Assembly (NCBI GenBank): GCA_902789175.1
Contig: CADANF010000014.1
Coordinates: forward strand, 1-64,000
Direction of reading: 5' to 3'
DNA from: an uncultured Lachnospiraceae bacterium
GTDB lineage: Bacteria > Bacillota > Clostridia > Lachnospirales > Lachnospiraceae
Length of the DNA stretch: 64,000 bases
Within the stretch, counting starts at the first letter, position 1; every line of letters starts with the position of its first letter. Made by a program: the position numbers and the translations under genes. This document shows positions 1-64,000 of the stretch, piece by piece. Under the pieces are notes generated by a model that worked only from the letters and a program-made list of their open reading frames with translations, made no database searches and was not told the DNA's origin.

Positions 1-120
1 ATCTTTAAGATCTCTTGTAAGCTCTATTCCGCCTGTTCCTCTGATAACATTTATTAGCCCTGCGTTCTTAAGCTGAGTAAGTATCTTTCTAATGATGACC
101 GACAGTAGTGGAAGGTAACA
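1..120 (-). pseudogene. Rrf2-like winged-helix regulator fragment, partial at window edge
   Basis: Read on the minus strand from about 120 to 1, this stretch stays open and encodes SVIIRKILTQLKNAGLINV followed by RGTGGIELTRDL. That is the second half of an Rrf2-type helix-turn-helix: recognition helix, AGL, and the R-G-x-G-G wing turn. The reading frame differs from that of the 116-residue gene just upstream, and no start or first helix for Rrf2 is present, so the fragment looks cut at about 103-120. The gene continues outside the window. The family match is by motif recognition only. It could be a disrupted gene at the border of an inserted island, or a frameshift. Confidence 0.5.
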
Positions 121-439
121 TATCCGTATCATCATCCAATATGTCTTTGATGGCTCGAACTATCGCCTCTCTCTTATTCTCAGCGATCCCTTCGAGGATA
201 TGCTTCTTTACACCCTGATTTACCGTTTCCTCGTCAAAATCTCTGGCATTATCGAACAACTCTTTAGGTACAGGATCGTGCCCGGATTTAAGATGACTCG
301 GAAGTTCCTTGGCATAACTATCAATAGAGCAGTCAAAGGCTGCAAAAATCCTTCGGCAGACATCACGTGCCTGATCAGACTTTCGTTTTCTTGCCTTATG
401 CAGAAGATTTATCATCGTTCCAAGACATATCTTCTTCAT
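89..439 (-). CDS. unknown 116-residue protein, last gene of defence operon, possibly truncated
   Basis: I do not recognise the family. The protein is charged and mostly helical by composition, with no membrane segment and no obvious catalytic motif; it has basic residues near the start (KARKRK) and an acidic run (DILDDDTD) near the end. It begins 38 bases after the vsr stop on the same strand, so it is probably the last gene of the Z1/PLD/methyltransferase operon. The reading frame stops after TVGHH, exactly where the sequence changes to an Rrf2-like frame. The C-terminus may therefore be artificial and the protein only the N-terminal part of a larger one. Confidence 0.5.
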   Translation of the reverse strand: MKKICLGTMINLLHKARKRKSDQARDVCRRIFAAFDCSIDSYAKELPSHLKSGHDPVPKELFDNARDFDEETVNQGVKKHILEGIAENKREAIVRAIKDILDDDTDMLPSTTVGHH

Positions 440-477
440 TTTGCATCCTCCTTCCTATCGCTCTTCCGACACATTTA

Positions 478-918
478 TTATTCATCAAAGTTGATCTTTT
501 TCTCGAATATTGCTTCTTCTATTGTTCGAATACACTCTTCAGTATTCTTATTTATTTCTTTACCCCAGAATCTAAGAACAGTCCACCCTGACGCCTTCAA
601 TTCTTTATTAACCTCGTCGTCTCGCTTCATATTCCCAGATATTTTGTTTATCCAATATTCTCTGTTATCACTTTTTTCGAGTCGTGGCAAAAGATCTTCC
701 CAGTCCTTCCCATGAAAAAACTCACTATCACAGAAAACAGCAATCTTGTACTTAGTAATAGCTATGTCTGGCTTTCCAGGAAGTGTCTTATAATTCTTTC
801 GATAGCGTATTCCCCTATGCCATAATTCCTTTCGAAGAAGAATTTCTATTTGAGTATCTTTTGATCGAATACGTCTCATATTCTTTCTTCTCTGTTCCGC
901 TGTAAGGTTATCCGCCAT
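478..918 (-). CDS. vsr: Very short patch repair (Vsr-type) endonuclease
   Basis: This 146-residue protein matches Vsr endonucleases, which nick DNA at T:G mismatches left by deamination of 5-methylcytosine and so protect methylated sites from mutation. The N-terminus MADNLTAEQRRKNMRRIRSKD, then RKELWHRGIRYRKN and GKPDI (the conserved aspartate region), are characteristic; the late FHGKDW segment corresponds to the usual zinc/nuclease region. The start at 918 is preferred over an upstream in-frame ATG at 957 because AAGGGCG sits just before it. The gene starts 14 bases inside the end of the methyltransferase gene, so the two are translationally coupled. Vsr-like proteins in such operons could also act as restriction nucleases rather than in repair. 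Confidence 0.9.
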   Translation of the reverse strand: MADNLTAEQRRKNMRRIRSKDTQIEILLRKELWHRGIRYRKNYKTLPGKPDIAITKYKIAVFCDSEFFHGKDWEDLLPRLEKSDNREYWINKISGNMKRDDEVNKELKASGWTVLRFWGKEINKNTEECIRTIEEAIFEKKINFDE

Positions 919-931
919 TTTTTCGCCCTTT

Positions 932-1909
932 CTATTCTGCCTGTAAGGCCTCAACAATTTTCTCTGCTATTCTATGAATAACAGCGACACAGACAGAGTT
1001 TCCGGCCTGCTTGTACAACTTAGCATCGGTCAAGGTATCCGGTAATTTGAAATCAGACGGAAATCCTTGCGCATTAAAGCACTCTTTTGGAGTCAACTTT
1101 CTTATCCCTGATGGAACTCTAACCAGAGGTACATTGTGCCCGCCCTCTCCCATGTTTGCAGTCAATGTCGGCACAACATTACTTTGATTCTTCCTGACAT
1201 AAACTCTTCTCCATTGATAAACAGTATTGGGATCGTCCATCTCCGCATCTAAGCGTTCAAACAAATCTCCTTTATATTTGCCCGGCGTATAGTAATATTT
1301 CTCGTCCACTCTACTATCAAAGTCTATTATGTCTTTTATCGTTTTAGTGAGCGGAATTGGATCTGGAAAGCTGAATCTTTCAAAATCTTCTTTCTCTCTA
1401 AAACCAACAATATATATTCTTTCGCGATTCTGAGGCGTGTCACCATAATCCATTGCGTTCAACACTTTATAGTCCACACAATACCCCGCGTCTTCAAGAG
1501 CCTCCCTTATCACTTTAAAAGTATTTCCTTTATCGTGTCCGACAAGATTCTTTACATTTTCCAAGAAAACGACTCTCGGCTTTTTTGCTTTAATAATCCT
1601 TAACAGTTCAAAAAACAGGGTTCCTCGTCCTTTTTCATCCTCAAAACCTTTTCTGTAACCAGCAACAGAAAAAGCTTGGCACGGAAATCCCCCAAGTATG
1701 GCATCTACATCCGGAATATCAGACGGGGAAACCTCCTTTATATCTTTGCATTCAACATTTACATCCGGAAAGTTTTCCTTAAATGTTGTAACTGGACTGA
1801 TATCGAACTCATTTGCATATACTGTATTAAATGCACCAGTCTCTTCAAATCCTAGATCAATACCTCCAACTCCCGCAAAGAATGAGGCACAAGTCATCTG
1901 TTTGCTCAT
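932..1909 (-). CDS. dcm: DNA (cytosine-5) methyltransferase
   Basis: This 325-residue C5-cytosine methyltransferase is of normal length for the family. Visible motifs in order are FAGVGGIDLGFE (motif I, SAM binding, about residue 10), GGFPCQAFS (motif IV, catalytic Cys), FLENVKNL (motif VI), QNRERIYIVGF (motif VIII) and, near the end, QAGNSVCVAVI (motif X). The target-recognition region lies between about residues 185 and 265; its target cannot be read from sequence. It is the protective methylase of the neighbouring Z1/PLD nuclease genes. The gene starts 25 bases after the Z1 gene ends and overlaps vsr at its 3' end. Confidence 0.95.
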   Translation of the reverse strand: MSKQMTCASFFAGVGGIDLGFEETGAFNTVYANEFDISPVTTFKENFPDVNVECKDIKEVSPSDIPDVDAILGGFPCQAFSVAGYRKGFEDEKGRGTLFFELLRIIKAKKPRVVFLENVKNLVGHDKGNTFKVIREALEDAGYCVDYKVLNAMDYGDTPQNRERIYIVGFREKEDFERFSFPDPIPLTKTIKDIIDFDSRVDEKYYYTPGKYKGDLFERLDAEMDDPNTVYQWRRVYVRKNQSNVVPTLTANMGEGGHNVPLVRVPSGIRKLTPKECFNAQGFPSDFKLPDTLTDAKLYKQAGNSVCVAVIHRIAEKIVEALQAE

Positions 1910-1934
1910 GTGTTTTTCCTTTCAAAATATCTTT

Positions 1935-3797
1935 TTAATGAACGTCATAATAGTTCATAAAATCTGGCAATTTGATATTTGGTACCCAGAGTCTACTCCT
2001 TTTCCACCCCAAATCTCCAGTTATCTCATACATTGTCAGAACAATACGATTGCTAAATTGATCTCCAAGTTGCCTGTCATTTGGAGATAGTAACGATCCC
2101 GTTCCCTGAGTAACTTCTCTTCCTCTTCTTACAATTAGTATGCTCTGTTCCGATGGATTCTCCGCCAATCTAGCATTAATAACACTTTGGAACGCAGTCA
2201 AGTTAAAGTCTTCAGATGCCTGAATATGCGCTAACACCTCTAAAACCATCTTAGCACTAACCTGATAATGCCCGGTCTCTTCAAAAGGCTCAAGTAATTT
2301 GTCTATAGCATCGACATCATCATTGTCCGGGTCATTCGGATAATAATTTGTTCCGCCAGCAACCAAATCAACCATTCTCATGTCTATGACATTCTTTCGA
2401 GTTGGATTTAGTCCCTCTGGATAGAAAATCTGTATCTTATCTAAGCCTCTATCAACTTGATAGATAATAGAATTGTTGCCTGCGTTAATATCTGAGAAAA
2501 GTTTGTAAAGTTCTTTTGTCAGATATACCCCCATCATTCCAGCATCTCTGTCATATCCAAACATACGCGAATGCTGCCACATTGTATCAGCCTGCGGTCG
2601 TTTTGCTGTTCTGGTGTAATAAAGCGTCTGCAGTTTAGGGAATGTCACTCCTCTTCCTAGAACATTTCCGCCAATTATGATGTTTGAGCCGGAATTATAT
2701 TCTTCGTCTCCTACACTTGTATCCCCGTTCATCAATAGAATCTTCAACTGCTTAGTCTCTAGAATCTTTTTTGCATAAGCCAAAATTCGGTCAAAGCTTT
2801 GCTTTTCTGCATCCTGGGGTTCAATCAATAGATACTCTTTACTAAAATCATCTACAATCTCCCCTGAATCGAAGTTATGCACTATGTAATCAATCTTTTT
2901 TAGTATCTGTGACTCCGCGCTAGTATGAGATGCTTTTCTTACACCCGGATGAATAACAAAATTGCACACTTTCTCTCCGGACAACATCATTTGAGATGAA
3001 ACTACTAGGTGATGAATAAGAGCACTATACAACCCATCTTTTAAGGGAGTATTGTTATACTTTTCAATAAACCTAATACTGTTATTCTCGCCACCTCCAA
3101 AGAAAAACTCTCCGCCTAAGTATCCTTTTCCAGGCTCAAAATAACACGTAAATGCAGGTCGGAAATCAGACATCGATGATTGCAGCAACAACGCTTGTGG
3201 TGTTCCCGTGACCTGTAAATACATACTTCCAATGGAAGCGTTTCTTATATTGGATAGCCTTTTATTAATGGTTGATACTCGATTCTTATTTACAAGCGTA
3301 TTGGGAGAAGCCGCATCAGCCTCATCATCTATTACAAATAGCGCATTTCCCTTTACAAAAGATGATGCCGCCAAAGTATTATACCACTGTAAAAGAACCT
3401 TTGAATTCTTCTTCAATACTATTACAGCTGGTTTTTCAAGAGCATTCTCGACAAATTTTTGTTTGTCTGTCTCTCCGCATATACAGAAATCACAACATGA
3501 CAAGTCCTTTACCACTCTGTCATAAGTCTGTTTTTGCAATGCAACATTATCTGTTGTAAGGATAATGAATAACGGGAAAGATGCATCCGCGGCGGCACAC
3601 ATGATGCCAAACATCTGGGCAGTTTTTCCTGCTTGAACATTTCCAAACAGAAGTCCGATATCATGTTCCGAAAACGAAAAGGTCTCGAGGTTCTTTTCTG
3701 AAAAGTCCTCTGCTGTTTCTCCAATCGAATCGGCCATATCTTTTTTGCCCAATGCTGTCAATTCTTCAAGATATTTTTTTAAATATGTTTTTGGCAT
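1935..3797 (-). CDS. Z1-domain SF2-like ATPase of a restriction/defence system
   Basis: A 620-residue protein with the hallmarks of Z1-domain proteins, helicase-like ATPases found beside DNA methyltransferases. Motifs are GNVQAGKTAQM (Walker A, about residue 52), FVIDDEADAA (Walker B, DExx-like), YLQVTGTPQALL (motif III region), and the C-terminal pair GGNVLGRGVTFP and QADTMWQHSRMFGYDRD, which resemble helicase motifs V and VI. In such operons it probably translocates on or remodels DNA and delivers it to the PLD nuclease encoded immediately upstream. The gene lies 12 bases after the PLD gene. The family assignment rests on motifs; the role in restriction is inference from context. Confidence 0.85.
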   Translation of the reverse strand: MPKTYLKKYLEELTALGKKDMADSIGETAEDFSEKNLETFSFSEHDIGLLFGNVQAGKTAQMFGIMCAAADASFPLFIILTTDNVALQKQTYDRVVKDLSCCDFCICGETDKQKFVENALEKPAVIVLKKNSKVLLQWYNTLAASSFVKGNALFVIDDEADAASPNTLVNKNRVSTINKRLSNIRNASIGSMYLQVTGTPQALLLQSSMSDFRPAFTCYFEPGKGYLGGEFFFGGGENNSIRFIEKYNNTPLKDGLYSALIHHLVVSSQMMLSGEKVCNFVIHPGVRKASHTSAESQILKKIDYIVHNFDSGEIVDDFSKEYLLIEPQDAEKQSFDRILAYAKKILETKQLKILLMNGDTSVGDEEYNSGSNIIIGGNVLGRGVTFPKLQTLYYTRTAKRPQADTMWQHSRMFGYDRDAGMMGVYLTKELYKLFSDINAGNNSIIYQVDRGLDKIQIFYPEGLNPTRKNVIDMRMVDLVAGGTNYYPNDPDNDDVDAIDKLLEPFEETGHYQVSAKMVLEVLAHIQASEDFNLTAFQSVINARLAENPSEQSILIVRRGREVTQGTGSLLSPNDRQLGDQFSNRIVLTMYEITGDLGWKRSRLWVPNIKLPDFMNYYDVH

Positions 3798-3809
3798 TAG
3801 AGTCCTCCA

Positions 3810-4997
3810 TTACTTGACATCCTTAGGTAAAAACGAAAGAACCCAAACATCTCTCATCTCACCGTTTTCGTCTGCAAGTTTATTTAGAGTCTTAGTTAAA
3901 GAGACCGAAGTTCTTCCATAGCTTTCAAGCTTCTGGTATGTAATCACTCCTTTGCAGTCTCTATAAATATCTCTGAGTCCTGCTCTCACCGCTTGTAGAT
4001 CTGCAGATGGACTATCCACCGGTTCTACAATTCCTGCCGCAACCAGTCTTCCTTTTAGCCAATACCCCAAGATTTTAAGATCTCCGTCTGATTCGAAATT
4101 CTTGCTATAATCTCCGGATACATGCATTTTAAATTTCCAACCATCATCTGTAATAACATAAAACGGCACATCCTTTGTTGGATAGTTAGGTTTTGATGTA
4201 GTTGTCGATGAAACAATAATCTCAGTTTCCCACCAGCCTCGTTCCGTCACAACGCCTGTTCTTGAATTCAGACGACCTTTTGCATAACATTTATTAATGT
4301 TCGATTTCATAAAATTCTGAGATGTTCCCGGCATTCCTGGAACTTTAAGAGGAATATCAAAGCGTATCTCTGTCTGTGCCTGCTTATAAGTCGACACATC
4401 TGCCATTGATACTTTTGTAACGCCTTCCACTCCGTTCAGCTTTGCATTATCTTCATGAATTATGGTTATCCCATCAATTTCATTTAGAGGCGTAGATACA
4501 GGAGAACTGACGACTCTTTTTAGATGATTATCAATATCACTACATTCGGCCGGATCTTCTGTTGAAATAGACAATTCATATTGCCTAAGATTATTGGCAT
4601 CAATCGACAATGCTCCTAAGTTGTGAGACCCGATCACTGCAGATTTCATTATGCCAGCTTTATAAAATCCATAAACTTTGCCATGATACTTCATCGATTT
4701 AGTCGCTCTAATATCACCGATTCCATCTTCTTGCCATGTTTGTTGAATTTTAATTGCAGTGTTATAAATGCCCTCTGGGAATCCTTCAATGCAGTACATC
4801 CCCATAACTATAACTACATTTTTTAAGTTATATTTCTTTACAAGCTGTTCTATCTCAATTAATGCTTTTTTCGAAGCATAACCAACAGCGCAGTACAGGG
4901 TATCTGATTCAGCAAGTTTTTCATTAACATATTCAGACAAGCAATATGATCCCGGCTCAGCTTTAAGAGGCGGGACATTCGAGTATATCAGTTTCAT
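3810..4997 (-). CDS. PLD-family restriction endonuclease (NgoFVII-like)
   Basis: A 395-residue phospholipase D-fold nuclease. The catalytic His-Lys signature is in MKYHGKVYGFYKAG, followed by VIGSHNLGALS at the position of the PLD Asn/Ser residues; a single HxK half-site predicts a homodimer with one shared active site, as in BfiI/NgoFVII-type enzymes. The C-terminal half (about 200-395) has no catalytic motif and is a plausible DNA-binding part. The start at 4997 has AAAGGAG six bases upstream; an adjacent ATG at 5000 and a more distal one at 5027 are less likely. It lies between a small HTH gene and the Z1 gene and is probably the cutting subunit. Confidence 0.85.
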   Translation of the reverse strand: MKLIYSNVPPLKAEPGSYCLSEYVNEKLAESDTLYCAVGYASKKALIEIEQLVKKYNLKNVVIVMGMYCIEGFPEGIYNTAIKIQQTWQEDGIGDIRATKSMKYHGKVYGFYKAGIMKSAVIGSHNLGALSIDANNLRQYELSISTEDPAECSDIDNHLKRVVSSPVSTPLNEIDGITIIHEDNAKLNGVEGVTKVSMADVSTYKQAQTEIRFDIPLKVPGMPGTSQNFMKSNINKCYAKGRLNSRTGVVTERGWWETEIIVSSTTTSKPNYPTKDVPFYVITDDGWKFKMHVSGDYSKNFESDGDLKILGYWLKGRLVAAGIVEPVDSPSADLQAVRAGLRDIYRDCKGVITYQKLESYGRTSVSLTKTLNKLADENGEMRDVWVLSFLPKDVK

Positions 4998-5033
4998 CAT
5001 TTGCTCCTTTCTGAGCGAAGCTGGCAATACTAA

Positions 5034-5231
5034 TCATTGTTTTGTTTGATCTTTTACGTATTTTCCACTTCTTATTCGTTCGTCTTTTGGCTTTTCAGCA
5101 GTGCTTGGGATCACCCAATAATAACCAACCTTAGTTGCACCTTCAATTCTATTTGTGCTGCACAAGGTTTGAACACGTCTAATCGATATCCCCCACTTTT
5201 CTGCTGTTTCTCTAATAGATAAGTATTCCAT
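5034..5231 (-). CDS. small HTH DNA-binding protein (MerR/excisionase-like)
   Basis: A 65-residue protein starting SIRETAEKWGISIRRVQTLC, a helix-turn-helix of the MerR/excisionase (HTH_17-like) type, then GYYWVIP, the usual beta-wing. The ribosome site AGGTGGAG precedes the ATG. It is the first gene of the operon ahead of PLD nuclease, Z1, dcm and vsr, and sits downstream of a strong promoter. A likely job is control of the operon, comparable to a controller protein of a restriction system, perhaps acting at the near-palindrome at 5242-5258. That role is inferred. Confidence 0.8.
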   Translation of the reverse strand: MEYLSIRETAEKWGISIRRVQTLCSTNRIEGATKVGYYWVIPSTAEKPKDERIRSGKYVKDQTKQ

Positions 5232-5241
5232 AACTCTCCAC

Positions 5242-5258
5242 CTATTATTCGAAAATAG
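5242..5258. promoter_or_regulatory. candidate operator in defence-operon leader
   Basis: CTATTATTCGAAAATAG is an imperfect palindrome centred on TTCGAA, placed between the promoter and the HTH start codon. It is where a controller protein would be expected to bind. No direct evidence links it to the HTH product. Confidence 0.3.
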
Positions 5259-5276
5259 TCACACGTAAACATTCTA

Positions 5277-5305
5277 ATTATAAGCCAAAGTACGAACAAA
5301 GTCAA
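5277..5305 (-). promoter_or_regulatory. sigma-A promoter of the Z1/PLD/methyltransferase operon
   Basis: On the minus strand TTGACT (5305-5300) is followed after 17 bases by TATAAT (5282-5277). Spacing and -10 are ideal. Transcription would start near 5270, about 40 bases ahead of the HTH gene, and could cover all six leftward genes. Confidence 0.8.
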
Positions 5306-5352
5306 ATGATAAAACTGATTTTACTCTGTTGCCCTCAAAATGAGTGTTTCTA

Positions 5353-5622
5353 TTATTTTCTCCCGTTCATTTGCCATTTATCGTGCTTCCTGATCCCCCT
5401 CACTGCCTGCCGCAGGGTGTTCGCCCTGCCGTGCTGATGATACGGATGAGAAGCCTTGTGCTTGTGAAATATAATCACCGTCCCCTGCTCCGGATACTCA
5501 GGATTATGCAGGTACCAGTAATGGCCGGTATTCCTGGACATGATCGTCACATCGAAGGCATCTGTGGCAATGATGGTAAAATACTGTGGATCCAGACATT
5601 TCAGGTCTTCACTGTTGAACAT
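5353..5622 (-). CDS. small conserved mobile-element protein, function unknown
   Basis: An 89-residue protein, rich in His and Tyr (SRNTGHYWYLHNPEYP; HKHKASHPYHQHGRA), without a membrane segment. I recognise the pattern from integrative-element gene clusters beside parAB but know no function. It starts 14 bases inside the end of parB with GGAAGGAAG as ribosome site, so it is coupled to it. The GC content is visibly higher than in the defence genes to the left, which fits the parAB block rather than that operon. Confidence 0.65.
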   Translation of the reverse strand: MFNSEDLKCLDPQYFTIIATDAFDVTIMSRNTGHYWYLHNPEYPEQGTVIIFHKHKASHPYHQHGRANTLRQAVRGIRKHDKWQMNGRK

Positions 5623-6601
5623 AGACAGCTTCCTTCCCGGTAAACCACGCTTCCAGAGCCTGTGTCACCACCTCAGCCATCTGCACGGCATTCATGCCAG
5701 AGAAGTATTTCTCGCAGATATTGTCGGGCAGCTTCACTCTTGTTCCTTCATCGCAGGAAGCCTTTCTTACGATCATCCCTTCGATAAGATTCTCCGTCAT
5801 GGTCTCAGTCAGTTCCCCACCGTGTTTCCGCAGTTCCTCGGCCATCTTAGGCTTCAGTTTCACACCCATTGCACTGATGACCTTATACACAGTCTCCTGC
5901 TCTTCCTCCGACAAATAGGACACATCAACTGCTGCCAACAGGGCAATCTTGTTATCATCGACCAGATCCTTGAATGGACGGATCAGGCTGTTGATCCGAA
6001 GATACCGCGCCGCGCTCCGGCTTGAATATCCATATTCCTCAGCAAGGACATCCCTGGTCTTGAACCTGTGGCCATTATGTCCACAAGTCTCTGTCGGAGT
6101 TTCACCGTTCAGGATCTGAAGTTCCCGGATAATATCATTCCGCTTTCCCTGACAGCGCACCTTGTCGTACTGCCTCCCCATGACTGTAGCCTTCTCAGAG
6201 GGAAGCAGATCTCCAAAGGACCGCTGTATCACATTCGTTTCAATCACATAGATATAAGCTTCTTCATCAGAGATCCCTTCCTTCACAATAGCCGGGATCT
6301 CCGTAAGTCCAGCGATCTTGGCCGCATTCTGTCTGTTGTGGCCGGAAAGCATTTCATACCCCTTACCGACCTTACGGACAATGACGGGATTCAGAACCCC
6401 GTGTTCCTTCACGCTCTCCACCATATCATTTAGCCTTTCCCCCTCATACAGGCGGAACGGATGGTCATGGAACGCCTTGATCTTATCTACAGGCAGCATC
6501 TGTACGCCGCCTGCTACTGTTTCTGTGGTCTGCGCCGGGGATTCCCCAGTCAGCATATCCACGGCATCAAATATCTTCCTCTTCGGTGCATTAGCCTTCA
6601 T
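5609..6601 (-). CDS. parB: ParB/Spo0J-type partition protein
   Basis: A 330-residue ParB-family protein. The ParB N domain lies at about residues 30-120, with LPVDKIKAFHDHPFRLYEG, HGVLNPVIVRK and the CTP/DNA-contact motif LSGHNRQNAAK; a central HTH follows (LAEEYGYSSRSAARYLR). It would bind parS-like sites and work with ParA to maintain or transfer a plasmid-like element. The ATG at 6601 lies inside the end of parA (11-base overlap) with GGGGGAGG upstream. The chromosomal Spo0J genes usually sit near oriC; this one is in a mobile-looking, GC-richer block. Confidence 0.9.
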   Translation of the reverse strand: MKANAPKRKIFDAVDMLTGESPAQTTETVAGGVQMLPVDKIKAFHDHPFRLYEGERLNDMVESVKEHGVLNPVIVRKVGKGYEMLSGHNRQNAAKIAGLTEIPAIVKEGISDEEAYIYVIETNVIQRSFGDLLPSEKATVMGRQYDKVRCQGKRNDIIRELQILNGETPTETCGHNGHRFKTRDVLAEEYGYSSRSAARYLRINSLIRPFKDLVDDNKIALLAAVDVSYLSEEEQETVYKVISAMGVKLKPKMAEELRKHGGELTETMTENLIEGMIVRKASCDEGTRVKLPDNICEKYFSGMNAVQMAEVVTQALEAWFTGKEAVYVQQ

Positions 6602-7367
6602 ATGCGATCACCTCCCCCGCCAGCCTGTCATAAGCTTTGCACGCATTACTCTCCGGCGCATATTCCGCCAGAGGCTCGCTGTAGTATACGGACTCTCCAA
6701 CCTTTACAGTGTTCGGTATCTTGGTCTTAAAGATTCGGATCTGCCCCTGGAATGTCTCCATCACCTGCTCTGTGATCGTCTTACAGAGGATTGTCCTTGC
6801 ATCGCACATCGTGAGCAGGATTCCAGCCACATCCAGCCTCTCATTGATGCGGCTCTTAATCTTCTTAACCGTCTTCAGAAAATCCTGCAAACCTTTCATC
6901 GCTAACAGCTGTGGATTCACGGTCACGATGACTTCATCTGATGCCACCATCGCATTGATATTGAGTGCACCTAAAGACAGACTGGTATCAATGAGAATAA
7001 TGTCATAATCATCCCTGAGCGGTTTCAGGATCGACGCCAGCATCCTTTCCGTTCCCATTTCCAGTCTCAGCTTTGCTTCCACTGCAGACAGGCCTATGGT
7101 TGACGGGATAAAGTCCACGCCATTCCTTTCCCAGATATATTCTCCCCTATCCGGAAGTTCATCATCTTCGATCTGAGCCAAAATCAGATCTCCGATAGCC
7201 ACATCTACTTCTTCTGCTCCGAAACATGTTGTCAGGTTGGCCTGCGGATCCAGATCCACAGCCAGAACCTTTTTCCCTTTTTTATGAAGCGAATAGGCAA
7301 GGTTGAAAGCCGTCACAGACTTGCCAACGCCACCCTTCATCGCTCCGATCATGATGATCTTACCCAT
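6591..7367 (-). CDS. parA: ParA/Soj-type partition ATPase
   Basis: A 258-residue ParA ATPase. The deviant Walker A is KGGVGKSVTAFNLAY near the start, with AVDLDPQANLT (A' motif) and ILIDTSLSLGALNINAM (Walker B region) following, typical of Soj/MinD-like ATPases. It moves or positions DNA with ParB. The start at 7367 has AAAGGAGGCGTG upstream; the gene follows the SymE-like gene by three bases and overlaps parB. It probably belongs to the maintenance module of an integrative element. Confidence 0.93.
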   Translation of the reverse strand: MGKIIMIGAMKGGVGKSVTAFNLAYSLHKKGKKVLAVDLDPQANLTTCFGAEEVDVAIGDLILAQIEDDELPDRGEYIWERNGVDFIPSTIGLSAVEAKLRLEMGTERMLASILKPLRDDYDIILIDTSLSLGALNINAMVASDEVIVTVNPQLLAMKGLQDFLKTVKKIKSRINERLDVAGILLTMCDARTILCKTITEQVMETFQGQIRIFKTKIPNTVKVGESVYYSEPLAEYAPESNACKAYDRLAGEVIAYEG

Positions 7368-7370
7368 AAA

Positions 7371-7703
7371 TCACGCCTCCTTTTCCGCTCCGTCGTACTG
7401 CGCCTGTCTCTCTGCGACAAACTGAGCGCGGAGTCTTTCCTTTTCAACTTCAAACCTCTTCTGCAGAAGCTTTGTCTCTCTTTCCATGAAAGCTGTCTCA
7501 GCTTCCTTCAGTGCCGCCCTCTCAGTATCCGGCGTTATGACCAGCCTGCCGTTCTCACAGCTAACAGAAACATATCCTCCGATATCGAATCCAAGTTCCT
7601 TCAGCCACTGACCCTTCAGCATGATCGTCGGTGTCGGTCTGTACTTGTATCCGCTCATTCCGTACACCTTCACATTTCTTGATGCCTTCAATTTCTGTTC
7701 CAT
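7371..7703 (-). CDS. SymE-like / SpoVT-AbrB-fold protein
   Basis: A 110-residue protein. Residues 8-60 (KVYGMSGYKYRPTPTIMLKG, WLKELGFDIGGYVSV, ENGRLVITPD) match the SymE toxin family, whose fold is AbrB-like. The C-terminal half is a charged, coiled-coil-like helix. Such genes occur at the end of Firmicute integrative elements beside parAB. The start at 7703 is chosen because GAAGGAGG is just upstream; an in-frame ATG at 7868 would add 55 unconvincing residues. Whether it is toxic or only a DNA-binding regulator is unknown. Confidence 0.75.
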   Translation of the reverse strand: MEQKLKASRNVKVYGMSGYKYRPTPTIMLKGQWLKELGFDIGGYVSVSCENGRLVITPDTERAALKEAETAFMERETKLLQKRFEVEKERLRAQFVAERQAQYDGAEKEA

Positions 7704-7927
7704 CTGGTTTCCTCCTTCGATAGTCATTGTTGTGATGGTCAAGCAGCGCTGGGAGCCACCCGGCATCCTGCAAAAGGGTAAAAAAATGGACTGTCTCAGT
7801 CTGCCTGGAGCATCCGCTCCTGCAAACTGATTCAGTCCTACCCAAATCGACCATATTCTGCTTTTCATTGTCCGGTGCCTTTCCCCACCGGTTCTCCGGG
7901 ACCTTACCTACGCGTTTTTGAATAGGA

Positions 7928-8839
7928 CTATACCGCCGAAGCCCGTGTATTTACGGCGCTCCCGTGCGGTATCACTATTATCACGCGTTCCCCGGTTGCT
8001 GATATAAGTAGTGCTTTATCTTCGCCCTGTTCTCGTATCTTTTTCAAGTTATTGATAAAGTCAATCTGCATCGAATTCGGAGATAACTTGTACTGCTCAA
8101 GTGAAACAACAGGACTCGCCTCAGCAGCAAGTTTTCTCTGTTTCTTAATTGTCTGATATTTTGTTCTGTATTCCTCAATAAACTCCTCATACTTACTTGT
8201 ATGATTCTTATCATCCCACAGTGCATCAAATGCTGACTGGATGTTCTTATACATTTCACCTTCAGCAGTTGATACCATTTTTGTATTCCACTCTTTATTA
8301 ACAGAGAGCGCTTTTCCTGTCATATTGGAGCTTCCAATGATGAATGTATAAGTTTCATCACGCTTAAAGATATAGCCTTTTGTATGGAATCCGATTCTTT
8401 CAGTGTCAGGTGTTGGAGTTGTACCATCTTCTAAAACTGCACTCTCACCACCTGTGAATTCTCCATTGGATACTCCTGATAATACTGCATCCTCATGATA
8501 CATACGAAATTCGATATTCTTAAACACAGCAAGCTTATCAAGTGCTTTGGGATCTGTGAACACATTGTAATCAGTTGTAAGAACCTTTCCCGGAACACCT
8601 CTTTCTTCAAGCTCCTTAAAAGTAAGAAGCAGCGGCTCAATTCCACCAAGGGTTATAAAGGCAACACTAAAAGTAAAGGAATCACATTTCTTAAGCTCTT
8701 CCTCAATAGATGTAAGTACCTTTACTCCCTTTGTATGATCATTTGATATGAAGTCCGGCTTATATGCAGCACTGGATTTATTGGTTGAATCTATAAATGC
8801 AGTGGTTGCACCAGATATAATTTTTTCTTTATTGTTCAT
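7928..8839 (-). pseudogene. PLD-nuclease/helicase gene truncated in Walker A (copy 1)
   Basis: About 283 residues of a PLD-plus-SF2 helicase protein, followed by 20 residues of foreign tail. The PLD part shows HTKGYIFKRDETYTFIIGSSNMT (His-Lys, then Ser-Asn), and the helicase domain begins with PNSMQIDFINNL and ALLISATG. The intact protein would continue G-x-G-K-T, so the reading frame is cut inside Walker A at 7991 and the ATPase is missing. The start at 8839 has GAGG about ten bases upstream. An N-terminal PLD fragment might still be made, but nothing indicates a function. Full-length relatives are usually several times longer. Confidence 0.85.
7930..7990. mobile_element. terminus of integrative element abutting helicase fragment 1
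   Basis: Directly after the helicase codons end (7991) lies a GC-rich stretch with inverted arms ATACCGC (7930-7936) and GCGGTAT (7966-7972), 29 bases apart, the outer arm 18 bases from the breakpoint. It is unlike the AT-rich helicase sequence and leads into the SymE-parAB block. This is the expected look of an attachment-site half with recombinase-binding repeats. Confidence 0.5.
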
Positions 8840-8904
8840 TAAAAATTTACCTCGACTAAAGCCATATGAATACAATATATCATATACACTCTTTCTATAA
8901 AAGA

Positions 8905-8939
8905 AAGAACAGCCGAATTGATCATCAACTGTTCTTTCA
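8905..8939. terminator. hairpin downstream of ORF6N gene
   Basis: AAAGAACAG and CTGTTCTTT form nine-base arms around a 17-base loop; on the minus strand the stem is followed by CTTTTAT. It probably ends leftward transcripts from the XRE/ORF6N genes before the helicase fragment begins. Confidence 0.5.
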
Positions 8940-8947
8940 TAACGGTA

Positions 8948-9040
8948 TTATTTTATAACAACACTCTCACTCTTACGAATGTTGATCTCAACTGCAGGCG
9001 AACCATCTGAAGAAGAAACTTCCCTAGTTGTAAAAGCCTC
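8948..9040 (-). pseudogene. 30-codon C-terminal protein remnant
   Basis: Between the ORF6N gene and helicase fragment 1 a minus-strand frame reads EAFTTREVSSSDGSPAVEIN then IRKSESVVIK and a stop, preceded at once by a stop codon. The composition reads like genuine protein, but no start is possible. It may be the tail of a deleted gene of the island. This is weak, by-eye evidence. Confidence 0.25.
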
Positions 9041-9086
9041 TTATGTATTTATATCTTTCATATTATTTGTATTCCTTATATATTTA

Positions 9087-10106
9087 CTATCTCAAAACCA
9101 AAACTGGTTGATGCAATAGATCTGATATCATTGGATAGTATAATTCCTTATTATCCGCCTGTGATATGGTTGATATCTGTCTTCCAGCATCTTTTGAGGA
9201 AGCTCCACAATGATAAATCTTCTCGCCTCTACACTTATAGTCAATTATTATATATCTATCATGAAATTTACCCCCAGTTTTCTGAAAAGTTATATTTACA
9301 TTAGGGTATTCTGAATTGAATAAATTATATTCTGTTCTAGTAAGATGCCTTCCCACATTATCACTAAATATTATTACATCTACACTTGAAGGAACATTTC
9401 TCAGTAAAAACAAAGTTTTTGAACCTATATAATTATCTACCACATATATTTTCTTTTTGGCTTTACTATATATTTCTGTATAAGCAATATTGGCATCAAA
9501 GTATCTATTTGAATAAATCACATATTCAATACCCTTATCAGGCAAAGAAAAGCTCTCTATCACTTTAGAAAGATCATCTTTAGTTATCATATTTTCTTTT
9601 ATATCGCTAATATCCTTCGTGTTCTCAGAAGTCTGTAATGATAATTGAAGCAATTCTGAAGACGAAGCTAACACTGGACCTGTTTGGATAAAATCTTTCA
9701 TTCTTTTAAATGCTTTTACTAATTCCCTACTTTGATGAGTTGCTAACTCTCCCTTTAATACAGTCATTAGCATATAAATACCTTGTTCAGTGAAAGCATA
9801 CGGCATATATTTAAGATTTTTTCCTCGTCCTGTTCCATCTTTCAAGGTGAAATTTTTGCACCTTGAAAGTTCATCTATATCTTCTTCATTTAGTTGAAAC
9901 ATGAAATCGTCACCAATGAACTTTTCTTTATTATTTTTCACCTGTCTGTTGAAGTTCTTTGTTTCATATCCATATATTTGAGCAAGGTCTCTATCCAACA
10001 TTACTTTTTTGCCACGTATCTCATAGATGTTTTTCTTTAATGAATCTACTGTAATTTCAACCGGTACGAGCTCATTAACTTTTTCTGACAATTCCATTTC
10101 CTCCAT
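9087..10106 (-). CDS. ORF6N-domain protein with PLD-like C-terminus
   Basis: A 339-residue protein. Residues 15-110 form an ORF6N (KilA-N-type) DNA-binding domain: YEIRGKKVMLDRDLAQIYG, KNFNRQVKNN and YAFTEQGIYMLMTVL are typical. A linker (about 150-185) leads to a second domain with KIYVVDNYIG, VIIFSDN and KFHDRYIIIDY plus YHCGASSKDAG, which resembles a PLD-like half domain without a clear HxK. ORF6N proteins occur in phages and integrative elements as regulators or antirepressors. It lies 70 bases after a small XRE gene. Function here is unknown. Confidence 0.8.
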   Translation of the reverse strand: MEEMELSEKVNELVPVEITVDSLKKNIYEIRGKKVMLDRDLAQIYGYETKNFNRQVKNNKEKFIGDDFMFQLNEEDIDELSRCKNFTLKDGTGRGKNLKYMPYAFTEQGIYMLMTVLKGELATHQSRELVKAFKRMKDFIQTGPVLASSSELLQLSLQTSENTKDISDIKENMITKDDLSKVIESFSLPDKGIEYVIYSNRYFDANIAYTEIYSKAKKKIYVVDNYIGSKTLFLLRNVPSSVDVIIFSDNVGRHLTRTEYNLFNSEYPNVNITFQKTGGKFHDRYIIIDYKCRGEKIYHCGASSKDAGRQISTISQADNKELYYPMISDLLHQPVLVLR

Positions 10107-10176
10107 TCTTTTGATACTTAAATACTGAATATAATAGATTTTTCTGTGAGGTGAAATATTTGCACCCTTAACAAAA

Positions 10177-10377
10177 CTATTGTTTATCTATAATTGATAT
10201 TTTCTTCTCAATAGCCGCCCTATACCACATCAATCGAAGTACATAGTCCGGAAGCTCCCTTTTCTCAGCTTCCCAATCCTGTACTGTACGGTATGGAATC
10301 CCAAAATAGTCACTAAACTCACGGCGATTCATCCCCATCATATCTCTTAATTCTTTTACTTTTTTACCTCTGCCCAT
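10177..10377 (-). CDS. small XRE-family HTH regulator
   Basis: A 66-residue helix-turn-helix protein: KELRDMMGMNRREFSDYFGI, then PYRTVQDWEAEKRELPDYV. It is nearly all HTH. The gene precedes the ORF6N gene in the same direction. It resembles in length and sequence the XRE protein at 42091-42297, which precedes a RhuM gene; the two pairs look like versions of one module type. Confidence 0.85.
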   Translation of the reverse strand: MGRGKKVKELRDMMGMNRREFSDYFGIPYRTVQDWEAEKRELPDYVLRLMWYRAAIEKKISIIDKQ

Positions 10378-10456
10378 GCTAATATCCTCTATTAATACAA
10401 ACTAACGCTCTGCGTTATTCTCATATTATCAAGTTCATAAATATCTGTCAATTAAA

Positions 10457-10489
10457 ACCAGACCTACCCTAGTCGTAGATCTGGTTTCA
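10457..10489. terminator. inverted repeat, terminator-like
   Basis: AAACCAGA pairs with TCTGGTTT, with a further CTAC/GTAG pairing inside. It stands in the 280-base gene-free stretch between the XRE gene and helicase fragment 2. Confidence 0.4.
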
Positions 10490-10592
10490 TTACCTCCTGT
10501 ATCATTTTGCTATAATAATCAAGCTTGTCTATATAACAATATTTGAAGAAAAATACCCCTTAAAAATCAGAAAAAACGCTTTTTTTGAAAAA

Positions 10593-10657
10593 GGACAAAG
10601 TGTGGGAGTGCCCTATTTATAAGATCTCCGCGACTTTGTCCCTATTATGACATATTA
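10593..10657. mobile_element. terminus of a second integrative element abutting helicase fragment 2
   Basis: Inverted arms GGACAAAGT (10593-10601) and ACTTTGTCC (10633-10641) are 31 bases apart; the outer arm ends 16 bases from the point where the helicase reading frame breaks (10658). The layout copies that at 7930-7990 with different sequence. Both share a GNATAATAGNGA stretch between arm and breakpoint when read on the minus strand. This suggests the end of an element from a related recombinase family. No recombinase gene is present nearby. Confidence 0.5.
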
Positions 10658-11272
10658 CCCGGTTGCACTGATTAGTAAAGCTTTTTCCTCACCATCATCA
10701 ACAAGCTTGCTCAAATTGTTGATAAAATCTACCTGCATGGAGTTTGGCTTTAAACGATACTGTTCCAGAGATACTACGCCCTTTTTTAATGCCGTTTTCT
10801 GGCCACTGCCATTATCCGCTTCGATTGCATCTCTTGCTGCTTCAAGCGCTATCTTTCTCTGTTTCTTAATAGTCTCATATCGAGTTTTATATTCATCTAT
10901 AAAATCAGAATACTTCTGAGTATGGTTCTTATCATTCCACAGCTTTTCAAAAGTACCGCTTACATTCTGGTACATTTCTCCTTCAGCAGTCGAAATGACT
11001 TTTGTATTCCACTCTTTATTAACCGCAAGAGCCTTCTGAGTCATATTTGAAGAACCAATAAGAATCGTAAATGTTCCATCATTCTTAAAAATATACCCCT
11101 TTGTATGAAAACCAATCTTCTCAGTGTCAACAGATGTACCATCACCATCAGCTGTTTCATATATCGGATGCAAAGTAACTTCTTCTCTATACATACGTAG
11201 TTCAATATTGGTGAGTTCCGCCAGCTTATCCAAAGCTTTCGGATCAGTGAACATGTAATAATCAGTAGTAGG
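10655..11272 (-). pseudogene. PLD-nuclease/helicase gene fragment (copy 2), cut at both ends
   Basis: About 204 codons homologous to copy 1: TTDYYMFTDPKALDKL, GFHTKGYIFKND, ILIGSSNMTQKALAV, then SMQVDFINNLSKL and ALLISATG followed at once by a stop. The 3' break falls after the same GCAACCGGG as in copy 1, before G-K-T of Walker A. The 5' end is replaced by a dispersed repeat at about 11272, so roughly the first 100 residues and any start are missing. The two copies differ clearly in sequence, so this is not a recent duplication. Confidence 0.85.
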
Positions 11273-11392
11273 AACCTTGGCTCGTTGCCTACATTTTCCT
11301 CTCGCCTAGCGGCTCGATGTCGGGCAGTCGCCAAAGTTCCTACATTTTGTGCAAGCACAATGCAGGAACCTTGGCTCGTTGCCTACGCAAAA
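11271..11392. repeat. dispersed repeat family 1, copy A
   Basis: Two modules lie in tandem. The first (11287-11329) carries CCTCTCGCCTAGCGGCTCGA and GTCGGGCAG, shared with 28485-28543. The second (11329-11392) contains GTTCCTACATTTTGTGC and GCACAATGCAGGAAC, which fold into a hairpin, then CTTGGCTCGTTGCCTACGC; it is almost identical to 56204-56268. The shorter GGAACCTTGGCTCGTTGCCTA also occurs at the left border, where it interrupts helicase fragment 2. Confidence 0.8.
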
Positions 11393-11394
11393 AA

Positions 11395-11417
11395 AGAACC
11401 TGCATAATACAGGTTCT
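11395..11417 (-). terminator. terminator of metNIQ
   Basis: AGAACCTG and CAGGTTCT form the stem and on the minus strand a run of seven T follows. It sits 24 bases after the metQ stop, directly beside the dispersed repeat. Confidence 0.85.
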
Positions 11418-11440
11418 TTGGAATAATGTAGAGTAATATA

Positions 11441-12322
11441 TTAGTCAGCAAATGGAACTACTGCTCCATCATACTTCTCATTAATAAACTTTGTGATCTC
11501 TTCTGACTTTAATACTTCAACTAAAGCCTTGATTTTTTCATTGTTTTCATTTCCCTCTTTTACAGCGATAAGGTTAACGTATGTCTTAGCTGCATCTGAA
11601 TCAGAAGTTTCATAAGCGATAGCATCCTTTGCTGCTGAAAGCCCCGCCTCAAGAGCATAGTTACCGTTAAGTACCACAAAGCTAACTTCATTTATAACTC
11701 TTGCAACCTGCGCTGCCTCGAGTTCTTCAAACTTGATATTCTTTGGATTGTCCTTAATGTCATTTACTGTAGCTGTAAGTCCGGCGCCATCATTTAAAGT
11801 GATGATACCGTTAGCCTGAAGTAAGAGAAGTGCTCTTGCTTCATTTGTTGTATCATTTGGTATTGCGATCGTATCACCATCGGCAAGATCCTTAAGATCC
11901 TTCTTTGTTCCTGGATAGATTCCAAATGGTTCGTAGTGGATTCCACCAGCATTTACAAGATGTGTTCCCTGTTCCTTATTAAATGACTCAAGGTATGGGA
12001 TGTGCTGGAAGTAGTTCGCATCGAATTCTCCTGATTCTACCACAAGATTAGGCTGTACGTAATCATCAAATACTGTAACTTCAAGCTTATAACCCTTAGC
12101 TTCGAGAAGTGGTTTTGCCTCTTCAAGAATTTCTGCGTGAGGTGTTGCTGATGCAGCTACTGTGATAGTCTCTAATTCCTTTGCTGCCTCAGTTGCTGTT
12201 TCAACTTTCTGATCTGCCTTTGATGTATTATCATCAACTCCCTTCTTGCTTCCACAAGCTGTAAGTGATGAAAGTGTAAATGTTGCTGCTACGAGTAATG
12301 CTGTTATTTTCTTTAATCTCAT
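11441..12322 (-). CDS. metQ: methionine-binding lipoprotein MetQ
   Basis: A 293-residue NlpA/MetQ-family lipoprotein: signal peptide with lipobox SSLTACGS (Cys at about 23), then ITVAASATPHAEILE, the classic MetQ beginning, and FDANYFQHIPYLESFN, GGIHYEPFGIYPGT and IPNDTTNEARALLLLQ. It binds D/L-methionine outside the membrane and passes it to MetI. It is the last gene of metN-metI-metQ, 30 bases after metI. The mature N-terminus has a Ser/Lys/Glu-rich linker. Specificity for methionine follows from the family and the operon. Confidence 0.95.
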   Translation of the reverse strand: MRLKKITALLVAATFTLSSLTACGSKKGVDDNTSKADQKVETATEAAKELETITVAASATPHAEILEEAKPLLEAKGYKLEVTVFDDYVQPNLVVESGEFDANYFQHIPYLESFNKEQGTHLVNAGGIHYEPFGIYPGTKKDLKDLADGDTIAIPNDTTNEARALLLLQANGIITLNDGAGLTATVNDIKDNPKNIKFEELEAAQVARVINEVSFVVLNGNYALEAGLSAAKDAIAYETSDSDAAKTYVNLIAVKEGNENNEKIKALVEVLKSEEITKFINEKYDGAVVPFAD

Positions 12323-12352
12323 ATATTCTTTCCTCTTTTCATTAATTATCTC

Positions 12353-13015
12353 TTATCTTGTTCTCTTATCAGTCACCTTTGCTATCTTCATTCCTGCATT
12401 CTGGAAAATCTGGAATAAGACAACGATAAGTGCCACGGTAATCACCATTATTCCTGTCTGCCATCTGTAGTAACCATATCTAACCGCTATATCTCCAAGG
12501 CCCCCGCCGCCAACGGTTCCTGCCATAGCTGAATAACCAAGAATTGTTCCTGTACAGATCGTAGCCCCGACTATTAAAGAAGGCTTTGCTTCCGGAATAA
12601 GTACCTTAAGTATTATCTGTAGATTGGATGCTCCCATGGATCTTGCGGCTTCTATAACGCCTTTATCCACTTCCTTTAGAGAGGATTCCACCATTCTTCC
12701 TATATAAGGAGCCGCGCATATAGTAAGTGGAACTATAACTGCTGTAGGTCCATAACTCTTTCCAACGATTGCTCTGGTAAGAGGGATCAGCAGGATAAGG
12801 AGTATTAAAAATGGTACACTCCTCACCAGATTCGATATCAGATCCAAAATACGATATATATACTTATTGGGTTTTAATCCATCCGGTGCTGCACAGTTAA
12901 GTGCCACTCCCATAGGAAGCCCCAGCAGATAACCACAAACAGTAGACAGTATCGTCATATAGAGAGTGTCTTTAATACCAAAAAGAAGCATGTTTATCAC
13001 TTGTTCTTTTAACAC
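12353..13015 (-). CDS. metI: methionine ABC transporter permease MetI
   Basis: A 220-residue permease with five or so membrane segments. It shows the ABC-contact (EAA) loop EAARSMGASNLQIILKVLIPEA and the MetI ending AGTVGGGGLGDIAVRYGYYRW. The start is GTG at 13015 with AGGAGG seven bases before it, placed inside the end of metN (44-base overlap), so translation is coupled. It forms the membrane channel of the methionine importer. Confidence 0.95.
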   Translation of the reverse strand: MLKEQVINMLLFGIKDTLYMTILSTVCGYLLGLPMGVALNCAAPDGLKPNKYIYRILDLISNLVRSVPFLILLILLIPLTRAIVGKSYGPTAVIVPLTICAAPYIGRMVESSLKEVDKGVIEAARSMGASNLQIILKVLIPEAKPSLIVGATICTGTILGYSAMAGTVGGGGLGDIAVRYGYYRWQTGIMVITVALIVVLFQIFQNAGMKIAKVTDKRTR

Positions 13016-13787
13016 TACTCCTCACCTCCTTTGCCTGGTCTAAGGAAATGACATTACTGATAAGATTCTTAGCTGCTTTTGAGCTTGGATTAGCAAAAAT
13101 GTCATTTACATAGCCATCTTCAACCAGATTTCCTTCATCAATGATCGCTACCTTATTGCAGACTGCTTTAACCACATCCATTGAATGAGTTATAACCACC
13201 ATGGTTATTCCCATATCTTTATTGATCTCTTTAAGAAGTTCCAAGATCTGTGTAGTGGTCTTTGGGTCAAGCGCACTGGTAGCTTCGTCTAATAACAGGA
13301 TCTTCGGACTTGTTGAAAGAGCTCTTGCAATTGCAACCCTCTGACATTGTCCGCCAGATAACTGAGAAGGATAAGCTTTTTCTTTATCAGAAAGATTAAC
13401 TCTTTCTAAAAGTTCCCTTGCTCTCTCTCTTGCATCTTTCTTTTTAACCCCTTTTAAGATCAGTGGAAAACTTACATTATCAATTACTGATTTTTGCTGC
13501 AGGAGGTTGAAGCTTTGAAATATCATTCCAATATTACTTCTCTTTTTTCGTAAGTCTTTATCACTAAGGGTTCCCAGATCCTCTTTATCAACGATAACAC
13601 TGCCTTTAGTAGGTCTTTCCAGAAAATTAAGGCATCTTACAAGAGTACTCTTACCTGCTCCAGACATTCCTATTATTCCATATATATCTCCCTCATCGAT
13701 TGATAGATTGATATCATTTAAGGCATTTACTGTATTACCCTTAATATCAAATGTCTTATACAAGTTTTTAGTCTCTATTATCGCCAT
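12972..13787 (-). CDS. metN: methionine ABC transporter ATPase MetN, short form
   Basis: A 271-residue ABC ATPase: GMSGAGKSTLVR (Walker A), FQSFNLL (Q loop), QLSGGQCQRVAIARAL (signature), ILLLDEATSALD (Walker B), VVITHSMDVV (H loop). It drives MetI. It ends shortly after the ATPase core, so the C-terminal NIL domain, which senses methionine in longer MetN proteins, appears absent. The start at 13787 has GGAAGGAAA upstream; a distal start at 13841 is less likely because it would lie inside the -10 region of the promoter. Confidence 0.95.
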   Translation of the reverse strand: MAIIETKNLYKTFDIKGNTVNALNDINLSIDEGDIYGIIGMSGAGKSTLVRCLNFLERPTKGSVIVDKEDLGTLSDKDLRKKRSNIGMIFQSFNLLQQKSVIDNVSFPLILKGVKKKDARERARELLERVNLSDKEKAYPSQLSGGQCQRVAIARALSTSPKILLLDEATSALDPKTTTQILELLKEINKDMGITMVVITHSMDVVKAVCNKVAIIDEGNLVEDGYVNDIFANPSSKAAKNLISNVISLDQAKEVRSSVKRTSDKHASFWY

Positions 13788-13802
13788 TTTAATTTCCTTC
13801 CA

Positions 13803-13824
13803 AAAGCTTACATTATTAAGCTTT
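13803..13824 (-). promoter_or_regulatory. leader hairpin directly upstream of metN ribosome site
   Basis: AAAGCTTA and TAAGCTTT pair perfectly around a six-base loop, ending a few bases before the metN Shine-Dalgarno sequence. It could modulate translation. No SAM riboswitch fits into the roughly 50-base leader. Confidence 0.4.
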
Positions 13825-13843
13825 GTTCTCTTTGATGTCACTA

Positions 13844-13872
13844 ATAATACATTCCCACCAGTAATAAAACAA
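13844..13872 (-). promoter_or_regulatory. promoter of metNIQ
   Basis: On the minus strand TTGTTT, 17 bases, TATTAT. It lies just after the terminator of the preceding phosphatase gene and about 57 bases before the metN start. Confidence 0.6.
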
Positions 13873-13886
13873 ATATATAAAAAATA

Positions 13887-13921
13887 TGGCCGGTCATAGG
13901 CAAAACCTATAACCGACCATT
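13887..13921 (-). terminator. terminator of PAP2 phosphatase gene
   Basis: ATGGTCGGTTATAGG and CCTATGACCGGCCAT form a long stem around TTTTG, followed on the minus strand by ATTTTTT. It separates the PAP2 gene from metNIQ. Confidence 0.85.
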
Positions 13922-13963
13922 AAAGCCTTGATTTTTCTATATTTATCTTATAACTGCATTTTT

Positions 13964-14638
13964 CTATTCATCTGATCCTGAACCCTTATTCTTGTTCAAC
14001 GCTCCAATGACAGCTGAAAAAATAAAAAGTAATGCAGAACTGATCAGTACGCCTCCAAGAATATCAGTAAGCCAATGAACCCCTGAGAAAAGTCTTCCAA
14101 AAACGATAGCTATAAGGATAAGGATTGATACAATCCTGATCGATCTGCATATTGATTCATTTTTAATATATTTATCAATTACGATAAAAGTGCTTCCCAT
14201 TATCACAAAACCAAGCATTGTATGTGATGATGGAAATGATGCTTCTACATGCTCTTCATCTGGCATTATAACTGGTCTGTAATTGATGATCACCTTTTCA
14301 AATATAACATATAAAGCAAGTACTACAACGTAAAGACCTGCAAGAGCATAAATATACGGATCTACCTTTGCAAAACTCTTTCTCTTGATCAGCTGCACAA
14401 ATCCAAGTAAAGCAAAGCATCCTGCAACTGCAAGGGCAAAAAGTCCAAGAACTTCGGTTATATTATAAAGTATCATATTAAGACCTGTTGCATCATGCAT
14501 AGCCTTATTTATCCCCGCAAATCCAATGCTTGTTCCTTCTGGTCCGATCTGCTGAACATCAACCGTTTTTACTAATACTATAAGTACCGCAAAAAGAGCC
14601 CCACAGATGGCTGCTGATATCATTTTTCCTTTTTTCAT
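13964..14638 (-). CDS. PAP2-family membrane phosphatase
   Basis: A 224-residue protein with about six membrane helices. The PAP2 signature is present: KVIINYRP (motif 1, with five rather than six residues between Lys and Arg-Pro), FPSSHTM (motif 2) and GRLFSGVHWLTDILGG (motif 3, Arg-x5-His-x3-Asp). It probably removes phosphate from a lipid such as undecaprenyl pyrophosphate or phosphatidic acid at the outer membrane face. It stands alone between two terminated units; the substrate cannot be told. Confidence 0.85.
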   Translation of the reverse strand: MKKGKMISAAICGALFAVLIVLVKTVDVQQIGPEGTSIGFAGINKAMHDATGLNMILYNITEVLGLFALAVAGCFALLGFVQLIKRKSFAKVDPYIYALAGLYVVVLALYVIFEKVIINYRPVIMPDEEHVEASFPSSHTMLGFVIMGSTFIVIDKYIKNESICRSIRIVSILILIAIVFGRLFSGVHWLTDILGGVLISSALLFIFSAVIGALNKNKGSGSDE

Positions 14639-14782
14639 TTTCTTTTAGTCCTTCCTTGGCATTATTTCTGCCTATACTTTTAATCCATGTGTGATTATAA
14701 CAAAATAACCTGAATAATAAAACTGTATAAACCTTAACCTTTTATTAATTCTTTTATCTATTCTTAGTTTCATGTCCTATCT

Positions 14783-16633
14783 TCATTTTCTATCTTTATT
14801 TTTTTCTATCAGAGAAAGAGGCACCTGTTCTATGTCAAAACTTGAATCCTTATGTATAGTTATAAGTGTTCCTCCTCTTTGATCCACATCATATTTAATT
14901 CCCGGCATAGCAAGGTAATCAATACTCATTCCATAAGTAAGCTTTATACCCTTATATTCAATGCAGGCATTATTATAATGGTCGTGTCCGCAAAATGTTG
15001 CCTTGGTACTGCCTAATTCAACCATGGTATCAAAAAGATCACTCGGATAATCTGAACAGCATACCTTCCCTTTTACCTTTTCATTATTCTCTCCAAAATA
15101 ATATTTAACCTCACTGCTTCCCGCTTCATAAAGCTCATAAGCAGTTTTATATTCCTGAAGCGGTATATGGAAAAACACAAGCGATGATACATTATGTCCC
15201 TCCATGTCATTCAATCTTTCAATCTGGGATTTATACCATAATACCTGATCATCATGAATATAATCATATTCATTTAAACCATCGCCGGTATATGCATTAG
15301 AATCGATCAAAAAAAGAGCCTGATTCAAACTTCCATCAGCATTTCTTAATTCTATCAGCTGATTGTTTCTCCCCGTTATAGGTGGCTGGGAATAAGGATA
15401 AAGAAGCGTTTCTGAAGTGTAAAAAGATAAGGATTTATATAATGAATTCAGATCGCTTTTACTTCCTGTCGCTATATTTTCCGTATCATGATTGCCGTAG
15501 GTAAATGCCCATGGAATTCCCATATTTCGCATAAACTGTGCAAACTGACTTACCGGAGCCGTATTATTAAAAGACATGGACATTACTCCCACCGGAAATG
15601 TAAGATCCCCTGTCACTATCACTAAATCCGGCCTGGTGTACTCAATCTCCTCATACACTGCCTTTAATGCCATCATATCTTCCTTATAGGAATAAAGACT
15701 TCCTCCAAGATGGATATCAGTAAGCTGAAGTATCTTAAAGTCATCCTCTTTTGCAGTTATGGTATAAACCCCTGTCTTATCTTCATAAGTTATCTTATCT
15801 TCAGTATGAACGACTTTAGGAGTTTTTGTTATATAATCCAAAGTTAACCATGTATCCTTCTGCATATATAATCCCAGAATGATAATGATAAACATACAGG
15901 CATACAATAAGATCCTGGGTATATTTATCACCAGATTTTCATAGGTTATCTGTTTTCTAAGAGTATTATTATAGATTATCGCCAAGGTGAAATATATGAC
16001 CGTAAGTATTATATAAACAACTATAAGCGATCTTACTTTTCTTTGAAAAATGATTATGAATGTATAATTAGAAAGCCAGTATATGGCTGAACCAAGCCAA
16101 TATATCTTTAAATGTTTTATAACAGTTGCATGGTCAGGAATGTCAATTCTTGCCTGAATAAGTCTGGAACATAAGGCTTCCTTTATATGAAGGAAAACCG
16201 GAATTTCCAGCACTACAAATATCGATGCAAATGACATCCAGATCTCTCTGTACCGAATTCTTCCACCAAGCACCATAGAGACATTATTAATAAAGAGGCC
16301 GAAGATAACAACAAATATCACCGCCAGTGAATTAAATGTCCTCTTGATATATTTATCTGATAATCTATGAAGATAAACTATCGCTTCTTCATCATATTTT
16401 CTTACTTCAAGATACTTATTTTCTTTAATAAGGATCCTGTTATAGAATAATGTTCCAATGGCAAATGATAAAATGCTTAAAAAAAGATTAATAAGTATTA
16501 TTGAAACACTTATATGCATGATAAATACATTTACAAAATAAAAACCGCCAAACATAAAGAACAAGGAGGCAAGATAGATCCTGCCTCTTTGATTGCTTAT
16601 TTCTTTTTTTGTTTCATATAAGTTCTTCTCCAT
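14783..16633 (-). CDS. membrane-anchored calcineurin-like metallophosphoesterase
   Basis: A 616-residue protein. The first ~270 residues contain roughly eight hydrophobic segments; the C-terminal half is a metallophosphoesterase domain with all metal motifs: QLTDIHLGG, VTGDLTF, YGNHDTE, VFFHIPL and CGHDHYN. It would face outside the cell or the membrane surface. Relatives include YkuE-like phosphatases, but the long N-terminal membrane region is larger than usual. The start at 16633 has GGGGGGAT upstream. The substrate is unknown. Confidence 0.85.
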   Translation of the reverse strand: MEKNLYETKKEISNQRGRIYLASLFFMFGGFYFVNVFIMHISVSIILINLFLSILSFAIGTLFYNRILIKENKYLEVRKYDEEAIVYLHRLSDKYIKRTFNSLAVIFVVIFGLFINNVSMVLGGRIRYREIWMSFASIFVVLEIPVFLHIKEALCSRLIQARIDIPDHATVIKHLKIYWLGSAIYWLSNYTFIIIFQRKVRSLIVVYIILTVIYFTLAIIYNNTLRKQITYENLVINIPRILLYACMFIIIILGLYMQKDTWLTLDYITKTPKVVHTEDKITYEDKTGVYTITAKEDDFKILQLTDIHLGGSLYSYKEDMMALKAVYEEIEYTRPDLVIVTGDLTFPVGVMSMSFNNTAPVSQFAQFMRNMGIPWAFTYGNHDTENIATGSKSDLNSLYKSLSFYTSETLLYPYSQPPITGRNNQLIELRNADGSLNQALFLIDSNAYTGDGLNEYDYIHDDQVLWYKSQIERLNDMEGHNVSSLVFFHIPLQEYKTAYELYEAGSSEVKYYFGENNEKVKGKVCCSDYPSDLFDTMVELGSTKATFCGHDHYNNACIEYKGIKLTYGMSIDYLAMPGIKYDVDQRGGTLITIHKDSSFDIEQVPLSLIEKNKDRK

Positions 16634-16672
16634 AGTAATCCCCCCCGAAAACTATAAAATCACCACTTAATT

Positions 16673-18016
16673 CTATAAGATTATAATATCGCCTTCATCA
16701 TTATAATCTAAGCCACTTTCAAATGCACATTTTGCAGCAAGATAGAGATATGCCGTATCCTTTGCTCCCTGAGTCTCATATGGTGAATGCATTGCCAGCT
16801 GTGGCAGACCAATATCAACTGACTTAACAGAGATCTGGCTCTGAGCTATATTTCCTAATGTTGAACCTCCCAGCATATCTGATCTGTTAAAGAATGTCTG
16901 GTAAGGAATATCATTTCTCTCAAGTATAGTCTTAAATATTGCTGATGAAACCGCGTCTGTTGTATATTTCTGGTTTGCACTATATTTGATCACAATTCCC
17001 TGATTAAGGAATGGTCTATTAGTTGGATCTGATTTTTCAGAAAAATTAGGATGAACCGCATGAGCATTATCTGCTGATATCATGTAGCTTCTATCTACTC
17101 TTCTCTTCGGTGATACCTCACTAAAGACTTCATTTATCCTATCTATTACATCCTTAAGAAACGTTCCGGCAGCTCCCTGTTTTGATCCACTTCCTACTTC
17201 TTCATTATCAAATATCGCACATACTGCAGCACTGCTTTCTGGTGAAGCATCAATAAATCCTTTAAGAGAAGCATATGCTGATGAAAGGTCATCTAATCCT
17301 TTGCTTGAGATATATTCTCCATTAAGTCCAACCTTTGATGCTTTCATCCTGTTATATAAATACAAATCAGTATCTATTATATCTTCTTCTTTTATTCCCA
17401 GTTCCGATGCTATAACACCAAGGAGGCGTGACTTTTTTTCTTTATCTTCTGTTTTATCTTCTGAAGAAACATCAGTGAAAAGTGGAAGAAGTTCTTTCTG
17501 AACATTTATCTTATGTCCCTGATTAGCATCTCTATCCATATGAATAGCAAGACTAGGAATGATAAGCAGATCCTTATCGATATTTACAAGTCTTGTCCTG
17601 ATTCCTTCATCAGTCTTTATTATCACTCTTCCTGCCAGAGATAAAGGTCTGTCGAACCAGGGATTAATAAGCATTCCGCCATATTTTTCAATATTAAGCT
17701 TAACATACTTATTTTCTACCACGATCTCTTCATTTGCTTTGATTTTAAATACCGGTGAATCTGAATGACTGGCCATGATCATATACCCAGCAAAATCCTT
17801 CTTTGGGATTTCAAAAGCAATGATAGCTGAATCATTTCTCTTTACAAAATATTTTCTGCCTGGGATGATACTCCAGTCATCTCTTTCATAGAGCTCTCTT
17901 GCTCCAGCCTCTTTTAACATTTCAGCCGCATTATCAACTGCAAAAAATGCATTTGGACTCTTATCAAGGAAATTGACAAGTCCCTTATTTACTTCATCAA
18001 AATTATATTCTTTCAT
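16673..18016 (-). CDS. apeB: M18 family aminopeptidase
   Basis: A 447-residue zinc aminopeptidase of the aspartyl-aminopeptidase (M18) family. Metal and catalytic motifs are MASHSDSPVFKIK, DDLSSAYASL, FDNEEVGSGS and ISADNAHAVHPNFS, with the C-terminal PQLAMHSPYET carrying the last His. It removes N-terminal residues from cytoplasmic peptides. The start at 18016 is preferred to 18025 since AAAGGA lies nine bases before it. The gene is transcribed away from the LacI-type gene, from a promoter at 18081-18109. Confidence 0.93.
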   Translation of the reverse strand: MKEYNFDEVNKGLVNFLDKSPNAFFAVDNAAEMLKEAGARELYERDDWSIIPGRKYFVKRNDSAIIAFEIPKKDFAGYMIMASHSDSPVFKIKANEEIVVENKYVKLNIEKYGGMLINPWFDRPLSLAGRVIIKTDEGIRTRLVNIDKDLLIIPSLAIHMDRDANQGHKINVQKELLPLFTDVSSEDKTEDKEKKSRLLGVIASELGIKEEDIIDTDLYLYNRMKASKVGLNGEYISSKGLDDLSSAYASLKGFIDASPESSAAVCAIFDNEEVGSGSKQGAAGTFLKDVIDRINEVFSEVSPKRRVDRSYMISADNAHAVHPNFSEKSDPTNRPFLNQGIVIKYSANQKYTTDAVSSAIFKTILERNDIPYQTFFNRSDMLGGSTLGNIAQSQISVKSVDIGLPQLAMHSPYETQGAKDTAYLYLAAKCAFESGLDYNDEGDIIIL

Positions 18017-18080
18017 AATGGTCATTCCTTTAGCACTAATTTGGATTTCCCTAAATACTTTTTAATCCCTTTATGTTATA

Positions 18081-18109
18081 ATTTTAATTTTTTAATAAAT
18101 AATCGTCAA
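18081..18109 (-). promoter_or_regulatory. promoter of M18 aminopeptidase gene
   Basis: Minus-strand TTGACG, 17 bases, TAAAAT, about 65 bases before the start codon. It is back to back with the promoter of the LacI-type gene. Confidence 0.65.
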
Positions 18110-18154
18110 GGAAGTAGTTTCATTTATTTACATTCTTCTTTCTTTTGTGTTATA

Positions 18155-18184
18155 TTGACATAAGATAAAAAAATAATTTATAAT
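18155..18184 (+). promoter_or_regulatory. promoter of LacI-type gene
   Basis: TTGACA and TATAAT are both perfect, separated by 18 bases. Transcription would begin near 18191, next to the candidate operator. Confidence 0.8.
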
Positions 18185-18193
18185 AACAGACGA

Positions 18194-18208
18194 GTGAAAC
18201 GTTTAAAC
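18194..18208. promoter_or_regulatory. LacI-type operator at own promoter
   Basis: GTGAAACGTTTAAAC contains the AAACGTTT palindrome with central CG typical of LacI-family operators, and covers the expected transcription start. It suggests autorepression. Confidence 0.55.
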
Positions 18209-18235
18209 TGTTTTATAAGTCGAGGGGTATTAAAT

Positions 18236-19045
18236 ATGGCAAGAGATAAAGTAACAATCAGAGAAGTAGCAAATGCGGCGGGTGTGTCGATTGCTACTGT
18301 TTCGTATGTAATAAATAATCGTACGGATGTAAAAATTTCAAACGAAACAAGAAAGAAAGTACTTCAGGTTATCAATCTTCTTGACTATACTCCGAATGCG
18401 GCGGCTAAAGCACTTGCCGCAAATCAGTCAAATAAGAAAAGTCAGCTGGCATTTTATAATGCTTCACTTCTGACTTCACTTAATAGCGCTGAAAGTTTTC
18501 TTATATTCCAGTGTCTTTCAAATTATTTTCATAAGAAGGGATTTGAGATCCTCCTTCTTAATAATGAAACCTATGATAAATGTGATCAGGCCGATACTAT
18601 CATCTGCTACAATATAAATCGCGATGATTTTATGAAGCTTGGTGATAATAACTTTATCCCACTCATTGCTCTGGATTGTATGATAAATGATCCTATCTTC
18701 TTCCAGATCAATGCTGCACCTGAAACACTTGTTGAAAATGCAAGAAAACAGTTTGGCAGAAAGAAATATATTTCATTAATGCTTGATACAGAAAATAAAG
18801 AGAAGAAACATTTTTACACATCTTCTCTTCCAAATATGCATTTTACATCCGATATCAAGGAAATCTTATCCTTTGAGGATCAGAATATTCTTGTTTATGA
18901 GAAAGTTCTTTATGATCTCTTAAAGGAAAAGAATAATGTATGCTATGTTCCATCTCTTTCTGAAGAGAAGCTTGAAAAGCTACAGCAGTGTATTGATACA
19001 GCTATAAAAAAAGCTCACAAAGAAAATTATAATGTGCTTATGTAA
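18236..19045 (+). CDS. LacI-type transcription regulator with short ligand domain
   Basis: A 269-residue protein. The N-terminal 60 residues are a standard LacI DNA-binding domain: VTIREVANAAGVSIATVSYV, then the hinge PNAAAKALAANQS. The rest (about 210 residues) is shorter than the usual 270 or more and lacks the familiar periplasmic-binding-like signatures, so the effector domain is reduced or diverged. The start at 18236 has GAGGGG upstream. Its promoter carries an AAACGTTT palindrome, and similar AACGTT sites lie in front of the sugar ABC operon at 60961 and 61074. Ligand unknown. Confidence 0.8.
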   Translation: MARDKVTIREVANAAGVSIATVSYVINNRTDVKISNETRKKVLQVINLLDYTPNAAAKALAANQSNKKSQLAFYNASLLTSLNSAESFLIFQCLSNYFHKKGFEILLLNNETYDKCDQADTIICYNINRDDFMKLGDNNFIPLIALDCMINDPIFFQINAAPETLVENARKQFGRKKYISLMLDTENKEKKHFYTSSLPNMHFTSDIKEILSFEDQNILVYEKVLYDLLKEKNNVCYVPSLSEEKLEKLQQCIDTAIKKAHKENYNVLM

Positions 19046-19046
19046 A

Positions 19047-19086
19047 AATAAACCCAGGTGAAAGTTAACACCTGGGTTTATTTTTG
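19047..19086. terminator. bidirectional terminator
   Basis: AAATAAACCCAGGTG and CACCTGGGTTTATTT form a 15-base stem with T runs on both strands, between the converging LacI-type and pilin-like genes. Confidence 0.9.
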
Positions 19087-19122
19087 GGATTATATATAAA
19101 TCCTCACATTTTTAGATAGCTG

Positions 19123-19839
19123 TTAATTATATAAAGATTTGTCTTTTAACACTTGCCAGAATCCATTTTTACCATTCGAATAAAAATCTATTCCGGATCT
19201 ATTGACTAAAAGATAATACTGAAGTCTCATTCCTTTTAATGGACCTGAGGAAACAATATTACTACCATCAAATATTTTAGTTCCATTATCTGGTCTCGGA
19301 TTATCATTTCTCCATTCTCCATTATAATAATATAATGGACATGATTTTTCTGTCTCCATATAAACTGCATAATAAACTGTATATTTATCATGCACAGAAA
19401 CTCTATTTTTGGTTTTAGATGCAGTTCCAGTTGCATTACTTCCAACAGCAAACATGAATAAATATGGTTTTCCATTTTTGCTTGTTACATCTATTCCATC
19501 CATACTTACAAGATCTAGTACCTGACTAGCAAATTGTGTTTCCTTAATATCACAATCATCATTAGGTTTACCATTGTTTACGCCACGACGACCACCAGAA
19601 ATAACCGGTGTTCCTTCAGGAAGTCCCCCTTGCACAGCATACAACTCAACTAACTGTGACTGAGTTGCTTCAAGTAATGTACGGGCATTGTTAATCTCTT
19701 TTTTCTGATTTACCTTAAGAATATATCCAAGAAGTGAAGGAACAAAAACAGCCGCAAGTACCGCAAGAATAACCAGAATGACTATTAATTCTACTAATGT
19801 AAACCCTTTATTAAATCTTTTTCTTTTTCCTTTCATCAT
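19123..19839 (-). CDS. prepilin-type (type IV pilin-like) protein
   Basis: A 238-residue protein with a class III prepilin leader: after about ten basic residues comes KGFTLVELIVILVILAVLAA, with cleavage expected after Gly and Glu at +5. The hydrophobic helix is followed by a globular domain with no recognised family. No prepilin peptidase, assembly ATPase or other pilin gene is near, so it depends on machinery elsewhere. The start is 19839 (weak ribosome site AGGC); the next codon is also ATG. Confidence 0.8.
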   Translation of the reverse strand: MMKGKRKRFNKGFTLVELIVILVILAVLAAVFVPSLLGYILKVNQKKEINNARTLLEATQSQLVELYAVQGGLPEGTPVISGGRRGVNNGKPNDDCDIKETQFASQVLDLVSMDGIDVTSKNGKPYLFMFAVGSNATGTASKTKNRVSVHDKYTVYYAVYMETEKSCPLYYYNGEWRNDNPRPDNGTKIFDGSNIVSSGPLKGMRLQYYLLVNRSGIDFYSNGKNGFWQVLKDKSLYN

Positions 19840-20043
19840 AATTAAGCCTATGCGTTGACCCCACACGCATTATCCCTTCCTAAGTACAACCATCATTTCT
19901 TTCCACTAAACACATACGCCAAAAGTATATAATTTCTTATAATAATTATATAATATGCGTTCCTTATGTCAATCAACCTTATGTAAACTCAGTGTGATAA
20001 TTTTATGACAAAAAAATACCTCTGCTACTATACCAAATAAAAT

Positions 20044-20074
20044 CCCCTCCTTACTGGTCGTCCAGTAAAGAGGG
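20044..20074 (-). terminator. terminator of corA
   Basis: CCTCTTTACTGG and CCAGTAAGGAGG pair around ACGA on the minus strand, followed by GGATTTTATTT. It lies about 35 bases after corA. Confidence 0.7.
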
Positions 20075-20107
20075 TACATATCAGAATCACTCAGATTTCT
20101 GTTATTA

Positions 20108-21025
20108 TTATAATAATTTTTTCTTTTTGAAAAATAATAATCCTGAAAATATGATAAAGGCACTAACTCCTATTACTATCGGATATCCCCATCTTGTATC
20201 AAGTTCAGGCATATATTTGAAATTCATTCCATACCAGCCTACTATAAGTGTAAGAGGCATAAAAATAGTTGTAACTATTGTAAGGATAGTCATTATCCTG
20301 TTCTGCTTTACTTCAATCTGAGTACGGTACATATCGCGAAGCTGCATGGTGTAATCTCTAAGTGATGCTGCAAAATCGTGAAGTCTGGTCACCCTGTCTG
20401 TAAAAAGTCTGAAATACCTTGTATTCTCATGCTTAAAGAAGTTATTTTCATTTTCCTGGAATTCCTGACCTAAATCCACCAGTTGTTCGTAATGGATCCT
20501 AAGATTTCTCAGATCATTTCTTATCTCATTTACTCTTGTTAAGTCTGTCTCTGTAGAAGGATCCAGAATATCTTCCTCTATATCAGCCAGCTCTGTTTCA
20601 TAACTTTCTAGAATATGAAGGTCTCGATTTATTATTGTTTCAAGGAAATCATAGATAAATCTTTCAAGACTTGGCATTCTCCACTTTTTTGTGCGAGCTA
20701 TCCTCTTTAGGATCCTTGCTACTACTCCTGTGGAATCAATAAAAACCATGCCCCTTTCATCCAGAGCGAAAGCATATTGATAATCATCTCCACATATATC
20801 TCTTCTGCTTGGAACTGAAAATGTTCCAGTAAGAGAATCATAGTTTACTTCCGCTTTTGTATTATGAATATCCTCTGTATTGATATCCATTTCAATGCCC
20901 ATATCAAATCTGTTCTGCTGATTTTTCCACTCTTCCATATCCAGCACTGCAACATACTGATACTCGCCTTTTTTTATTTCTTCAAATGTACATTCTGTAA
21001 GTGTTTCTTTTATAAGATAATACAT
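20108..21025 (-). CDS. corA: CorA-family magnesium/divalent cation channel
   Basis: A 305-residue CorA-type protein: large cytoplasmic N-terminal domain, a long helix (VNEIRNDLRNLRIHYEQL region), and two C-terminal membrane helices with the pore motif YGMNFKYMPE between them. The basic end KKKKLL is typical. It conducts Mg2+ as a pentamer. The start at 21025 has GGAGG eight bases upstream; in-frame starts further up lack a ribosome site. It stands alone, and no Mg riboswitch fits in the short upstream region. Confidence 0.93.
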   Translation of the reverse strand: MYYLIKETLTECTFEEIKKGEYQYVAVLDMEEWKNQQNRFDMGIEMDINTEDIHNTKAEVNYDSLTGTFSVPSRRDICGDDYQYAFALDERGMVFIDSTGVVARILKRIARTKKWRMPSLERFIYDFLETIINRDLHILESYETELADIEEDILDPSTETDLTRVNEIRNDLRNLRIHYEQLVDLGQEFQENENNFFKHENTRYFRLFTDRVTRLHDFAASLRDYTMQLRDMYRTQIEVKQNRIMTILTIVTTIFMPLTLIVGWYGMNFKYMPELDTRWGYPIVIGVSAFIIFSGLLFFKKKKLL

Positions 21026-21160
21026 GGCATTTACCTCCATTCTTACATAGTATATCACAAACCTGTCTCGCCTTGCGACAATCACTATTGCAAAAGCCTT
21101 TCTATATGATATATTGGATATAAGGTTAATGAAAAAAATACTAGGGGGAAACTATTTTCG

Positions 21161-21901
21161 ATGCTGAATCTTGAATTTGCAATATGTGATACAGACTCAT
21201 TATTTTGTGATAGGTTATCTAAAGATATTCTTAAATATTCAATTAATAATATTAAAATTAATATTACTACTCACTCATACTGTTCTTCATCAGAATTGAT
21301 AAATGATATTTTTAAAAAAAATTTTGCTCTTTATTTTATCAATTTAAAAGTTGGAGAAACTTTGGGAATACTACTTGCTAAAACAATCCGCAGTATGACT
21401 TTAACCAATAGCTCTATTATTTTTACAGGAGAAGAAAACACTAATCTTTATAATTTAACAGACATTCTGTCTGTACATCCATATTCATTCTTATCTAAGG
21501 ATTCTAATTATGAACAGCTTTATAAACTACTAAATGATTATTGCAATGATTATTATAACCCTCATCATGCATATACTTTAATAAGAAATAATGATTCAAT
21601 TAAACAAATAGATTTAGCAAATTTGATCTACATAAGCAAAACCGGAATCAATAGTCAGCATATATCCTTTCACACGACTGATGGAATAACAACAATATAT
21701 GGAAGTCTCTTCCATTGGAATGAAAGACTTATTCCACTTGGTTTTTTCCCTAGCTATAGAGGCTTTCTAGTCAATACAGCTTTTGTTGATCATATCGTTG
21801 ATCATTTACTCTTTTTGACTAACGGAGAGGTACTTCCTCTGAATAAAGCCTGTGAAAAAAAACTAAAAGATACTCTTATTAATAATATAATTACAATATA
21901 A
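21161..21901 (+). CDS. LytTR-type response regulator with a degenerate receiver
   Basis: A 246-residue protein with an N-terminal receiver-like domain (about 1-120) and a C-terminal LytTR DNA-binding domain (about 140-246: IKQIDLANLIYISKTGINSQ, RLIPLGFFPSYRGFLVN, GEVLPLNKACEKKL). In the receiver the expected phospho-Asp position reads ALYFINLKVGE, so Asn replaces Asp, while the early acidic residues (FAICDTDSL) are partly kept. No histidine kinase is adjacent. It may act without phosphorylation or sense something else. The start has GGGGGAAA upstream. Confidence 0.75.
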   Translation: MLNLEFAICDTDSLFCDRLSKDILKYSINNIKINITTHSYCSSSELINDIFKKNFALYFINLKVGETLGILLAKTIRSMTLTNSSIIFTGEENTNLYNLTDILSVHPYSFLSKDSNYEQLYKLLNDYCNDYYNPHHAYTLIRNNDSIKQIDLANLIYISKTGINSQHISFHTTDGITTIYGSLFHWNERLIPLGFFPSYRGFLVNTAFVDHIVDHLLFLTNGEVLPLNKACEKKLKDTLINNIITI

Positions 21902-21969
21902 AAAAGCTGCGGCGAAAAAAACGTAGGCGTAGCGGGCTACGCTGAGGATTTTTGAGGTGTGCTATCGAT

Positions 21970-22050
21970 GTAATCAGGCAAGCATTCGGTTCAGTTATTT
22001 AAGTGACGTTATACTAGTATATAATAACAACTTAAATTTGTGTGTTGTTA
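21970..22050 (-). repeat. dispersed repeat family 2, copy A
   Basis: On the minus strand it reads AAGTTGTTA..ACTAGTATAACGT..AAATAACTGAACCGAATGCTTGC, aligning with the stretch at 38476-38530 on the plus strand. It is intergenic. Confidence 0.5.
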
Positions 22051-22053
22051 CCT

Positions 22054-22091
22054 AGCGAAACGTCAAAAATTCAGCGAAACGTCAAAAATTC
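22054..22091. repeat. 19-base tandem duplication
   Basis: AGCGAAACGTCAAAAATTC occurs twice head to tail, followed by a partial third start (AGTGCGAAGCG). It lies downstream of the LytTR gene in a gene-free stretch. Confidence 0.9.
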
Positions 22092-22140
22092 AGTGCGAAG
22101 CGTTATATTTTTTCTTATACAGATTCTTCTACTATAAAAA

Positions 22141-22184
22141 AGGGGCTGTCGCCCAGATTTAATCATCTAAAGCGACAGCCCCTT
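22141..22184 (-). terminator. terminator of calcium ATPase gene
   Basis: AGGGGCTGTCGC and GCGACAGCCCCT form a perfect 12-base stem, with CTTTTTTATAG following on the minus strand. The stretch 21902-22190 otherwise holds only repeats. Confidence 0.9.
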
Positions 22185-22190
22185 CCAACA

Positions 22191-24818
22191 TTATTTTATA
22201 TTTTCTTTAACAATTTTTATTATCTGAACAAGAACTGTTGGGGCTACTGCAAGTCCAAGGATCTGTATGATTTCTGTCTTACCAAGAACAGATACAGCAA
22301 AAAGATTTCTTCCTACTACTGTAAATACAGATAATGCCACAAGAATTGTTCCTATCAAAAATGCGCCTAAGCTATATGGATTCTTTCTAAATCCCAACTT
22401 GATCAAGCTTCCCTTTCCTCTGCAGTTAAAACCATGGAAAAGTCTTGCCATAGTAAGAGTAAGGAATGCCATAGTGCATGCCATTGCCGGGCTTACTTTA
22501 TGTCCAATAAGATATGCAACAACAACCACAACAGAAATAAGTGCCCCCTGAAGGATCATCTTTATATTAAATGACTTATCCATAAGATTTGCCTTTGGAT
22601 CACGTGGAGCTGCTTTAAGAACCTCTCCTTCATCCGGTTCCATACCAATAGCAAGGGCTGGAAGTGAATCTGTTACAAGGTTAATAAATAAAAGCTGTAC
22701 CGCTTTAAATGGTACCGAAAGTCCTGCAAATGATGTAAAAAGTACTGTAAGAATAGCTGCAAGATTTCCTGAAAGCAGGAAAAGTATTGTATTCTTAATG
22801 TTTGCATATACAGTTCGACCATTTGCTACAGCTTTGATTATTGTAGCAAAGTTATCATCTGAAAGGATCATAGAAGCAGCATCTTTAGATACTTCTGTTC
22901 CGGTGATACCCATGGCAACACCGATATCTGCCTGTTTTAAAGCTGGTGCATCATTTACACCGTCACCAGTCATTGATACGATCTTACCTTTTTTCTGCCA
23001 TGCATCTACTATACGGATTTTATTCTCAGGTGAAACTCTGGCATATACTGATATTTTTTCAATCTTTTCAGCAAGTTCCTCATCTGTCATTGCATCAAGT
23101 TCCATACCAGTAACTGCCATATCACCCTCTTCAAATATTCCGATCTGACGAGCGATTGCTCTGGCTGTAATCTTATGATCACCTGTTATCATTATTGTTC
23201 TTATACCAGCTGAATGAGCATTCTTAACTGCTTCCACAGATTCCGGTCTTGGTGGATCCATCTCTGAAATGAGTCCCAGAAAAATATAATCTTTTTCTGT
23301 TTCAAGGTTAAGTTCTTCATCTGTTTCTTTATAAGCAAATGCCAGAACTCTGAGCCCATTTTCTGAAAATATACGGTTCTGATCCTTGATTTTTTTCTTA
23401 TCTTCATCTGTAATAGGACGGATCTTGTCATCCTTTAATCGAATCTCTTTACATCTTTCTAAAAGCACATCTAAAGCACCTTTAGTAAATACTGTAGGCA
23501 CTCCGTGAATATAATGCTTTGTACTCATAAGCTTACGATCTGAGTCAAATGGAACTTCTCCATGTCTTACAAGCATTTCTCTAAGGTCATCTGTGCTAAG
23601 ATGAAGATCATCGCCACCCTTTTTAAATCCGTTAACATGACGGAACATTTCAAGGAGTGCATATTCTGTAGGATCTCCGATTCCCTTACCATCAACAATT
23701 GAAGAATCATTTGTAAGAGCTGCGCTATAAAGCATGTATCTATGTAACTGCTGTTTTAAATCCATATCTTCAGGCTTTAAAACTTCTTCACCAATATAGA
23801 TTTCCTGAACTGTCATTTTGTTCTGTGTGAGTGTTCCAGTTTTATCTGAACATATAACAGATACACATCCAAGAGATTCAACAGCTGCAAGACTCTTTAT
23901 TATGGCATTTTCCTGAGCCATCTTACGGGTTCCCATAGCCTGAACGATAGTGACTATTGAACCAAGAGCTTCTGGAATAGCTGCAACTGCAAGTGCTACT
24001 GCAAAAAGAAGTGCATCTAACACTTTCATTCCCTGGATCATTTCAATTCCAAATACAAGAGCTGAAATGATAAGAATACCCACTGCAAGTCTGCCTGAAA
24101 AACGATTTAAGCTTTCCTGTAAAGGAGTTTTCTTCTCCTTTGTCTTATTCATAAGTGTAGCTATCTTACCAATCTCAGTTTTCATTCCTGTTTCAGTAAC
24201 ACAGATAACTCCACGACCATAAGTCACAAGGCTTCCTGAATAAACCATATTAAGTCTATCTGCCAGTGGAACTTCCTCTTCAAATGTAACTTCTTTTTTA
24301 TCTATATTGGTAGATTCACCCGTAAGTGATGCTTCATTTACCTGTAAAGAATAATTCTCCAGGATACGTCCATCAGCAGCTATCATATCTCCTGCTTCTG
24401 CAAGAACTATATCACCAGGTACAAGGTCCTGAGATTCAATCTCTTCCTTAATCCCATTACGCATTACCTTAACATGTGGTGATGATAATTTCTTAAGTGC
24501 ATCCAGAGATTTCTGTGCCTTTACTTCCTGCAGGGTTCCAAGAACTGCATTAAGGATAAGAACTGCTACGATTACACATGTACTCTTTACATCTCCTGTA
24601 ATAGCAGAAATAACGGCTGCAATGATAAGAACAATAACTAACAGATCTTTAAACTGTCCAAAAAAGATCTGAAGAGGTGTCTTTCTTTCTCCCTCCTGTA
24701 ATTTATTCTTACCAAATTTCGCTAGTCGTTCTTCTACCTGATCTTTAGAAAGACCATCCGAGCTGCTTTCCATTTCTTTCAGCAGTTCACTGCTTTTCAT
24801 CTGATACCACTGTTTCAT
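22191..24818 (-). CDS. P-type Ca2+-transporting ATPase (SERCA/PMR1-like)
   Basis: An 875-residue P2-type ATPase. Motifs in order: cation-ATPase N domain, LTGESTNIDKK (actuator), AVAAIPEALGSIVT (membrane site PExL), CSDKTGTLTQNKMTV (phosphorylated Asp), MITGDHKITA, TGDGVNDAPALKQADIG (hinge), and NLVTDSLPALAIGMEP (TM6 calcium ligands). It pumps calcium out of the cell. The start at 24818 has GAGGAG seven bases before it. It lies eight codons or so from prfC's end but reads the same way with its own terminator. Confidence 0.93.
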   Translation of the reverse strand: MKQWYQMKSSELLKEMESSSDGLSKDQVEERLAKFGKNKLQEGERKTPLQIFFGQFKDLLVIVLIIAAVISAITGDVKSTCVIVAVLILNAVLGTLQEVKAQKSLDALKKLSSPHVKVMRNGIKEEIESQDLVPGDIVLAEAGDMIAADGRILENYSLQVNEASLTGESTNIDKKEVTFEEEVPLADRLNMVYSGSLVTYGRGVICVTETGMKTEIGKIATLMNKTKEKKTPLQESLNRFSGRLAVGILIISALVFGIEMIQGMKVLDALLFAVALAVAAIPEALGSIVTIVQAMGTRKMAQENAIIKSLAAVESLGCVSVICSDKTGTLTQNKMTVQEIYIGEEVLKPEDMDLKQQLHRYMLYSAALTNDSSIVDGKGIGDPTEYALLEMFRHVNGFKKGGDDLHLSTDDLREMLVRHGEVPFDSDRKLMSTKHYIHGVPTVFTKGALDVLLERCKEIRLKDDKIRPITDEDKKKIKDQNRIFSENGLRVLAFAYKETDEELNLETEKDYIFLGLISEMDPPRPESVEAVKNAHSAGIRTIMITGDHKITARAIARQIGIFEEGDMAVTGMELDAMTDEELAEKIEKISVYARVSPENKIRIVDAWQKKGKIVSMTGDGVNDAPALKQADIGVAMGITGTEVSKDAASMILSDDNFATIIKAVANGRTVYANIKNTILFLLSGNLAAILTVLFTSFAGLSVPFKAVQLLFINLVTDSLPALAIGMEPDEGEVLKAAPRDPKANLMDKSFNIKMILQGALISVVVVVAYLIGHKVSPAMACTMAFLTLTMARLFHGFNCRGKGSLIKLGFRKNPYSLGAFLIGTILVALSVFTVVGRNLFAVSVLGKTEIIQILGLAVAPTVLVQIIKIVKENIK

Positions 24819-24864
24819 ATTCATTCTCCTCTCATTTTTATAGCTAGTTAATGCCAAGCTAAAA

Positions 24865-26457
24865 CTAGTTTCTACTGAACTCAGTAAGCTTTAATTCAGG
24901 ATTTCTCTCCTGTACCATTCCCACGCTCCAGGCATTGATAAAGAGAAGAAGCGGATTACCCTTTAAGTCCTTAATCTTTTTCATATCTGAAGTTCCATTT
25001 ATCTGATTAACATTAACTTCATCCTTATTTTCAATCCAACGGATGTGCTCATAAGGAAGTGGCTCTAAACGAATGTCCACATTATACTCATTTTCAAGGC
25101 GGAATTTAAGAACATCAAACTGCAGGGTACCAACAACACCTACAATTATCTCTTCCATACCAGTATTAAATTCCTGGAAAATCTGTATTGCACCTTCCTG
25201 AGCAATCTGGCCGACACCTTTAATGAACTGTTTTCTCTTCATGGTATCCAGCTGAATAACCCTTGCAAAATGTTCCGGTGCGAAAGTAGGTATACCTTCA
25301 TAGCAGTATTTTTTATTGCCTGCCACCAAAGTATCTCCAATAGAGAAAATTCCTGGATCAAATACACCGATAATATCCCCTGCATATGCTTCAGAAACAA
25401 TATGTCTTTCTTCTGCCATCATCTGCTGTGGCTGTGAAAGTTTAATTTTCTTATTTCCCTGCATATGGAACACTTCCATTCCTGCATCATATTTTCCTGA
25501 GCAGATACGCATAAAGGCAATACGGTCTCTATGAGCCTTATTCATATTAGCCTGTATCTTAAATACAAAAGCTGAAAATGGATTTTCTACAGGATCTATA
25601 ATTCCTTCTGTTGAATTTCTTGCCAAAGGTGAAGATGTCATTGCAAGGAAATGTGACAGGAATGTTTCAACGCCAAAGTTTGTAAGTGCTGATCCAAAGA
25701 ATACAGGTGATAATTCACCCGCATCAACCTTTGCCTGATCAAATTCGGCTGAAGCTCCGTCTAAAAGCTCCACATCTTCCATAAGTTTCTCATAATACTC
25801 ATCACCTATAACTTCACGAAGACAAGGATCATCTATTGATATATCTTCTTCTTCAACCTGCTTTTGTCCATTAGAGGTGGCTGTAAATTTAGAAACAACC
25901 TTAGTTTTTCTATCAAATGTTCCTTTAAAACCTTTTCCTGAACCGATTGGCCAGTTTATTGGACATGTAGCTATTCCTAAGACATTTTCAATTTCATCTA
26001 TAAGTTCAAATGGATCATTTGCATCTCTATCCATCTTATTGATAAATGTAAATATAGGTATATGACGCATTACACATACCTTAAAAAGCTTAATTGTCTG
26101 TTTCTCGACACCCTTGCTTCCATCGATTACCATGACTGCTGAATCTGCTGCCATAAGGGTACGATAGGTATCCTCAGAGAAATCTTCATGTCCAGGAGTA
26201 TCAAGGATGTTGATACATTTTCCATCATAATTAAACTGTAAAACTGATGAAGTAACTGAGATACCACGCTGTTTTTCAATTTCCATCCAGTCGGATACTG
26301 CATGCTTTGCTGTTTTTTTACCCTTAACAGATCCTGCCAGATTTATAGCACCTCCATATAAGAGAAACTTCTCTGTAAGTGTTGTTTTACCTGCATCAGG
26401 GTGAGAGATAATCGCAAATGTTCGTCTCTTCTTAATTTCTTCTTCTAACTTAGCCAT
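24865..26457 (-). CDS. prfC: peptide chain release factor 3
   Basis: A 530-residue translational GTPase of RF3 type. SHPDAGKTTLTEKFLL (G1), GISVTSSV (G2), LDTPGHEDFSEDTYR (G3, with the RF3-specific EDTYR) and FINKMDRD (G4) are present; the C-terminus keeps RF3 signatures (GVVGTLQFDVLKFRLENEY). It removes RF1/RF2 from ribosomes after peptide release. Length is as usual. Confidence 0.96.
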   Translation of the reverse strand: MAKLEEEIKKRRTFAIISHPDAGKTTLTEKFLLYGGAINLAGSVKGKKTAKHAVSDWMEIEKQRGISVTSSVLQFNYDGKCINILDTPGHEDFSEDTYRTLMAADSAVMVIDGSKGVEKQTIKLFKVCVMRHIPIFTFINKMDRDANDPFELIDEIENVLGIATCPINWPIGSGKGFKGTFDRKTKVVSKFTATSNGQKQVEEEDISIDDPCLREVIGDEYYEKLMEDVELLDGASAEFDQAKVDAGELSPVFFGSALTNFGVETFLSHFLAMTSSPLARNSTEGIIDPVENPFSAFVFKIQANMNKAHRDRIAFMRICSGKYDAGMEVFHMQGNKKIKLSQPQQMMAEERHIVSEAYAGDIIGVFDPGIFSIGDTLVAGNKKYCYEGIPTFAPEHFARVIQLDTMKRKQFIKGVGQIAQEGAIQIFQEFNTGMEEIIVGVVGTLQFDVLKFRLENEYNVDIRLEPLPYEHIRWIENKDEVNVNQINGTSDMKKIKDLKGNPLLLFINAWSVGMVQERNPELKLTEFSRN

Positions 26458-26550
26458 TTTAAAAACTCCATTCTATTAAAAACCAAGTTAGTATTATACA
26501 TTGTTTATTTGGATACTTGCAATCACATGTTTCATTCTCTTTGCTATTAC

Positions 26551-26584
26551 CAAAAAACTCCGCCCTGTTTCCAGAGCGGAGTCA
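26551..26584 (-). terminator. terminator of NifU-like/GGGtGRT operon
   Basis: ACTCCGCTCTG, GAAA loop, CAGGGCGGAGT, then TTTTTT on the minus strand; about 32 bases after the GGGtGRT stop. Confidence 0.9.
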
Positions 26585-26615
26585 AAATTATCTTTTATAT
26601 TTTGCTAAGTAAAAC

Positions 26616-27635
26616 TTAGAACTTACCAGCCTTTGCTGCTTCTTCGATAGAAACGGCTGTTGATACTGTCATACCAACCATTGGGTTGTTACCAGCACCG
26701 ATAAGACCCATCATTTCTACGTGAGCAGGAACTGATGATGATCCAGCGAACTGTGCATCTGAGTGCATACGTCCCATAGTATCTGTCATACCATATGAAG
26801 CAGGACCTGCAGCCATGTTATCTGGGTGAAGTGTACGTCCTGTTCCACCACCTGATGCAACTGAGAAGTACTTCTTACCAGCTTCAAGTCTTTCCTTCTT
26901 GTATGTACCAGCTACTGGATGCTGGAAACGTGTAGGATTTGTTGAGTTACCTGTGATAGATACATCAACATTTTCCTTCCACATGATAGCAACACCTTCG
27001 CAAACATCGTTAGCGCCGTAGCAGTTAACGAGTGCTCTTGGAGATGAAGGATCCTTAGAGAAGCACTTACGTGAAACTTCTTCTACTGTATTTGTATATG
27101 GATCATACTTTGTCTCAACAAATGTGAAACCGTTGATACGTGAAATAATATATGCAGCGTCCTTACCAAGACCGTTAAGGATAACACGGAGTGGCTTCTG
27201 ACGAACCTTGTTAGCCTTCTCAGCGATACCGATAGCACCTTCTGCTGCAGCGAATGACTCGTGACCAGCAAGGAATGCGAAACATTCTGTATCTTCTTCA
27301 AGAAGCATCTTACCAAGGTTACCATGTCCAAGACCTACCTTACGTGTATCAGCAACTGATCCAGGGATGCAGAAAGCCTGAAGACCTTCTCCGATTGCAG
27401 CAGCTGCATCAGCAGCCTTACGGCAACCCTTCTTAATTGCGATAGCGGCACCTACTGTGTAAGCCCACTTTGCGTTTTCAAAACAGATTGGCTGAATGCC
27501 TTCGATGAGGTGATATACATCAAGACCAGCAGCCTCTGTGATTTCTTTACATTCCTCTATAGAATTGATGCCGTACTCTTTAAGCTTAGCAAGAATCTGA
27601 GGTTCTCTTCTTTCATATGATTCAAATAATGCCAT
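26616..27635 (-). CDS. GGGtGRT protein, function unknown
   Basis: A 339-residue cytoplasmic protein named for its glycine motif, here ASGGGTGRTLHPDNMAAGPA. Other conserved-looking parts are YERREPQILAKLKEYGI at the start, LGHGNLGKMLLEEDTECFAF, GANDVCEGVAIMWKENVD and MMGLIGAGNNPMVGMTVSTA. Homologues occur in anaerobic Firmicutes next to a NifU-like scaffold gene, as here (21 bases downstream of it). The biochemical role is not known to me. A link to iron-sulfur or cysteine/selenium metabolism is only suggested by its partner. The strong ribosome site and promoter suggest good expression. Confidence 0.85.
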   Translation of the reverse strand: MALFESYERREPQILAKLKEYGINSIEECKEITEAAGLDVYHLIEGIQPICFENAKWAYTVGAAIAIKKGCRKAADAAAAIGEGLQAFCIPGSVADTRKVGLGHGNLGKMLLEEDTECFAFLAGHESFAAAEGAIGIAEKANKVRQKPLRVILNGLGKDAAYIISRINGFTFVETKYDPYTNTVEEVSRKCFSKDPSSPRALVNCYGANDVCEGVAIMWKENVDVSITGNSTNPTRFQHPVAGTYKKERLEAGKKYFSVASGGGTGRTLHPDNMAAGPASYGMTDTMGRMHSDAQFAGSSSVPAHVEMMGLIGAGNNPMVGMTVSTAVSIEEAAKAGKF

Positions 27636-27656
27636 GTCTCTTTTTCCTCCTCACAA

Positions 27657-28349
27657 TTACTGTTTTCTAGGGTCAATGAAACGAACAGCATCAGCGATAC
27701 GGCCATACTGACCTGAAGCCTTTTCAAGTGCTGTATTAGCATCATCACCGGCTTTGATGAAGTCCATCATCTTACCAAAGTTAACATACTTATATCCAAT
27801 GATTTCATCGTTCTCATCAAGACCGATCTCTGTGATATAACCGTCTGTAAGTTCAAGGTAACGAGGTCCCTTTGAAAGAGTACCATATGTTGTACCTACC
27901 ATTGAACGTGTTCCCTTACCAAGATCTTCAAGACCTGCACCGATCTGAAGTCCATCCTCTGAGAATGCACTCTGTGTACGACCGTAAGCGATCTGAAGGA
28001 AAAGTTCTCTCATAGCTGTATTGATAGCATCACAAACAAGGTCTGTGTTAAGAGCTTCAAGCACTGTAAGTCCTGGAAGGATTTCAGCTGCCATAGCTGC
28101 TGAATGTGTCATACCTGAACATCCGATTGTCTCTACAAGAGCCTCCTGGATGATACCTTCCTTAACGTTGAGTGAAAGCTTACAGCAACCCTGCTGAGGT
28201 GCACACCAGCCTATACCATGTGTATAGCCTGAAATATCCTTAACTTCCTTAGACTGTACCCACTTTGCTTCCTCTGGAATTGGAGCAGCACCATGATGTA
28301 CGCCCTGAGTTACAGGACACATGTTTTTAACTTCTGATGAATAAGTCAT
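27657..28349 (-). CDS. NifU/IscU-like iron-sulfur scaffold-type protein, partner of GGGtGRT
   Basis: A 230-residue protein related to the NifU/IscU N-terminal scaffold family: GWCAPQQGCCKLSLNVKEG, then IGCSGMTHSAAMAAEILPG carry Cys residues placed as in scaffold proteins (C-x..GCSGMTHSA matching the GCSGxAxS pattern). The C-terminal half (about 140-230) is an extension absent from classical IscU. It is the first gene of a two-gene operon with the GGGtGRT gene and follows a clear promoter. No cysteine desulfurase is adjacent; the nearest is at 38658. A cluster-assembly role is inference. Confidence 0.8.
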   Translation of the reverse strand: MTYSSEVKNMCPVTQGVHHGAAPIPEEAKWVQSKEVKDISGYTHGIGWCAPQQGCCKLSLNVKEGIIQEALVETIGCSGMTHSAAMAAEILPGLTVLEALNTDLVCDAINTAMRELFLQIAYGRTQSAFSEDGLQIGAGLEDLGKGTRSMVGTTYGTLSKGPRYLELTDGYITEIGLDENDEIIGYKYVNFGKMMDFIKAGDDANTALEKASGQYGRIADAVRFIDPRKQ

Positions 28350-28404
28350 TATTTAACTCCTTTCAATAGTTTTTCTACCAAAATGCTTTTTTGCATACAA
28401 AATT

Positions 28405-28434
28405 ATTATCGAATAAGAGCCCCAAGTTAGTCAA
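28405..28434 (-). promoter_or_regulatory. promoter of NifU-like/GGGtGRT operon
   Basis: Minus-strand TTGACT, 18 bases, GATAAT, about 55 bases ahead of the NifU-like start. Confidence 0.7.
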
Positions 28435-28484
28435 GACTACCTTGTCATAGTACAGAAAATTTCACAGCCATTTTGATATATTTC

Positions 28485-28543
28485 CCTCTCGCCTGACGAC
28501 TGCCTACATTTCCCTCTCGCCTGGCGGCTCGATGTCGGGCAGT
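28485..28543. repeat. dispersed repeat family 1, copy B (first module only)
   Basis: CCTCTCGCCTGGCGGCTCGA and TGTCGGGCAGTC match 11293-11329 with one change, and a shorter CCTCTCGCCTGACGACTGCC precedes it. It fills the gap between the zinc ATPase end and the NifU-like promoter. Confidence 0.75.
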
Positions 28544-28555
28544 CTATATTTTATG

Positions 28556-30454
28556 TCATTTTTTAATGGTAAGTGTTCTGGTTGCATTTAAAACTGCAAG
28601 TATCATAACTCCTACATCTGCAAATATAGCTATCCACATATTGGCTATTCCAAGAGCTCCTAAGATAAGGCATATCACTTTTACTCCAATGGCAAATGCA
28701 ATGTTCTGCCTTACTATGCTAAGAGTTTTTCTTGAGATTCTCATGGCAAGTGAAATCTTAGCCGGATCATCATCCATAAGAACAATATCCGCAGCTTCAA
28801 TTGCTGCGTCCTGTCCCATACCTCCCATGGCAATTCCTATATCTGCTCTGGCAAGTACCGGTGCATCATTTATTCCATCACCGACAAATGCAAGCCTGTC
28901 ACTTCTTTCTCCTTTAACAGCTTTCTTATCTAACTCTCCTATAAGTCTTTCAACATTTGAAACCTTATCCTGAGGAAGAAGTTCTGCCTTATAACTGCTA
29001 AGGCCGATCTCATCTGCAACCTTTTTTGCAGCAGCCTTAGAGTCTCCTGTAAGCATTACAGTTTTAATACCCTGTTCTCTTAAATCCTTTATTGCTTTAG
29101 GTGTATTATCCTTTATCTTATCAGATATCACTATACATCCCAGGTATTTGCTGTCTTCTGAAATATAGACCACAGTGCCTTCGTTATGTTCTTCTGAAAC
29201 AAGAGCATTAGTTCTTTCCATCAGCTTTATGTTGCCTAAGTAAACTTTTTTTCCAGATACATTTGCAGCAACTCCATGTCCTGCTATATCTTCTATCTCG
29301 CTTACCTTTGAGCGGTCTATATCTCTTCCATAAGCTTTTTTAATTGATGCGCTTATCGGATGATTACTTGCACTTTCGGCATATGCTGCTAATTCTAAAA
29401 GTTCTTCTTTTGAAATGCTTTTCTCAGGGTAGATGCCATTTACCTCAAATACTCCCTTTGTAAGAGTTCCTGTCTTATCAAAAACTATAGTCTTTGTATC
29501 TGCAAGAATTTCAAGATAATTTGAACCTTTAACCAGGATTCCGTTTTTAGATGCACAGCCTATTCCTCCAAAGAAGCCAAGGGGAACTGATATTACAACT
29601 GCACATGGGCAGGATATTACAAGGAATGTAAGAGCTCTCATTAACCATACAGTCCAGCCTGCACTGCGTCCCATTATAAGTAATACTACCGGTGGAAGTA
29701 CTGCCAGGGCTAAGGCCAGATAACAAACTATCGGTGTGTAATATTTTGCAAATTTTGAAATGAAATTCTCCGCCTTTGCTTTCTTAAGGCTTGAATTTTC
29801 CACCAGATCAAGAATCTTTGAAACTGTTGATTCTCCGAATTCTTTACTGGTACGCACTTTTATCATTCCGTCTAAAGCAATACAACCGCTGATAACTTCA
29901 TTTCCAGTTTCAGCGTTTCTTGGAACTGATTCACCTGTAAGAGCTGAAGTATCTATCATTGATCTTCCTTCGATTATCTCCCCATCTATAGGAATTTTCT
30001 CTCCCGGATTTACTACTATGATACTTCCTATCTCAATATCATCCGGATCTTCCTCAGTGATAGTTCCGTCTTCATGATAGAGATTTGCTGTATCAGGCCT
30101 TATATCCATAAGTTCGGCAATATTTTTCCTGCTTTTACCTACTGCTATACTCTGGAAAAGCTCTCCTATCTGATAGAAAAGCATTACTGCAACGCCTTCT
30201 AGAAACTCGCCGGTTCCGATAGCTCCAACTGTAGCAATGGCCATAAGGAAGTTCTCATCAAAGACTCTTCCATTTTTTATATTTTTTACTGCAGCCTTTA
30301 AAACATCATAACCCACAATAAAATATGGGATAAGAAACAGTGGCAGCTCTATCCATTTATTGATTTTAAACAGCCTGGTAACGATGATAAGCCCTGTTAC
30401 AAGTACAAGGCTTATTATTATCCTCCATAGATTTTTCTTTTGTTTAGCGGTCAT
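28556..30454 (-). CDS. P1B-type zinc/cadmium efflux ATPase
   Basis: A 632-residue heavy-metal ATPase: LTGESVPRNAE (actuator), ISCPCAVVISVPLG (metal-binding CPC in TM6), VFDKTGTLTKG (phosphorylated Asp), SASNHPISASI (HP motif), GDGINDAPVLARADIG (hinge) and FADVGVMILAVLNATR (TM8 with the Asp-x-Gly expected of Zn/Cd pumps). It lacks a fused N-terminal HMA domain; a separate 72-residue HMA protein is encoded one codon upstream. It probably exports excess zinc or cadmium. The gene is third of arsR-HMA-ATPase on the minus strand. Confidence 0.93.
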   Translation of the reverse strand: MTAKQKKNLWRIIISLVLVTGLIIVTRLFKINKWIELPLFLIPYFIVGYDVLKAAVKNIKNGRVFDENFLMAIATVGAIGTGEFLEGVAVMLFYQIGELFQSIAVGKSRKNIAELMDIRPDTANLYHEDGTITEEDPDDIEIGSIIVVNPGEKIPIDGEIIEGRSMIDTSALTGESVPRNAETGNEVISGCIALDGMIKVRTSKEFGESTVSKILDLVENSSLKKAKAENFISKFAKYYTPIVCYLALALAVLPPVVLLIMGRSAGWTVWLMRALTFLVISCPCAVVISVPLGFFGGIGCASKNGILVKGSNYLEILADTKTIVFDKTGTLTKGVFEVNGIYPEKSISKEELLELAAYAESASNHPISASIKKAYGRDIDRSKVSEIEDIAGHGVAANVSGKKVYLGNIKLMERTNALVSEEHNEGTVVYISEDSKYLGCIVISDKIKDNTPKAIKDLREQGIKTVMLTGDSKAAAKKVADEIGLSSYKAELLPQDKVSNVERLIGELDKKAVKGERSDRLAFVGDGINDAPVLARADIGIAMGGMGQDAAIEAADIVLMDDDPAKISLAMRISRKTLSIVRQNIAFAIGVKVICLILGALGIANMWIAIFADVGVMILAVLNATRTLTIKK

Positions 30455-30456
30455 TT

Positions 30457-30675
30457 CTATAAATAAATCTCCATATCTTCTTCTATCTTTTTAACATTAG
30501 CTCTTGCCTGCTTCATTACTTCATCAGGATCTACTCCCTCTTCAAATTCGACCTTACACTTAAGAGTCATAAATGAAAGTACACAGTCCTTTACTCCTGC
30601 TGTATTTTTAATAGCTTCCTGCATTTTCTCTGCACATGCTGCACAATCAACTTCTACCTTATATGTTTTCTTCAT
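30457..30675 (-). CDS. free-standing HMA metal-binding protein
   Basis: A 72-residue ferredoxin-fold HMA domain with metal motif VDCAACAEKM (Cys-x-x-Cys) and the usual GVKDCVLSFMT strand. The acidic flanks (EFEEGVDPDE; EEDMEIYL) fit zinc/cadmium rather than copper partners. It ends two bases before the ATPase gene and probably delivers metal to the pump in place of a fused domain. Confidence 0.88.
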   Translation of the reverse strand: MKKTYKVEVDCAACAEKMQEAIKNTAGVKDCVLSFMTLKCKVEFEEGVDPDEVMKQARANVKKIEEDMEIYL

Positions 30676-30760
30676 AATATTTATCCTCGCTTTTCTTAGT
30701 TTTTCTTTTTGTTTTTCTTTTAAATAATTTTCCTGTTTTTTTGTAAAGTCTGTTATCTAT

Positions 30761-31117
30761 TTACTCTTCCACATGTTCCATACCCATGCAAAGTATTGTC
30801 TTTACATGTTCATCATCCAGGGAATAATAGATACTCTTTCCTTCTCTTCTAAATTTAACCAGCTTTGCATCTTTAAGGATCCTTAACTGATGACTTATGG
30901 ATGACTGACTGAGACCAAGAAGAGCCGACATATCATTTACACAAAGTTCTCCTTCAAATAATGAATAGAGAATCTTAATTCTGGTGGAATCTCCAAATAT
31001 CCTGAACAATTCTGAAAGATCATACAGATATTCGTCGCAAGGCATGCATCTTTCATTGCAGATATTTGTTGGTGTTTCTATATTTTCAACTTTTTCATTA
31101 TTATTTATATCGCCCAA
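30761..31117 (-). CDS. ArsR/SmtB-family metal-sensing repressor
   Basis: A 118-residue winged-helix regulator: RIFGDSTRIKILYSLFEGEL, LLGLSQSSISHQLRILKDAK (recognition helix) and a hairpin wing. The alpha-5 zinc site is complete: in DDEHVKTILCMGMEHVEE the Asp, His, His, Glu spacing (2, 11, 3) matches CzrA/SmtB sensors. N-terminal Cys residues (CNERCMPC) and ELCVND could add a second site. The start is TTG at 31117 with AGGAGG six bases before it. It should repress its own HMA/ATPase operon until zinc binds. Confidence 0.92.
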   Translation of the reverse strand: MGDINNNEKVENIETPTNICNERCMPCDEYLYDLSELFRIFGDSTRIKILYSLFEGELCVNDMSALLGLSQSSISHQLRILKDAKLVKFRREGKSIYYSLDDEHVKTILCMGMEHVEE

Positions 31118-31133
31118 GTTTTACCTCCTTATT

Positions 31134-31163
31134 AACATATGTTCATTTGTTCATATGTTCAAT
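31134..31163. promoter_or_regulatory. ArsR/SmtB operator region
   Basis: Minus strand shows three TGAACA half-sites in TTGAACATATGAACAAATGA-CATATG, directly upstream of the arsR ribosome site. TGAACA is the half-site recognised by this family. Confidence 0.65.
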
Positions 31164-31220
31164 ATATAACTATTATTATTAAATGTCAATATTAAAAATA
31201 TTTATGTGGTTTTATTTATA

Positions 31221-31249
31221 TTGACAGCTCGATTAAAGACTGTTATATT
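31221..31249 (+). promoter_or_regulatory. promoter of Fur-like/ZIP operon
   Basis: TTGACA, 17 bases, TATATT; start expected near 31256, divergent from the arsR promoter. Confidence 0.8.
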
Positions 31250-31261
31250 TCTTTTGAATTT

Positions 31262-31280
31262 GAAATAAATTATCATTTTC
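31262..31280. promoter_or_regulatory. Fur/Zur-box-like site
   Basis: Read on the minus strand GAAAATGATAATTTATTTC agrees with the Fur consensus at 14 of 19 positions. It lies between the transcription start and the ribosome site of the Fur-like gene, suggesting autorepression. Confidence 0.5.
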
Positions 31281-31290
31281 GGAGGGTGAA

Positions 31291-31734
31291 ATGGCCACTG
31301 GTTCAAGAGGAAAATATAAGACAAAACATTACTATACTATTCTGGATTATATAAAGAGCAAACCTACAAAACACTATACTGCTGCAGAGATTGACGCAGC
31401 ATTTTCAGGTAAGGATAAAAATATAGGCACCGCCACTGTTTATAGAAACCTTGAAAGAATGGTAGAAGAAGGGATTCTTACAAAATACTATATTGATAAG
31501 GACAGTGCGGCATATTATCAGTACCTTGACCCTGAGTCACATTCTCCAAAAGGCACCTGCTATCATTTAAGATGTGAAGTATGCGGCAGATTAATTCATC
31601 TTCACTGCAAGGAAGTAGATGAATTTAAAGATCATATGTTAAGAGAACATTCATTTCATCTGGATCCTATGAGAACTGTTTTTTACGGAATCTGCGACGA
31701 ATGCGCAGGTATTAAGAGAATTCAGATTGTATAG
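31291..31734 (+). CDS. Fur-family metal regulator, probably zinc-responsive (Zur-like)
   Basis: A 147-residue Fur-family protein. The winged helix includes HYTAAEIDAAFSGKDKNIGT then ATVYRNLERMVEEGIL; the metal parts are HLRCEVCGRLIHLHC (Cys-x-x-Cys and His residues) and GICDECAGI (second Cys-x-x-Cys), the structural zinc site. GGAGG precedes the start. It shares an operon with a ZIP transporter and lies divergent to the zinc efflux genes, so a zinc role is favoured over iron. The exact metal is inferred. Confidence 0.88.
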   Translation: MATGSRGKYKTKHYYTILDYIKSKPTKHYTAAEIDAAFSGKDKNIGTATVYRNLERMVEEGILTKYYIDKDSAAYYQYLDPESHSPKGTCYHLRCEVCGRLIHLHCKEVDEFKDHMLREHSFHLDPMRTVFYGICDECAGIKRIQIV

Positions 31735-31774
31735 ACTAAAAAAGAATAGAATAAAACATAAAGGAAGTTTATAA

Positions 31775-32500
31775 ATGGCATTACTTATTACATTTATCGC
31801 CGGAATATCAATACTCGCCGGCGCAGTTATAATTAAATTATTTAAGAACCCGGAGACTATTGAGCATCTTTCTATCGCTCTTGCACTTGGTTCATTATTT
31901 TCTCTTATGACTTTCGATCTTGTACCTGAGATTTTAGAATCTTCTCACGAGGTGGGGCTTTTGATCCCTATAGTTTTTACAGCCATTGGTTTTGTTTTAT
32001 TAAAGCTATTAGATCTCTTTGTTCCAGATCATGAAGATACTGATGAGAATCATGATACAGAAAATGCAGCTCATATCGGTCTCATTTCCGCTCTTGCTGT
32101 AATCCTTCATAATATTGTTGAAGGAATGACAGTATATAGTCTTTCCCTTTCTTCATTTGAAAAGGGAGCTATATTTGCCTTAGGTATCTCTCTTCATAAT
32201 ATTCCTATGGGCATGCTTATTTATTCAACTTTGGCAGATTCAAAGAAGGCTAAGAAAATTGCTGTTTTTGCATCCGTTACTGTTTCAACTCTTATCGGCG
32301 GAATACTTATGAAACTGATTGCAAAGCATCTGACCGAAAATGTTATCAGCTGCCTTGTAGCTATGGCCAGTGGAATGATAATCTATATCATTTTTTTGGA
32401 ACTTATCCCTCATGTAATAAAAACAAAGCCTGCAAAAATTTCCATAATAGGAATTATCACAGGCTTTCTCATTGTTCTTTTAAGTTGTAAATTAGCTTAA
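31775..32500 (+). CDS. ZIP-family metal transporter
   Basis: A 241-residue membrane protein with about eight helices. The ZIP signatures are AVILHNIVEGMTVYSL (His-Asn-x-x-Glu-Gly) in TM4 and LGISLHNIPMGMLIYS in TM5; a His/Asp-rich cytoplasmic loop (DHEDTDENHDTENAAHIG) lies between TM3 and TM4. It probably imports zinc or other divalent metals. It follows the Fur-like gene by 40 bases and is likely repressed by it when metal is plentiful. Confidence 0.9.
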   Translation: MALLITFIAGISILAGAVIIKLFKNPETIEHLSIALALGSLFSLMTFDLVPEILESSHEVGLLIPIVFTAIGFVLLKLLDLFVPDHEDTDENHDTENAAHIGLISALAVILHNIVEGMTVYSLSLSSFEKGAIFALGISLHNIPMGMLIYSTLADSKKAKKIAVFASVTVSTLIGGILMKLIAKHLTENVISCLVAMASGMIIYIIFLELIPHVIKTKPAKISIIGIITGFLIVLLSCKLA

Positions 32501-32502
32501 CT

Positions 32503-32535
32503 GTCGCAAAATAACTCGACTAATGTGCCGATTGA
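32503..32535 (+). repeat. dispersed repeat family 2, copy C (short)
   Basis: GTCGCAAAATAACTCGACTA followed by ATGTGCCGATTG matches 38488-38519 with few changes. It lies in the gap between converging genes. Confidence 0.6.
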
Positions 32536-32539
32536 CGGC

Positions 32540-33073
32540 TTAGCTGTTAGAATCTACATGTGCAGCAAATCCTTGCAGATTAGTCTCTACAGCACTAGCT
32601 ACCTGGTCATTATAACCATAAACAATACCTTTTCTTGTAAGGTCTAATATGCTCTTAATTGTCTTAAGTGCGTCATCTACAGGTGTCTTCTTTGAAAAAC
32701 CGCCTGTAGTTGTATATCCAAGAGTTTCATATTCACCATATCTATCCATAACTAAAAGATTATGTGTCTTAGTAGTAGGAATAAAATAATAACGTGTTGT
32801 CACAACACGTGGATACATCCAAAGAATATCCCTTACAGGTATTACTTTTGCTGTTTTAAGCTTTGTGATGATTATGGCTGTAGGTGTTACTAAAGCATCA
32901 AAAATCTTAAATCCCTGGTCTACTTCATTTTCAAGTCTCTGATATTCGTCAGGAGTAAGCTTATTCCAGCTTTCCATTCCTTCATCATAAGCTTTCTTAT
33001 TAAGTGCGCCTCTTTTAACGCCACCTTTACTCTGAATATATGCACTGATTCTTGGATACTGTTCAAATCCCAT
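32540..33073 (-). CDS. unknown conserved soluble protein
   Basis: A 177-residue protein with no membrane segment. The middle reads as alternating beta strands (AIIITKLKTAKVIPVRDILW, RVVTTRYYFIPTTKTHNLLV, GEYETLGYTTTGG), a pattern seen in PH-like folds, but I do not recognise a family. The start at 33073 has GAGGAGG upstream; an in-frame ATG at 33103 is less likely. It is a single gene between the ZIP gene and a DMT exporter. Confidence 0.7.
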   Translation of the reverse strand: MGFEQYPRISAYIQSKGGVKRGALNKKAYDEGMESWNKLTPDEYQRLENEVDQGFKIFDALVTPTAIIITKLKTAKVIPVRDILWMYPRVVTTRYYFIPTTKTHNLLVMDRYGEYETLGYTTTGGFSKKTPVDDALKTIKSILDLTRKGIVYGYNDQVASAVETNLQGFAAHVDSNS

Positions 33074-33167
33074 ATCTATAAACCTCCTCATGTGTTTGTG
33101 CACTCAAATTCTAATCTATTGGTCACATTTTTTCAATACAAAATATAAATACAATGAAATTTACTTA

Positions 33168-34145
33168 TCATTCAGAAACCGTTTTTTCTTTAGATACCAC
33201 CGGGATATTCATCTTAATCTGTGGCAATTTTAGTTCCGATACAAGAATGGCTGAAAACATCAGTACACATCCACATATTTCTCTTCCCGATAATCTATCT
33301 CCTAAGAGAAGACAGCCCGAAAGGGCTCCAAATACACTTTCAAGACACATAACAAGACTTGCAGATGAAGGATTAACTTTTCTTTGTGCGATCACCTGAC
33401 ACGTAAATGCTATACCATTTGAAAATATTCCTGCATATAGTATGGACCACATAGCCTTTCTTATTGATTCCATGTCTGGCTCTTCAAAAATAAACATAGA
33501 TACTGTAGAAAGACATGCCACTACAAAAAACATGATTGCTGTCAGTTTAAGGCTGTCAGCTTTTTTTGAATAATGATTTACTGCCATTATCTGCAAAGCG
33601 TAGATTATCGCACAAAGAATGACCAGACTGTCTCCTATTCCAATCTTAAATGAGCCATTTATACTTAAAAGATATAGTCCCATAAGGCTTAACGCCACCG
33701 CAAACCATATCTTTTTTTCCTGCTTTATCCCACTTATCAGTGATATGACCGGAACCAGCACTACATAAAGAGTTGTTATAAAACTTGCCTTAGCTGTCGT
33801 GGTGAAGGCAAGCCCGTACTGCTGAGTAAAGCTGGCAAAAAATAAAAGCATTCCGCATACAAGTCCTGCCTTTATGTTCGCCTTAACACTTTTCTTTTTG
33901 TCTTCCTTTGTCAGTTTTTCTGTGATAATTTTTCTTTCTTTTTTATCTCTAAACACAATAAAAGGAAGAAGCACTATAGTTCCTATATAACTTCTTCCTG
34001 TAAGATATGTAAATGCTCCTACATTCTTTGCTCCTATGCTCTGAGCTGCAAATGTAGTCCCCCAGAAAAATGCTGCAACAAACAGCAGGAATACATATTT
34101 TTTTTCGTTTTTTCTATTGTCGTTATTTTCTGTTACTGATTTCAT
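33168..34145 (-). CDS. DMT-superfamily (EamA) transporter
   Basis: A 325-residue protein with ten hydrophobic segments in two EamA repeats: FLLFVAAFFWGTTFAAQSIG opens the first, and a second begins near WFAVALSLMGLYLL with the late SLVMCLESVFGALSGCLLLG typical of EamA. Such proteins export metabolites such as amino acids. The start at 34145 has GGAG six bases upstream; the upstream in-frame extension is unlikely. The substrate cannot be inferred. Confidence 0.88.
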   Translation of the reverse strand: MKSVTENNDNRKNEKKYVFLLFVAAFFWGTTFAAQSIGAKNVGAFTYLTGRSYIGTIVLLPFIVFRDKKERKIITEKLTKEDKKKSVKANIKAGLVCGMLLFFASFTQQYGLAFTTTAKASFITTLYVVLVPVISLISGIKQEKKIWFAVALSLMGLYLLSINGSFKIGIGDSLVILCAIIYALQIMAVNHYSKKADSLKLTAIMFFVVACLSTVSMFIFEEPDMESIRKAMWSILYAGIFSNGIAFTCQVIAQRKVNPSSASLVMCLESVFGALSGCLLLGDRLSGREICGCVLMFSAILVSELKLPQIKMNIPVVSKEKTVSE

Positions 34146-34240
34146 TTTTTGCTCCATTAAAAAAGTTACTGATGAACTATAGCATAACCAGTTTAATTTG
34201 TGAAGCAAAAAAATATTACCTTTAGGAAAGTGGTAGTTCA

Positions 34241-34852
34241 TTAATATCCATTAAATCCCCCGCTGATTATGGTATCTGAAAAGTCAAAAAACTTATCCAG
34301 ATCCACATAGCCATCGATTCCATTTACTCTGCCTTCGCTTGAATACTGCCATCCGCCATAATCGATTGCCGGCTCATCATCTCCATACCAGGCTACCCAA
34401 TGAGAATAGTTCTTTAACTTACTGTCATCGAGCCTGTCTCTAAATCCGCTTACCTCACTGGCATAGATGCCTGCGAAGTAACCCGCCTTTTCAAGAAGCT
34501 CTAAGAAGGCAACAACAGCCTCTGTTGCACCTGCTTTATCACTAGGGCTTGTAGCTTCCACATCAATATAGACTGGAAAGTCCAGCTGTTTTCCTTTAAG
34601 CATATTGAGAAATCTTCTTGCATCCGCTTCCCCATCTGCTTTAGTTATACATTTCTCTCCAACAAAATAGTAAGCACCAACATGAAGTCCCGCAGCCTTT
34701 GCCTCTTTATAATTTTGTTCCCATTTGCTGTCAGTATATAATCCGTCGTCGCTTCCACCCGCCTTTATTACTACTGCCTCAATTCCCGATCCTTTTACTT
34801 TTTTCCAATCAATAGTCCCCTGCCAGGCACTTACGTCAATCCCTTTTATCAT
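34241..34852 (-). CDS. GH25 family lysozyme-like protein
   Basis: A 203-residue single-domain GH25 muramidase: GIDVSAWQGTIDW at the start, FVIKAG-like strand (EAVVIKAGGSDDG), AYYFVGEK, and catalytic FPVYIDVEATSPSD (Asp and Glu). It cleaves peptidoglycan between MurNAc and GlcNAc. No signal peptide or cell-wall domain is seen, so it may be cytoplasmic, phage-derived or exported by another route. AGGAGG stands six bases ahead of the start. Confidence 0.9.
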   Translation of the reverse strand: MIKGIDVSAWQGTIDWKKVKGSGIEAVVIKAGGSDDGLYTDSKWEQNYKEAKAAGLHVGAYYFVGEKCITKADGEADARRFLNMLKGKQLDFPVYIDVEATSPSDKAGATEAVVAFLELLEKAGYFAGIYASEVSGFRDRLDDSKLKNYSHWVAWYGDDEPAIDYGGWQYSSEGRVNGIDGYVDLDKFFDFSDTIISGGFNGY

Positions 34853-34986
34853 ATATTACCTCCTGCTACATTTAATAATTAATGTAGCCTGATAATATAT
34901 GATTTTTTCCTTTATGTGTCAGATTCTATCTATAAAGTAAAATATAACCTTAAGAGGTCAATTATTTCTTTTCAACTGCCACTCCA

Positions 34987-35604
34987 TTATTTTCTTAACC
35001 ATCCTCTTTCCACTGCCCTGTCAAGATTAGCCTCTATCCATTTATAAACCTCTGGCATAAAGTCTCTTATTATTTCCATCCTCTTTTCCACTGACGAACG
35101 ATTTGTCTCCCCTTCAGCCCAGGTATGACCTGCAGTAAGAGTATTATGAAGGAAAGGCTGGAGTCGGTCCATGCAGGCAGCATATTTTGCATCAGATGTT
35201 TCCATCTTATCAAACTCCTCCCAGAGTTCTCTTATCATGTTTCCCTGTTCCTCCGGAAGTTCTCCAAATAATTTATCCGCCGCTTTCTTCTCTCTTTCTT
35301 CCTTATCCTTATTTCCGGCAGTGTCATAGGCAAATGTATCTCCCGCATAAATTTCAACCAAGTCATGGACAACGCACATTTTTACTACACGACCAATATC
35401 CACTGTCTCTTTTGCATATTCAGAAAAAAGCATAGCCATAACAGCTATATGCCAGGAATGCTCAGCATCATTTTCACGTCTGCTCTGATCTATAAGCACT
35501 GTCCTTCTAAGGATTGAAGTCATCTTGTCAATCTCTGCAGTAAACTTTAACTGCTGATCAAGTCGCATATTATTGCTGGATAAAAAATTATCAATTGAAA
35601 GCAT
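34987..35604 (-). CDS. HD-domain hydrolase (5'-deoxynucleotidase-like)
   Basis: A 205-residue HD-domain protein. Metal residues are in NDAEHSWHIAVMAM, VVHDLVEIYAGDTFAYDT (His-Asp pair) and a later CMDRLQPFLHN (Asp), as in YfbR/YGK1-like dNMP phosphatases. It probably removes phosphate from deoxynucleoside monophosphates. It is a lone gene between the lysozyme and pepT. Confidence 0.85.
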   Translation of the reverse strand: MLSIDNFLSSNNMRLDQQLKFTAEIDKMTSILRRTVLIDQSRRENDAEHSWHIAVMAMLFSEYAKETVDIGRVVKMCVVHDLVEIYAGDTFAYDTAGNKDKEEREKKAADKLFGELPEEQGNMIRELWEEFDKMETSDAKYAACMDRLQPFLHNTLTAGHTWAEGETNRSSVEKRMEIIRDFMPEVYKWIEANLDRAVERGWLRK

Positions 35605-35674
35605 ATCTTACTCCTTTGCTTACGCAATTTATGTAATTTACAAGTCGTAAACCTGAATTCGCCACTCCAAATAA

Positions 35675-36892
35675 CTACTGCTTACTATACTCTTTAACAA
35701 TCGCGGTAAGGATTTCAACTACCTTATCCATTCCTTCGGCTGTGATATGTTCAAATGGTCCGTGGAATGCATATCCTGCTGTTCCAAGGTTTGGGCATGG
35801 AAGTCCTCTAAAGGAAAGTCTTGCTCCGTCAGTCCCTCCACGTACCGGAACTTCCAATGGCTCTAAGCCCTGGTCCTTAATACATTTTTTTGCAGTTTCC
35901 ACTATATGCATATGTGGTCTTATCTTTTCGATCATGTTTCTATACTGTTCATTGATTGTTAGGGTTACTGTGCCTTCCCCGTATTTTTCATTTATTGTTT
36001 TTTCAATCAGGCGAAGAGTCGAAAGCTTTGCTTCAAAAAGTCCCCAGTCATGATCTCTTATGATATAGGCGATCTCTGCATTTTCTACATCTCCCTTGAT
36101 ATCTGTAAGATGATAGAATCCTTCTCTATCTTCTGTATGGGCTGGTGTTTCCGCTGCCGGTAACATAGCAGAGATCTCGCAGGCTACGAGAGCTGCATTT
36201 ACCATACGGTCTTTTGCGTCTCCAGGATGAACACTTACACCTTTTATTACAAAGGCTGCAGACGCTGCATTAAAGTTTTCGTACTCGATTTCATTTTCAG
36301 CTCCGCCATCAACAGTATAGGCAAATTCAGCCCCAAATTTTTTAATATCAAGTAATTCAGCCCCATGTCCAATTTCTTCATCAGGTGTAAATGCAACCGA
36401 GATCTTTCCATGAGCCATATCACTATTTATCACTTCTTCACAAAGAGTCATGATCTCAGCAACCCCCGCCTTATCATCAGCCCCAAGAAGTGTGCTTCCG
36501 TCAGTTGTGATAAGTGTTCTTCCCTTTAAGCTCTTTAAATGTGGGAAAAGCTTATTGGTAAGGACACGACCATTTCCTAATTCTACATCTTCTCCATCAT
36601 AATTTTCATGTATCACCGGCTTTACATTTTCCCCTGAGCAGTCAGGAGCTGTATCTAAATGAGCGATAAAACCGATGGCAGGAACATTCTCTAAGCCTTC
36701 TGTTGCAGGAATATGGCCTGTAACGTAACAATGCTCATCCACTGCTGCATCCTCAATTCCAAGTTCTTTCATCTCCTCAACTAAATTTTTTGCAAGATCA
36801 AACTGTATTTTAGTAGAAGGAGTCTCCTCTACACTTTCATCACTTGTTGTATGTATAACTACGTAATTTAATAATCTTTCGTATGCTTTCAT
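35675..36892 (-). CDS. pepT: peptidase T (tripeptide aminopeptidase)
   Basis: A 405-residue M20B zinc peptidase. Metal and catalytic motifs: GFIAHLDTAPD, LLGADDKAGVAEI, FTPDEEIGHGAE, YTVDGGAENEIEYENFNAA (dimer domain start) and RGGTDGARLSFRG near the C-terminus. It removes the N-terminal residue of tripeptides. Length is standard. Confidence 0.95.
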   Translation of the reverse strand: MKAYERLLNYVVIHTTSDESVEETPSTKIQFDLAKNLVEEMKELGIEDAAVDEHCYVTGHIPATEGLENVPAIGFIAHLDTAPDCSGENVKPVIHENYDGEDVELGNGRVLTNKLFPHLKSLKGRTLITTDGSTLLGADDKAGVAEIMTLCEEVINSDMAHGKISVAFTPDEEIGHGAELLDIKKFGAEFAYTVDGGAENEIEYENFNAASAAFVIKGVSVHPGDAKDRMVNAALVACEISAMLPAAETPAHTEDREGFYHLTDIKGDVENAEIAYIIRDHDWGLFEAKLSTLRLIEKTINEKYGEGTVTLTINEQYRNMIEKIRPHMHIVETAKKCIKDQGLEPLEVPVRGGTDGARLSFRGLPCPNLGTAGYAFHGPFEHITAEGMDKVVEILTAIVKEYSKQ

Positions 36893-36955
36893 TTAATCTA
36901 TTCCTCTCTTCTTAAGTTATATTCTACTTTAAATTATATTCTACTTTAAATTATA

Positions 36956-37672
36956 TTATCTCCAAGGTCTCTCTTTATCAAGCCATCCATTTTTCTTCCA
37001 GTACTTAAAATCTGTATACTCTGGATTCTCTTTTCCAAGTTTGGTCTGCAGCATTCTTACAACATAAAATTTTGCTTTAGTAAGAAGTGAAGTCCTGGCT
37101 GGTCGTGTGAAATCTGTCTTTTTTATTCTTTCTGCAACACTATTCAGTTTTGATAACATCTTATCTTTCTTTTTATCCGAAAGCTTTTCCCAGTCGATCT
37201 CACTCATTAATTTAAAACTGCATACCCTGATACTGCTGATCCCCCACCATGAAAGGCTGTCCTTAATATCCTTTGCAGTTTCTTTTACGCCTGATCCAAG
37301 GCACTGAGTGATTATCACTGCACGTTTGCCAAACATTTTCTTAGCAGGTCTGTGAGGCATCCATCTATAACCAAAATGATCCAGCATAGCCTTCATTGCT
37401 CCAGTTGCGTGATAAACATATACCGGCGATGTAAAGATGAGAAGATCCGCTGCAAACATGGCTTTCTCTATTTTTTGAACATATGCGGCATCCTTACACA
37501 AATGCTCCTTTTCACGAAAGCAGTTGGTACATCCACAGCAGAAATTTGGACAATCCTTTGGGAGATAAAACTCTGTTATCACTGCATCATCTCTAAATAT
37601 ATCAAGAAATGCCTCTTTAAGTTTATATGTAACTCCATGTTTCTCAGTTCCATTTATAACTACTATCCTCAT
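36956..37672 (-). CDS. flavodoxin-like NAD(P)H-dependent oxidoreductase
   Basis: A 238-residue protein with a flavodoxin fold: MRIVVINGTEKHGVTYKL (FMN phosphate loop region), CPNFCCGCTNCFREKEHLC (a Cys-rich insertion that may bind a metal or cluster), LLIFTSPVYVYHATGAMKAM (FMN-binding). It starts four bases inside the end of the TetR gene, so the regulator most likely controls it. The substrate, perhaps a quinone or drug, is unknown. Confidence 0.85.
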   Translation of the reverse strand: MRIVVINGTEKHGVTYKLKEAFLDIFRDDAVITEFYLPKDCPNFCCGCTNCFREKEHLCKDAAYVQKIEKAMFAADLLIFTSPVYVYHATGAMKAMLDHFGYRWMPHRPAKKMFGKRAVIITQCLGSGVKETAKDIKDSLSWWGISSIRVCSFKLMSEIDWEKLSDKKKDKMLSKLNSVAERIKKTDFTRPARTSLLTKAKFYVVRMLQTKLGKENPEYTDFKYWKKNGWLDKERPWR

Positions 37673-38292
37673 TTTATCGTCCTCCCATAAACTTTATCAA
37701 ATTGTCGGATATGTTTTTCCAGCAGCTTAAGTGCTTCTTTTTCTCTGTCAGGTTCTCTGTCACAAACCGTAAGAAGCATATATATTGGAGAATAAAACTG
37801 AAGTGTCATTACAGAAATGTCGTCTGCCGCAAGTATTCCCTGTGCCACTAACATTCCAAGTAACATTCCCTGATAAGAAAGCGGCATATCAAAATATTGC
37901 TGAGAATAAACTTTCGCAAGCTCTTTATCCTTAAACTGTTCTAATGTAAGCATCTTTCTAAAACGCTTTGTATAACTATCATGAAGATAATAAGTAAAAA
38001 GGTCTCTTCCCAGTTTAACCAGATGATCTTCATCCATTTTTTTATATATTTCTGCATCTATCATTGGATTGCTGCCATCTATACTTAAAACCTCTGCCTG
38101 CTGTTTAAATCTTAAGTTCATCTCATCAATTATGGCATCAAATATAGCCTGCTTATTTTTATAATGCTTATATAATGATGGAGCCTTTATCCCAACTTTA
38201 TTTGCTATATCATTTACAAATACATTGGCATAGCCCTTTTCAGAAAAACAAGTCAACGCTTCATCAAGAATCCTCTGTTTTGTATCCATCAA
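37669..38292 (-). CDS. TetR/AcrR-family regulator
   Basis: A 207-residue regulator: RILDEALTCFSEKGYANVFV, then NKVGIKAPSLYKHYKNKQA, the classic TetR HTH; the rest is the variable ligand domain. It overlaps the flavodoxin-like gene by four bases (ATGA), forming a two-gene operon. Three GGCTAA-based palindromes upstream at 38347-38404 are the probable operators. Confidence 0.92.
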   Translation of the reverse strand: MMDTKQRILDEALTCFSEKGYANVFVNDIANKVGIKAPSLYKHYKNKQAIFDAIIDEMNLRFKQQAEVLSIDGSNPMIDAEIYKKMDEDHLVKLGRDLFTYYLHDSYTKRFRKMLTLEQFKDKELAKVYSQQYFDMPLSYQGMLLGMLVAQGILAADDISVMTLQFYSPIYMLLTVCDREPDREKEALKLLEKHIRQFDKVYGRTIK

Positions 38293-38346
38293 ACTCCCCT
38301 TTCGTTTTGAACAGATTCTTATATTCTATATAATTCTGCCAAAAAA

Positions 38347-38404
38347 TAGCTAACTACAATTAGCCGCTCCTCTTAGCCAGATTATAGGCTAATTATAATT
38401 AGCC
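38347..38404. promoter_or_regulatory. TetR-type operator cluster
   Basis: GGCTAATTATAATTAGCC (38387-38404) is a perfect 18-base palindrome; TTAGCC..GGCTAA (38374-38393) overlaps it and TAGCTAACTACAATTAGCC (38347-38365) is a degenerate copy. They lie 55-110 bases upstream of the TetR start. Confidence 0.7.
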
Positions 38405-38475
38405 GTCAAGCTTTTTGTTATTGACAAAAACTATGGTCTGTTATAGTCCATAGCAAAGTTATGAAGAGGAAGAGT

Positions 38476-38530
38476 AAGTTGTTACTAATATAACGTTCGC
38501 AAAATAACTGGACTAATGCGCTGAATGCTG
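38476..38530 (+). repeat. dispersed repeat family 2, copy B
   Basis: GTTGTTACTAATATAACGTTCGCAAAATAACTGG-ACTAATGCG aligns with 32503-32535 in the second half and with the reverse complement of 21970-22050 over most of its length. Confidence 0.55.
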
Positions 38531-38586
38531 CAACAGCTTTCTTGCTGACAGGATAGCTTACTTAGTTACCTTTTTTCAGTTAACTA

Positions 38587-38618
38587 AAAAAGAGGATCCA
38601 ATACAGAATCCTCTTTTT
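38587..38618 (-). terminator. terminator of cysteine desulfurase gene
   Basis: AAAAAGAGGATTC/GATCCTCTTTTT stem with T-rich flanks on both strands, about 40 bases beyond the stop. Confidence 0.8.
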
Positions 38619-38657
38619 CTTAGATAAATACTTCTTTATTCAGTTCTACATCTATAT

Positions 38658-39839
38658 TCATTTCTGCTTATTTATAAAAGCTTCATAAAAAGGAGACATA
38701 CCACGAAGACGCTCTACTGATTTTTTAAGTACATCCACTGTCTTATCAATATCATCCTTTGTAGTTTCATCTGATAGTGTAAGTCTGATAGATCCACGCG
38801 CAATATCTTTAGGACGCCCAATTGCTAAAAGCACATGTGAAGGGTCAAGCGCTCCCGATGTACATGCCGAACCAGATGATGCCGCAATCCCACTAAGATC
38901 AAGTAAGATCATAAGTGACTCTCCTTCGATGAAACGAAAGCAGAAATTAGCATTGTTGGAAAGACGCATTTCTCTGTCACCGTTTAATACTGTATAAGGT
39001 ATCTCTTTTAATACTCTTTCGATCAGATAATCTCTTAGTTTTCTTTCATAAATGGTACGCTTTTCCATCCTCGTAGCGGCAATTTCAACCGCCTTAGCTG
39101 TACCAATGATACCTGCTGCATTTGTTGTTCCAGCACGTCTACCTCTCTCCTGCGCGCCTCCATGGATTAAAGAACTTATTTCAATACCTTTTCTGATATA
39201 AAAAACCCCTACACCCTTTGGACCATTTATTTTATGCGCAGAAGCAGAAAGCATATCTATATTCATTTCATTTACATCGATCGGCAGATGGCCAAACGCC
39301 TGTACTGCGTCAGTATGAAATAGCACTCCATGTTCATGGGCAATCCTTCCGAGTTCCTTAATAGGCTCTATTGTTCCAATCTCATTATTTGCAAACATAA
39401 TGCTTATAAGAATTGTATCCGGACGAATGGCCGCTTCAAGCTCAGCAGGATTTACAAATCCATTTTCATCCACGTTAAGATAAGTCACCTCAAAGCCATG
39501 CTTTTCTAAAAATTCTGCCGTATTGAGGATTGCATGATGTTCAATCTTTGTTGTAATAATATGTTTTCCCTTATCACTGTATGCATCAGCAATTCCTTTT
39601 AACGCCCAGTTATCAGATTCAGATCCACCACTTGTAAAATAAATCTCTTCTCTTTTTGCTCCTAAGAATTTGGCAATTGACTCCCTTGCTTTCTCTACTT
39701 TACCTGCTATCTTTCCAGAAAACATATAGCTGCTGGACGGATTTCCATACTGTTCTTCAAAATATGGCTTCATTGTTTCAAAAACTTCTGGTAATACCTT
39801 AGTTGTAGCTGCATTATCTAAATATATAAATTGTTCCAT
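38658..39839 (-). CDS. cysteine desulfurase (NifS/IscS family)
   Basis: A 393-residue PLP enzyme that takes sulfur from cysteine for cluster or thio-group synthesis. Seen are YLDNAATTKVLPEV, FTSGGSESDNWALKG, HTDAVQAFGHLPID (PLP contacts), SASAHKINGPKGVG (the PLP lysine) and SGSACTSGALDPSHVL (catalytic Cys loop). It has no adjacent scaffold gene; partners may be the NifU-like protein at 27657 or thiI elsewhere. GAGG precedes the ATG. The first codons are duplicated 25 bases upstream as a minimal reading frame (see 39854-39865). Confidence 0.93.
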   Translation of the reverse strand: MEQFIYLDNAATTKVLPEVFETMKPYFEEQYGNPSSSYMFSGKIAGKVEKARESIAKFLGAKREEIYFTSGGSESDNWALKGIADAYSDKGKHIITTKIEHHAILNTAEFLEKHGFEVTYLNVDENGFVNPAELEAAIRPDTILISIMFANNEIGTIEPIKELGRIAHEHGVLFHTDAVQAFGHLPIDVNEMNIDMLSASAHKINGPKGVGVFYIRKGIEISSLIHGGAQERGRRAGTTNAAGIIGTAKAVEIAATRMEKRTIYERKLRDYLIERVLKEIPYTVLNGDREMRLSNNANFCFRFIEGESLMILLDLSGIAASSGSACTSGALDPSHVLLAIGRPKDIARGSIRLTLSDETTKDDIDKTVDVLKKSVERLRGMSPFYEAFINKQK

Positions 39840-39868
39840 AAATTACCTCTAAATTATTGTTCCATAAA
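39830..39868 (-). repeat. duplicated start region of cysteine desulfurase gene, with three-codon leader frame
   Basis: ATTTATGGAACAAT occurs at the true start (39843-39830) and again 25 bases upstream (39868-39855). The upstream copy reads ATG GAA CAA TAA (39865-39854), a Met-Glu-Gln mini-frame; GAGGT of the real start lies just after it. Confidence 0.7.
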
Positions 39869-39929
39869 TCACATTAAATATTTTCCTATCATTTTAGTAG
39901 GTAATTTTATATTACATATTCCCAGCTTG

Positions 39930-40475
39930 TCAATAGGTTGGTAATAATTCACTCTTGATCAATTCCAGTGTTTCTTCTACCGAAACACATTCTGCATATC
40001 TTCCCGGCCACATATTCTTATTATAAAATTCATATGTGGTTTTTGCATCCATATATGGATTGTTCCTTGTGGAATTCGAGTGCTCCGGCACGATCATTTT
40101 ATAGCCTCTTTCAAAACCGCTTTTTATCGTGGCATCCATGCAGTAATCTGTCTGTAGTCCAACTACGATTACAGTGCTTATATTTCTTGACTCAAGATAC
40201 TTAGTCAGCCCAGTTGATTTATGAAACGCACTGTTTATATTTTTATCAAAAATCTTTTCTCCCTCCAGCGGTGCAAATTCCTCATAGATTTCAAATGAAT
40301 CATCTCCTTTTGAAAAGCCTGAACCCGGCCCATCATCATGGCGCACATAGATTACTTCAACACCACATTCTCTGGATGCTTTGATCAGAGTCTTGATATT
40401 TCCTTTTAACTCCTCAAAACCATAAAGTCTATCATCCGTGATTCCTTTTTGAGTATCAACCACCAGTAAAACCAT
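39930..40475 (-). CDS. isochorismatase-like cysteine hydrolase
   Basis: A 181-residue amidase of the isochorismatase/nicotinamidase superfamily: LLVVDTQKGI (catalytic Asp), VIYVRHDDGPGSGF, FDKNINSAF (Lys region) and VGLQTDYCMDATIKSGFERG (nucleophilic Cys). It hydrolyses an amide or ester; nicotinamidase-specific features are not clear. It stands alone at the edge of a recombination scar. Confidence 0.88.
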   Translation of the reverse strand: MVLLVVDTQKGITDDRLYGFEELKGNIKTLIKASRECGVEVIYVRHDDGPGSGFSKGDDSFEIYEEFAPLEGEKIFDKNINSAFHKSTGLTKYLESRNISTVIVVGLQTDYCMDATIKSGFERGYKMIVPEHSNSTRNNPYMDAKTTYEFYNKNMWPGRYAECVSVEETLELIKSELLPTY

Positions 40476-40508
40476 TATTTATTTTCCTCTATCATTTTCT
40501 TTCTAAAC

Positions 40509-40676
40509 TCAAACCATTCTACAACCAATATCAAGTATTTTCTTCCCGTATAAATCAGGTAACATAGAACTGATTATTGGAGTTTCGATAACATCATTGA
40601 AATTAATCTCTCTACTTCGAAGATTGGAAAAAATATCAAAAAACGCGTCATTGTCATATATATTTTGCTGTGGCAT
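40509..40676 (-). pseudogene. SAM-dependent methyltransferase fragment
   Basis: A 55-codon frame beginning MPQQNIYDNDAFFDIFSN and ending YGKKILDIGCRMV-stop. LDIGC is the start of the SAM-binding glycine loop (LDxGCGxG), and the frame stops right after it, so only the N-terminal quarter of a methyltransferase of the PQQN-YD type remains. It is too short for activity. Confidence 0.75.
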
Positions 40677-40709
40677 ATTATTCTAACTCCTTATTATCAA
40701 TTTGGGGGT

Positions 40710-41070
40710 TTACATTTCTTCATATTCACCAGCGATTTCACATTCATTAAATTCACAGAATGCTTTCATTCGTGTCTTCTGAACATCCAAGGAATATCCG
40801 TCAATCTGCACGGACGTAGATATACGAGTATATAAATAGACTTTATTCTTTTTATTCTTTTCCAAAGGCTGTCTATTGTGCTTTGCAAATATTTCTGGAA
40901 TCACCTCTGTCCCTTCGTATTTCAAAGTCGCTCGAGTAAAAGGCAGGTTTCGACTGTTGTCCGCCTGAGCAACCGAATTGCCATCTCATGAACCATTTCT
41001 ACTAATGCATTTACCAATCCGTCATCTATTACGCCACTAATCCGCCACATTGGCGTTTTGAATAGTCCGA
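40710..41070 (-). pseudogene. broken serine recombinase gene
   Basis: From 40925 leftwards the frame reads YLYTRISTSVQIDGYSLDVQ, the N-terminal catalytic strand and Ser of a resolvase-type recombinase, and stops after EIAGEYEEM before the rest of the catalytic domain. Upstream, the same gene continues as VAQADNSRNLPFTRATLKYE in frame and, after a one-base shift, as GLVNALVEMVHEMAIR. So the gene is frameshifted and lacks most of its C-terminus. It records a former mobile element at this site. Confidence 0.75.
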
Positions 41071-41071
41071 T

Positions 41072-42094
41072 TTAGTTTTGCTCCTTGAGCATTTTCTTTA
41101 CCGCCTTATCAAAATCTGATTCAATAGGCTGAGTCTTGTTAAATATCTCATATTCAGCATTTGCCTTATCCATCGCCTGCTTATGAGATATTCTTCCGTT
41201 ATCCTTAAGAATCTTGTACTGACGGAATTCAAGAAAAGCATTTACGCTCTTTTCAAACTCTTCCATCGTGAATACATTCTCACGCTCGATCATATCCTCG
41301 ATATAATCAAAATATCCTGTGACCGCACGTTCCAGCCTGCGAATCTGCTTCTCCTCCAGATAATTCTTTGCAATCGAAACATCTGATTTCAGTATTCTGC
41401 CATCCGGAGCATTCTTCCAGGTTGTAAGTCCCATATGCTCTTTCTCATGATCTGCTGAATCATATACTATCTCTGCAGCGGTATGATTTGTGATCGCATA
41501 ATGGAACTTGTTCTGTATCGTTGCATAAAAATGATAAGCCACTTCGGAATCCTTTGTGTAATCAATGCTACACTCAGCAAAAATATCTGTAATCTGCTGC
41601 CAGATACGCCGTTCGCTGGCTCGGATCGAACGGACACGCTCCAACAACTCGCGAAAGTAATCTTTTCCGAAAGCAGTTTTCCCTTGCTTCAGGCGGTCGT
41701 CATCCAGAACAAAGCCTTTTGTCATGTATTCTTTTAGAACGGTAGTTGCCCAGATGCGAAATTTAGTTGCTTTAATTGAATTCACACGATATCCAACTGA
41801 AATAATCGCGTCTAGATTATAAAACATAGATTCTTTATCTTGTGTTTTACCCGGGATTGCTCCATGCGGACTGGTTGTTGCAATTTTTGCAACAACCACT
41901 TTTTCATCAAGTTCCCCACTCGCAAATATCTTTTTCAGGTGTCTGCTGATACCGGATTTATCGACCCCAAACAATTCTGCCATAGCCTTTTGAGTAATCC
42001 ACAGGCTATCATTCATTATATAAGCATCAACAGAAACATCCCCTTCATCTGAATGATAGAGAACCATTTCCATCTGCTTATCAAAATCTCTCAT
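41072..42094 (-). CDS. RhuM-family protein
   Basis: A 340-residue protein of the virulence RhuM family: NDSLWITQKAMAELFGVDKS then GISRHLKKIF (an HTH-like DNA-binding beginning), SMFYNLDAIISVGYRVNS and TKFRIWATTVLKEYMTKGFV (Bro/KilA-N-like core), and a helical C-terminus with DIYTKDSEVA-like and NYLEEKQIRRLERAV parts. The family occurs on islands and prophages and its biochemical role is unclear. It starts inside the XRE gene's stop (ATGA overlap), so the two form a module. Confidence 0.88.
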   Translation of the reverse strand: MRDFDKQMEMVLYHSDEGDVSVDAYIMNDSLWITQKAMAELFGVDKSGISRHLKKIFASGELDEKVVVAKIATTSPHGAIPGKTQDKESMFYNLDAIISVGYRVNSIKATKFRIWATTVLKEYMTKGFVLDDDRLKQGKTAFGKDYFRELLERVRSIRASERRIWQQITDIFAECSIDYTKDSEVAYHFYATIQNKFHYAITNHTAAEIVYDSADHEKEHMGLTTWKNAPDGRILKSDVSIAKNYLEEKQIRRLERAVTGYFDYIEDMIERENVFTMEEFEKSVNAFLEFRQYKILKDNGRISHKQAMDKANAEYEIFNKTQPIESDFDKAVKKMLKEQN

Positions 42095-42297
42095 AAAAGT
42101 TTCTCCCCCCTTCCTTTCATCAGTTCCTCATACTTCAACTGATAGGCAATCAGCCTCGGTATATATTCCGGAGGCGTTCTCCTTCCCGCTTCCCAGTCTT
42201 CCAAGGTACGAACAGGGATACCCGTATGTTCAGAGAATTCTTTACGTGACAGCCCTGTGCTTTCTCTCAGTTCTTTAATTAGTCTTGCAGTTTCCAT
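42091..42297 (-). CDS. small XRE-family HTH regulator
   Basis: A 68-residue HTH protein (IKELRESTGLSRKEFSEHTG, PVRTLEDWEAGRRTPPEYI), co-translated with the RhuM gene. It is paralogous to the protein at 10177-10377, which stands before an ORF6N gene. It probably represses its own operon. Confidence 0.88.
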   Translation of the reverse strand: METARLIKELRESTGLSRKEFSEHTGIPVRTLEDWEAGRRTPPEYIPRLIAYQLKYEELMKGRGEKLL

Positions 42298-42394
42298 TTT
42301 TCTCTTCCTCGCATTGCGTGTTAGTAATCATAGTATATCACATATTTATCCAAATCGCAATGCGTGGTTTCGTCGTGTTTTTCAACCAAATGTG

Positions 42395-43051
42395 TTACGG
42401 ATGGATTTTCTTCTTTATCCTTAGACAAGCCTCAATATGCATGATCCAATGTCTGGAAAACGGCATTTGGATAAGGCCGCGAATATCTTTATTGCACCAG
42501 TAATCTATAAGCCATATCGCACTCTCCTCCTTACTGACAACAGAAAGTGATTCCAGCCGTTCTTTTCGTTCTGCGGATATCTTTCTCCTCAGATCATCAT
42601 ATGATAAATCCCGTAATATAGATTCTGTACTCCGCTTCACATCGGAAAGATACGAATATAATTCATCCAGATCGAGTTGCTCTGAAAAGTCAGCAATCTC
42701 CTGCTTAACCAGTTCATTTCCTGTCGTGATGACAGGTGAGTTAATTCTCTTTTGATATCCTTCTCTGAAAAATACCTGCTCATCCCCTTTGATTAATGTG
42801 TGAGCCACGATATCCTCAATACGAAAGATATGCCACAGCGAATATATAATAGTCTTGCTATGATATCCATCTGCATTGATGAATGGAATCGCATTGAACT
42901 CTTCCCTGTTTAATTCTTCTTTGAAAGAGATGATTGTATCCCAAAGATCGTCACGCAATGCAAGAAGTATATCGATACCTTCTTCATAGGTATCTCTTTT
43001 CTTTCTCTGACTTTGCATGAGCTTGTTGAGCTCTGACCACTCTTTATTCAT
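42395..43051 (-). CDS. DinB-like helical protein
   Basis: A 218-residue helical protein. SLWHIFRIEDIVAHTL near the middle and PFSRHWIMHIEACLRI at the end place His residues as in DinB/YfiT-type four-helix metal proteins, so I call it DinB-like with reserve. It starts eight bases inside the end of rlmD with GGAGAAG upstream and is the last gene of the topB operon. Function unknown. Confidence 0.6.
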   Translation of the reverse strand: MNKEWSELNKLMQSQRKKRDTYEEGIDILLALRDDLWDTIISFKEELNREEFNAIPFINADGYHSKTIIYSLWHIFRIEDIVAHTLIKGDEQVFFREGYQKRINSPVITTGNELVKQEIADFSEQLDLDELYSYLSDVKRSTESILRDLSYDDLRRKISAERKERLESLSVVSKEESAIWLIDYWCNKDIRGLIQMPFSRHWIMHIEACLRIKKKIHP

Positions 43052-44291
43052 CCGTTTTCTTCTCCGCGTCCTTAATCCGATAATAATCTTCCATCTTCAC
43101 ATTCAGTTTCACATAAGAATCTGCTTTTCGGTTGCTCACACGCTCGAGGAGCACACAGCTTTCTAAATGTTCTGTCCATGGGAACTGGTCGAATCCCATG
43201 ATTCGCTTTACTTTATACTTCTTGGTAAGCTGTTTTAAATCTCTCTTCAAAGTTTCAGGGTTACATGAAACATATACTACCCTTGATGGTTCCATGGCAA
43301 ATATTGCATTGATAAACTCTAAAGTGCTTCCTGTTCTTGGAGGGTCCATAAATACCACGTCTGCCTTAACTCCATCAGCCGCTGCTTCCTGCATGAAATC
43401 TCCGGCATCTCCGGCAATAAAGCGCACGTTTTTGATACGGTTCTTATATGAATTTTCTATAGCATCTTCAATAGCGTCATGATTTAATTCAACGCCTGTA
43501 ACTTCCTCAACATGAGAAGAAGCAGTAAGGGCAATGGTCCCGATACCACAGTATGCATCGATTACCTTGTCAGTCTTCTTTAGCTTGGCAAAATCTATAG
43601 CTGTTCTATAGATTTTCTCTGTCATTTCAGGATTAACCTGAAAGAATGCCTGAGGTGAAATGTTATATCTTACATTACAAAGACTATCCTCAATCTTTCC
43701 CGGGCCATATAATTTGATATTTCTTTCTCCAAGGACCATACTGTCAGTTCTGGAATTTACATTAAGGATAACTGTTGTGATCTCAGGATGACGTTTCACA
43801 AGTTCCTTAACAAAATTATTCTTTGAAGGAAAAACCGGATCAGATACAACAAGTATTACCATTACCTGTCCTGTTGCCTTGCCAACTCTTACCATTACAT
43901 ATCTAAGAAGCCCATATCCTGTATCCTCATCATAAACCTTGATCTTAAAAGACTTTAAAAGGCTTCTGATAGTAACGATAATCTTATCCGCAGTTTCATT
44001 TTCAATAAAGCAGCTGTCACTCTTTAATACCCTGTGACTGTTCTTTTCATAAATTCCAGAGATTATCTCTCCCTTTTTATATGAAAATGCAGCTGTTACC
44101 TTATGTCTATAATGATATGGATCTTTCATCCCCAGTACTCTGATATGAGGATCATATAAATCTGATGTGTATTCTCCTAAAAGTGAATTTAATTCATCTT
44201 CTTTTTTCTTTAAATATTCTTCATATGTCTCTCCACATAAATTACATCCGCCACATTTTTTTACAAGTGGACATTTATTTCTTTTTTCCAT
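43044..44291 (-). CDS. rlmD: 23S rRNA (uracil-C5) methyltransferase RlmD/RlmCD-type
   Basis: A 415-residue TrmA-family RNA methyltransferase. The N-terminus carries a cluster-binding pattern CPLVKKCGGCNLC; there is no clear TRAM domain. The catalytic core has YCGIGTIALTASSH (SAM), FMDPPRTGS, and VYVSCNPETLKRDL with the nucleophilic Cys. It methylates a uridine in 23S rRNA (or tRNA); the precise target cannot be told. It overlaps its neighbours by 17 and 8 bases in the topB operon. Confidence 0.9.
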   Translation of the reverse strand: MEKRNKCPLVKKCGGCNLCGETYEEYLKKKEDELNSLLGEYTSDLYDPHIRVLGMKDPYHYRHKVTAAFSYKKGEIISGIYEKNSHRVLKSDSCFIENETADKIIVTIRSLLKSFKIKVYDEDTGYGLLRYVMVRVGKATGQVMVILVVSDPVFPSKNNFVKELVKRHPEITTVILNVNSRTDSMVLGERNIKLYGPGKIEDSLCNVRYNISPQAFFQVNPEMTEKIYRTAIDFAKLKKTDKVIDAYCGIGTIALTASSHVEEVTGVELNHDAIEDAIENSYKNRIKNVRFIAGDAGDFMQEAAADGVKADVVFMDPPRTGSTLEFINAIFAMEPSRVVYVSCNPETLKRDLKQLTKKYKVKRIMGFDQFPWTEHLESCVLLERVSNRKADSYVKLNVKMEDYYRIKDAEKKTDE

Positions 44292-45207
44292 CTTTTAATA
44301 CTCCCTCAAAATCAAATTCTGGTATAAAACTTTCACTTACTGTGCCGCCTTCCTGGATAAAGCCATTTCTAACTCCCAGATCATACGCATAGTCCACCAG
44401 TTCATCATATTCCCTTTCAGATACTTTTTTTAATAGTTCAGGGAAATCCTTTATATGTTCCTTTAATGGTGTATATTGGTTCATAAGTGATATATAGACA
44501 GTATCTCCATAAGTTTCATAGAGATATTTTACAATCATTTTTGCAGAAAGAAGCTTTCCCGGCATAAGCAAATGTCTTACTATCACGCCTCGCTTCATCA
44601 TATTTCTATCGTCAAATGCCACGCCCCCGGCTGTATTTATCTGCCGCACCATTTCTGCTATGGCAAGCTTTGCCACCTCAGGATAATCCGGGGCCAGGGC
44701 ATATTTTTTCGAATCTAAAGATCTTATATATTTAAAGTCCGGAAGATAGATATCAATTAGTCCTTCTAACATTTTAAGCGTATCTACTTCAATATAAGAA
44801 CTTGTATTTAAAACAAAAGGCAGGCAAAATGCTTCATCCTTAGCCTGTCTTATCGCCTTGGCAACTGTAGGGATATAAATATCCGCTGTTACCAGATTTA
44901 TATTATTGGCTCCCTTTTCTTTTAATTCATAAAAGATTTCTATAAGCCTTTTTTCATCAATAGGAAGTCCTGACTTTTCATGAGAAATGTCATAGTTCTG
45001 ACAAAATACGCATCCCATGGGACATCCTGTAAAAAATATAGTGCCGGAACCTTCCTTTCCAGAAATGCATGGCTCCTCCCACATATGAAGAGATGCTCTT
45101 GCAATATGGATCTCTTCCGGCATTTTACAAAAACCTGTTTTACCTTGAGCCCTGTCCACGGAACATTTCCTAGGACAGAGCTTGCAAGCTGAATAATAAT
45201 TAGTCAT
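44275..45207 (-). CDS. radical SAM protein, PFL-activase-like (PflX type)
   Basis: A 310-residue radical SAM enzyme. An N-terminal Cys cluster (CKLCPRKCSVDRAQGKTGFC) precedes the SAM cluster motif FTGCPMGCVFCQN (Cys-x3-Cys-x2-Cys). LPFVLNTSSYIEVDTLKML and IYLPDFKYIRSLDSKKYA follow as in PflX-like proteins. It resembles glycyl-radical activators but no glycyl radical enzyme is near. It overlaps both neighbours, so it belongs to the topB operon. Confidence 0.88.
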   Translation of the reverse strand: MTNYYSACKLCPRKCSVDRAQGKTGFCKMPEEIHIARASLHMWEEPCISGKEGSGTIFFTGCPMGCVFCQNYDISHEKSGLPIDEKRLIEIFYELKEKGANNINLVTADIYIPTVAKAIRQAKDEAFCLPFVLNTSSYIEVDTLKMLEGLIDIYLPDFKYIRSLDSKKYALAPDYPEVAKLAIAEMVRQINTAGGVAFDDRNMMKRGVIVRHLLMPGKLLSAKMIVKYLYETYGDTVYISLMNQYTPLKEHIKDFPELLKKVSEREYDELVDYAYDLGVRNGFIQEGGTVSESFIPEFDFEGVLKDGKKK

Positions 45208-45889
45208 TCTTTTTTTCTACTATTACATTTCCTGTTTTTACAATGCTGTTAGAAGGAACAAAACCTCTAACAGGTGAAAGTGGATAGATATTAGTGTTAC
45301 GGCCAATTACTGATCCTGGATTAAGAACTGAATTACAACCAACTTCTACATGGTCGCCGAGCATTGCTCCAAACTTCTTAAGTCCTGTTTCAATAGCGAT
45401 ATCTGAATATTCATCATATCCTTTAACCACTACAAGAGTCTTGTCTGACTTAACATTAGATGTGATAGATCCGGCTCCCATATGTGACTTATAGCCAAGG
45501 ATTGAATCTCCCACATAATTATAATGTGGAACCTGAACATTATCGAAAATGATAACATTTTTTAATTCTGTTGAATTTCCGATAACACAGTTTTCGCCGA
45601 TAAGAGCATTGCCTCTTATAAATGCACACTGTCTAACCTCAGTATTAGCGCCGATTATGGCTGGTCCATTGATATAAGCGCTTTCAAATACAGTTGCTGT
45701 CTTATGGATCCATACATTCTCCCCACGCCTTATATAATCATCTCCAAGAGTTGCCCCAATCTTTAAGATAGTATCCTTGATAAGAGGAAGCATTTCCCAT
45801 GGATATGTAAGTCCCTCTAATTCCTTAGCTGCCATTGTATGGCTAAGGTCATATAAACTGCTAATTTTTGCTTCATCTACGTGACTCAT
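45200..45889 (-). CDS. left-handed beta-helix (hexapeptide) protein, GlmU-like
   Basis: A 229-residue protein with hexapeptide repeats from about residue 60 (VFESAYINGPAIIGANTEVR, GNALIGENCVIGNSTELKNV, VGCNSVLNPGSVIGRNTNIY), the fold of LpxA/GlmU transferases. It looks like the acyltransferase half of a UDP-GlcNAc pyrophosphorylase-type protein, but no nucleotidyltransferase domain is present. It overlaps topB by four bases. Substrate unknown. Confidence 0.85.
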   Translation of the reverse strand: MSHVDEAKISSLYDLSHTMAAKELEGLTYPWEMLPLIKDTILKIGATLGDDYIRRGENVWIHKTATVFESAYINGPAIIGANTEVRQCAFIRGNALIGENCVIGNSTELKNVIIFDNVQVPHYNYVGDSILGYKSHMGAGSITSNVKSDKTLVVVKGYDEYSDIAIETGLKKFGAMLGDHVEVGCNSVLNPGSVIGRNTNIYPLSPVRGFVPSNSIVKTGNVIVEKKND

Positions 45890-48018
45890 GATTTAACCTT
45901 CTTTTTATTACTTTCTTTATTTTCTTTTTTTAATTCCTTTTCATAAAATGGCTTAACCTTATCAAAGACCTGGGTCATCTGATTCTGATTCCTTATGCCT
46001 TTTACGAAATTGGTATATTTAATGACATAATCTCCCATTTTTGATGAATACTCATCACTGGAAATGTTACCTTCCGCTACTCCTGTCAGTCCCTTTTCCC
46101 AGCTGGCAGTAAGATCCGCCCTAAGAAGTCCATTGATGGAATAAGTTACTACGTCATTTATTATCTCCCCAAGGAAGGTTGGTGTAACAACCTGTGTCTT
46201 GGAATTAAGAGCTATGTATTTATTATTTACCAGCTTACTGATAATTGCATCTCTTGTAGCTGATGTTCCTATACCGCTGCCCTTTATCTGTTCTCTTAAG
46301 TCATCATCCTCAATAAGCTGTCCGGCATTTTCCATAGCAAGGATCAGAGTACCTGAAGTATATCTCTTCGGCGCTGATGTTTCTCCTTCCTTTATTTCAA
46401 AGCCATTACAGCTAAGAACACTTCCTTTTCTAAGGTTCTGGATATATTTAAGAGCTTCCTCTGGGTCATACTTTGCATTATCGTCCTCAGAATTTTCCTG
46501 AGACACAGCCTCTTCATTCAAAGCACTGTCTCCGGACACATTCCCAGCCTTTCTCGCCTCTTTCTCAGCCTGCTTTTTAGCGAAATTCTTATCCGCTATC
46601 ATAAGATATCCAGGCTTTACAAGTGCTCTTAAGTTTGCAAAGAAATGTTCCTCATTTCTTTCTAACTGAACTGTAGCTTTCTCATATTCTGCTGCAGGAT
46701 AGAAAATTGAAAGAAACCTTCTGGCAATAAGTTCATATACCCCCGCCTTTACAGGCGTAAGTGAGTTAAGAGCTGAAAGTCCCTGCCCTGTTGGAATTAT
46801 GGCATAGTGGTCCGTTATCAGCTTGTCATTTACATACTTAGACTTGGCAACATTTTTATATCCGCCAAGTTTTAAGATATGTTCTGCAAATGCAGCTAAC
46901 TTTTCATATCTGGTAAGTCCTCTGATATTTGAATCAATGACTTTACTTACAGCAGTAGATAAAACTCTGGCATCTGTTCTTGGATAAGTGACTAACTTTT
47001 TTTCATAGAGTTCCTGTACAATATCCAGGGTCTGAGATGGGTTTATCTTAAATATCTTTGAGCAGTCATTCTGTAATTCAGCCAGATTATAAAGAAGCGG
47101 AGGATTTTTCTTTTCCTTCTTCTTTTCTATTTTTTCAATCTTAAGAGTAACAGGCACTGGCTCATTTAAGAAATTCAAAAGATTATCAGCATCTTCTTTT
47201 TTCTTAAAACCATTTTCCTTATAAAGGATCGGACTGTTAAAGAAACGGCTTCCTTCTATGGCACGCCATTCTGCTTCAAAAAGTGACTGGTTATCAGCCT
47301 CTTCAATCTTTTTTCCAACCTTTGATACTATCCTGTAGAAAGGTGTTGGAGTGAACTCCCTTATCTCCCTTTCCCTTCTTACTATCATCCCCAGTACGCA
47401 GGTCATAACACGTCCTACTGCGATGACACATTTATCAAGTCCCAGATAGTTCTTAACCACATAAGAATATTTAAGGGATAAGGCTCTTGAGAAATTTATA
47501 CCCATAAGATAATCTTCTTTTGCTCTTAGATATGCTGCATCTGAAAGATTATCATATTCTTTCTCCGGCTTTGCTTCCTCTATTCCGCGTCTTATTTCTT
47601 CATCAGTCTGGGAATCGATCCAGACTCTTCTTTTATCCTTAGTATCAGGTACCTTGGCCATCATATCAACCAGTCTATATATATATTCTCCTTCACGTCC
47701 CGAGTCGGTGCATACATAAATGGTTGCTACATCGTCTCTATTAAGGAGATCTTTTACAATATTAAACTGCTTTTTTACTGCCGGTATAACCTCATACTTA
47801 TAATCATCAGGTATAAATGGAATAGTATCAAAGCTCCATTTTTTTAAGTTTTCATTATATGCATCAGGATAAGACATAGTTACAAGGTGTCCTACGCACC
47901 AGGTCACTATGATATCTCCCTGTTCTATGTAGCCGTCTTTTCTGCCTCCGCTGACTCCCAAAGCAGCTGCAAACTGCTGGGCAACGGATGGCTTCTCGGC
48001 TATGAATAGTTTCTTCAA
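45886..48018 (-). CDS. topB: DNA topoisomerase III
   Basis: A 710-residue type IA topoisomerase. TOPRIM: KKLFIAEKPSVAQQFAAALG and IYVCTDSGREGEYIYR; active-site Tyr in LVTYPRTDARVL; and GIGTSATRDAIISKL. The family length is normal and the C-terminal zinc fingers are lacking, ending in a Lys-rich tail. It decatenates and relaxes DNA. It leads a coupled operon of five genes (topB to the DinB-like gene). Confidence 0.95.
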   Translation of the reverse strand: MKKLFIAEKPSVAQQFAAALGVSGGRKDGYIEQGDIIVTWCVGHLVTMSYPDAYNENLKKWSFDTIPFIPDDYKYEVIPAVKKQFNIVKDLLNRDDVATIYVCTDSGREGEYIYRLVDMMAKVPDTKDKRRVWIDSQTDEEIRRGIEEAKPEKEYDNLSDAAYLRAKEDYLMGINFSRALSLKYSYVVKNYLGLDKCVIAVGRVMTCVLGMIVRREREIREFTPTPFYRIVSKVGKKIEEADNQSLFEAEWRAIEGSRFFNSPILYKENGFKKKEDADNLLNFLNEPVPVTLKIEKIEKKKEKKNPPLLYNLAELQNDCSKIFKINPSQTLDIVQELYEKKLVTYPRTDARVLSTAVSKVIDSNIRGLTRYEKLAAFAEHILKLGGYKNVAKSKYVNDKLITDHYAIIPTGQGLSALNSLTPVKAGVYELIARRFLSIFYPAAEYEKATVQLERNEEHFFANLRALVKPGYLMIADKNFAKKQAEKEARKAGNVSGDSALNEEAVSQENSEDDNAKYDPEEALKYIQNLRKGSVLSCNGFEIKEGETSAPKRYTSGTLILAMENAGQLIEDDDLREQIKGSGIGTSATRDAIISKLVNNKYIALNSKTQVVTPTFLGEIINDVVTYSINGLLRADLTASWEKGLTGVAEGNISSDEYSSKMGDYVIKYTNFVKGIRNQNQMTQVFDKVKPFYEKELKKENKESNKKKVKS

Positions 48019-48044
48019 AACAATTTATTTCCTTTTCTTATCTT

Positions 48045-48587
48045 TTACTGAAAAAAGAGAAGGTCGCTTACTTCTTTTCTTGGTACTGGATCTGGAATGA
48101 ACTTAGGATATCCAAATGAAAGAAGGCAGGATACATTTAAATCCTCAGGTATTTCAAGGATTTCCTTAACCTTATCTTCATCAAAGATTCCCATCATTAC
48201 TGAACCAACTCCATACACATTTGCTGCAAGTGAAAAAGTCTGAGCTGCAATTCCTGCATCAAACATTTCCCAGCTGCTGCCCTTAGATGTTGTAAATGAT
48301 CCATCTCTCTCATATCCGCTTCTCTTTATCTTTGAACAAAGAACAAGAAGCTGATTTGCCTTTTCTAATGTCTTCATATTACCTTCAAAATTAAGGCATG
48401 CTTCAGCTGCAATCTTGTTTATCTTTTCCTTATCTTCAACAATAATATATCTTGCAGTCTGTGAATTCTTCCATGATGGAGCAAATCTGGCTATATCAAT
48501 GATCTTTTCAATAGTCTCATGATCTACTAACTCCTCTGTGTAACGTCTAATACTTCTTCTTGATTTAATGCACTCGATAGCGTCCAT
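48045..48587 (-). CDS. nitroreductase-family protein
   Basis: A 180-residue FMN-dependent nitroreductase-like protein: CIKSRRSIRRYTEELVDHET, FAPSWKNSQTARYIIVED and a late GYPKFIPDP. It reduces nitro or enone groups using NAD(P)H. It ends 26 bases before topB on the same strand. Physiological substrate unknown. Confidence 0.9.
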   Translation of the reverse strand: MDAIECIKSRRSIRRYTEELVDHETIEKIIDIARFAPSWKNSQTARYIIVEDKEKINKIAAEACLNFEGNMKTLEKANQLLVLCSKIKRSGYERDGSFTTSKGSSWEMFDAGIAAQTFSLAANVYGVGSVMMGIFDEDKVKEILEIPEDLNVSCLLSFGYPKFIPDPVPRKEVSDLLFFQ

Positions 48588-48683
48588 AATCTTCTCCTTT
48601 CATCCCCTGAATGCCTGTGCGAGAGGCATTTTATCACACAAAATGACAAGCTATATTATAACGCAAAAAAGATGGGGATGCAA

Positions 48684-48713
48684 AAAAAGAGCATGCATTG
48701 GCATGCTCTTTTT
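48684..48713 (-). terminator. terminator of rnpB
   Basis: AAGAGCATGC/GCATGCTCTT stem with a run of T on the minus strand, immediately after the RNase P RNA 3' end. Confidence 0.9.
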
Positions 48714-48716
48714 ATA

Positions 48717-49054
48717 GAGTAGGACTGTAAGCCGGGTTATGTCGTGGATGATCATCTATCTAGACTCATGTGTTGCCACAGAGTTCAAGCGACCTACCTC
48801 AAGGCATGACGGGCAGCCATATAGCCTCAGATCTGGTCTTGCTTCGGATGGGGTTTACAATGCCCTGTCTGTTACCAGACAAGCGGTGAGCTCTTACCTC
48901 GCCTTTTCGCCCTTACCAGTCAAAGACTGGCGGTATGTTTTCTGTTGCACTTTCCTGGGAGTCACCTCCACCGGACGTTATCCGGCATCCTGCCCTACGA
49001 AGCCCGGACTTTCCTCACCTGGAATAATTCCAGCCGCGATCATCTATCCTACTC
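48717..49054 (-). ncRNA. rnpB: RNase P RNA
   Basis: About 338 bases. Read on the minus strand, GAGTAGGATAGATGATCGCG at the 5' end pairs with the 3' AGTCCTACTC (P1). GAGGAAAGTCCGGGCTTCGT, the universal core near the 5' end, and the 3' block GCCTTGAGGTAGGTCGCTTG then TAGATGATCATCCACGACAT and ACCCGGCTTA mark bacterial RNase P. It follows the nucleoside kinase gene and has its own terminator. Confidence 0.97.
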
Positions 49055-49100
49055 GAATGTTTATAATATCACAATATATTTATAAGGTCAAAGACAGCTT

Positions 49101-50765
49101 TTAGATTCCGAAACAGCCGCCACCTATAAACTCTCTCATAAGTGAATTCTGTGGCACAAGGCTTACATCAATTCCAAGGAAATAATCCAGGAATTTTAAA
49201 AGACGCTTAGCCTCATAATATTCATTACAGTCCTGCGGAACACAGAAAAGAAGAGGTTCAACATACTGTTTTATAGCCGATAATTCATAAAGAAGGGCTG
49301 AATTAAACATAACATCTGCCTCTTCCTGATAAGGGAAAATGTTCTTTTCCTCACCAACTCTTACAGACTCCCACATACTAATGGTTCTTCTGGCATCATT
49401 TCCTCTTGTTCTTGCATCTCTTACGATACGTCTTAAAAGTCTCGTGTCAGTAGTAGAAATTCTGTTATGTTCATCAATATTAAGCTGCTGCAGGGCACTT
49501 ATATAAACCTTAAAGATCTTATCCTTTGGAAGACTTTCTGATGACACTGGATTAAGAGCATGTATTCCTTCAACAACAAGCACATCTCCCTCCTGCATTT
49601 TCATCATATTTCCTTTGAAGATCTTCTTTCCCTGAATAAAATCAAATTCAGGCATATCCACTTCTTCACCCTGGATAAGTCTTCTCATATCATCATTGAA
49701 AAGTCCCATATCCATAGCTCCTATGGACTCAAAATCGTACTGTCCATTTTCATCCCTCGGTGTATCCACTCTTTCCTTAAAGAAATTATCCATTGAAATA
49801 GGATGTGGCCTAAGACCATGAGCAGCCAGCTGAACAGAAAGTCTCATAGAAAATGTAGTCTTTCCTGATGATGATGGTCCTGCTATAAGTACCACTTTTC
49901 TTCCTTCATTCTTGATCTTCTCTGCGATATCTGCAATCTTTTTTTCCATCAAAGCTTCCTGTACAAGAATCAGCTGATTAGATTTTCCTTCGGTTATAAG
50001 ATTATTCATCTGGCCTACACCACTGATACCCAAAGCTCTGCCCCAGTCTTCAGCTTCTCTTAATGTCTGATAAAGTTTTGCCGGTGCATGATATGTAAAA
50101 TTCATATCCATAGTAAGTCTCTTCGGTACCACAAGAACAAAACCGTCCTCGTAAGAAAGAAGATCAAATGCTGTAAGATATCCTGTAGAAGGCACCATAT
50201 AGCCATAATAATAATCAAGATAATCATCAATCGCATATAGATTTGCCTTAGATACACGTCTATACTTAAAGAGATCCGCCTTCTCAAAAAGTCCTCTCTC
50301 ATTAAACTGATTTATGGCATCCTGAGTTGAAATGACTAATTTTCTGAAAGGAATGTCTTCCTTTACCAATTCATTCATTCTCTCTTTAACTTTTAAAAGG
50401 AATTCCTCTGTGATATAAAAGTCCTCTTTAATGATCTTACAGAAAAATCCTCTTCCTAAAGAATACATTACCCTTGTAACATAATTCGTATCATCGATCA
50501 TAACATCGTGTATTGCTTTAAGCATCAGAAGCTGCAGACTTCTTTTATAAAGATCATTACCAATAACAGAAGTTACTTCAACAAGGCTTACATTTTCGCA
50601 GTCACTGACCTCTGAATTTAATTCCTTTAACTTTCCGTCCACAAATGCAGCTACGTAAAGCCTGTCATTCATTCCTACTGTAGCATCGACAATACTTTTC
50701 AGACTACAGTTTCGTTCGATCACAACTTTCTTTTTTTTATCACTGTATGAGACAGTGCACTCCAT
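49101..50765 (-). CDS. uridine/nucleoside kinase with TGS-like N-terminus
   Basis: A 554-residue protein: N-terminal TGS/ThrRS-like region (about 1-190) and a C-terminal P-loop kinase with VVLIAGPSSSGKTTFSMRLS (Walker A), PISMDNFFKERVDTPRDENG and VLVVEGIHALNP, which are uridine-kinase signatures. It phosphorylates a nucleoside; uridine is likely. The start is uncertain: ATG at 50765 has GGAG nine bases before it, TTG at 50780 has AGGAGG ten bases before it. It follows trmK within 30 bases. Confidence 0.88.
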   Translation of the reverse strand: MECTVSYSDKKKKVVIERNCSLKSIVDATVGMNDRLYVAAFVDGKLKELNSEVSDCENVSLVEVTSVIGNDLYKRSLQLLMLKAIHDVMIDDTNYVTRVMYSLGRGFFCKIIKEDFYITEEFLLKVKERMNELVKEDIPFRKLVISTQDAINQFNERGLFEKADLFKYRRVSKANLYAIDDYLDYYYGYMVPSTGYLTAFDLLSYEDGFVLVVPKRLTMDMNFTYHAPAKLYQTLREAEDWGRALGISGVGQMNNLITEGKSNQLILVQEALMEKKIADIAEKIKNEGRKVVLIAGPSSSGKTTFSMRLSVQLAAHGLRPHPISMDNFFKERVDTPRDENGQYDFESIGAMDMGLFNDDMRRLIQGEEVDMPEFDFIQGKKIFKGNMMKMQEGDVLVVEGIHALNPVSSESLPKDKIFKVYISALQQLNIDEHNRISTTDTRLLRRIVRDARTRGNDARRTISMWESVRVGEEKNIFPYQEEADVMFNSALLYELSAIKQYVEPLLFCVPQDCNEYYEAKRLLKFLDYFLGIDVSLVPQNSLMREFIGGGCFGI

Positions 50766-50794
50766 TATATTTTTCTCCAATTATAACCCACCTC

Positions 50795-51529
50795 CTAGAA
50801 AATATGTCTTATTGACGCGATTTCCTTGTTTAGTAAATCTATTCTTTTATCCATAGATCTTTTCTTTTCATCAAAGCCTTGATCATCTTTTCTAAGGTTA
50901 TCTGATATACGTTTTTTTAATTCTTCAATAACTTTTAATCTTTTCTTTATCTCCAGATCAAGATATTCTAAAAGCACTTTATTTTTATTCTTAATAAGAA
51001 CAGGGCCATATAAAGCTTCTTCTTCAGTAAGCTTTCTTTCAATCTCATTTTCAGTATATCTTGCTATTATCGCAACATAATATTTACCCTCATCAAAGCA
51101 CATATCCTCATCTTCTATAACAAAACCTGCTTCTAAAAGATAATTCCTTAATATATCCGGTTCAGTCTGTGGACTTAAGATAAGTCTATACCCCTCAGTA
51201 AATACTGCTTCACTTTTTCCTATTATGGATGTTATAAGTCTTCCACCCATTCCTGAAATGATAGCTGTATCTGTTTCTCCTTTGTTTAGCTTTTCAAAGC
51301 CGTCAGATAATCTTAATTCTATGATATCACTAAATCCGGCTGATGCTACATTTTCTCTTGCTTTTTCTAATGGGCCTTTTCTTAGGTCCATAGCGATAAT
51401 AGATCCGACTTCTCCTTTAGAAGCCAGATAAATGTCCGTATAAGCATGGTCACACCCAATGTCCGCAACGCGGGCACCGGGTGTGACTAAATCAGCTATC
51501 ATTTTTAATCTGATCGATATTTCCTGCAT
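50795..51529 (-). CDS. trmK: tRNA (adenine-22-N1) methyltransferase
   Basis: A 244-residue SAM methyltransferase of the TrmK (DUF633) family: ADIGCDHAYTDIYLASKGEV (SAM binding), IISGMGGRLITSII (catalytic region) and LILSPQTEPDILR; a coiled-coil C-terminus follows (about 190-244). It methylates A22 in some tRNAs. It overlaps the rpoD stop by one base, the typical neighbour of rpoD in Firmicutes. Confidence 0.93.
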   Translation of the reverse strand: MQEISIRLKMIADLVTPGARVADIGCDHAYTDIYLASKGEVGSIIAMDLRKGPLEKARENVASAGFSDIIELRLSDGFEKLNKGETDTAIISGMGGRLITSIIGKSEAVFTEGYRLILSPQTEPDILRNYLLEAGFVIEDEDMCFDEGKYYVAIIARYTENEIERKLTEEEALYGPVLIKNKNKVLLEYLDLEIKKRLKVIEELKKRISDNLRKDDQGFDEKKRSMDKRIDLLNKEIASIRHIF

Positions 51530-53187
51530 TATTCAAGGAACTCCTTAAGCTTACGGCTACGGCTAGGATGTCTTAATTTTCTTAATGCCTTAGCCTCAAT
51601 CTGTCTGATACGTTCACGAGTTACAGAGAACTCTTTTCCTACTTCTTCAAGTGTTCTTGCTCTTCCATCATCAAGGCCAAATCTTAAACGAAGGACCTTC
51701 TGCTCACGATCTGTAAGAGTATAAAGTACATCATTTAACTGTTCCTTAAGAAGTGTAAATGCAGCTGCGTCTGATGGTACTGGAACATTATCATCCTGGA
51801 TAAAATCTCCTAAATGGCTGTCTTCCTCTTCACCGATAGGTGTTTCAAGAGATACAGGTTCCTGTGATATCTTTAAGATTTCACGAACTCTTTCTTCTGG
51901 GATCTCCATCTTCTTTGCGATCTCATCTGGAGCTGGCTCACGTCCCAGATCCTGTAGGAGCTGTCTTGATACTCTGATAAGTTTATTGATAGTTTCAACC
52001 ATATGAACAGGTATTCTGATAGTTCTTGCCTGATCGGCGATAGCTCTTGTGATAGCCTGTCTGATCCACCATGTTGCATATGTTGAGAACTTGTATCCTT
52101 TTCTATAATCAAATTTTTCTACAGCTTTGATAAGACCAAGGTTACCCTCCTGAATAAGGTCAAGGAAAAGCATTCCACGTCCAACATATCTCTTGGCAAT
52201 ACTTACTACAAGACGAAGGTTAGCCTCTGCAAGTCTCTGCTTGGCTGCTTCACCCCCGGCGATGATTCTCTTCATATCGCTCTTCTTCTTGCCAACAAAT
52301 GTATTATATTTATTTTCTTTTTCGCTTTCGTAAAGATTGATCTCTTCCTGAGATGCATTAGGTGGTAACTTGTAGAACTCAGCAAGCACTTCATCAGTAA
52401 TGACACGGTTTGGATCATCATCTATGAAGAAATCCTTCATAAGTGCTTCAGCAATGTCTTTATTTTCCATAGCTGCAGCAAGTTTGATCTCGTCGTCTGC
52501 AAGAAGGAGCTGTACTTTACCAATCTCCTTAAGATACATACGAACCGGATCTTCAATGTTTATACCATCAGGAACAGTAAGATCCAGTTTTTCTACATCA
52601 ATATCTTCATCATCATCTGTTTCAAAATCATCATCTTCATCATCAAGATCTGGAAGATCTTCTTCTTCATCAGGTTTGATAGTAAGAACGTCAATCTTTT
52701 TCTCATCAAAGAATGAAAGGATCTTACCCATTGTATCTGCATCCAGAAGGTAATTATACTCTCCAAATGTATCAACGATATCTGAATCCATGATAACGTT
52801 CTTATTCTTTTTTGCAGTTGAAACCAGCAGGTTGATCTTTTCCATAAGGATTCTCTGCTTATCTTCATCAGTAAGATCTGATGCATTTGCCTCAGCCTTC
52901 TTTAATACATCACCTATCTCATCTTCTTTAACCGTTGCTTTCTTTGTTGCTGCTTTACCAGTCTTCTTTGCCTGTGCCTTTTCAACTACTTCCTCAGCAG
53001 TCTTTTTTGTTGTCTTCTTTGTCTTGGTCTTTTCCTCTTCTGTATTCACAGTTTTTTTTGCCGCTGGCTTCTTTGTTTCTTTTTCTTCTTTTTTTGCCAC
53101 CGGCTTCTTAGCTGCTTGCTTTTTAACTTCTTTATCTTTAACTTCAGCTACTTCTTCAGTTACTTTTTTCTTGGTTGCCATTTTCAC
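51529..53187 (-). CDS. rpoD: primary sigma factor RpoD/SigA with long basic N-terminal tail
   Basis: A 552-residue sigma-70. Regions 1.2 ([16 protein letters not shown]), 2 ([35 protein letters not shown]), 3 and 4 ([20 protein letters not shown]) are all complete. Unusually, residues 1-90 form a Lys/Ala/Thr-rich tail with repeated KKPAAKK-type units, and residues about 175-205 are very acidic ([20 protein letters not shown]). The Firmicute norm is about 360-380 residues. GTG at 53187 has AAGGA six bases upstream; ATG at 53181 is the alternative. It lies in the dgt-dnaG-rpoD cluster. Confidence 0.96.
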
Positions 53188-53196
53188 ATACCATCC

Positions 53197-54975
53197 TTAT
53201 AATGTTATCTTTATTTTTTGTATGCCATTTTTTTCTCTTGCTAGCCCGATAAAATCAGCACCTGGCATTTTAAGTCTGTAATCAATTGAAGCTGTCTTTA
53301 CCCTCTTGACAATATCCGTAAGAGCCTTGCTTTCCTCCTCAGGACCTGACAGCTGATTAAACTCATTGCTCATGATACTGGCAGCTACCGCCTGCTCATC
53401 TGCATCTGTAAAGCAATTTATGATTCTGGCCGGATTTACTTCTCCATCTGTTTTGTACTGTTCAAATATCTTCTCTGCGATAAAATGAACCTTCTCATCA
53501 ACAAAGTCTTCAAGACTTATGATACCTTCCAGCTTTTTAAAAAGCTGTGGTCTGTTAACATACCATGTAAGAAGTATTTCCTCAGAGGTTTGATTAGGAT
53601 CTTTATTCTTTGTAACTTTTCTTTCTTCCTTAACTGCAGCTTTTTCAATATTCTCTTCTGCTACAGATTTAGAAGAAATACCAGCTAATCCATAACGGGT
53701 AACTACCTGTTTCAAAAGCTCCCTGTCCAGCATATACTTTCTTGCTACTGCATCAAGATAATTGCTTCTCTGGGACACATCTTCTATTCCCGCTAAAAGC
53801 TTAGCTGTATTATTTACAAATGAAGTTTTTTCTTCCGGATCATTCATATTATACTGACCCGCAATCTGGTCTATCTCAAACATTCTGCCTGGAATAGCAT
53901 TTTTTATTCTTTCCTCATAGGCTTCAGCTCCCATATTTTTTAGGAATTCATCCGGATCCTTATAAGGACTGAGATCTATAACTCTTTCCATAAGATTCAT
54001 CTCTCTTAAAATTCCTATAGCTTTCATGGTAGCTGCACGGCCTGCCCCATCACTATCATAAGCCAGATAAACCTCACTGGTATATCTCTTGATAAGAGAT
54101 GCCTGTCCCATTGTAAATGCTGTTCCCAGGGACGCTATTGCATTATCAAAACCTGCCTGATGCTGAGATATAACATCCATATATCCTTCACAGAGGATAA
54201 CTCCTCTTCTTCTGCTTCGCCTTGCTATGTTCATGGCAAAGATATTATGACTCTTATCAAAAATGTCAGTTTCCTTTGTATTTAGATACTTAGGTTTTGC
54301 ATCTCCAAGTACCCTTCCACCGAAAGCAATAACTTTGCCATTGATATCAAGTATAGGTACGATAACTCTGTTCCAGAATTTATCATGTACTCCTCTTTTC
54401 TCATCAATATCAACCAGTCCAGCATCACTGATGGTCTTGTCTGAATAACCTTTTGATTTCAGATATTTATAAAGGTCATCAGCATATATATCAGCATATC
54501 CAAGACCAAAATTATTTATGGTCTCATCTGTAAACTGTCTTGTTTCTTTATAATATTTTAAACCGATCTTTCCTCGCTCAGTCCTTGTCAGCAGATAATG
54601 AAAATACGCCGCTGCCGCCTTATTCACTTCCTTTAACTCTGCTTTTCTTCCTGCCTCTCTTTTTTCAGCATCAGAAAGTTCCATCTCCGGAAGAGTTATC
54701 CCTGCTCTGTCAGCAAGATATTTTACCGCTTCTGGAAAAGAGAAATTCTCATATTGCATTACGAAAGTAAATACATTTCCTCCCGCACCACATCCAAAGC
54801 AGTGATACATCTGCTTTGAACGACTTACCGTAAATGACGGCGTCTTCTCATGATGGAAAGGACAGCAACATTTGTATGAATTACCTGCTTTTTTCAGACT
54901 GACATACTGACCGATAACGTCCACAATATCATTTCTTGCGCGAACGTCCTCAATAACTTCGTCTGAGTAATACAA
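53197..54975 (-). CDS. dnaG: DNA primase
   Basis: A 592-residue primase: zinc finger (CCCPFHHEKTPSF; MYHCFGCGAGG), catalytic core with TOPRIM (GVILCEGYMDVISQHQAG; YLAYDSDGAGRAA) and a C-terminal helicase-binding part. The start is TTG at 54975 with GGGGGAT upstream. It makes RNA primers for replication and stands ten bases before rpoD, the common macromolecular-synthesis arrangement. Confidence 0.96.
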   Translation of the reverse strand: MYYSDEVIEDVRARNDIVDVIGQYVSLKKAGNSYKCCCPFHHEKTPSFTVSRSKQMYHCFGCGAGGNVFTFVMQYENFSFPEAVKYLADRAGITLPEMELSDAEKREAGRKAELKEVNKAAAAYFHYLLTRTERGKIGLKYYKETRQFTDETINNFGLGYADIYADDLYKYLKSKGYSDKTISDAGLVDIDEKRGVHDKFWNRVIVPILDINGKVIAFGGRVLGDAKPKYLNTKETDIFDKSHNIFAMNIARRSRRRGVILCEGYMDVISQHQAGFDNAIASLGTAFTMGQASLIKRYTSEVYLAYDSDGAGRAATMKAIGILREMNLMERVIDLSPYKDPDEFLKNMGAEAYEERIKNAIPGRMFEIDQIAGQYNMNDPEEKTSFVNNTAKLLAGIEDVSQRSNYLDAVARKYMLDRELLKQVVTRYGLAGISSKSVAEENIEKAAVKEERKVTKNKDPNQTSEEILLTWYVNRPQLFKKLEGIISLEDFVDEKVHFIAEKIFEQYKTDGEVNPARIINCFTDADEQAVAASIMSNEFNQLSGPEEESKALTDIVKRVKTASIDYRLKMPGADFIGLAREKNGIQKIKITL

Positions 54976-54994
54976 AAAACTATCCCCCTACTAT

Positions 54995-56008
54995 CTAAAA
55001 CATACCCCAGCCTTGAGGTATGAAATATTCGCTGTATTTCATGACTGCATAATTATCAGTCATTCCGGAAATGTAATCGCACACTACCGTTTCTTTTGAT
55101 TCCCCATTACTTAACATGTCCTCATATTCCTTGGTCATGTCCTGAGGGTTCTCATAATAATGCTGATACAGCATCTCTATAATATCACAGGCTTTTCCTT
55201 CCTCACCCTTTGCTCTTTGATTTGTATACAGTTCCTCAAACATATACTGTCTTAGATCAAAAAGAGCATCAGAAACCTCTTTAGTCATAGTAACTCTGGA
55301 AGTATCCTGTGAATTCTCAACTATATTAAGGATTATAGTATTAAGTCTGTCTCTGGTACTATGTCCTAGTATATTTGTTAAATCCCGAGGCAGATCCTCC
55401 TCTTGTAATATTTCAGCTCTGATACCATCATCTATATCATGATTGATATAGGCTATCTTATCGGACATCCTTACAATGTCCCCTTCTAATGTAGCTGGTT
55501 CGAGCGACGTCTTATGACACAAAATTCCATTTCTGACTTCCCAGGTAAGATTTAACCCCTTGCCGTTATTTTCCAGCTTCTCAACGACACGGACACTCTG
55601 TTCATTATGTCTGAAAGGCCTGCCACTTACTTTTGTAAGGGCTCTCTCTCCTGCATGTCCAAAAGGCGTATGCCCAAGATCATGTCCTAAAGCAATAGCC
55701 TCAGTAAGATCCTCATTGGCCCGGATGGCTTTCGCTATTGAGCGGGCTATCTGTGAGACCTCAAGTGTATGTGTAAGTCTTGTCCTATAATGATCTCCAT
55801 AAGGAGCAAGAAAGACCTGAGTTTTATGTTTAAGCCTTCTAAATGACTTACTGTGAATTATCCTGTCTCTGTCTCTTTGGAACATAGTTCTCATAGGACT
55901 TTCTTCTTCAGGATAATCTCTTCCTTTTGATTGATCCGCAAATGCAGCATATTTCGAAAGAAACTCATGTTCTTCTTTTTCAAATCTTTCTCTAATATTT
56001 ATATTCAA
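54995..56008 (-). CDS. dgt: dGTPase-like deoxynucleoside triphosphate triphosphohydrolase
   Basis: A 337-residue HD-domain protein: FRRLKHKTQVFLAPYGDHYR, RLTHTLEVSQIARSIAK, ALGHDLGHTPFGHAGERAL (His-Asp metal site) and KIAYINHDIDDGIRA. It hydrolyses dNTPs to nucleosides plus triphosphate. The start is TTG at 56008, with GGGAGG eight bases before it; the ATG at 56050 has no ribosome site. It heads the dgt-dnaG-rpoD cluster. Confidence 0.93.
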   Translation of the reverse strand: MNINIRERFEKEEHEFLSKYAAFADQSKGRDYPEEESPMRTMFQRDRDRIIHSKSFRRLKHKTQVFLAPYGDHYRTRLTHTLEVSQIARSIAKAIRANEDLTEAIALGHDLGHTPFGHAGERALTKVSGRPFRHNEQSVRVVEKLENNGKGLNLTWEVRNGILCHKTSLEPATLEGDIVRMSDKIAYINHDIDDGIRAEILQEEDLPRDLTNILGHSTRDRLNTIILNIVENSQDTSRVTMTKEVSDALFDLRQYMFEELYTNQRAKGEEGKACDIIEMLYQHYYENPQDMTKEYEDMLSNGESKETVVCDYISGMTDNYAVMKYSEYFIPQGWGMF

Positions 56009-56124
56009 CGTAATGCCTCCCAGGAATAAGCAAATTGTCAAATTGTTCAATTAGTCGCCACAATTTATTATACTTCCTTAATTGTAAAAGTACTTTTTTT
56101 ATTTTTAATATTTTTTTTCAAATA

Positions 56125-56194
56125 GCATCTCGTGACCATAGGTCATGATACATTCTTTACATTATCGCATCTCGTGACCTATGGTCACGAGATG
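56125..56194. repeat. paired palindromes
   Basis: CATCTCGTGACC-TAT-GGTCACGAGATG (56168-56194) is a perfect 12-base stem; a decayed copy, CATCTCGTGACC-ATA-GGTCATGAT, lies at 56126-56150. Confidence 0.85.
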
Positions 56195-56203
56195 ATGGGT
56201 ATT

Positions 56204-56268
56204 CGCCAAAGTTCCTGCATTTTGTGCAGGCACAATGCAGGAACCTTGGCTCGTTGCCTACGCAAAAA
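56204..56268. repeat. dispersed repeat family 1, copy C
   Basis: GTTCCTGCATTTTGTGC and GCACAATGCAGGAAC fold into a hairpin with a small bulge, followed by CTTGGCTCGTTGCCTACGC; nearly identical to 11329-11392, and again directly beside a terminator. Confidence 0.85.
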
Positions 56269-56294
56269 AGAGGCTGCATATAAATGCAGCCTCT
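56269..56294 (-). terminator. terminator of the sugar ABC/YesL operon
   Basis: AGAGGCTGCA and TGCAGCCTCT stem with TTTTTT on the minus strand. Confidence 0.9.
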
Positions 56295-56343
56295 GTCCTT
56301 ACGGACTAAATATAACTTTATGGGAGTAAAGTTACATACAACG

Positions 56344-57132
56344 TTAATTTGACATATCATCCTTGCTGGATTCTTCAACAATTTTATTGTATGACGCTAT
56401 GGACCCATGATTTTTTATATTAAGTCTCTCTTTTTCTTTCTTTTGTTCTTCTTTTTCGGTTGTAACTTGTGCCTTAACATCACTTACCTTATTAAATACT
56501 TTAACAATGGTTAAGGAATTAAGATAAGCTATCATTCCAATAAGGAAAACAAGCCATACCCACCAGGTACATACAAAGATCATTGGATATCTGATGGAGA
56601 AAAAAATAGGTGCAAACCAGGAAAGAAAAATCTTAATAAAACTCCATAAGTCTGTAATTGAAATCAAAATAGCATTCTTAAATGTGTTATATAAAGAATT
56701 CTCAAATCTAGCAATTAATGGAAAAAGATATGCCATCTCGAAACTGGCAAATACCATTTCAACTACAATAAAAACTTTATAAAAATTAGCAATAGTACCT
56801 GGTACCAGATTTATAAGGAGTATCTGTCCGAAAAGAGCTACCCCTACAAATAACATGATAAACCATGCAAGAGTCGCCTGTTTAAAGTTTTTCTTAAATG
56901 CAGCTTTATAGCCTGCCCATATAGTTTCTTCTTCTCCCTTCTGCAACTTTATAGCCATTGTATAAAGAGCTGAAAGTGAAGCACCAATAGTAAAAATTGG
57001 AATACTGGTAAATATAAAACAGAGATTAAGTCCGAAGAAAATCCCCAGCTTATCCATAGCTCTTTTAAGCCAAAATTCTCTTTCAGAGCTGTTCTGAGCC
57101 TCTTTAATCTCTTCTCTAGCTTCTTCTGTCAT
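56344..57132 (-). CDS. YesL-family (DUF624) membrane protein
   Basis: A 262-residue protein with about six membrane helices (FGLNLCFIFTSIPIFTIGAS; FIMLFVGVALFGQIL and others) and a basic C-terminal tail. DUF624/YesL proteins accompany CUT1 sugar transporters, as here 140 bases downstream of the permeases. Function is unknown, perhaps a transporter helper or sensor. The start at 57132 has GGAGG nine bases before it. Confidence 0.82.
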   Translation of the reverse strand: MTEEAREEIKEAQNSSEREFWLKRAMDKLGIFFGLNLCFIFTSIPIFTIGASLSALYTMAIKLQKGEEETIWAGYKAAFKKNFKQATLAWFIMLFVGVALFGQILLINLVPGTIANFYKVFIVVEMVFASFEMAYLFPLIARFENSLYNTFKNAILISITDLWSFIKIFLSWFAPIFFSIRYPMIFVCTWWVWLVFLIGMIAYLNSLTIVKVFNKVSDVKAQVTTEKEEQKKEKERLNIKNHGSIASYNKIVEESSKDDMSN

Positions 57133-57218
57133 TATGCCAGTCCTCCAATCCGAATTTTCCAAATAAATGTAAGATGAAAACTATAACAGTATAAATCGTT
57201 TCATCTTTAACAGCAAAT

Positions 57219-57270
57219 CAAGGTGTACACTTATCTACAATGCATCCCCACATTACCGCATGTACACCTT
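57219..57270. terminator. inverted repeat between sugar permease and YesL gene
   Basis: AAGGTGTACA and TGTACACCTT form ten-base arms around a 32-base loop. It may attenuate transcription into the YesL gene. Confidence 0.4.
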
Positions 57271-57306
57271 GAAATAAAATTTAAATATAAAGAATCTTTC
57301 GATTGA

Positions 57307-58167
57307 TCATTCCTTTACACCACCAAGTGCAACACCGGCGATGATATATTTTGAAAGGAAGAAATATACAACGAGAAGTGGAAGTACTGTTACGAAAAGT
57401 CCGCAATAGATAAGTCCCCAGTCTCTATCCTTATCGTTAGCCTTAAGAGCTGCAACGTACATAGGCATTGTCATCTTCTTTCTTTCTGAACCAAGAATGA
57501 TTGAAGGTGTGTAAAGGTTATTCCATGTTGAAACGAATCCGAAGATTGCCTGTGTTGCCATGGCTGGTTTAAGGAGTGGAAGAACGATAGTATTAAATGT
57601 TCTGAATTCTCCTGAGCCGTCAATTCTTGCTGCTTCAACAATTTCAAGTGAAAGGCCAGTCTCCATATACTGCTTCATGAAATATACTGTTGTTGGTGCA
57701 GCAATCGCAGGAATGATAAGTGGAAGGAATGTTCCATAAAGCTTTGTGATTGTACAAATCTTTACAAATCCTACGATTGAAACCTGTGTTGGGATCATCA
57801 TGATAGCATAGATGAAAGCCCATACTGTGTCTCTACCTTTGAATTTATACGCTGTAACTGCATATGCAGTAAGTGATCCAAAGTAAATCTGAAATGCTGT
57901 TGCTGGAACAGTAACGATAAGTGAATTCAGCATAGCCTGAAGTACATTTACACCACTGGTCTTAGCGCCAGCTTTAAGAAGATTCTTAAAGTTTTCTGCC
58001 AGGTGTGATCCTGGAATAAGTTTAATACCATCTACAATATCTGAAGATTGAAGTGTTGAATTGATTATCAGAATGTAGAATGGGAATATTGATACAAAGC
58101 AAAGGATGATACAAACGATCACTCTTACAAGCTTTGTACTTGAAAAGCCTTTTACCTCATTATCCAT
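57307..58167 (-). CDS. CUT1 sugar ABC permease, MalG-type
   Basis: A 286-residue permease with six helices; the ABC-contact loop reads EAARIDGSGEFRTFNTIVLP LLKPA-like, followed by SRYIIAGVALGGVKE-type ending (KYIIAGVALGGVKE). It is the second permease of the sugar importer. It follows the MalF-type gene by ten bases. Confidence 0.93.
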   Translation of the reverse strand: MDNEVKGFSSTKLVRVIVCIILCFVSIFPFYILIINSTLQSSDIVDGIKLIPGSHLAENFKNLLKAGAKTSGVNVLQAMLNSLIVTVPATAFQIYFGSLTAYAVTAYKFKGRDTVWAFIYAIMMIPTQVSIVGFVKICTITKLYGTFLPLIIPAIAAPTTVYFMKQYMETGLSLEIVEAARIDGSGEFRTFNTIVLPLLKPAMATQAIFGFVSTWNNLYTPSIILGSERKKMTMPMYVAALKANDKDRDWGLIYCGLFVTVLPLLVVYFFLSKYIIAGVALGGVKE

Positions 58168-58177
58168 TCAATTACAC

Positions 58178-59125
58178 CTACTTTCTTCCATTATCTTTCT
58201 TTTCAGCTGTTGCCTTATAGAATATTAAACTAATAATAAGTGTAACAACGAAAAGAACTACTGAGTATGCAGCGGCACGTCCCATATTCTGTGCAGGGCC
58301 GGTTGAAACGTATTTCTTGATAAGCATCATTACAGTAGTTGTAGATGATACTTCCTGACCAGCAAACTTAACAATAGGACCACCATCGTTAAAGAGCTGT
58401 GGAATATCGAACATCTGAAGACCACCGATAGCTGATGTAACGAGTGTATACTGTAAAATAGGTTTAAGAAGTGGAAGTGTAATCTTGAAGAACTGTTCCT
58501 TTGATGTAGCGCCATCAACTGAAGCAGCCTCGTAAAGTGATGGATTGATACCAAGGATACCAGCGCAAAGAACAATCATAGTATTTCCATACCACATCCA
58601 GAACTGAATGAAGGCAACTATGAACAAAGACGCCCATCCTTTATATAAGTAACCATCTTTTCCTACCCAGCCTAAATGTCGGGCAATCTGTGTAATTGGT
58701 CCACTTACAGAGAATAAACTGTAGAAAAGAACCGCGATTGTAGCAGCTGTGATAATGTTAGGCATATACATGATAACCTTGCATATTCCGCCGCCTTTGA
58801 TCTTGTACTTAATATCTGTAAACCAAGCAGCAAGTACAAGTGAAAGTAAGATCTGTGGAATGAAGTTAAGAAGCCAAAGAACTACTGTAACTCCAAGTGC
58901 TTTCCAGATCTCTCCACCACCCTTAGAGCCAAATACATAGTTGGTAAAGTTTCCTAATCCCTTTGACTCAACCATGTGTCTACCATTTTTAGCACTATAG
59001 ATGAATGAATTATAAAATGTATAGATTAATGGATATAACTGAAAAATTGCGAATACGATAAAAAATGGAAGGACAAACATCACTCCGTATTTTCCACGTT
59101 CTACGTTCTTCCTTTTTTTCAACAT
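58178..59125 (-). CDS. CUT1 sugar ABC permease, MalF-type
   Basis: A 315-residue permease: FVLPFFIVFAIFQLYPLIYT, and EAASVDGATSKEQFFKITLP as the ABC-contact loop. It pairs with the MalG-type permease. The start at 59125 has GGAGGAGG upstream. No ATPase gene is in the operon, so a shared MsmX-type ATPase elsewhere is likely. Confidence 0.93.
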   Translation of the reverse strand: MLKKRKNVERGKYGVMFVLPFFIVFAIFQLYPLIYTFYNSFIYSAKNGRHMVESKGLGNFTNYVFGSKGGGEIWKALGVTVVLWLLNFIPQILLSLVLAAWFTDIKYKIKGGGICKVIMYMPNIITAATIAVLFYSLFSVSGPITQIARHLGWVGKDGYLYKGWASLFIVAFIQFWMWYGNTMIVLCAGILGINPSLYEAASVDGATSKEQFFKITLPLLKPILQYTLVTSAIGGLQMFDIPQLFNDGGPIVKFAGQEVSSTTTVMMLIKKYVSTGPAQNMGRAAAYSVVLFVVTLIISLIFYKATAEKKDNGRK

Positions 59126-59157
59126 GTAGCCTCCTCCCATAAAAGGTCTCTATCCTA

Positions 59158-59191
59158 ATACACGCATCAACAATTACTTGCTGACGCGTGT
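59158..59191 (-). terminator. intercistronic hairpin after the binding-protein gene
   Basis: TACACGCGTCA and TGATGCGTGTA pair with one mismatch around 12 bases, 39 bases after the binding-protein stop and ahead of the permease. Such stems stabilise or attenuate so that the binding protein is made in excess. Confidence 0.6.
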
Positions 59192-59229
59192 ACTTTTTTA
59201 TTACTATTTACTTTATATTCCTACTGGAA

Positions 59230-60660
59230 TTATTTAGCCTTTGAAATACCAAGCTCTGTTTCTGACTGTGAATAGATGTAGTTAAGAGCGTCATCTACTG
59301 TAGCATATGTACCTGTAGCATAACCCTGAGCAGCTGCCTTGATCATAACTTCATAGTTCTTATCGAAGTATGTGCAAGCTGACTGATCTATATTTTCACC
59401 AGCTGCAGCCCATGTAGCATATGGGTTCTGTCCACCGAGGAATGCAACACCGTTGTTATCTTCAGCGATTTCACCATTTACAAGTCTTTCATTAGCTTTC
59501 TTGTTAGCTACTGCATCACCAGTCTTATTTGTGATCTTTACGCCCATATCATCATCGCAAGCAAGTTCATAGCAGATGAATGCTGCAAGAGCTGGGTTTG
59601 GAGTATCCTTACCGATTGATACATATGTACCGCCCCAGTAATATGCCTGAGGACCTACAACAGCACCGAAGCTTCCGTTTGAAGCACCGTTACCCTGCAT
59701 AACACCGATCATCCAAGGGCAAGCGAAGTAGCAAAGTACGTTACCGCCATCCTTCTGGTTACCAGCCCAATCGTTGTCCCACATTGTGCCGCCGTTTGTA
59801 TATTCTCCATCATAGAGTTTCTTATAATTTTCAATGAATGTCTTAACTGAATCGTCAAGCTTAAGTGTTTCTGTTCCATCATCAGCTACAACTACCCATG
59901 GATCCTTATGAGCATTGATAATTGCATAGTAGATTTCATCAGGACCATTTGTAATCTTGTATCCCTTAGCCTTAAGCTCTTCAGCTGTCTTGAAGAATGT
60001 ATCCCAGTCAGCGAGCTTAGCCTGTACTGTTTCAGGATCATCAGCACCAAATACTTCTTTTGCGATTGCTTTGTTGTAGAATACTGAACCAGCTGTTGAC
60101 TGCCATGTTACACCCTTAAGCTCTCCATTGTATGTAGCATACTGTTTAGCATAAGCGTAATCACGATCAACCATCTCTTCTGTGAAACCGAAAGCATCAT
60201 CATAAAGGTTAGCTGTCTTGTCGTCATCTTCGATCCAATACTTAGCTGATCCAACGTCACCAGGAATAAGTGATGGATACTTATCTGACTTAATAGCTGT
60301 GTCAATCTGCTCAAGTGACTTCTCTGAAGCACTACCAAGGTTTACATACTCAACATAATCCTTGAACTGTGGATACTCATCAAGAATAACATTAAGCTTC
60401 TTCTGGAAATCATCATCCCATGAATAAGCATAAATCTTCTTTGATGCATCCCAACCTGTTGTATCAGGAGCTACTGAAGGATCATTCTTGGTTGATGAAT
60501 TATCATCCTTCTCAGCATCATTTGATGCAGGTGCCTCTGTTCCCTTTGTTTCATTCTCAGCAGGAGCTGTTGTTGACTGCTGTGAGCCTCCGCATGCTAC
60601 AAGTGAAAGACCCATAGCAAGTGTTAAAGAAGCTGCAAGTACTCTGTTAAATTTTCTCAC
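59230..60660 (-). CDS. sugar ABC transporter substrate-binding lipoprotein
   Basis: A 476-residue lipoprotein: signal peptide with lipobox SLVACGG (Cys about 23), a Thr/Glu/Asp-rich linker (about 25-65), then a type-I solute-binding domain (KIYAYSWDDDFQKKLNVILD; LKGVTWQSTAGSVFYNKAIA; MWDNDWAGNQKDGGNVLCYF). It binds an unknown oligosaccharide. It is the first gene of the operon with two permeases and a YesL protein. Confidence 0.92.
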   Translation of the reverse strand: MRKFNRVLAASLTLAMGLSLVACGGSQQSTTAPAENETKGTEAPASNDAEKDDNSSTKNDPSVAPDTTGWDASKKIYAYSWDDDFQKKLNVILDEYPQFKDYVEYVNLGSASEKSLEQIDTAIKSDKYPSLIPGDVGSAKYWIEDDDKTANLYDDAFGFTEEMVDRDYAYAKQYATYNGELKGVTWQSTAGSVFYNKAIAKEVFGADDPETVQAKLADWDTFFKTAEELKAKGYKITNGPDEIYYAIINAHKDPWVVVADDGTETLKLDDSVKTFIENYKKLYDGEYTNGGTMWDNDWAGNQKDGGNVLCYFACPWMIGVMQGNGASNGSFGAVVGPQAYYWGGTYVSIGKDTPNPALAAFICYELACDDDMGVKITNKTGDAVANKKANERLVNGEIAEDNNGVAFLGGQNPYATWAAAGENIDQSACTYFDKNYEVMIKAAAQGYATGTYATVDDALNYIYSQSETELGISKAK

Positions 60661-61172
60661 AAAAAAACCCTCCTTTAATTGTGTGTGGTGGTTCCTAAAG
60701 ATCTTAATCGTAAATAATTTGAATCGTCATTTTGCATAATCAAGAATCCGAAATTCCAAACCTCTGCATTCTAAAGTTCAAATAATTCCAGGTTTAATCC
60801 TATGGAACCTTCATGTTTTTGTCCTTCATTTGAAGGATTCATGAAAATTGTGTGTTCGCATTACCGTTGCGATAACTGTATATTAAACCGTATTCGTAAA
60901 TATTGCAAGTATTTTTTTATTTTAAAGGCCATTTATTGTGCAACCTTTACAAAAACCGAAAACGTTATCATTATTGTAAACTCTAGCTTTTTGGCTAGTT
61001 TAGTATGTCTAAAAAAATTTTTATTTTATTGTATCTTTTGTATGATAAATGCCCTATTCCGGTATTTTCCGGTAACGTTTTTTGTATAATTTTCATATCT
61101 TTTGTGTTCATTGTATGTTCTTATGTGCAATTTTACACCTTTTTTTATATAAAATTACAAAGTCAAAAAAAA
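60661..61172. promoter_or_regulatory. long regulatory region upstream of the sugar ABC operon
   Basis: About 510 bases without a convincing gene. It contains two CG-centred, LacI/CcpA-type sites, CGAAAACGTTATCA (60957-60970, close to a cre pattern) and GGTAACGTTTTTTG (61071-61084); a direct repeat TTCCGGTA (61058-61073); the palindrome CCTTCATTTGAAGG near 60823; and on the minus strand a weak TTGCAA-17-TAATAT promoter near 60885-60910. Catabolite or LacI-type control of sugar uptake is likely. Confidence 0.5.
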
Positions 61173-61212
61173 GCCATTATGGTGGTAAAAAAATTCTGCA
61201 CACCATAATGGC
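61173..61212 (-). terminator. terminator of ABC-F gene
   Basis: GCCATTATGGTG and CACCATAATGGC form a perfect 12-base stem with eight T following on the minus strand. Confidence 0.92.
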
Positions 61213-61290
61213 TAAATGACATATTATTGATATCCGGTCAAATCAAAACGCTCGAAACCACCATATTTCATGCGGTTTCCAGTCATTTGA

Positions 61291-62919
61291 TCAATCTTCG
61301 CTCTGATCCATATTCATGATCATTCTCTTACGAGCAAGTTCATCACTGGCAAGATATTCATCATATGTTGTCTGTTTATCGATAAAACCAGTTGCTGTAA
61401 GTTCAATGATACGATTTGCTGTTGTCTGAACAAACTGATGGTCCTGACACGCAAAGAGAACAACTCCTGGAAATTTGATAAGCGCGTTGTTAAGAGATGT
61501 AATACTCTCCATATCCAGATGGTTTGTTGGCTCATCTAATATAAGACAATTAGATCCCATAATCTGCATCTTTGAAAGAAGGCATCTTACCTTCTCACCA
61601 CCTGATAATACCTTAACTTTTTTAATTCCATCATCTCCTGCAAAAAGCATACGTCCAAGGAATCCACGTACGTAAGTTGCATCTTTAACCTCTGAAAACT
61701 GTGTAAGCCAGTCTACAATGATAAGATCATTATCGAATTCCTTAGTATTATCCTTAGGAAAATAACCCTGAGATGTGGTAACGCCCCACTTATATTCACC
61801 TTCATCAGGCTCCTCTTCGCCTGCAAGGATCTTAAAAAGCATAGTTGTAGCATTTGTATTAGGACCTACAAAAGCTATCTTATCATCTCTTCCCACAGTA
61901 AATGAAACATTGTCCAGAAGCTTCACTCCGTCCACTGTCTTGGAAATGTTTTTAACTGTAAGCACTTCATTACCGATCTCACGATTTGGTCTGAAATCAA
62001 TATATGGATATTTACGACTTGAAGGCTTGATCTCTTCAAGTTCGATCTTTTCAAGAGCTTTCTTTCTTGAAGTTGCCTGCTTTGACTTTGAAGCATTGGC
62101 AGCAAACTTAGAAATGAATTCCTTAAGTTCTTTGATCTGCTCTTCTTTCTTCTTGTTTGCTTCTTTCTTCTGACGAAGAATAAGCTGACTTGATTCATAC
62201 CAGAAATCATAGTTACCTGTATAAATCTGGATCTTACCATAATCAAGATCTGCGATATGTGTACAAACTTTGTTAAGGAAATATCTATCGTGACTGACTA
62301 CAATAACTGTATTTTCAAAGTCAATAAGGAAATTCTCCAGCCATTCAATAGCATCAAGATCAAGATGGTTTGTAGGCTCGTCGAGAAGAAGGTTGTCAGG
62401 ATTTCCAAAAAGCGCCTGAGCAAGAAGGACCTTAACTTTAATATTATCTTCAAGAGTACTCATCAGGCTATAATGGTATTCTGTATCTACCCCAAGACCG
62501 TTTAAGAGAGTAGATGCGTCTGATTCAGCATTCCATCCATCAAGCTCTGCAAATTCAGCTTCAAGTTCAGATGCTCTTACGCCATCTTCTTCTGTAAAGT
62601 CTTCTTTAGCATATATCTGATCCTTCTCTTTCATAATCTCATACAGTCTCTTATTGCCCATGATTACTGTATCTATAACGTTAAAGTCATCATATTTGAA
62701 GTGATCCTGTTCGAGCACTGAAAGTCTTTCACCTGGGTCCATTGTGATGTCACCACTTGTGGTTTCAAGTTTTCCAGAAAGAATTTTTAAGAATGTTGAC
62801 TTACCAGCACCATTAGCACCTATAAGTCCATAACAGTTACCTGGTGTAAATGTGATGTTTACATCCTCAAAAAGGGCTTTTTTGCCAAATCTGAGGGATA
62901 CGTTGTTTGCACTGATCAT
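61291..62919 (-). CDS. ABC-F ATPase (translation factor type) with degenerate second ATP site
   Basis: A 542-residue soluble tandem ABC protein. The first domain is intact: GLIGANGAGKSTFLKILSG, LLDEPTNHLDLDAIEWLE and VSHDRYFLNKV. A charged linker (about 250-310) separates the second, in which Walker A reads VGPNTNATTMLFKILAG, lacking the Lys, and the H loop reads FACQDHQFVQ rather than S-H-D; signature LSGGEKVRCLLSKM and Walker B LILDEPTNHLDMES remain. ABC-F proteins act on ribosomes (EttA/YbiT types) or in drug resistance. The start is 62919; the gene follows the DUF1836 gene. Confidence 0.92.
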   Translation of the reverse strand: MISANNVSLRFGKKALFEDVNITFTPGNCYGLIGANGAGKSTFLKILSGKLETTSGDITMDPGERLSVLEQDHFKYDDFNVIDTVIMGNKRLYEIMKEKDQIYAKEDFTEEDGVRASELEAEFAELDGWNAESDASTLLNGLGVDTEYHYSLMSTLEDNIKVKVLLAQALFGNPDNLLLDEPTNHLDLDAIEWLENFLIDFENTVIVVSHDRYFLNKVCTHIADLDYGKIQIYTGNYDFWYESSQLILRQKKEANKKKEEQIKELKEFISKFAANASKSKQATSRKKALEKIELEEIKPSSRKYPYIDFRPNREIGNEVLTVKNISKTVDGVKLLDNVSFTVGRDDKIAFVGPNTNATTMLFKILAGEEEPDEGEYKWGVTTSQGYFPKDNTKEFDNDLIIVDWLTQFSEVKDATYVRGFLGRMLFAGDDGIKKVKVLSGGEKVRCLLSKMQIMGSNCLILDEPTNHLDMESITSLNNALIKFPGVVLFACQDHQFVQTTANRIIELTATGFIDKQTTYDEYLASDELARKRMIMNMDQSED

Positions 62920-62940
62920 TTTTAATGTTTCCTTATCTGT

Positions 62941-63558
62941 TTATTTTTTTCTGCCTTGGCAGCATTTTTTCTTTTCATCTTCAGCTTTTTTTACCTGTGG
63001 TAATTCGTCTATAAGTTTTTCAATCAGACGTTTTTTGCTGAATATATCATAACTCAACAGATAGATAAAGGCCATCTTATTGAGGTATTCATCTTCATTC
63101 TTCGGGAACATTTTTTCAGTAATAGCCGCCGCTCTTGCAGTGCTGCTTTCAATATTAAAATATTCCACTTTCTCTATTTCATATATCTGCTCATATATCT
63201 TTGTAAGTTTTTTACTGTCAAAGTACCTGTCAGTCATAGGAAAGAGCAGTTTTTCTATATCACCTATGGAAATCACATTCTTCAGGTAATAGATATAAAT
63301 GAGTATTATTATATGCTCTTTTGAATACTTTTTCTTAACCGGAGGCGGCAGAAGTTTATTCTTCGTATAATTATTTATCATTGTTTTGGTCAGAGTCTTA
63401 TCATCTTTTGTTCTTTTATTTCCAGAAAGATGTCTGTCCATAAAATGAGTCACCTGATCCATATATAGCTCAATCTCAGGTATATCCTCCGGAACTATGT
63501 AATCCAGTTTAATCCATTTTCTGATCTGCCTTTTTATCTCCAGCAGCTGTTTATCCAT
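62941..63558 (-). CDS. DUF1836 protein
   Basis: A 205-residue protein: LTKTMINNYTKNKLLPPPVK and KKYSKEHIIILIYIYYLKNV match the DUF1836 domain, which has a MerR-like HTH core; a Lys/Cys-rich tail ends the protein (KKCCQGRKK). It precedes the ABC-F gene by 21 bases. Function unknown, perhaps DNA binding. Confidence 0.85.
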   Translation of the reverse strand: MDKQLLEIKRQIRKWIKLDYIVPEDIPEIELYMDQVTHFMDRHLSGNKRTKDDKTLTKTMINNYTKNKLLPPPVKKKYSKEHIIILIYIYYLKNVISIGDIEKLLFPMTDRYFDSKKLTKIYEQIYEIEKVEYFNIESSTARAAAITEKMFPKNEDEYLNKMAFIYLLSYDIFSKKRLIEKLIDELPQVKKAEDEKKKCCQGRKK

Positions 63559-63589
63559 AGTCTGTCTCCATATAATATAGTAATAATAA

Positions 63590-64000
63590 CTATATGTAAA
63601 GTTTTTTAGGAATAAAGAGTGCTACCCTCTCTACTCGGTTATGTTCTGTCTTTGTAACTCTGAAACGGATATCTCCATCTGAAACCTCGTCACCTTCATT
63701 TGGAAGTCTGTCCAGCAGTTCTATTATATATCCTCCAATAGAATCATAGTTTTCTGATTCCAGTTTTAAACCTGTGGCTTCATTCAGATCATCAAGCTTT
63801 ACCGCTCCAGCTACATCGAAGTTTCCAGGTGATACTTCTCTGATAAGGTCTTCTTCTTCCTCATCATACTCATCTCTGATATCTCCAACTATTTCTTCAA
63901 TAAGGTCTTCCATAGTTATAACACCTGCGGTTATACCATATTCATCAAGGACGATGCACATTGATACACTAGAGGTTTTCATATCTGCAAAGATCTGAGC
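63590..64000 (-). CDS. CorC/HlyC-type CBS-domain protein, C-terminal part
   Basis: The frame runs off the window (codons AQIFAD precede the first ATG). What is seen is the end of the second CBS domain (MCIVLDEYGITAGVITMEDL, EEIVGDIRDEYDEEEED) and the CorC_HlyC domain (FDVAGAVKLDDLNEATGL, YDSIGGYIIELLDRLPNEGD). Such proteins, usually with an N-terminal CNNM membrane domain, export Mg2+ or other cations. The N-terminal part lies outside. Confidence 0.92.
   Translation of the reverse strand, partial: AQIFADMKTSSVSMCIVLDEYGITAGVITMEDLIEEIVGDIRDEYDEEEEDLIREVSPGNFDVAGAVKLDDLNEATGLKLESENYDSIGGYIIELLDRLPNEGDEVSDGDIRFRVTKTEHNRVERVALFIPKKLYI

What the first reader, a model, noticed from the sequence alone, without database searches (positions are those of the whole stretch)
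7928..11272. Two diverged PLD-helicase genes truncated at exactly the same codon, next to Walker A
Copy 1 (7991) and copy 2 (10658) both follow the homologous gene up to GCAACCGGG, that is Ser-Ala-Thr-Gly, and change to unrelated sequence at the next base; the intact gene would go on with the G-K-T of Walker A. Independent random deletions would hardly agree to the base. A simple explanation is that recombinases integrate at a target inside the conserved P-loop codons of these helicase genes.
Basis: partly seen in the sequence, partly recalled or inferred. Interest (0 to 1): 0.78.

Follow-up and report, generated by a model that had tools for sequence, protein, structure and literature searches.

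The report
Mobile elements split a restriction gene
Both broken gene copies are the front halves of an anti-phage restriction enzyme gene, cut at the same spot in its ATP-binding motif where mobile DNA elements insert, so the agreement is a real insertion site and not a coincidence.

Summary
Window copies 1 and 2 are 5' halves of a SauUSI-like type IV restriction gene (PLD nuclease, helicase, DUF3427), both cut inside the Walker A Gly codon. One correction: the gene contributes ...AACCGG; the third G comes from the inserted DNA. Uninterrupted relatives run on as SATG|TGKT. Across nine genomes or records 12 broken N-halves stop at this base; six other fragments end elsewhere. The sequences after the two breaks are related element left ends. 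Two relatives hold the whole arrangement: N-half (a remnant in one), a 36-kb element with three tandem large serine recombinases, then the C-half. In the other, the N-half is 96% identical to an uninterrupted copy elsewhere, and identity stops exactly at the GG. Smaller cargo units without recombinase, each ending in a fresh N-half, stack upstream of an intact gene, best read as accretion of decayed elements. A related element splits a CpaF-type ATPase gene inside its Walker A codons. In the window's own genome neither the C-half nor a matching recombinase was found. This is a new variant of a known kind.

The parts
7992..8839 (-). Copy 1: 5' half (PLD nuclease part) of a SauUSI-like type IV restriction gene, ending at GG of the Walker A Gly codon
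   Evidence: intact relatives about 1000-1067 aa
7922..7991 (-). Left end (type iii) of a second element, starting with the third G; box GTGATAATAGTGA and a hairpin
   Evidence: similar to type i left ends, 0 of 2000 shuffles against G001, 2 of 2000 against copy 2's; fold z -1.3 only
1..7991 (-). Visible part of the element inserted in copy 1: AbrB-like (by eye), ParA, ParB, NgoFVII-type endonuclease, Z1 protein, C5 methyltransferase, Vsr; runs off the contig start
   Evidence: ParA/ParB relative in G026
10659..11281 (-). Copy 2: older 5' half of the same gene family, also lacking its own 5' part
10451..10658 (-). Left end (type i): third G, box GTCATAATAGGGA, hairpin, promoter-like stretch, SD-like site, second hairpin (features after the first hairpin named by eye)
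   Evidence: no Rfam family
10177..10377 (-). Cargo ORF: 66-aa protein that looks like a small HTH regulator
   Evidence: reading frame; similar ORFs in G028, G041 and G456; not scanned against Pfam
9087..10106 (-). Cargo gene: ORF6N-domain protein
   Evidence: Pfam ORF6N E 4.6e-32
7992..10658 (-). Cassette-like unit: left end, cargo, fresh N-half; no recombinase ORF seen
   Evidence: same architecture in relatives

Best explanation
Each break is the left junction (attL) of a mobile element integrated by large serine recombinases into a fixed target: the GG of a Gly codon in the Walker A stretch of a SauUSI-like type IV restriction gene. The full elements are about 36-kb integrative elements carrying defence-like genes and a triplet of serine recombinases; they separate the gene into N- and C-halves. 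Shown by comparison: the site, the element ends, both halves around two full elements, and a matching uninterrupted allele. Inferred: that these recombinases do the reaction. Also inferred: recombinase-less units [left end - cargo - N-half] are decayed elements that accreted at the same site (CIME-like). When an outer element leaves, the nearest N-half is rejoined to the C-half, so the restriction gene is restored with a new nuclease half while old N-halves decay upstream. In the window, copy 2 is the older displaced N-half, copy 1 the newer one, and a ParA/ParB/restriction-modification element then entered copy 1. (The odds given here and for the rivals are not exclusive: ordinary recombination can act beside insertion.)
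For: 12 broken N-halves stop at the same base. G004 (one-contig genome) and G456 hold N-half | element | C-half with three LSRs each. G456 and G013 share cargo plus N-half at 96.3% over 1164 nt, ending at the GG; G013 continues into the C-half, G456 into the element. Changepoints between intact genes: the 5 best-supported pairs with a less similar N-half and a more similar C-half put the change at -9 to -12 nt, inside the shared 12-15 nt core. Window junction 1 resembles junction type i. The left-end model R1, built from nine of these places, matches 11 places in 9 of 61 genomes at E<1e-8, so it adds two.
Against: No C-half in G000. Of six PF07508 places in G000 I compared the three at C10:111-113.5 kb: they are 23-30% alike only and lie beside phage-like genes (by eye); the other three were not compared, but a search with LSR2 found nothing at E<=1e-60. 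Six N-half fragments end elsewhere (G029, G025 twice, G014, G456, G015). The strongest changepoint of all (G014/G010, +235) and the next N-low/C-high pair (G013/G030, +108, support 66 to 133) lie elsewhere in the gene, and the support for G001/G030 runs from -15 to +101. G001 and G013 share an N type (91.7% identical) and may be one event. No excised circle or activity was seen.
Confidence: 0.86

Rival explanations
1. Homologous recombination: one ancient junction N-half|left end arose once, and RecA exchange between the 0.85-kb N repeats spread it with new cargo.
For: N repeats are long and similar; changepoints away from the joint exist (G014/G010 at +235, G013/G030 at +108); deletions with microhomology occur.
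Against: Three diverged left-end types share the base; two full LSR elements sit between the halves; the best-supported N/C swaps break at the core and not inside N.
Confidence: 0.15
2. Integron-like system: a structured (hairpin) site recombined by an integrase acting in trans, with the C-half as platform.
For: Units without recombinase, newest next to the C-half, hairpin at left ends.
Against: The full elements carry serine recombinases, which explain it without a tyrosine integrase; hairpins may be terminators, and two of six folded left ends (type iii and G020a) are not better than shuffles. No integron integrase was searched for.
Confidence: 0.06
3. Independent random deletions or assembly artefacts.
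For: Draft assembly, contig starts at window 1.
Confidence: 0.01

Closest known systems
ICEs with a triplet of serine integrases (streptococci; PMC4701971, passages read)
   Same: Three tandem serine integrases with Resolvase and Recombinase (most also Zn ribbon) domains; insertion inside conserved protein genes (mutT, traG, hsdM) with very short 2-8 bp repeats
   Different: Target here is the Walker A codons of a SauUSI-like gene (and of a CpaF-type gene); a conjugation module was not looked for; cargo includes many defence-like genes
IMEs with serine integrases disrupting helicase genes (PMC5357655 and PMC5704250, passages read)
   Same: IMEs inserted at one site inside snf2 helicase genes; one listed with RepA and ParB
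   Different: Those snf2 genes belong to Tn5252-type ICEs; the position relative to the Walker motif is not stated in the passages read
CIME accretion (described in PMC5704250, passages; Pavlovic 2004 and Bellanger 2011 seen only as references there)
   Same: Decayed recombinase-less units keep att sites and stack in tandem
   Different: Here the inner site is the N-half/C-half joint of an intact gene, so each unit brings a new N-half of the target gene
SauUSI (type IV restriction enzyme; PMC3874153, passages read)
   Same: PLD N-terminus, P-loop NTPase middle, DUF3427 C-terminus
   Different: The window holds only N-halves
Integrons (search listing only)
   Same: Tandem cassettes, newest near a platform
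   Different: Serine, not tyrosine, recombinases in the full elements

Membership tests
Triplet-serine-recombinase integrative element | Three tandem large serine recombinases | tested here: met
   For the relatives' elements: G456, Pfam on all three; G004, three ORFs 65, 53 and 49% identical to them. Not found for the window's own element
Triplet-serine-recombinase integrative element | Site-specific insertion inside a conserved gene, minimal repeat | tested here: met
   shared core GG; both halves flank the G004 and G456 elements
Integrative mobilizable element | Relaxase / oriT | tested here: inconclusive
   MobA/MobL-like ORF in G004 named by eye from its N-terminus, not scanned; none noted in G456 or the window, no oriT search made
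CIME / accretion | Units lacking recombinase and bounded by att sites | tested here: met
   cassettes in G000, G001, G002, G013, G017, G020; no recombinase domain among the 20 cargo or neighbouring proteins scanned; the remaining ORFs were only read by eye
CIME / accretion | Mobilised in cis by a neighbour element | not testable with these tools
   needs excision assays
SauUSI-like type IV restriction enzyme | PLD + P-loop helicase + DUF3427 in the intact gene | tested here: met
   G030 protein: PLDc_2, ResIII, Helicase_C, DUF3427; PADLOC mREase_IV E 3.6e-212
SauUSI-like type IV restriction enzyme | Window copies complete | tested here: not met
   only the PLD part present; no DUF3427 in G000
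Integron | IntI tyrosine integrase and attC/attI sites | not tested
   no IntI search made; serine recombinases found instead

The most novel reading that the evidence does not exclude
A group of serine-recombinase elements uses the DNA coding for the Walker A loop as its landing site in unrelated ATPase families (a SauUSI-like restriction enzyme and a CpaF-type secretion ATPase). At the restriction gene, repeated insertion, decay and loss act as a cassette machine: it stacks defence genes and repeatedly swaps the nuclease half of the enzyme while keeping the gene intact.
Probability: 0.3. Interest if true: 0.8.

Novelty: new variant of a known kind. Interest (0 to 1): 0.62.

Why it matters
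It names a new insertion site: a conserved functional codon run that a P-loop gene must keep, which would give an element a target that cannot easily mutate away. It shows how a restriction gene can become the anchor of a growing defence island, with its nuclease half exchanged at a fixed joint. It also gives testable att sites and recombinases for genome engineering, and a simple rule (gene half plus the box GTnATAATnGnGA) for finding such islands.

Tried and rejected
Considered and rejected. Integron-type system: the geometry fits, but the two full elements carry serine recombinases. Group II intron or Rfam RNA at the junction: no family matched the left ends in the five loci (gathering thresholds) or the window stretch (only sub-threshold hits, none on the left ends); an intron exists elsewhere in the G020 array. 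Phage or viral origin: an exact left-end pattern gave 0 matches in viral contigs; one viral-collection record, G456, encodes the gene halves, but I did no systematic test for phage genes on it. Other copies of the type iii left end: 7 of 397 genomes matched the pattern, one being the window itself; the other six were read by eye and look like chance. Plasmid search for the window element: no near DNA match; the ParA protein matches at least 5000 plasmid records, too many to help.

Walker A as a general target of serine-recombinase triplets: not supported as a rule. Of eight further LSR-bearing stretches in the genus read, one (G051:C178) ends in what looks by eye like a tyrosine-integrase gene, four contigs stop inside or at the recombinases, and three (G021:C17 and two in G006) could not be resolved. 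The hairpin as a functional site is undecided: fold z-scores of six left ends run from -4.9 to +0.26, type iii reaching only -1.3.

Count details. The 12 copies at the site include G002 and G004 (internal deletions) and G017a (a piece of N, then only its last dozen bases). G014, G010 and G054 keep only about 15 nt of N before a left end and were not counted. G028 and G027 run into contig ends and were not judged. x45 duplicates G057 and was dropped before the 9 of 17 count. The changepoint analysis used 14 of 17 intact genes (G007, G008 and G040 left out) with at most 700 nt of the C-half, 91 pairs, of which the best 45 were printed. Only nine of the 61 genomes' LSR hits were followed into their surroundings, as far as the contigs allowed.

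Literature: absence of 'Walker A' as an integration target rests (full-text library, listings only) and on the passages of PMC4701971 and PMC5357655 seen; it is not proof. The paper searches were likewise seen as listings.
Full report
What the window shows. The two copies lie on the minus strand: copy 1 at 8839..7991 and copy 2 at 11281..10658. Both carry a PLD domain and stop at GCAACCGGG, after which copy 1 reads GAACGCGTGATAATAG and copy 2 TAATATGTCATAATAG. The window is the start of contig C14 of a 78-contig, 99.6% complete genome. The nearest named relatives returned are Eubacterium ruminantium and other Lachnospiraceae, mostly from rumen.

What the gene is. Uninterrupted relatives have open frames of about 1000-1067 aa that run SATG|TGKT. 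The G030 protein has PLDc_2, ResIII, Helicase_C and DUF3427 domains and is matched by PADLOC's type IV restriction model at E 3.6e-212. This is the SauUSI layout as described in PMC3874153 (passages). Of 61 genomes of the genus, 28 have a match to the N-half.

The break recurs at one base. In the arrays that I extracted, 12 N-half copies not joined to a C-half end at the same base: window copies 1 and 2, G001, G002, G013, G017 (two), G020 (two), G004, G015 and G456. Six other N-half fragments end elsewhere (G029, G025 twice, G014, G456, G015); G029's was clearly shortened later, since it runs into the middle of the same left-end sequence. The third base of the Gly codon is G in 12 of 12 broken copies and in 9 of 17 intact ones (Fisher p 0.009, copies not independent), so the exchange point is GG and the third G belongs to the element.

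What follows the break. Behind copy 2 and its equivalents lies a nearly constant stretch of some 210-225 nt with a box GTCATAATAGGGA, a hairpin, a promoter-like region, an SD-like site and a second hairpin. A diverged version (type ii) follows the break in G020, G015 and G456; its kinship to type i was judged from the alignment, not tested by shuffling. The sequence behind copy 1 (type iii) is a third version: it aligns in register with type i (score 38, 0 of 2000 shuffles for G001; 33, 2 of 2000 for copy 2) but not significantly with type ii (344 of 2000). A covariance model built from nine type i places matches 11 places in 9 of 61 genomes at E below 1e-8, two more than it was built from: a second one in G001 and one in G020:C57. 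No Rfam family matches the left ends.

Both halves around an element. In the IMG/VR record G456 the N-half ends at 6214 and the C-half, cut by the record's end after about 200 residues, begins at 42134 on the same strand. Of the proteins between, eight were scanned: three consecutive serine recombinases (Resolvase, Recombinase, Zn ribbon), a RepA_N protein, an HTH-PIN-ankyrin protein, a NERD protein, an FtsW-like protein and one without a match; a methyltransferase and other defence-like genes were named by eye. In the one-contig genome G004 (AC2031) an N-half remnant ends at 9153 and a full C-half (97% identical to G030's) begins at 45484 of the extracted region. The 36.3 kb between hold a UvrD-like helicase, an SF2 helicase matching a PADLOC candidate and a MutH-type endonuclease, and three recombinases 65, 53 and 49% identical to those of G456. 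The right ends read TTTAATCTGGG|ACGGGC (G004) and ACCTTTGGA|ACAGGC (G456) and carry a copy of a similar box.

Empty against occupied site. G456 and G013 share cargo and N-half at 96.3% over 1164 nt, and the alignment stops at 6213 | 15910, the GG. G013 goes on into the C-half (its contig ends about 100 residues later), G456 into the element. The same unit in G029 (97.9% identical to G013 over 1510 nt) is followed by another cassette, though the last part of its N-half is deleted there.

Arrays. In G001, G002, G017, G013 and G029 one or two displaced N-halves lie upstream of a gene that is intact as far as the contig goes, all on the same strand, separated by different small cargo. Cargo matches AbiEi, Abi_2, Schlafen AlbA, HTH plus M78 peptidase next to a PIN-like protein (below Pfam's cut-off), PRiA4_ORF3 and the PDC-S27 candidate. 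Among the 20 cargo or neighbouring proteins scanned no recombinase appears. Intact genes are N/C mosaics: for G001 against G017, G030, G002 and G052, and for G013 against G052, the best changepoint is 9 to 12 nt before the joint, within the shared core; for G001/G030 the support reaches to +101. G001 and G013 share an N type, so this may be one event. Other pairs change elsewhere, among them G014/G010 at +235 (the strongest of all) and G013/G030 at +108, so ordinary recombination also acts.

Reading. A full element lands at GG and splits the gene. Elements decay and lose their recombinases but keep their ends. A later element beside such a remnant can carry it along; when that element leaves, the remnant's N-half is joined to the C-half. 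This is the accretion of cis-mobilizable elements described in PMC5704250 (passages), with the twist that each remnant carries a new front half of the target gene. The steps after insertion are inference.

The window. Copy 2 is the older displaced N-half, followed by a unit (left end, HTH-like ORF, ORF6N gene) that ends in copy 1. Copy 1 was then entered by a different element with AbrB-like, ParA, ParB, NgoFVII-type endonuclease, Z1, C5 methyltransferase and Vsr genes, which runs off the contig. G000 has no C-half, no DUF3427 and no LSR2 relative at E<=1e-60. It has six PF07508 places; the three compared are 23-30% identical to the element recombinases and lie in phage-like surroundings, the other three were not compared. 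The other end of the window's element is therefore unseen.

A second Walker A. The closest ParB relative (a contig-end fragment, 67% identical) is in G026, with a ParA beside it and a weak left-end match just upstream (26.4 bits; E 0.087, 0.0018). It follows the N-half of a T2SSE/CpaF-type gene (profile 7-149); the C-half (149-286) is on another contig, directly behind three serine recombinases 34-37% identical to those of G456. Joining the two short flanks gives KAKYNIFVSGGTGAGKTTFLNAL in frame, so the break is inside that gene's Walker A codons, again at GG, three codons earlier relative to GKT. The link across two contigs of one draft genome is inferred. Other triplets in the genus do not all follow this: one sits in what looks like a tyrosine-integrase gene and others are unresolved.

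Known or new. Triplet serine integrases disrupting conserved genes are known in streptococcal ICEs (mutT, traG, hsdM; PMC4701971 passages), and serine-integrase IMEs sit in snf2 helicase genes (PMC5357655 passages). New here, as far as the searches and those passages go, are the Walker A target, the restriction-gene anchor and the repeated exchange of the nuclease half.

Noticed in passing
window 11286-11329 and 28501-28544: A 44-nt repeat (95% alike) lies right where copy 2 loses its 5' part; its identity was not studied.
   Followed up: no
window 478-5027: Restriction-modification cluster (C5 methyltransferase, Vsr, Z1 protein, NgoFVII-type PLD endonuclease) riding on the element in copy 1.
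   Followed up: partly
L147 10244-11666 (G456); G004 region 52919-54772; L063; L064: A two-gene unit (134 aa plus 336 aa, the latter with a SocA/Panacea domain in G001's copy) sits next to the third recombinase in G456, between pieces of a recombinase remnant in G004, and downstream of the C-half in G001 and G002 (98.8% alike): possibly a small mobile toxin-antitoxin unit.
   Followed up: partly
L119 (G012:C154), L121 (G020:C57), L128 (G001): Left-end sequences without an N-half before them; in G001 one is fused to a cupin gene through about 8 nt of shared sequence.
   Followed up: partly
G030:C15 about 8129 (L076 about 129); G004:C1 about 1577797 (L170 about 10797): Decayed C-half starts behind type ii right ends, so old C-halves also pile up downstream.
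   Followed up: partly
L070 8189-9989 (G020:C82): A group II intron lies upstream of the G020 array.
   Followed up: no
L067 15677-16261 and equivalents: A NUDIX gene follows the C-half in several genomes (Pfam on G014's; the cluster occurs in 8 of 24 extracted regions, two of them the same contig); mutT is itself a known target of triplet elements.
   Followed up: no
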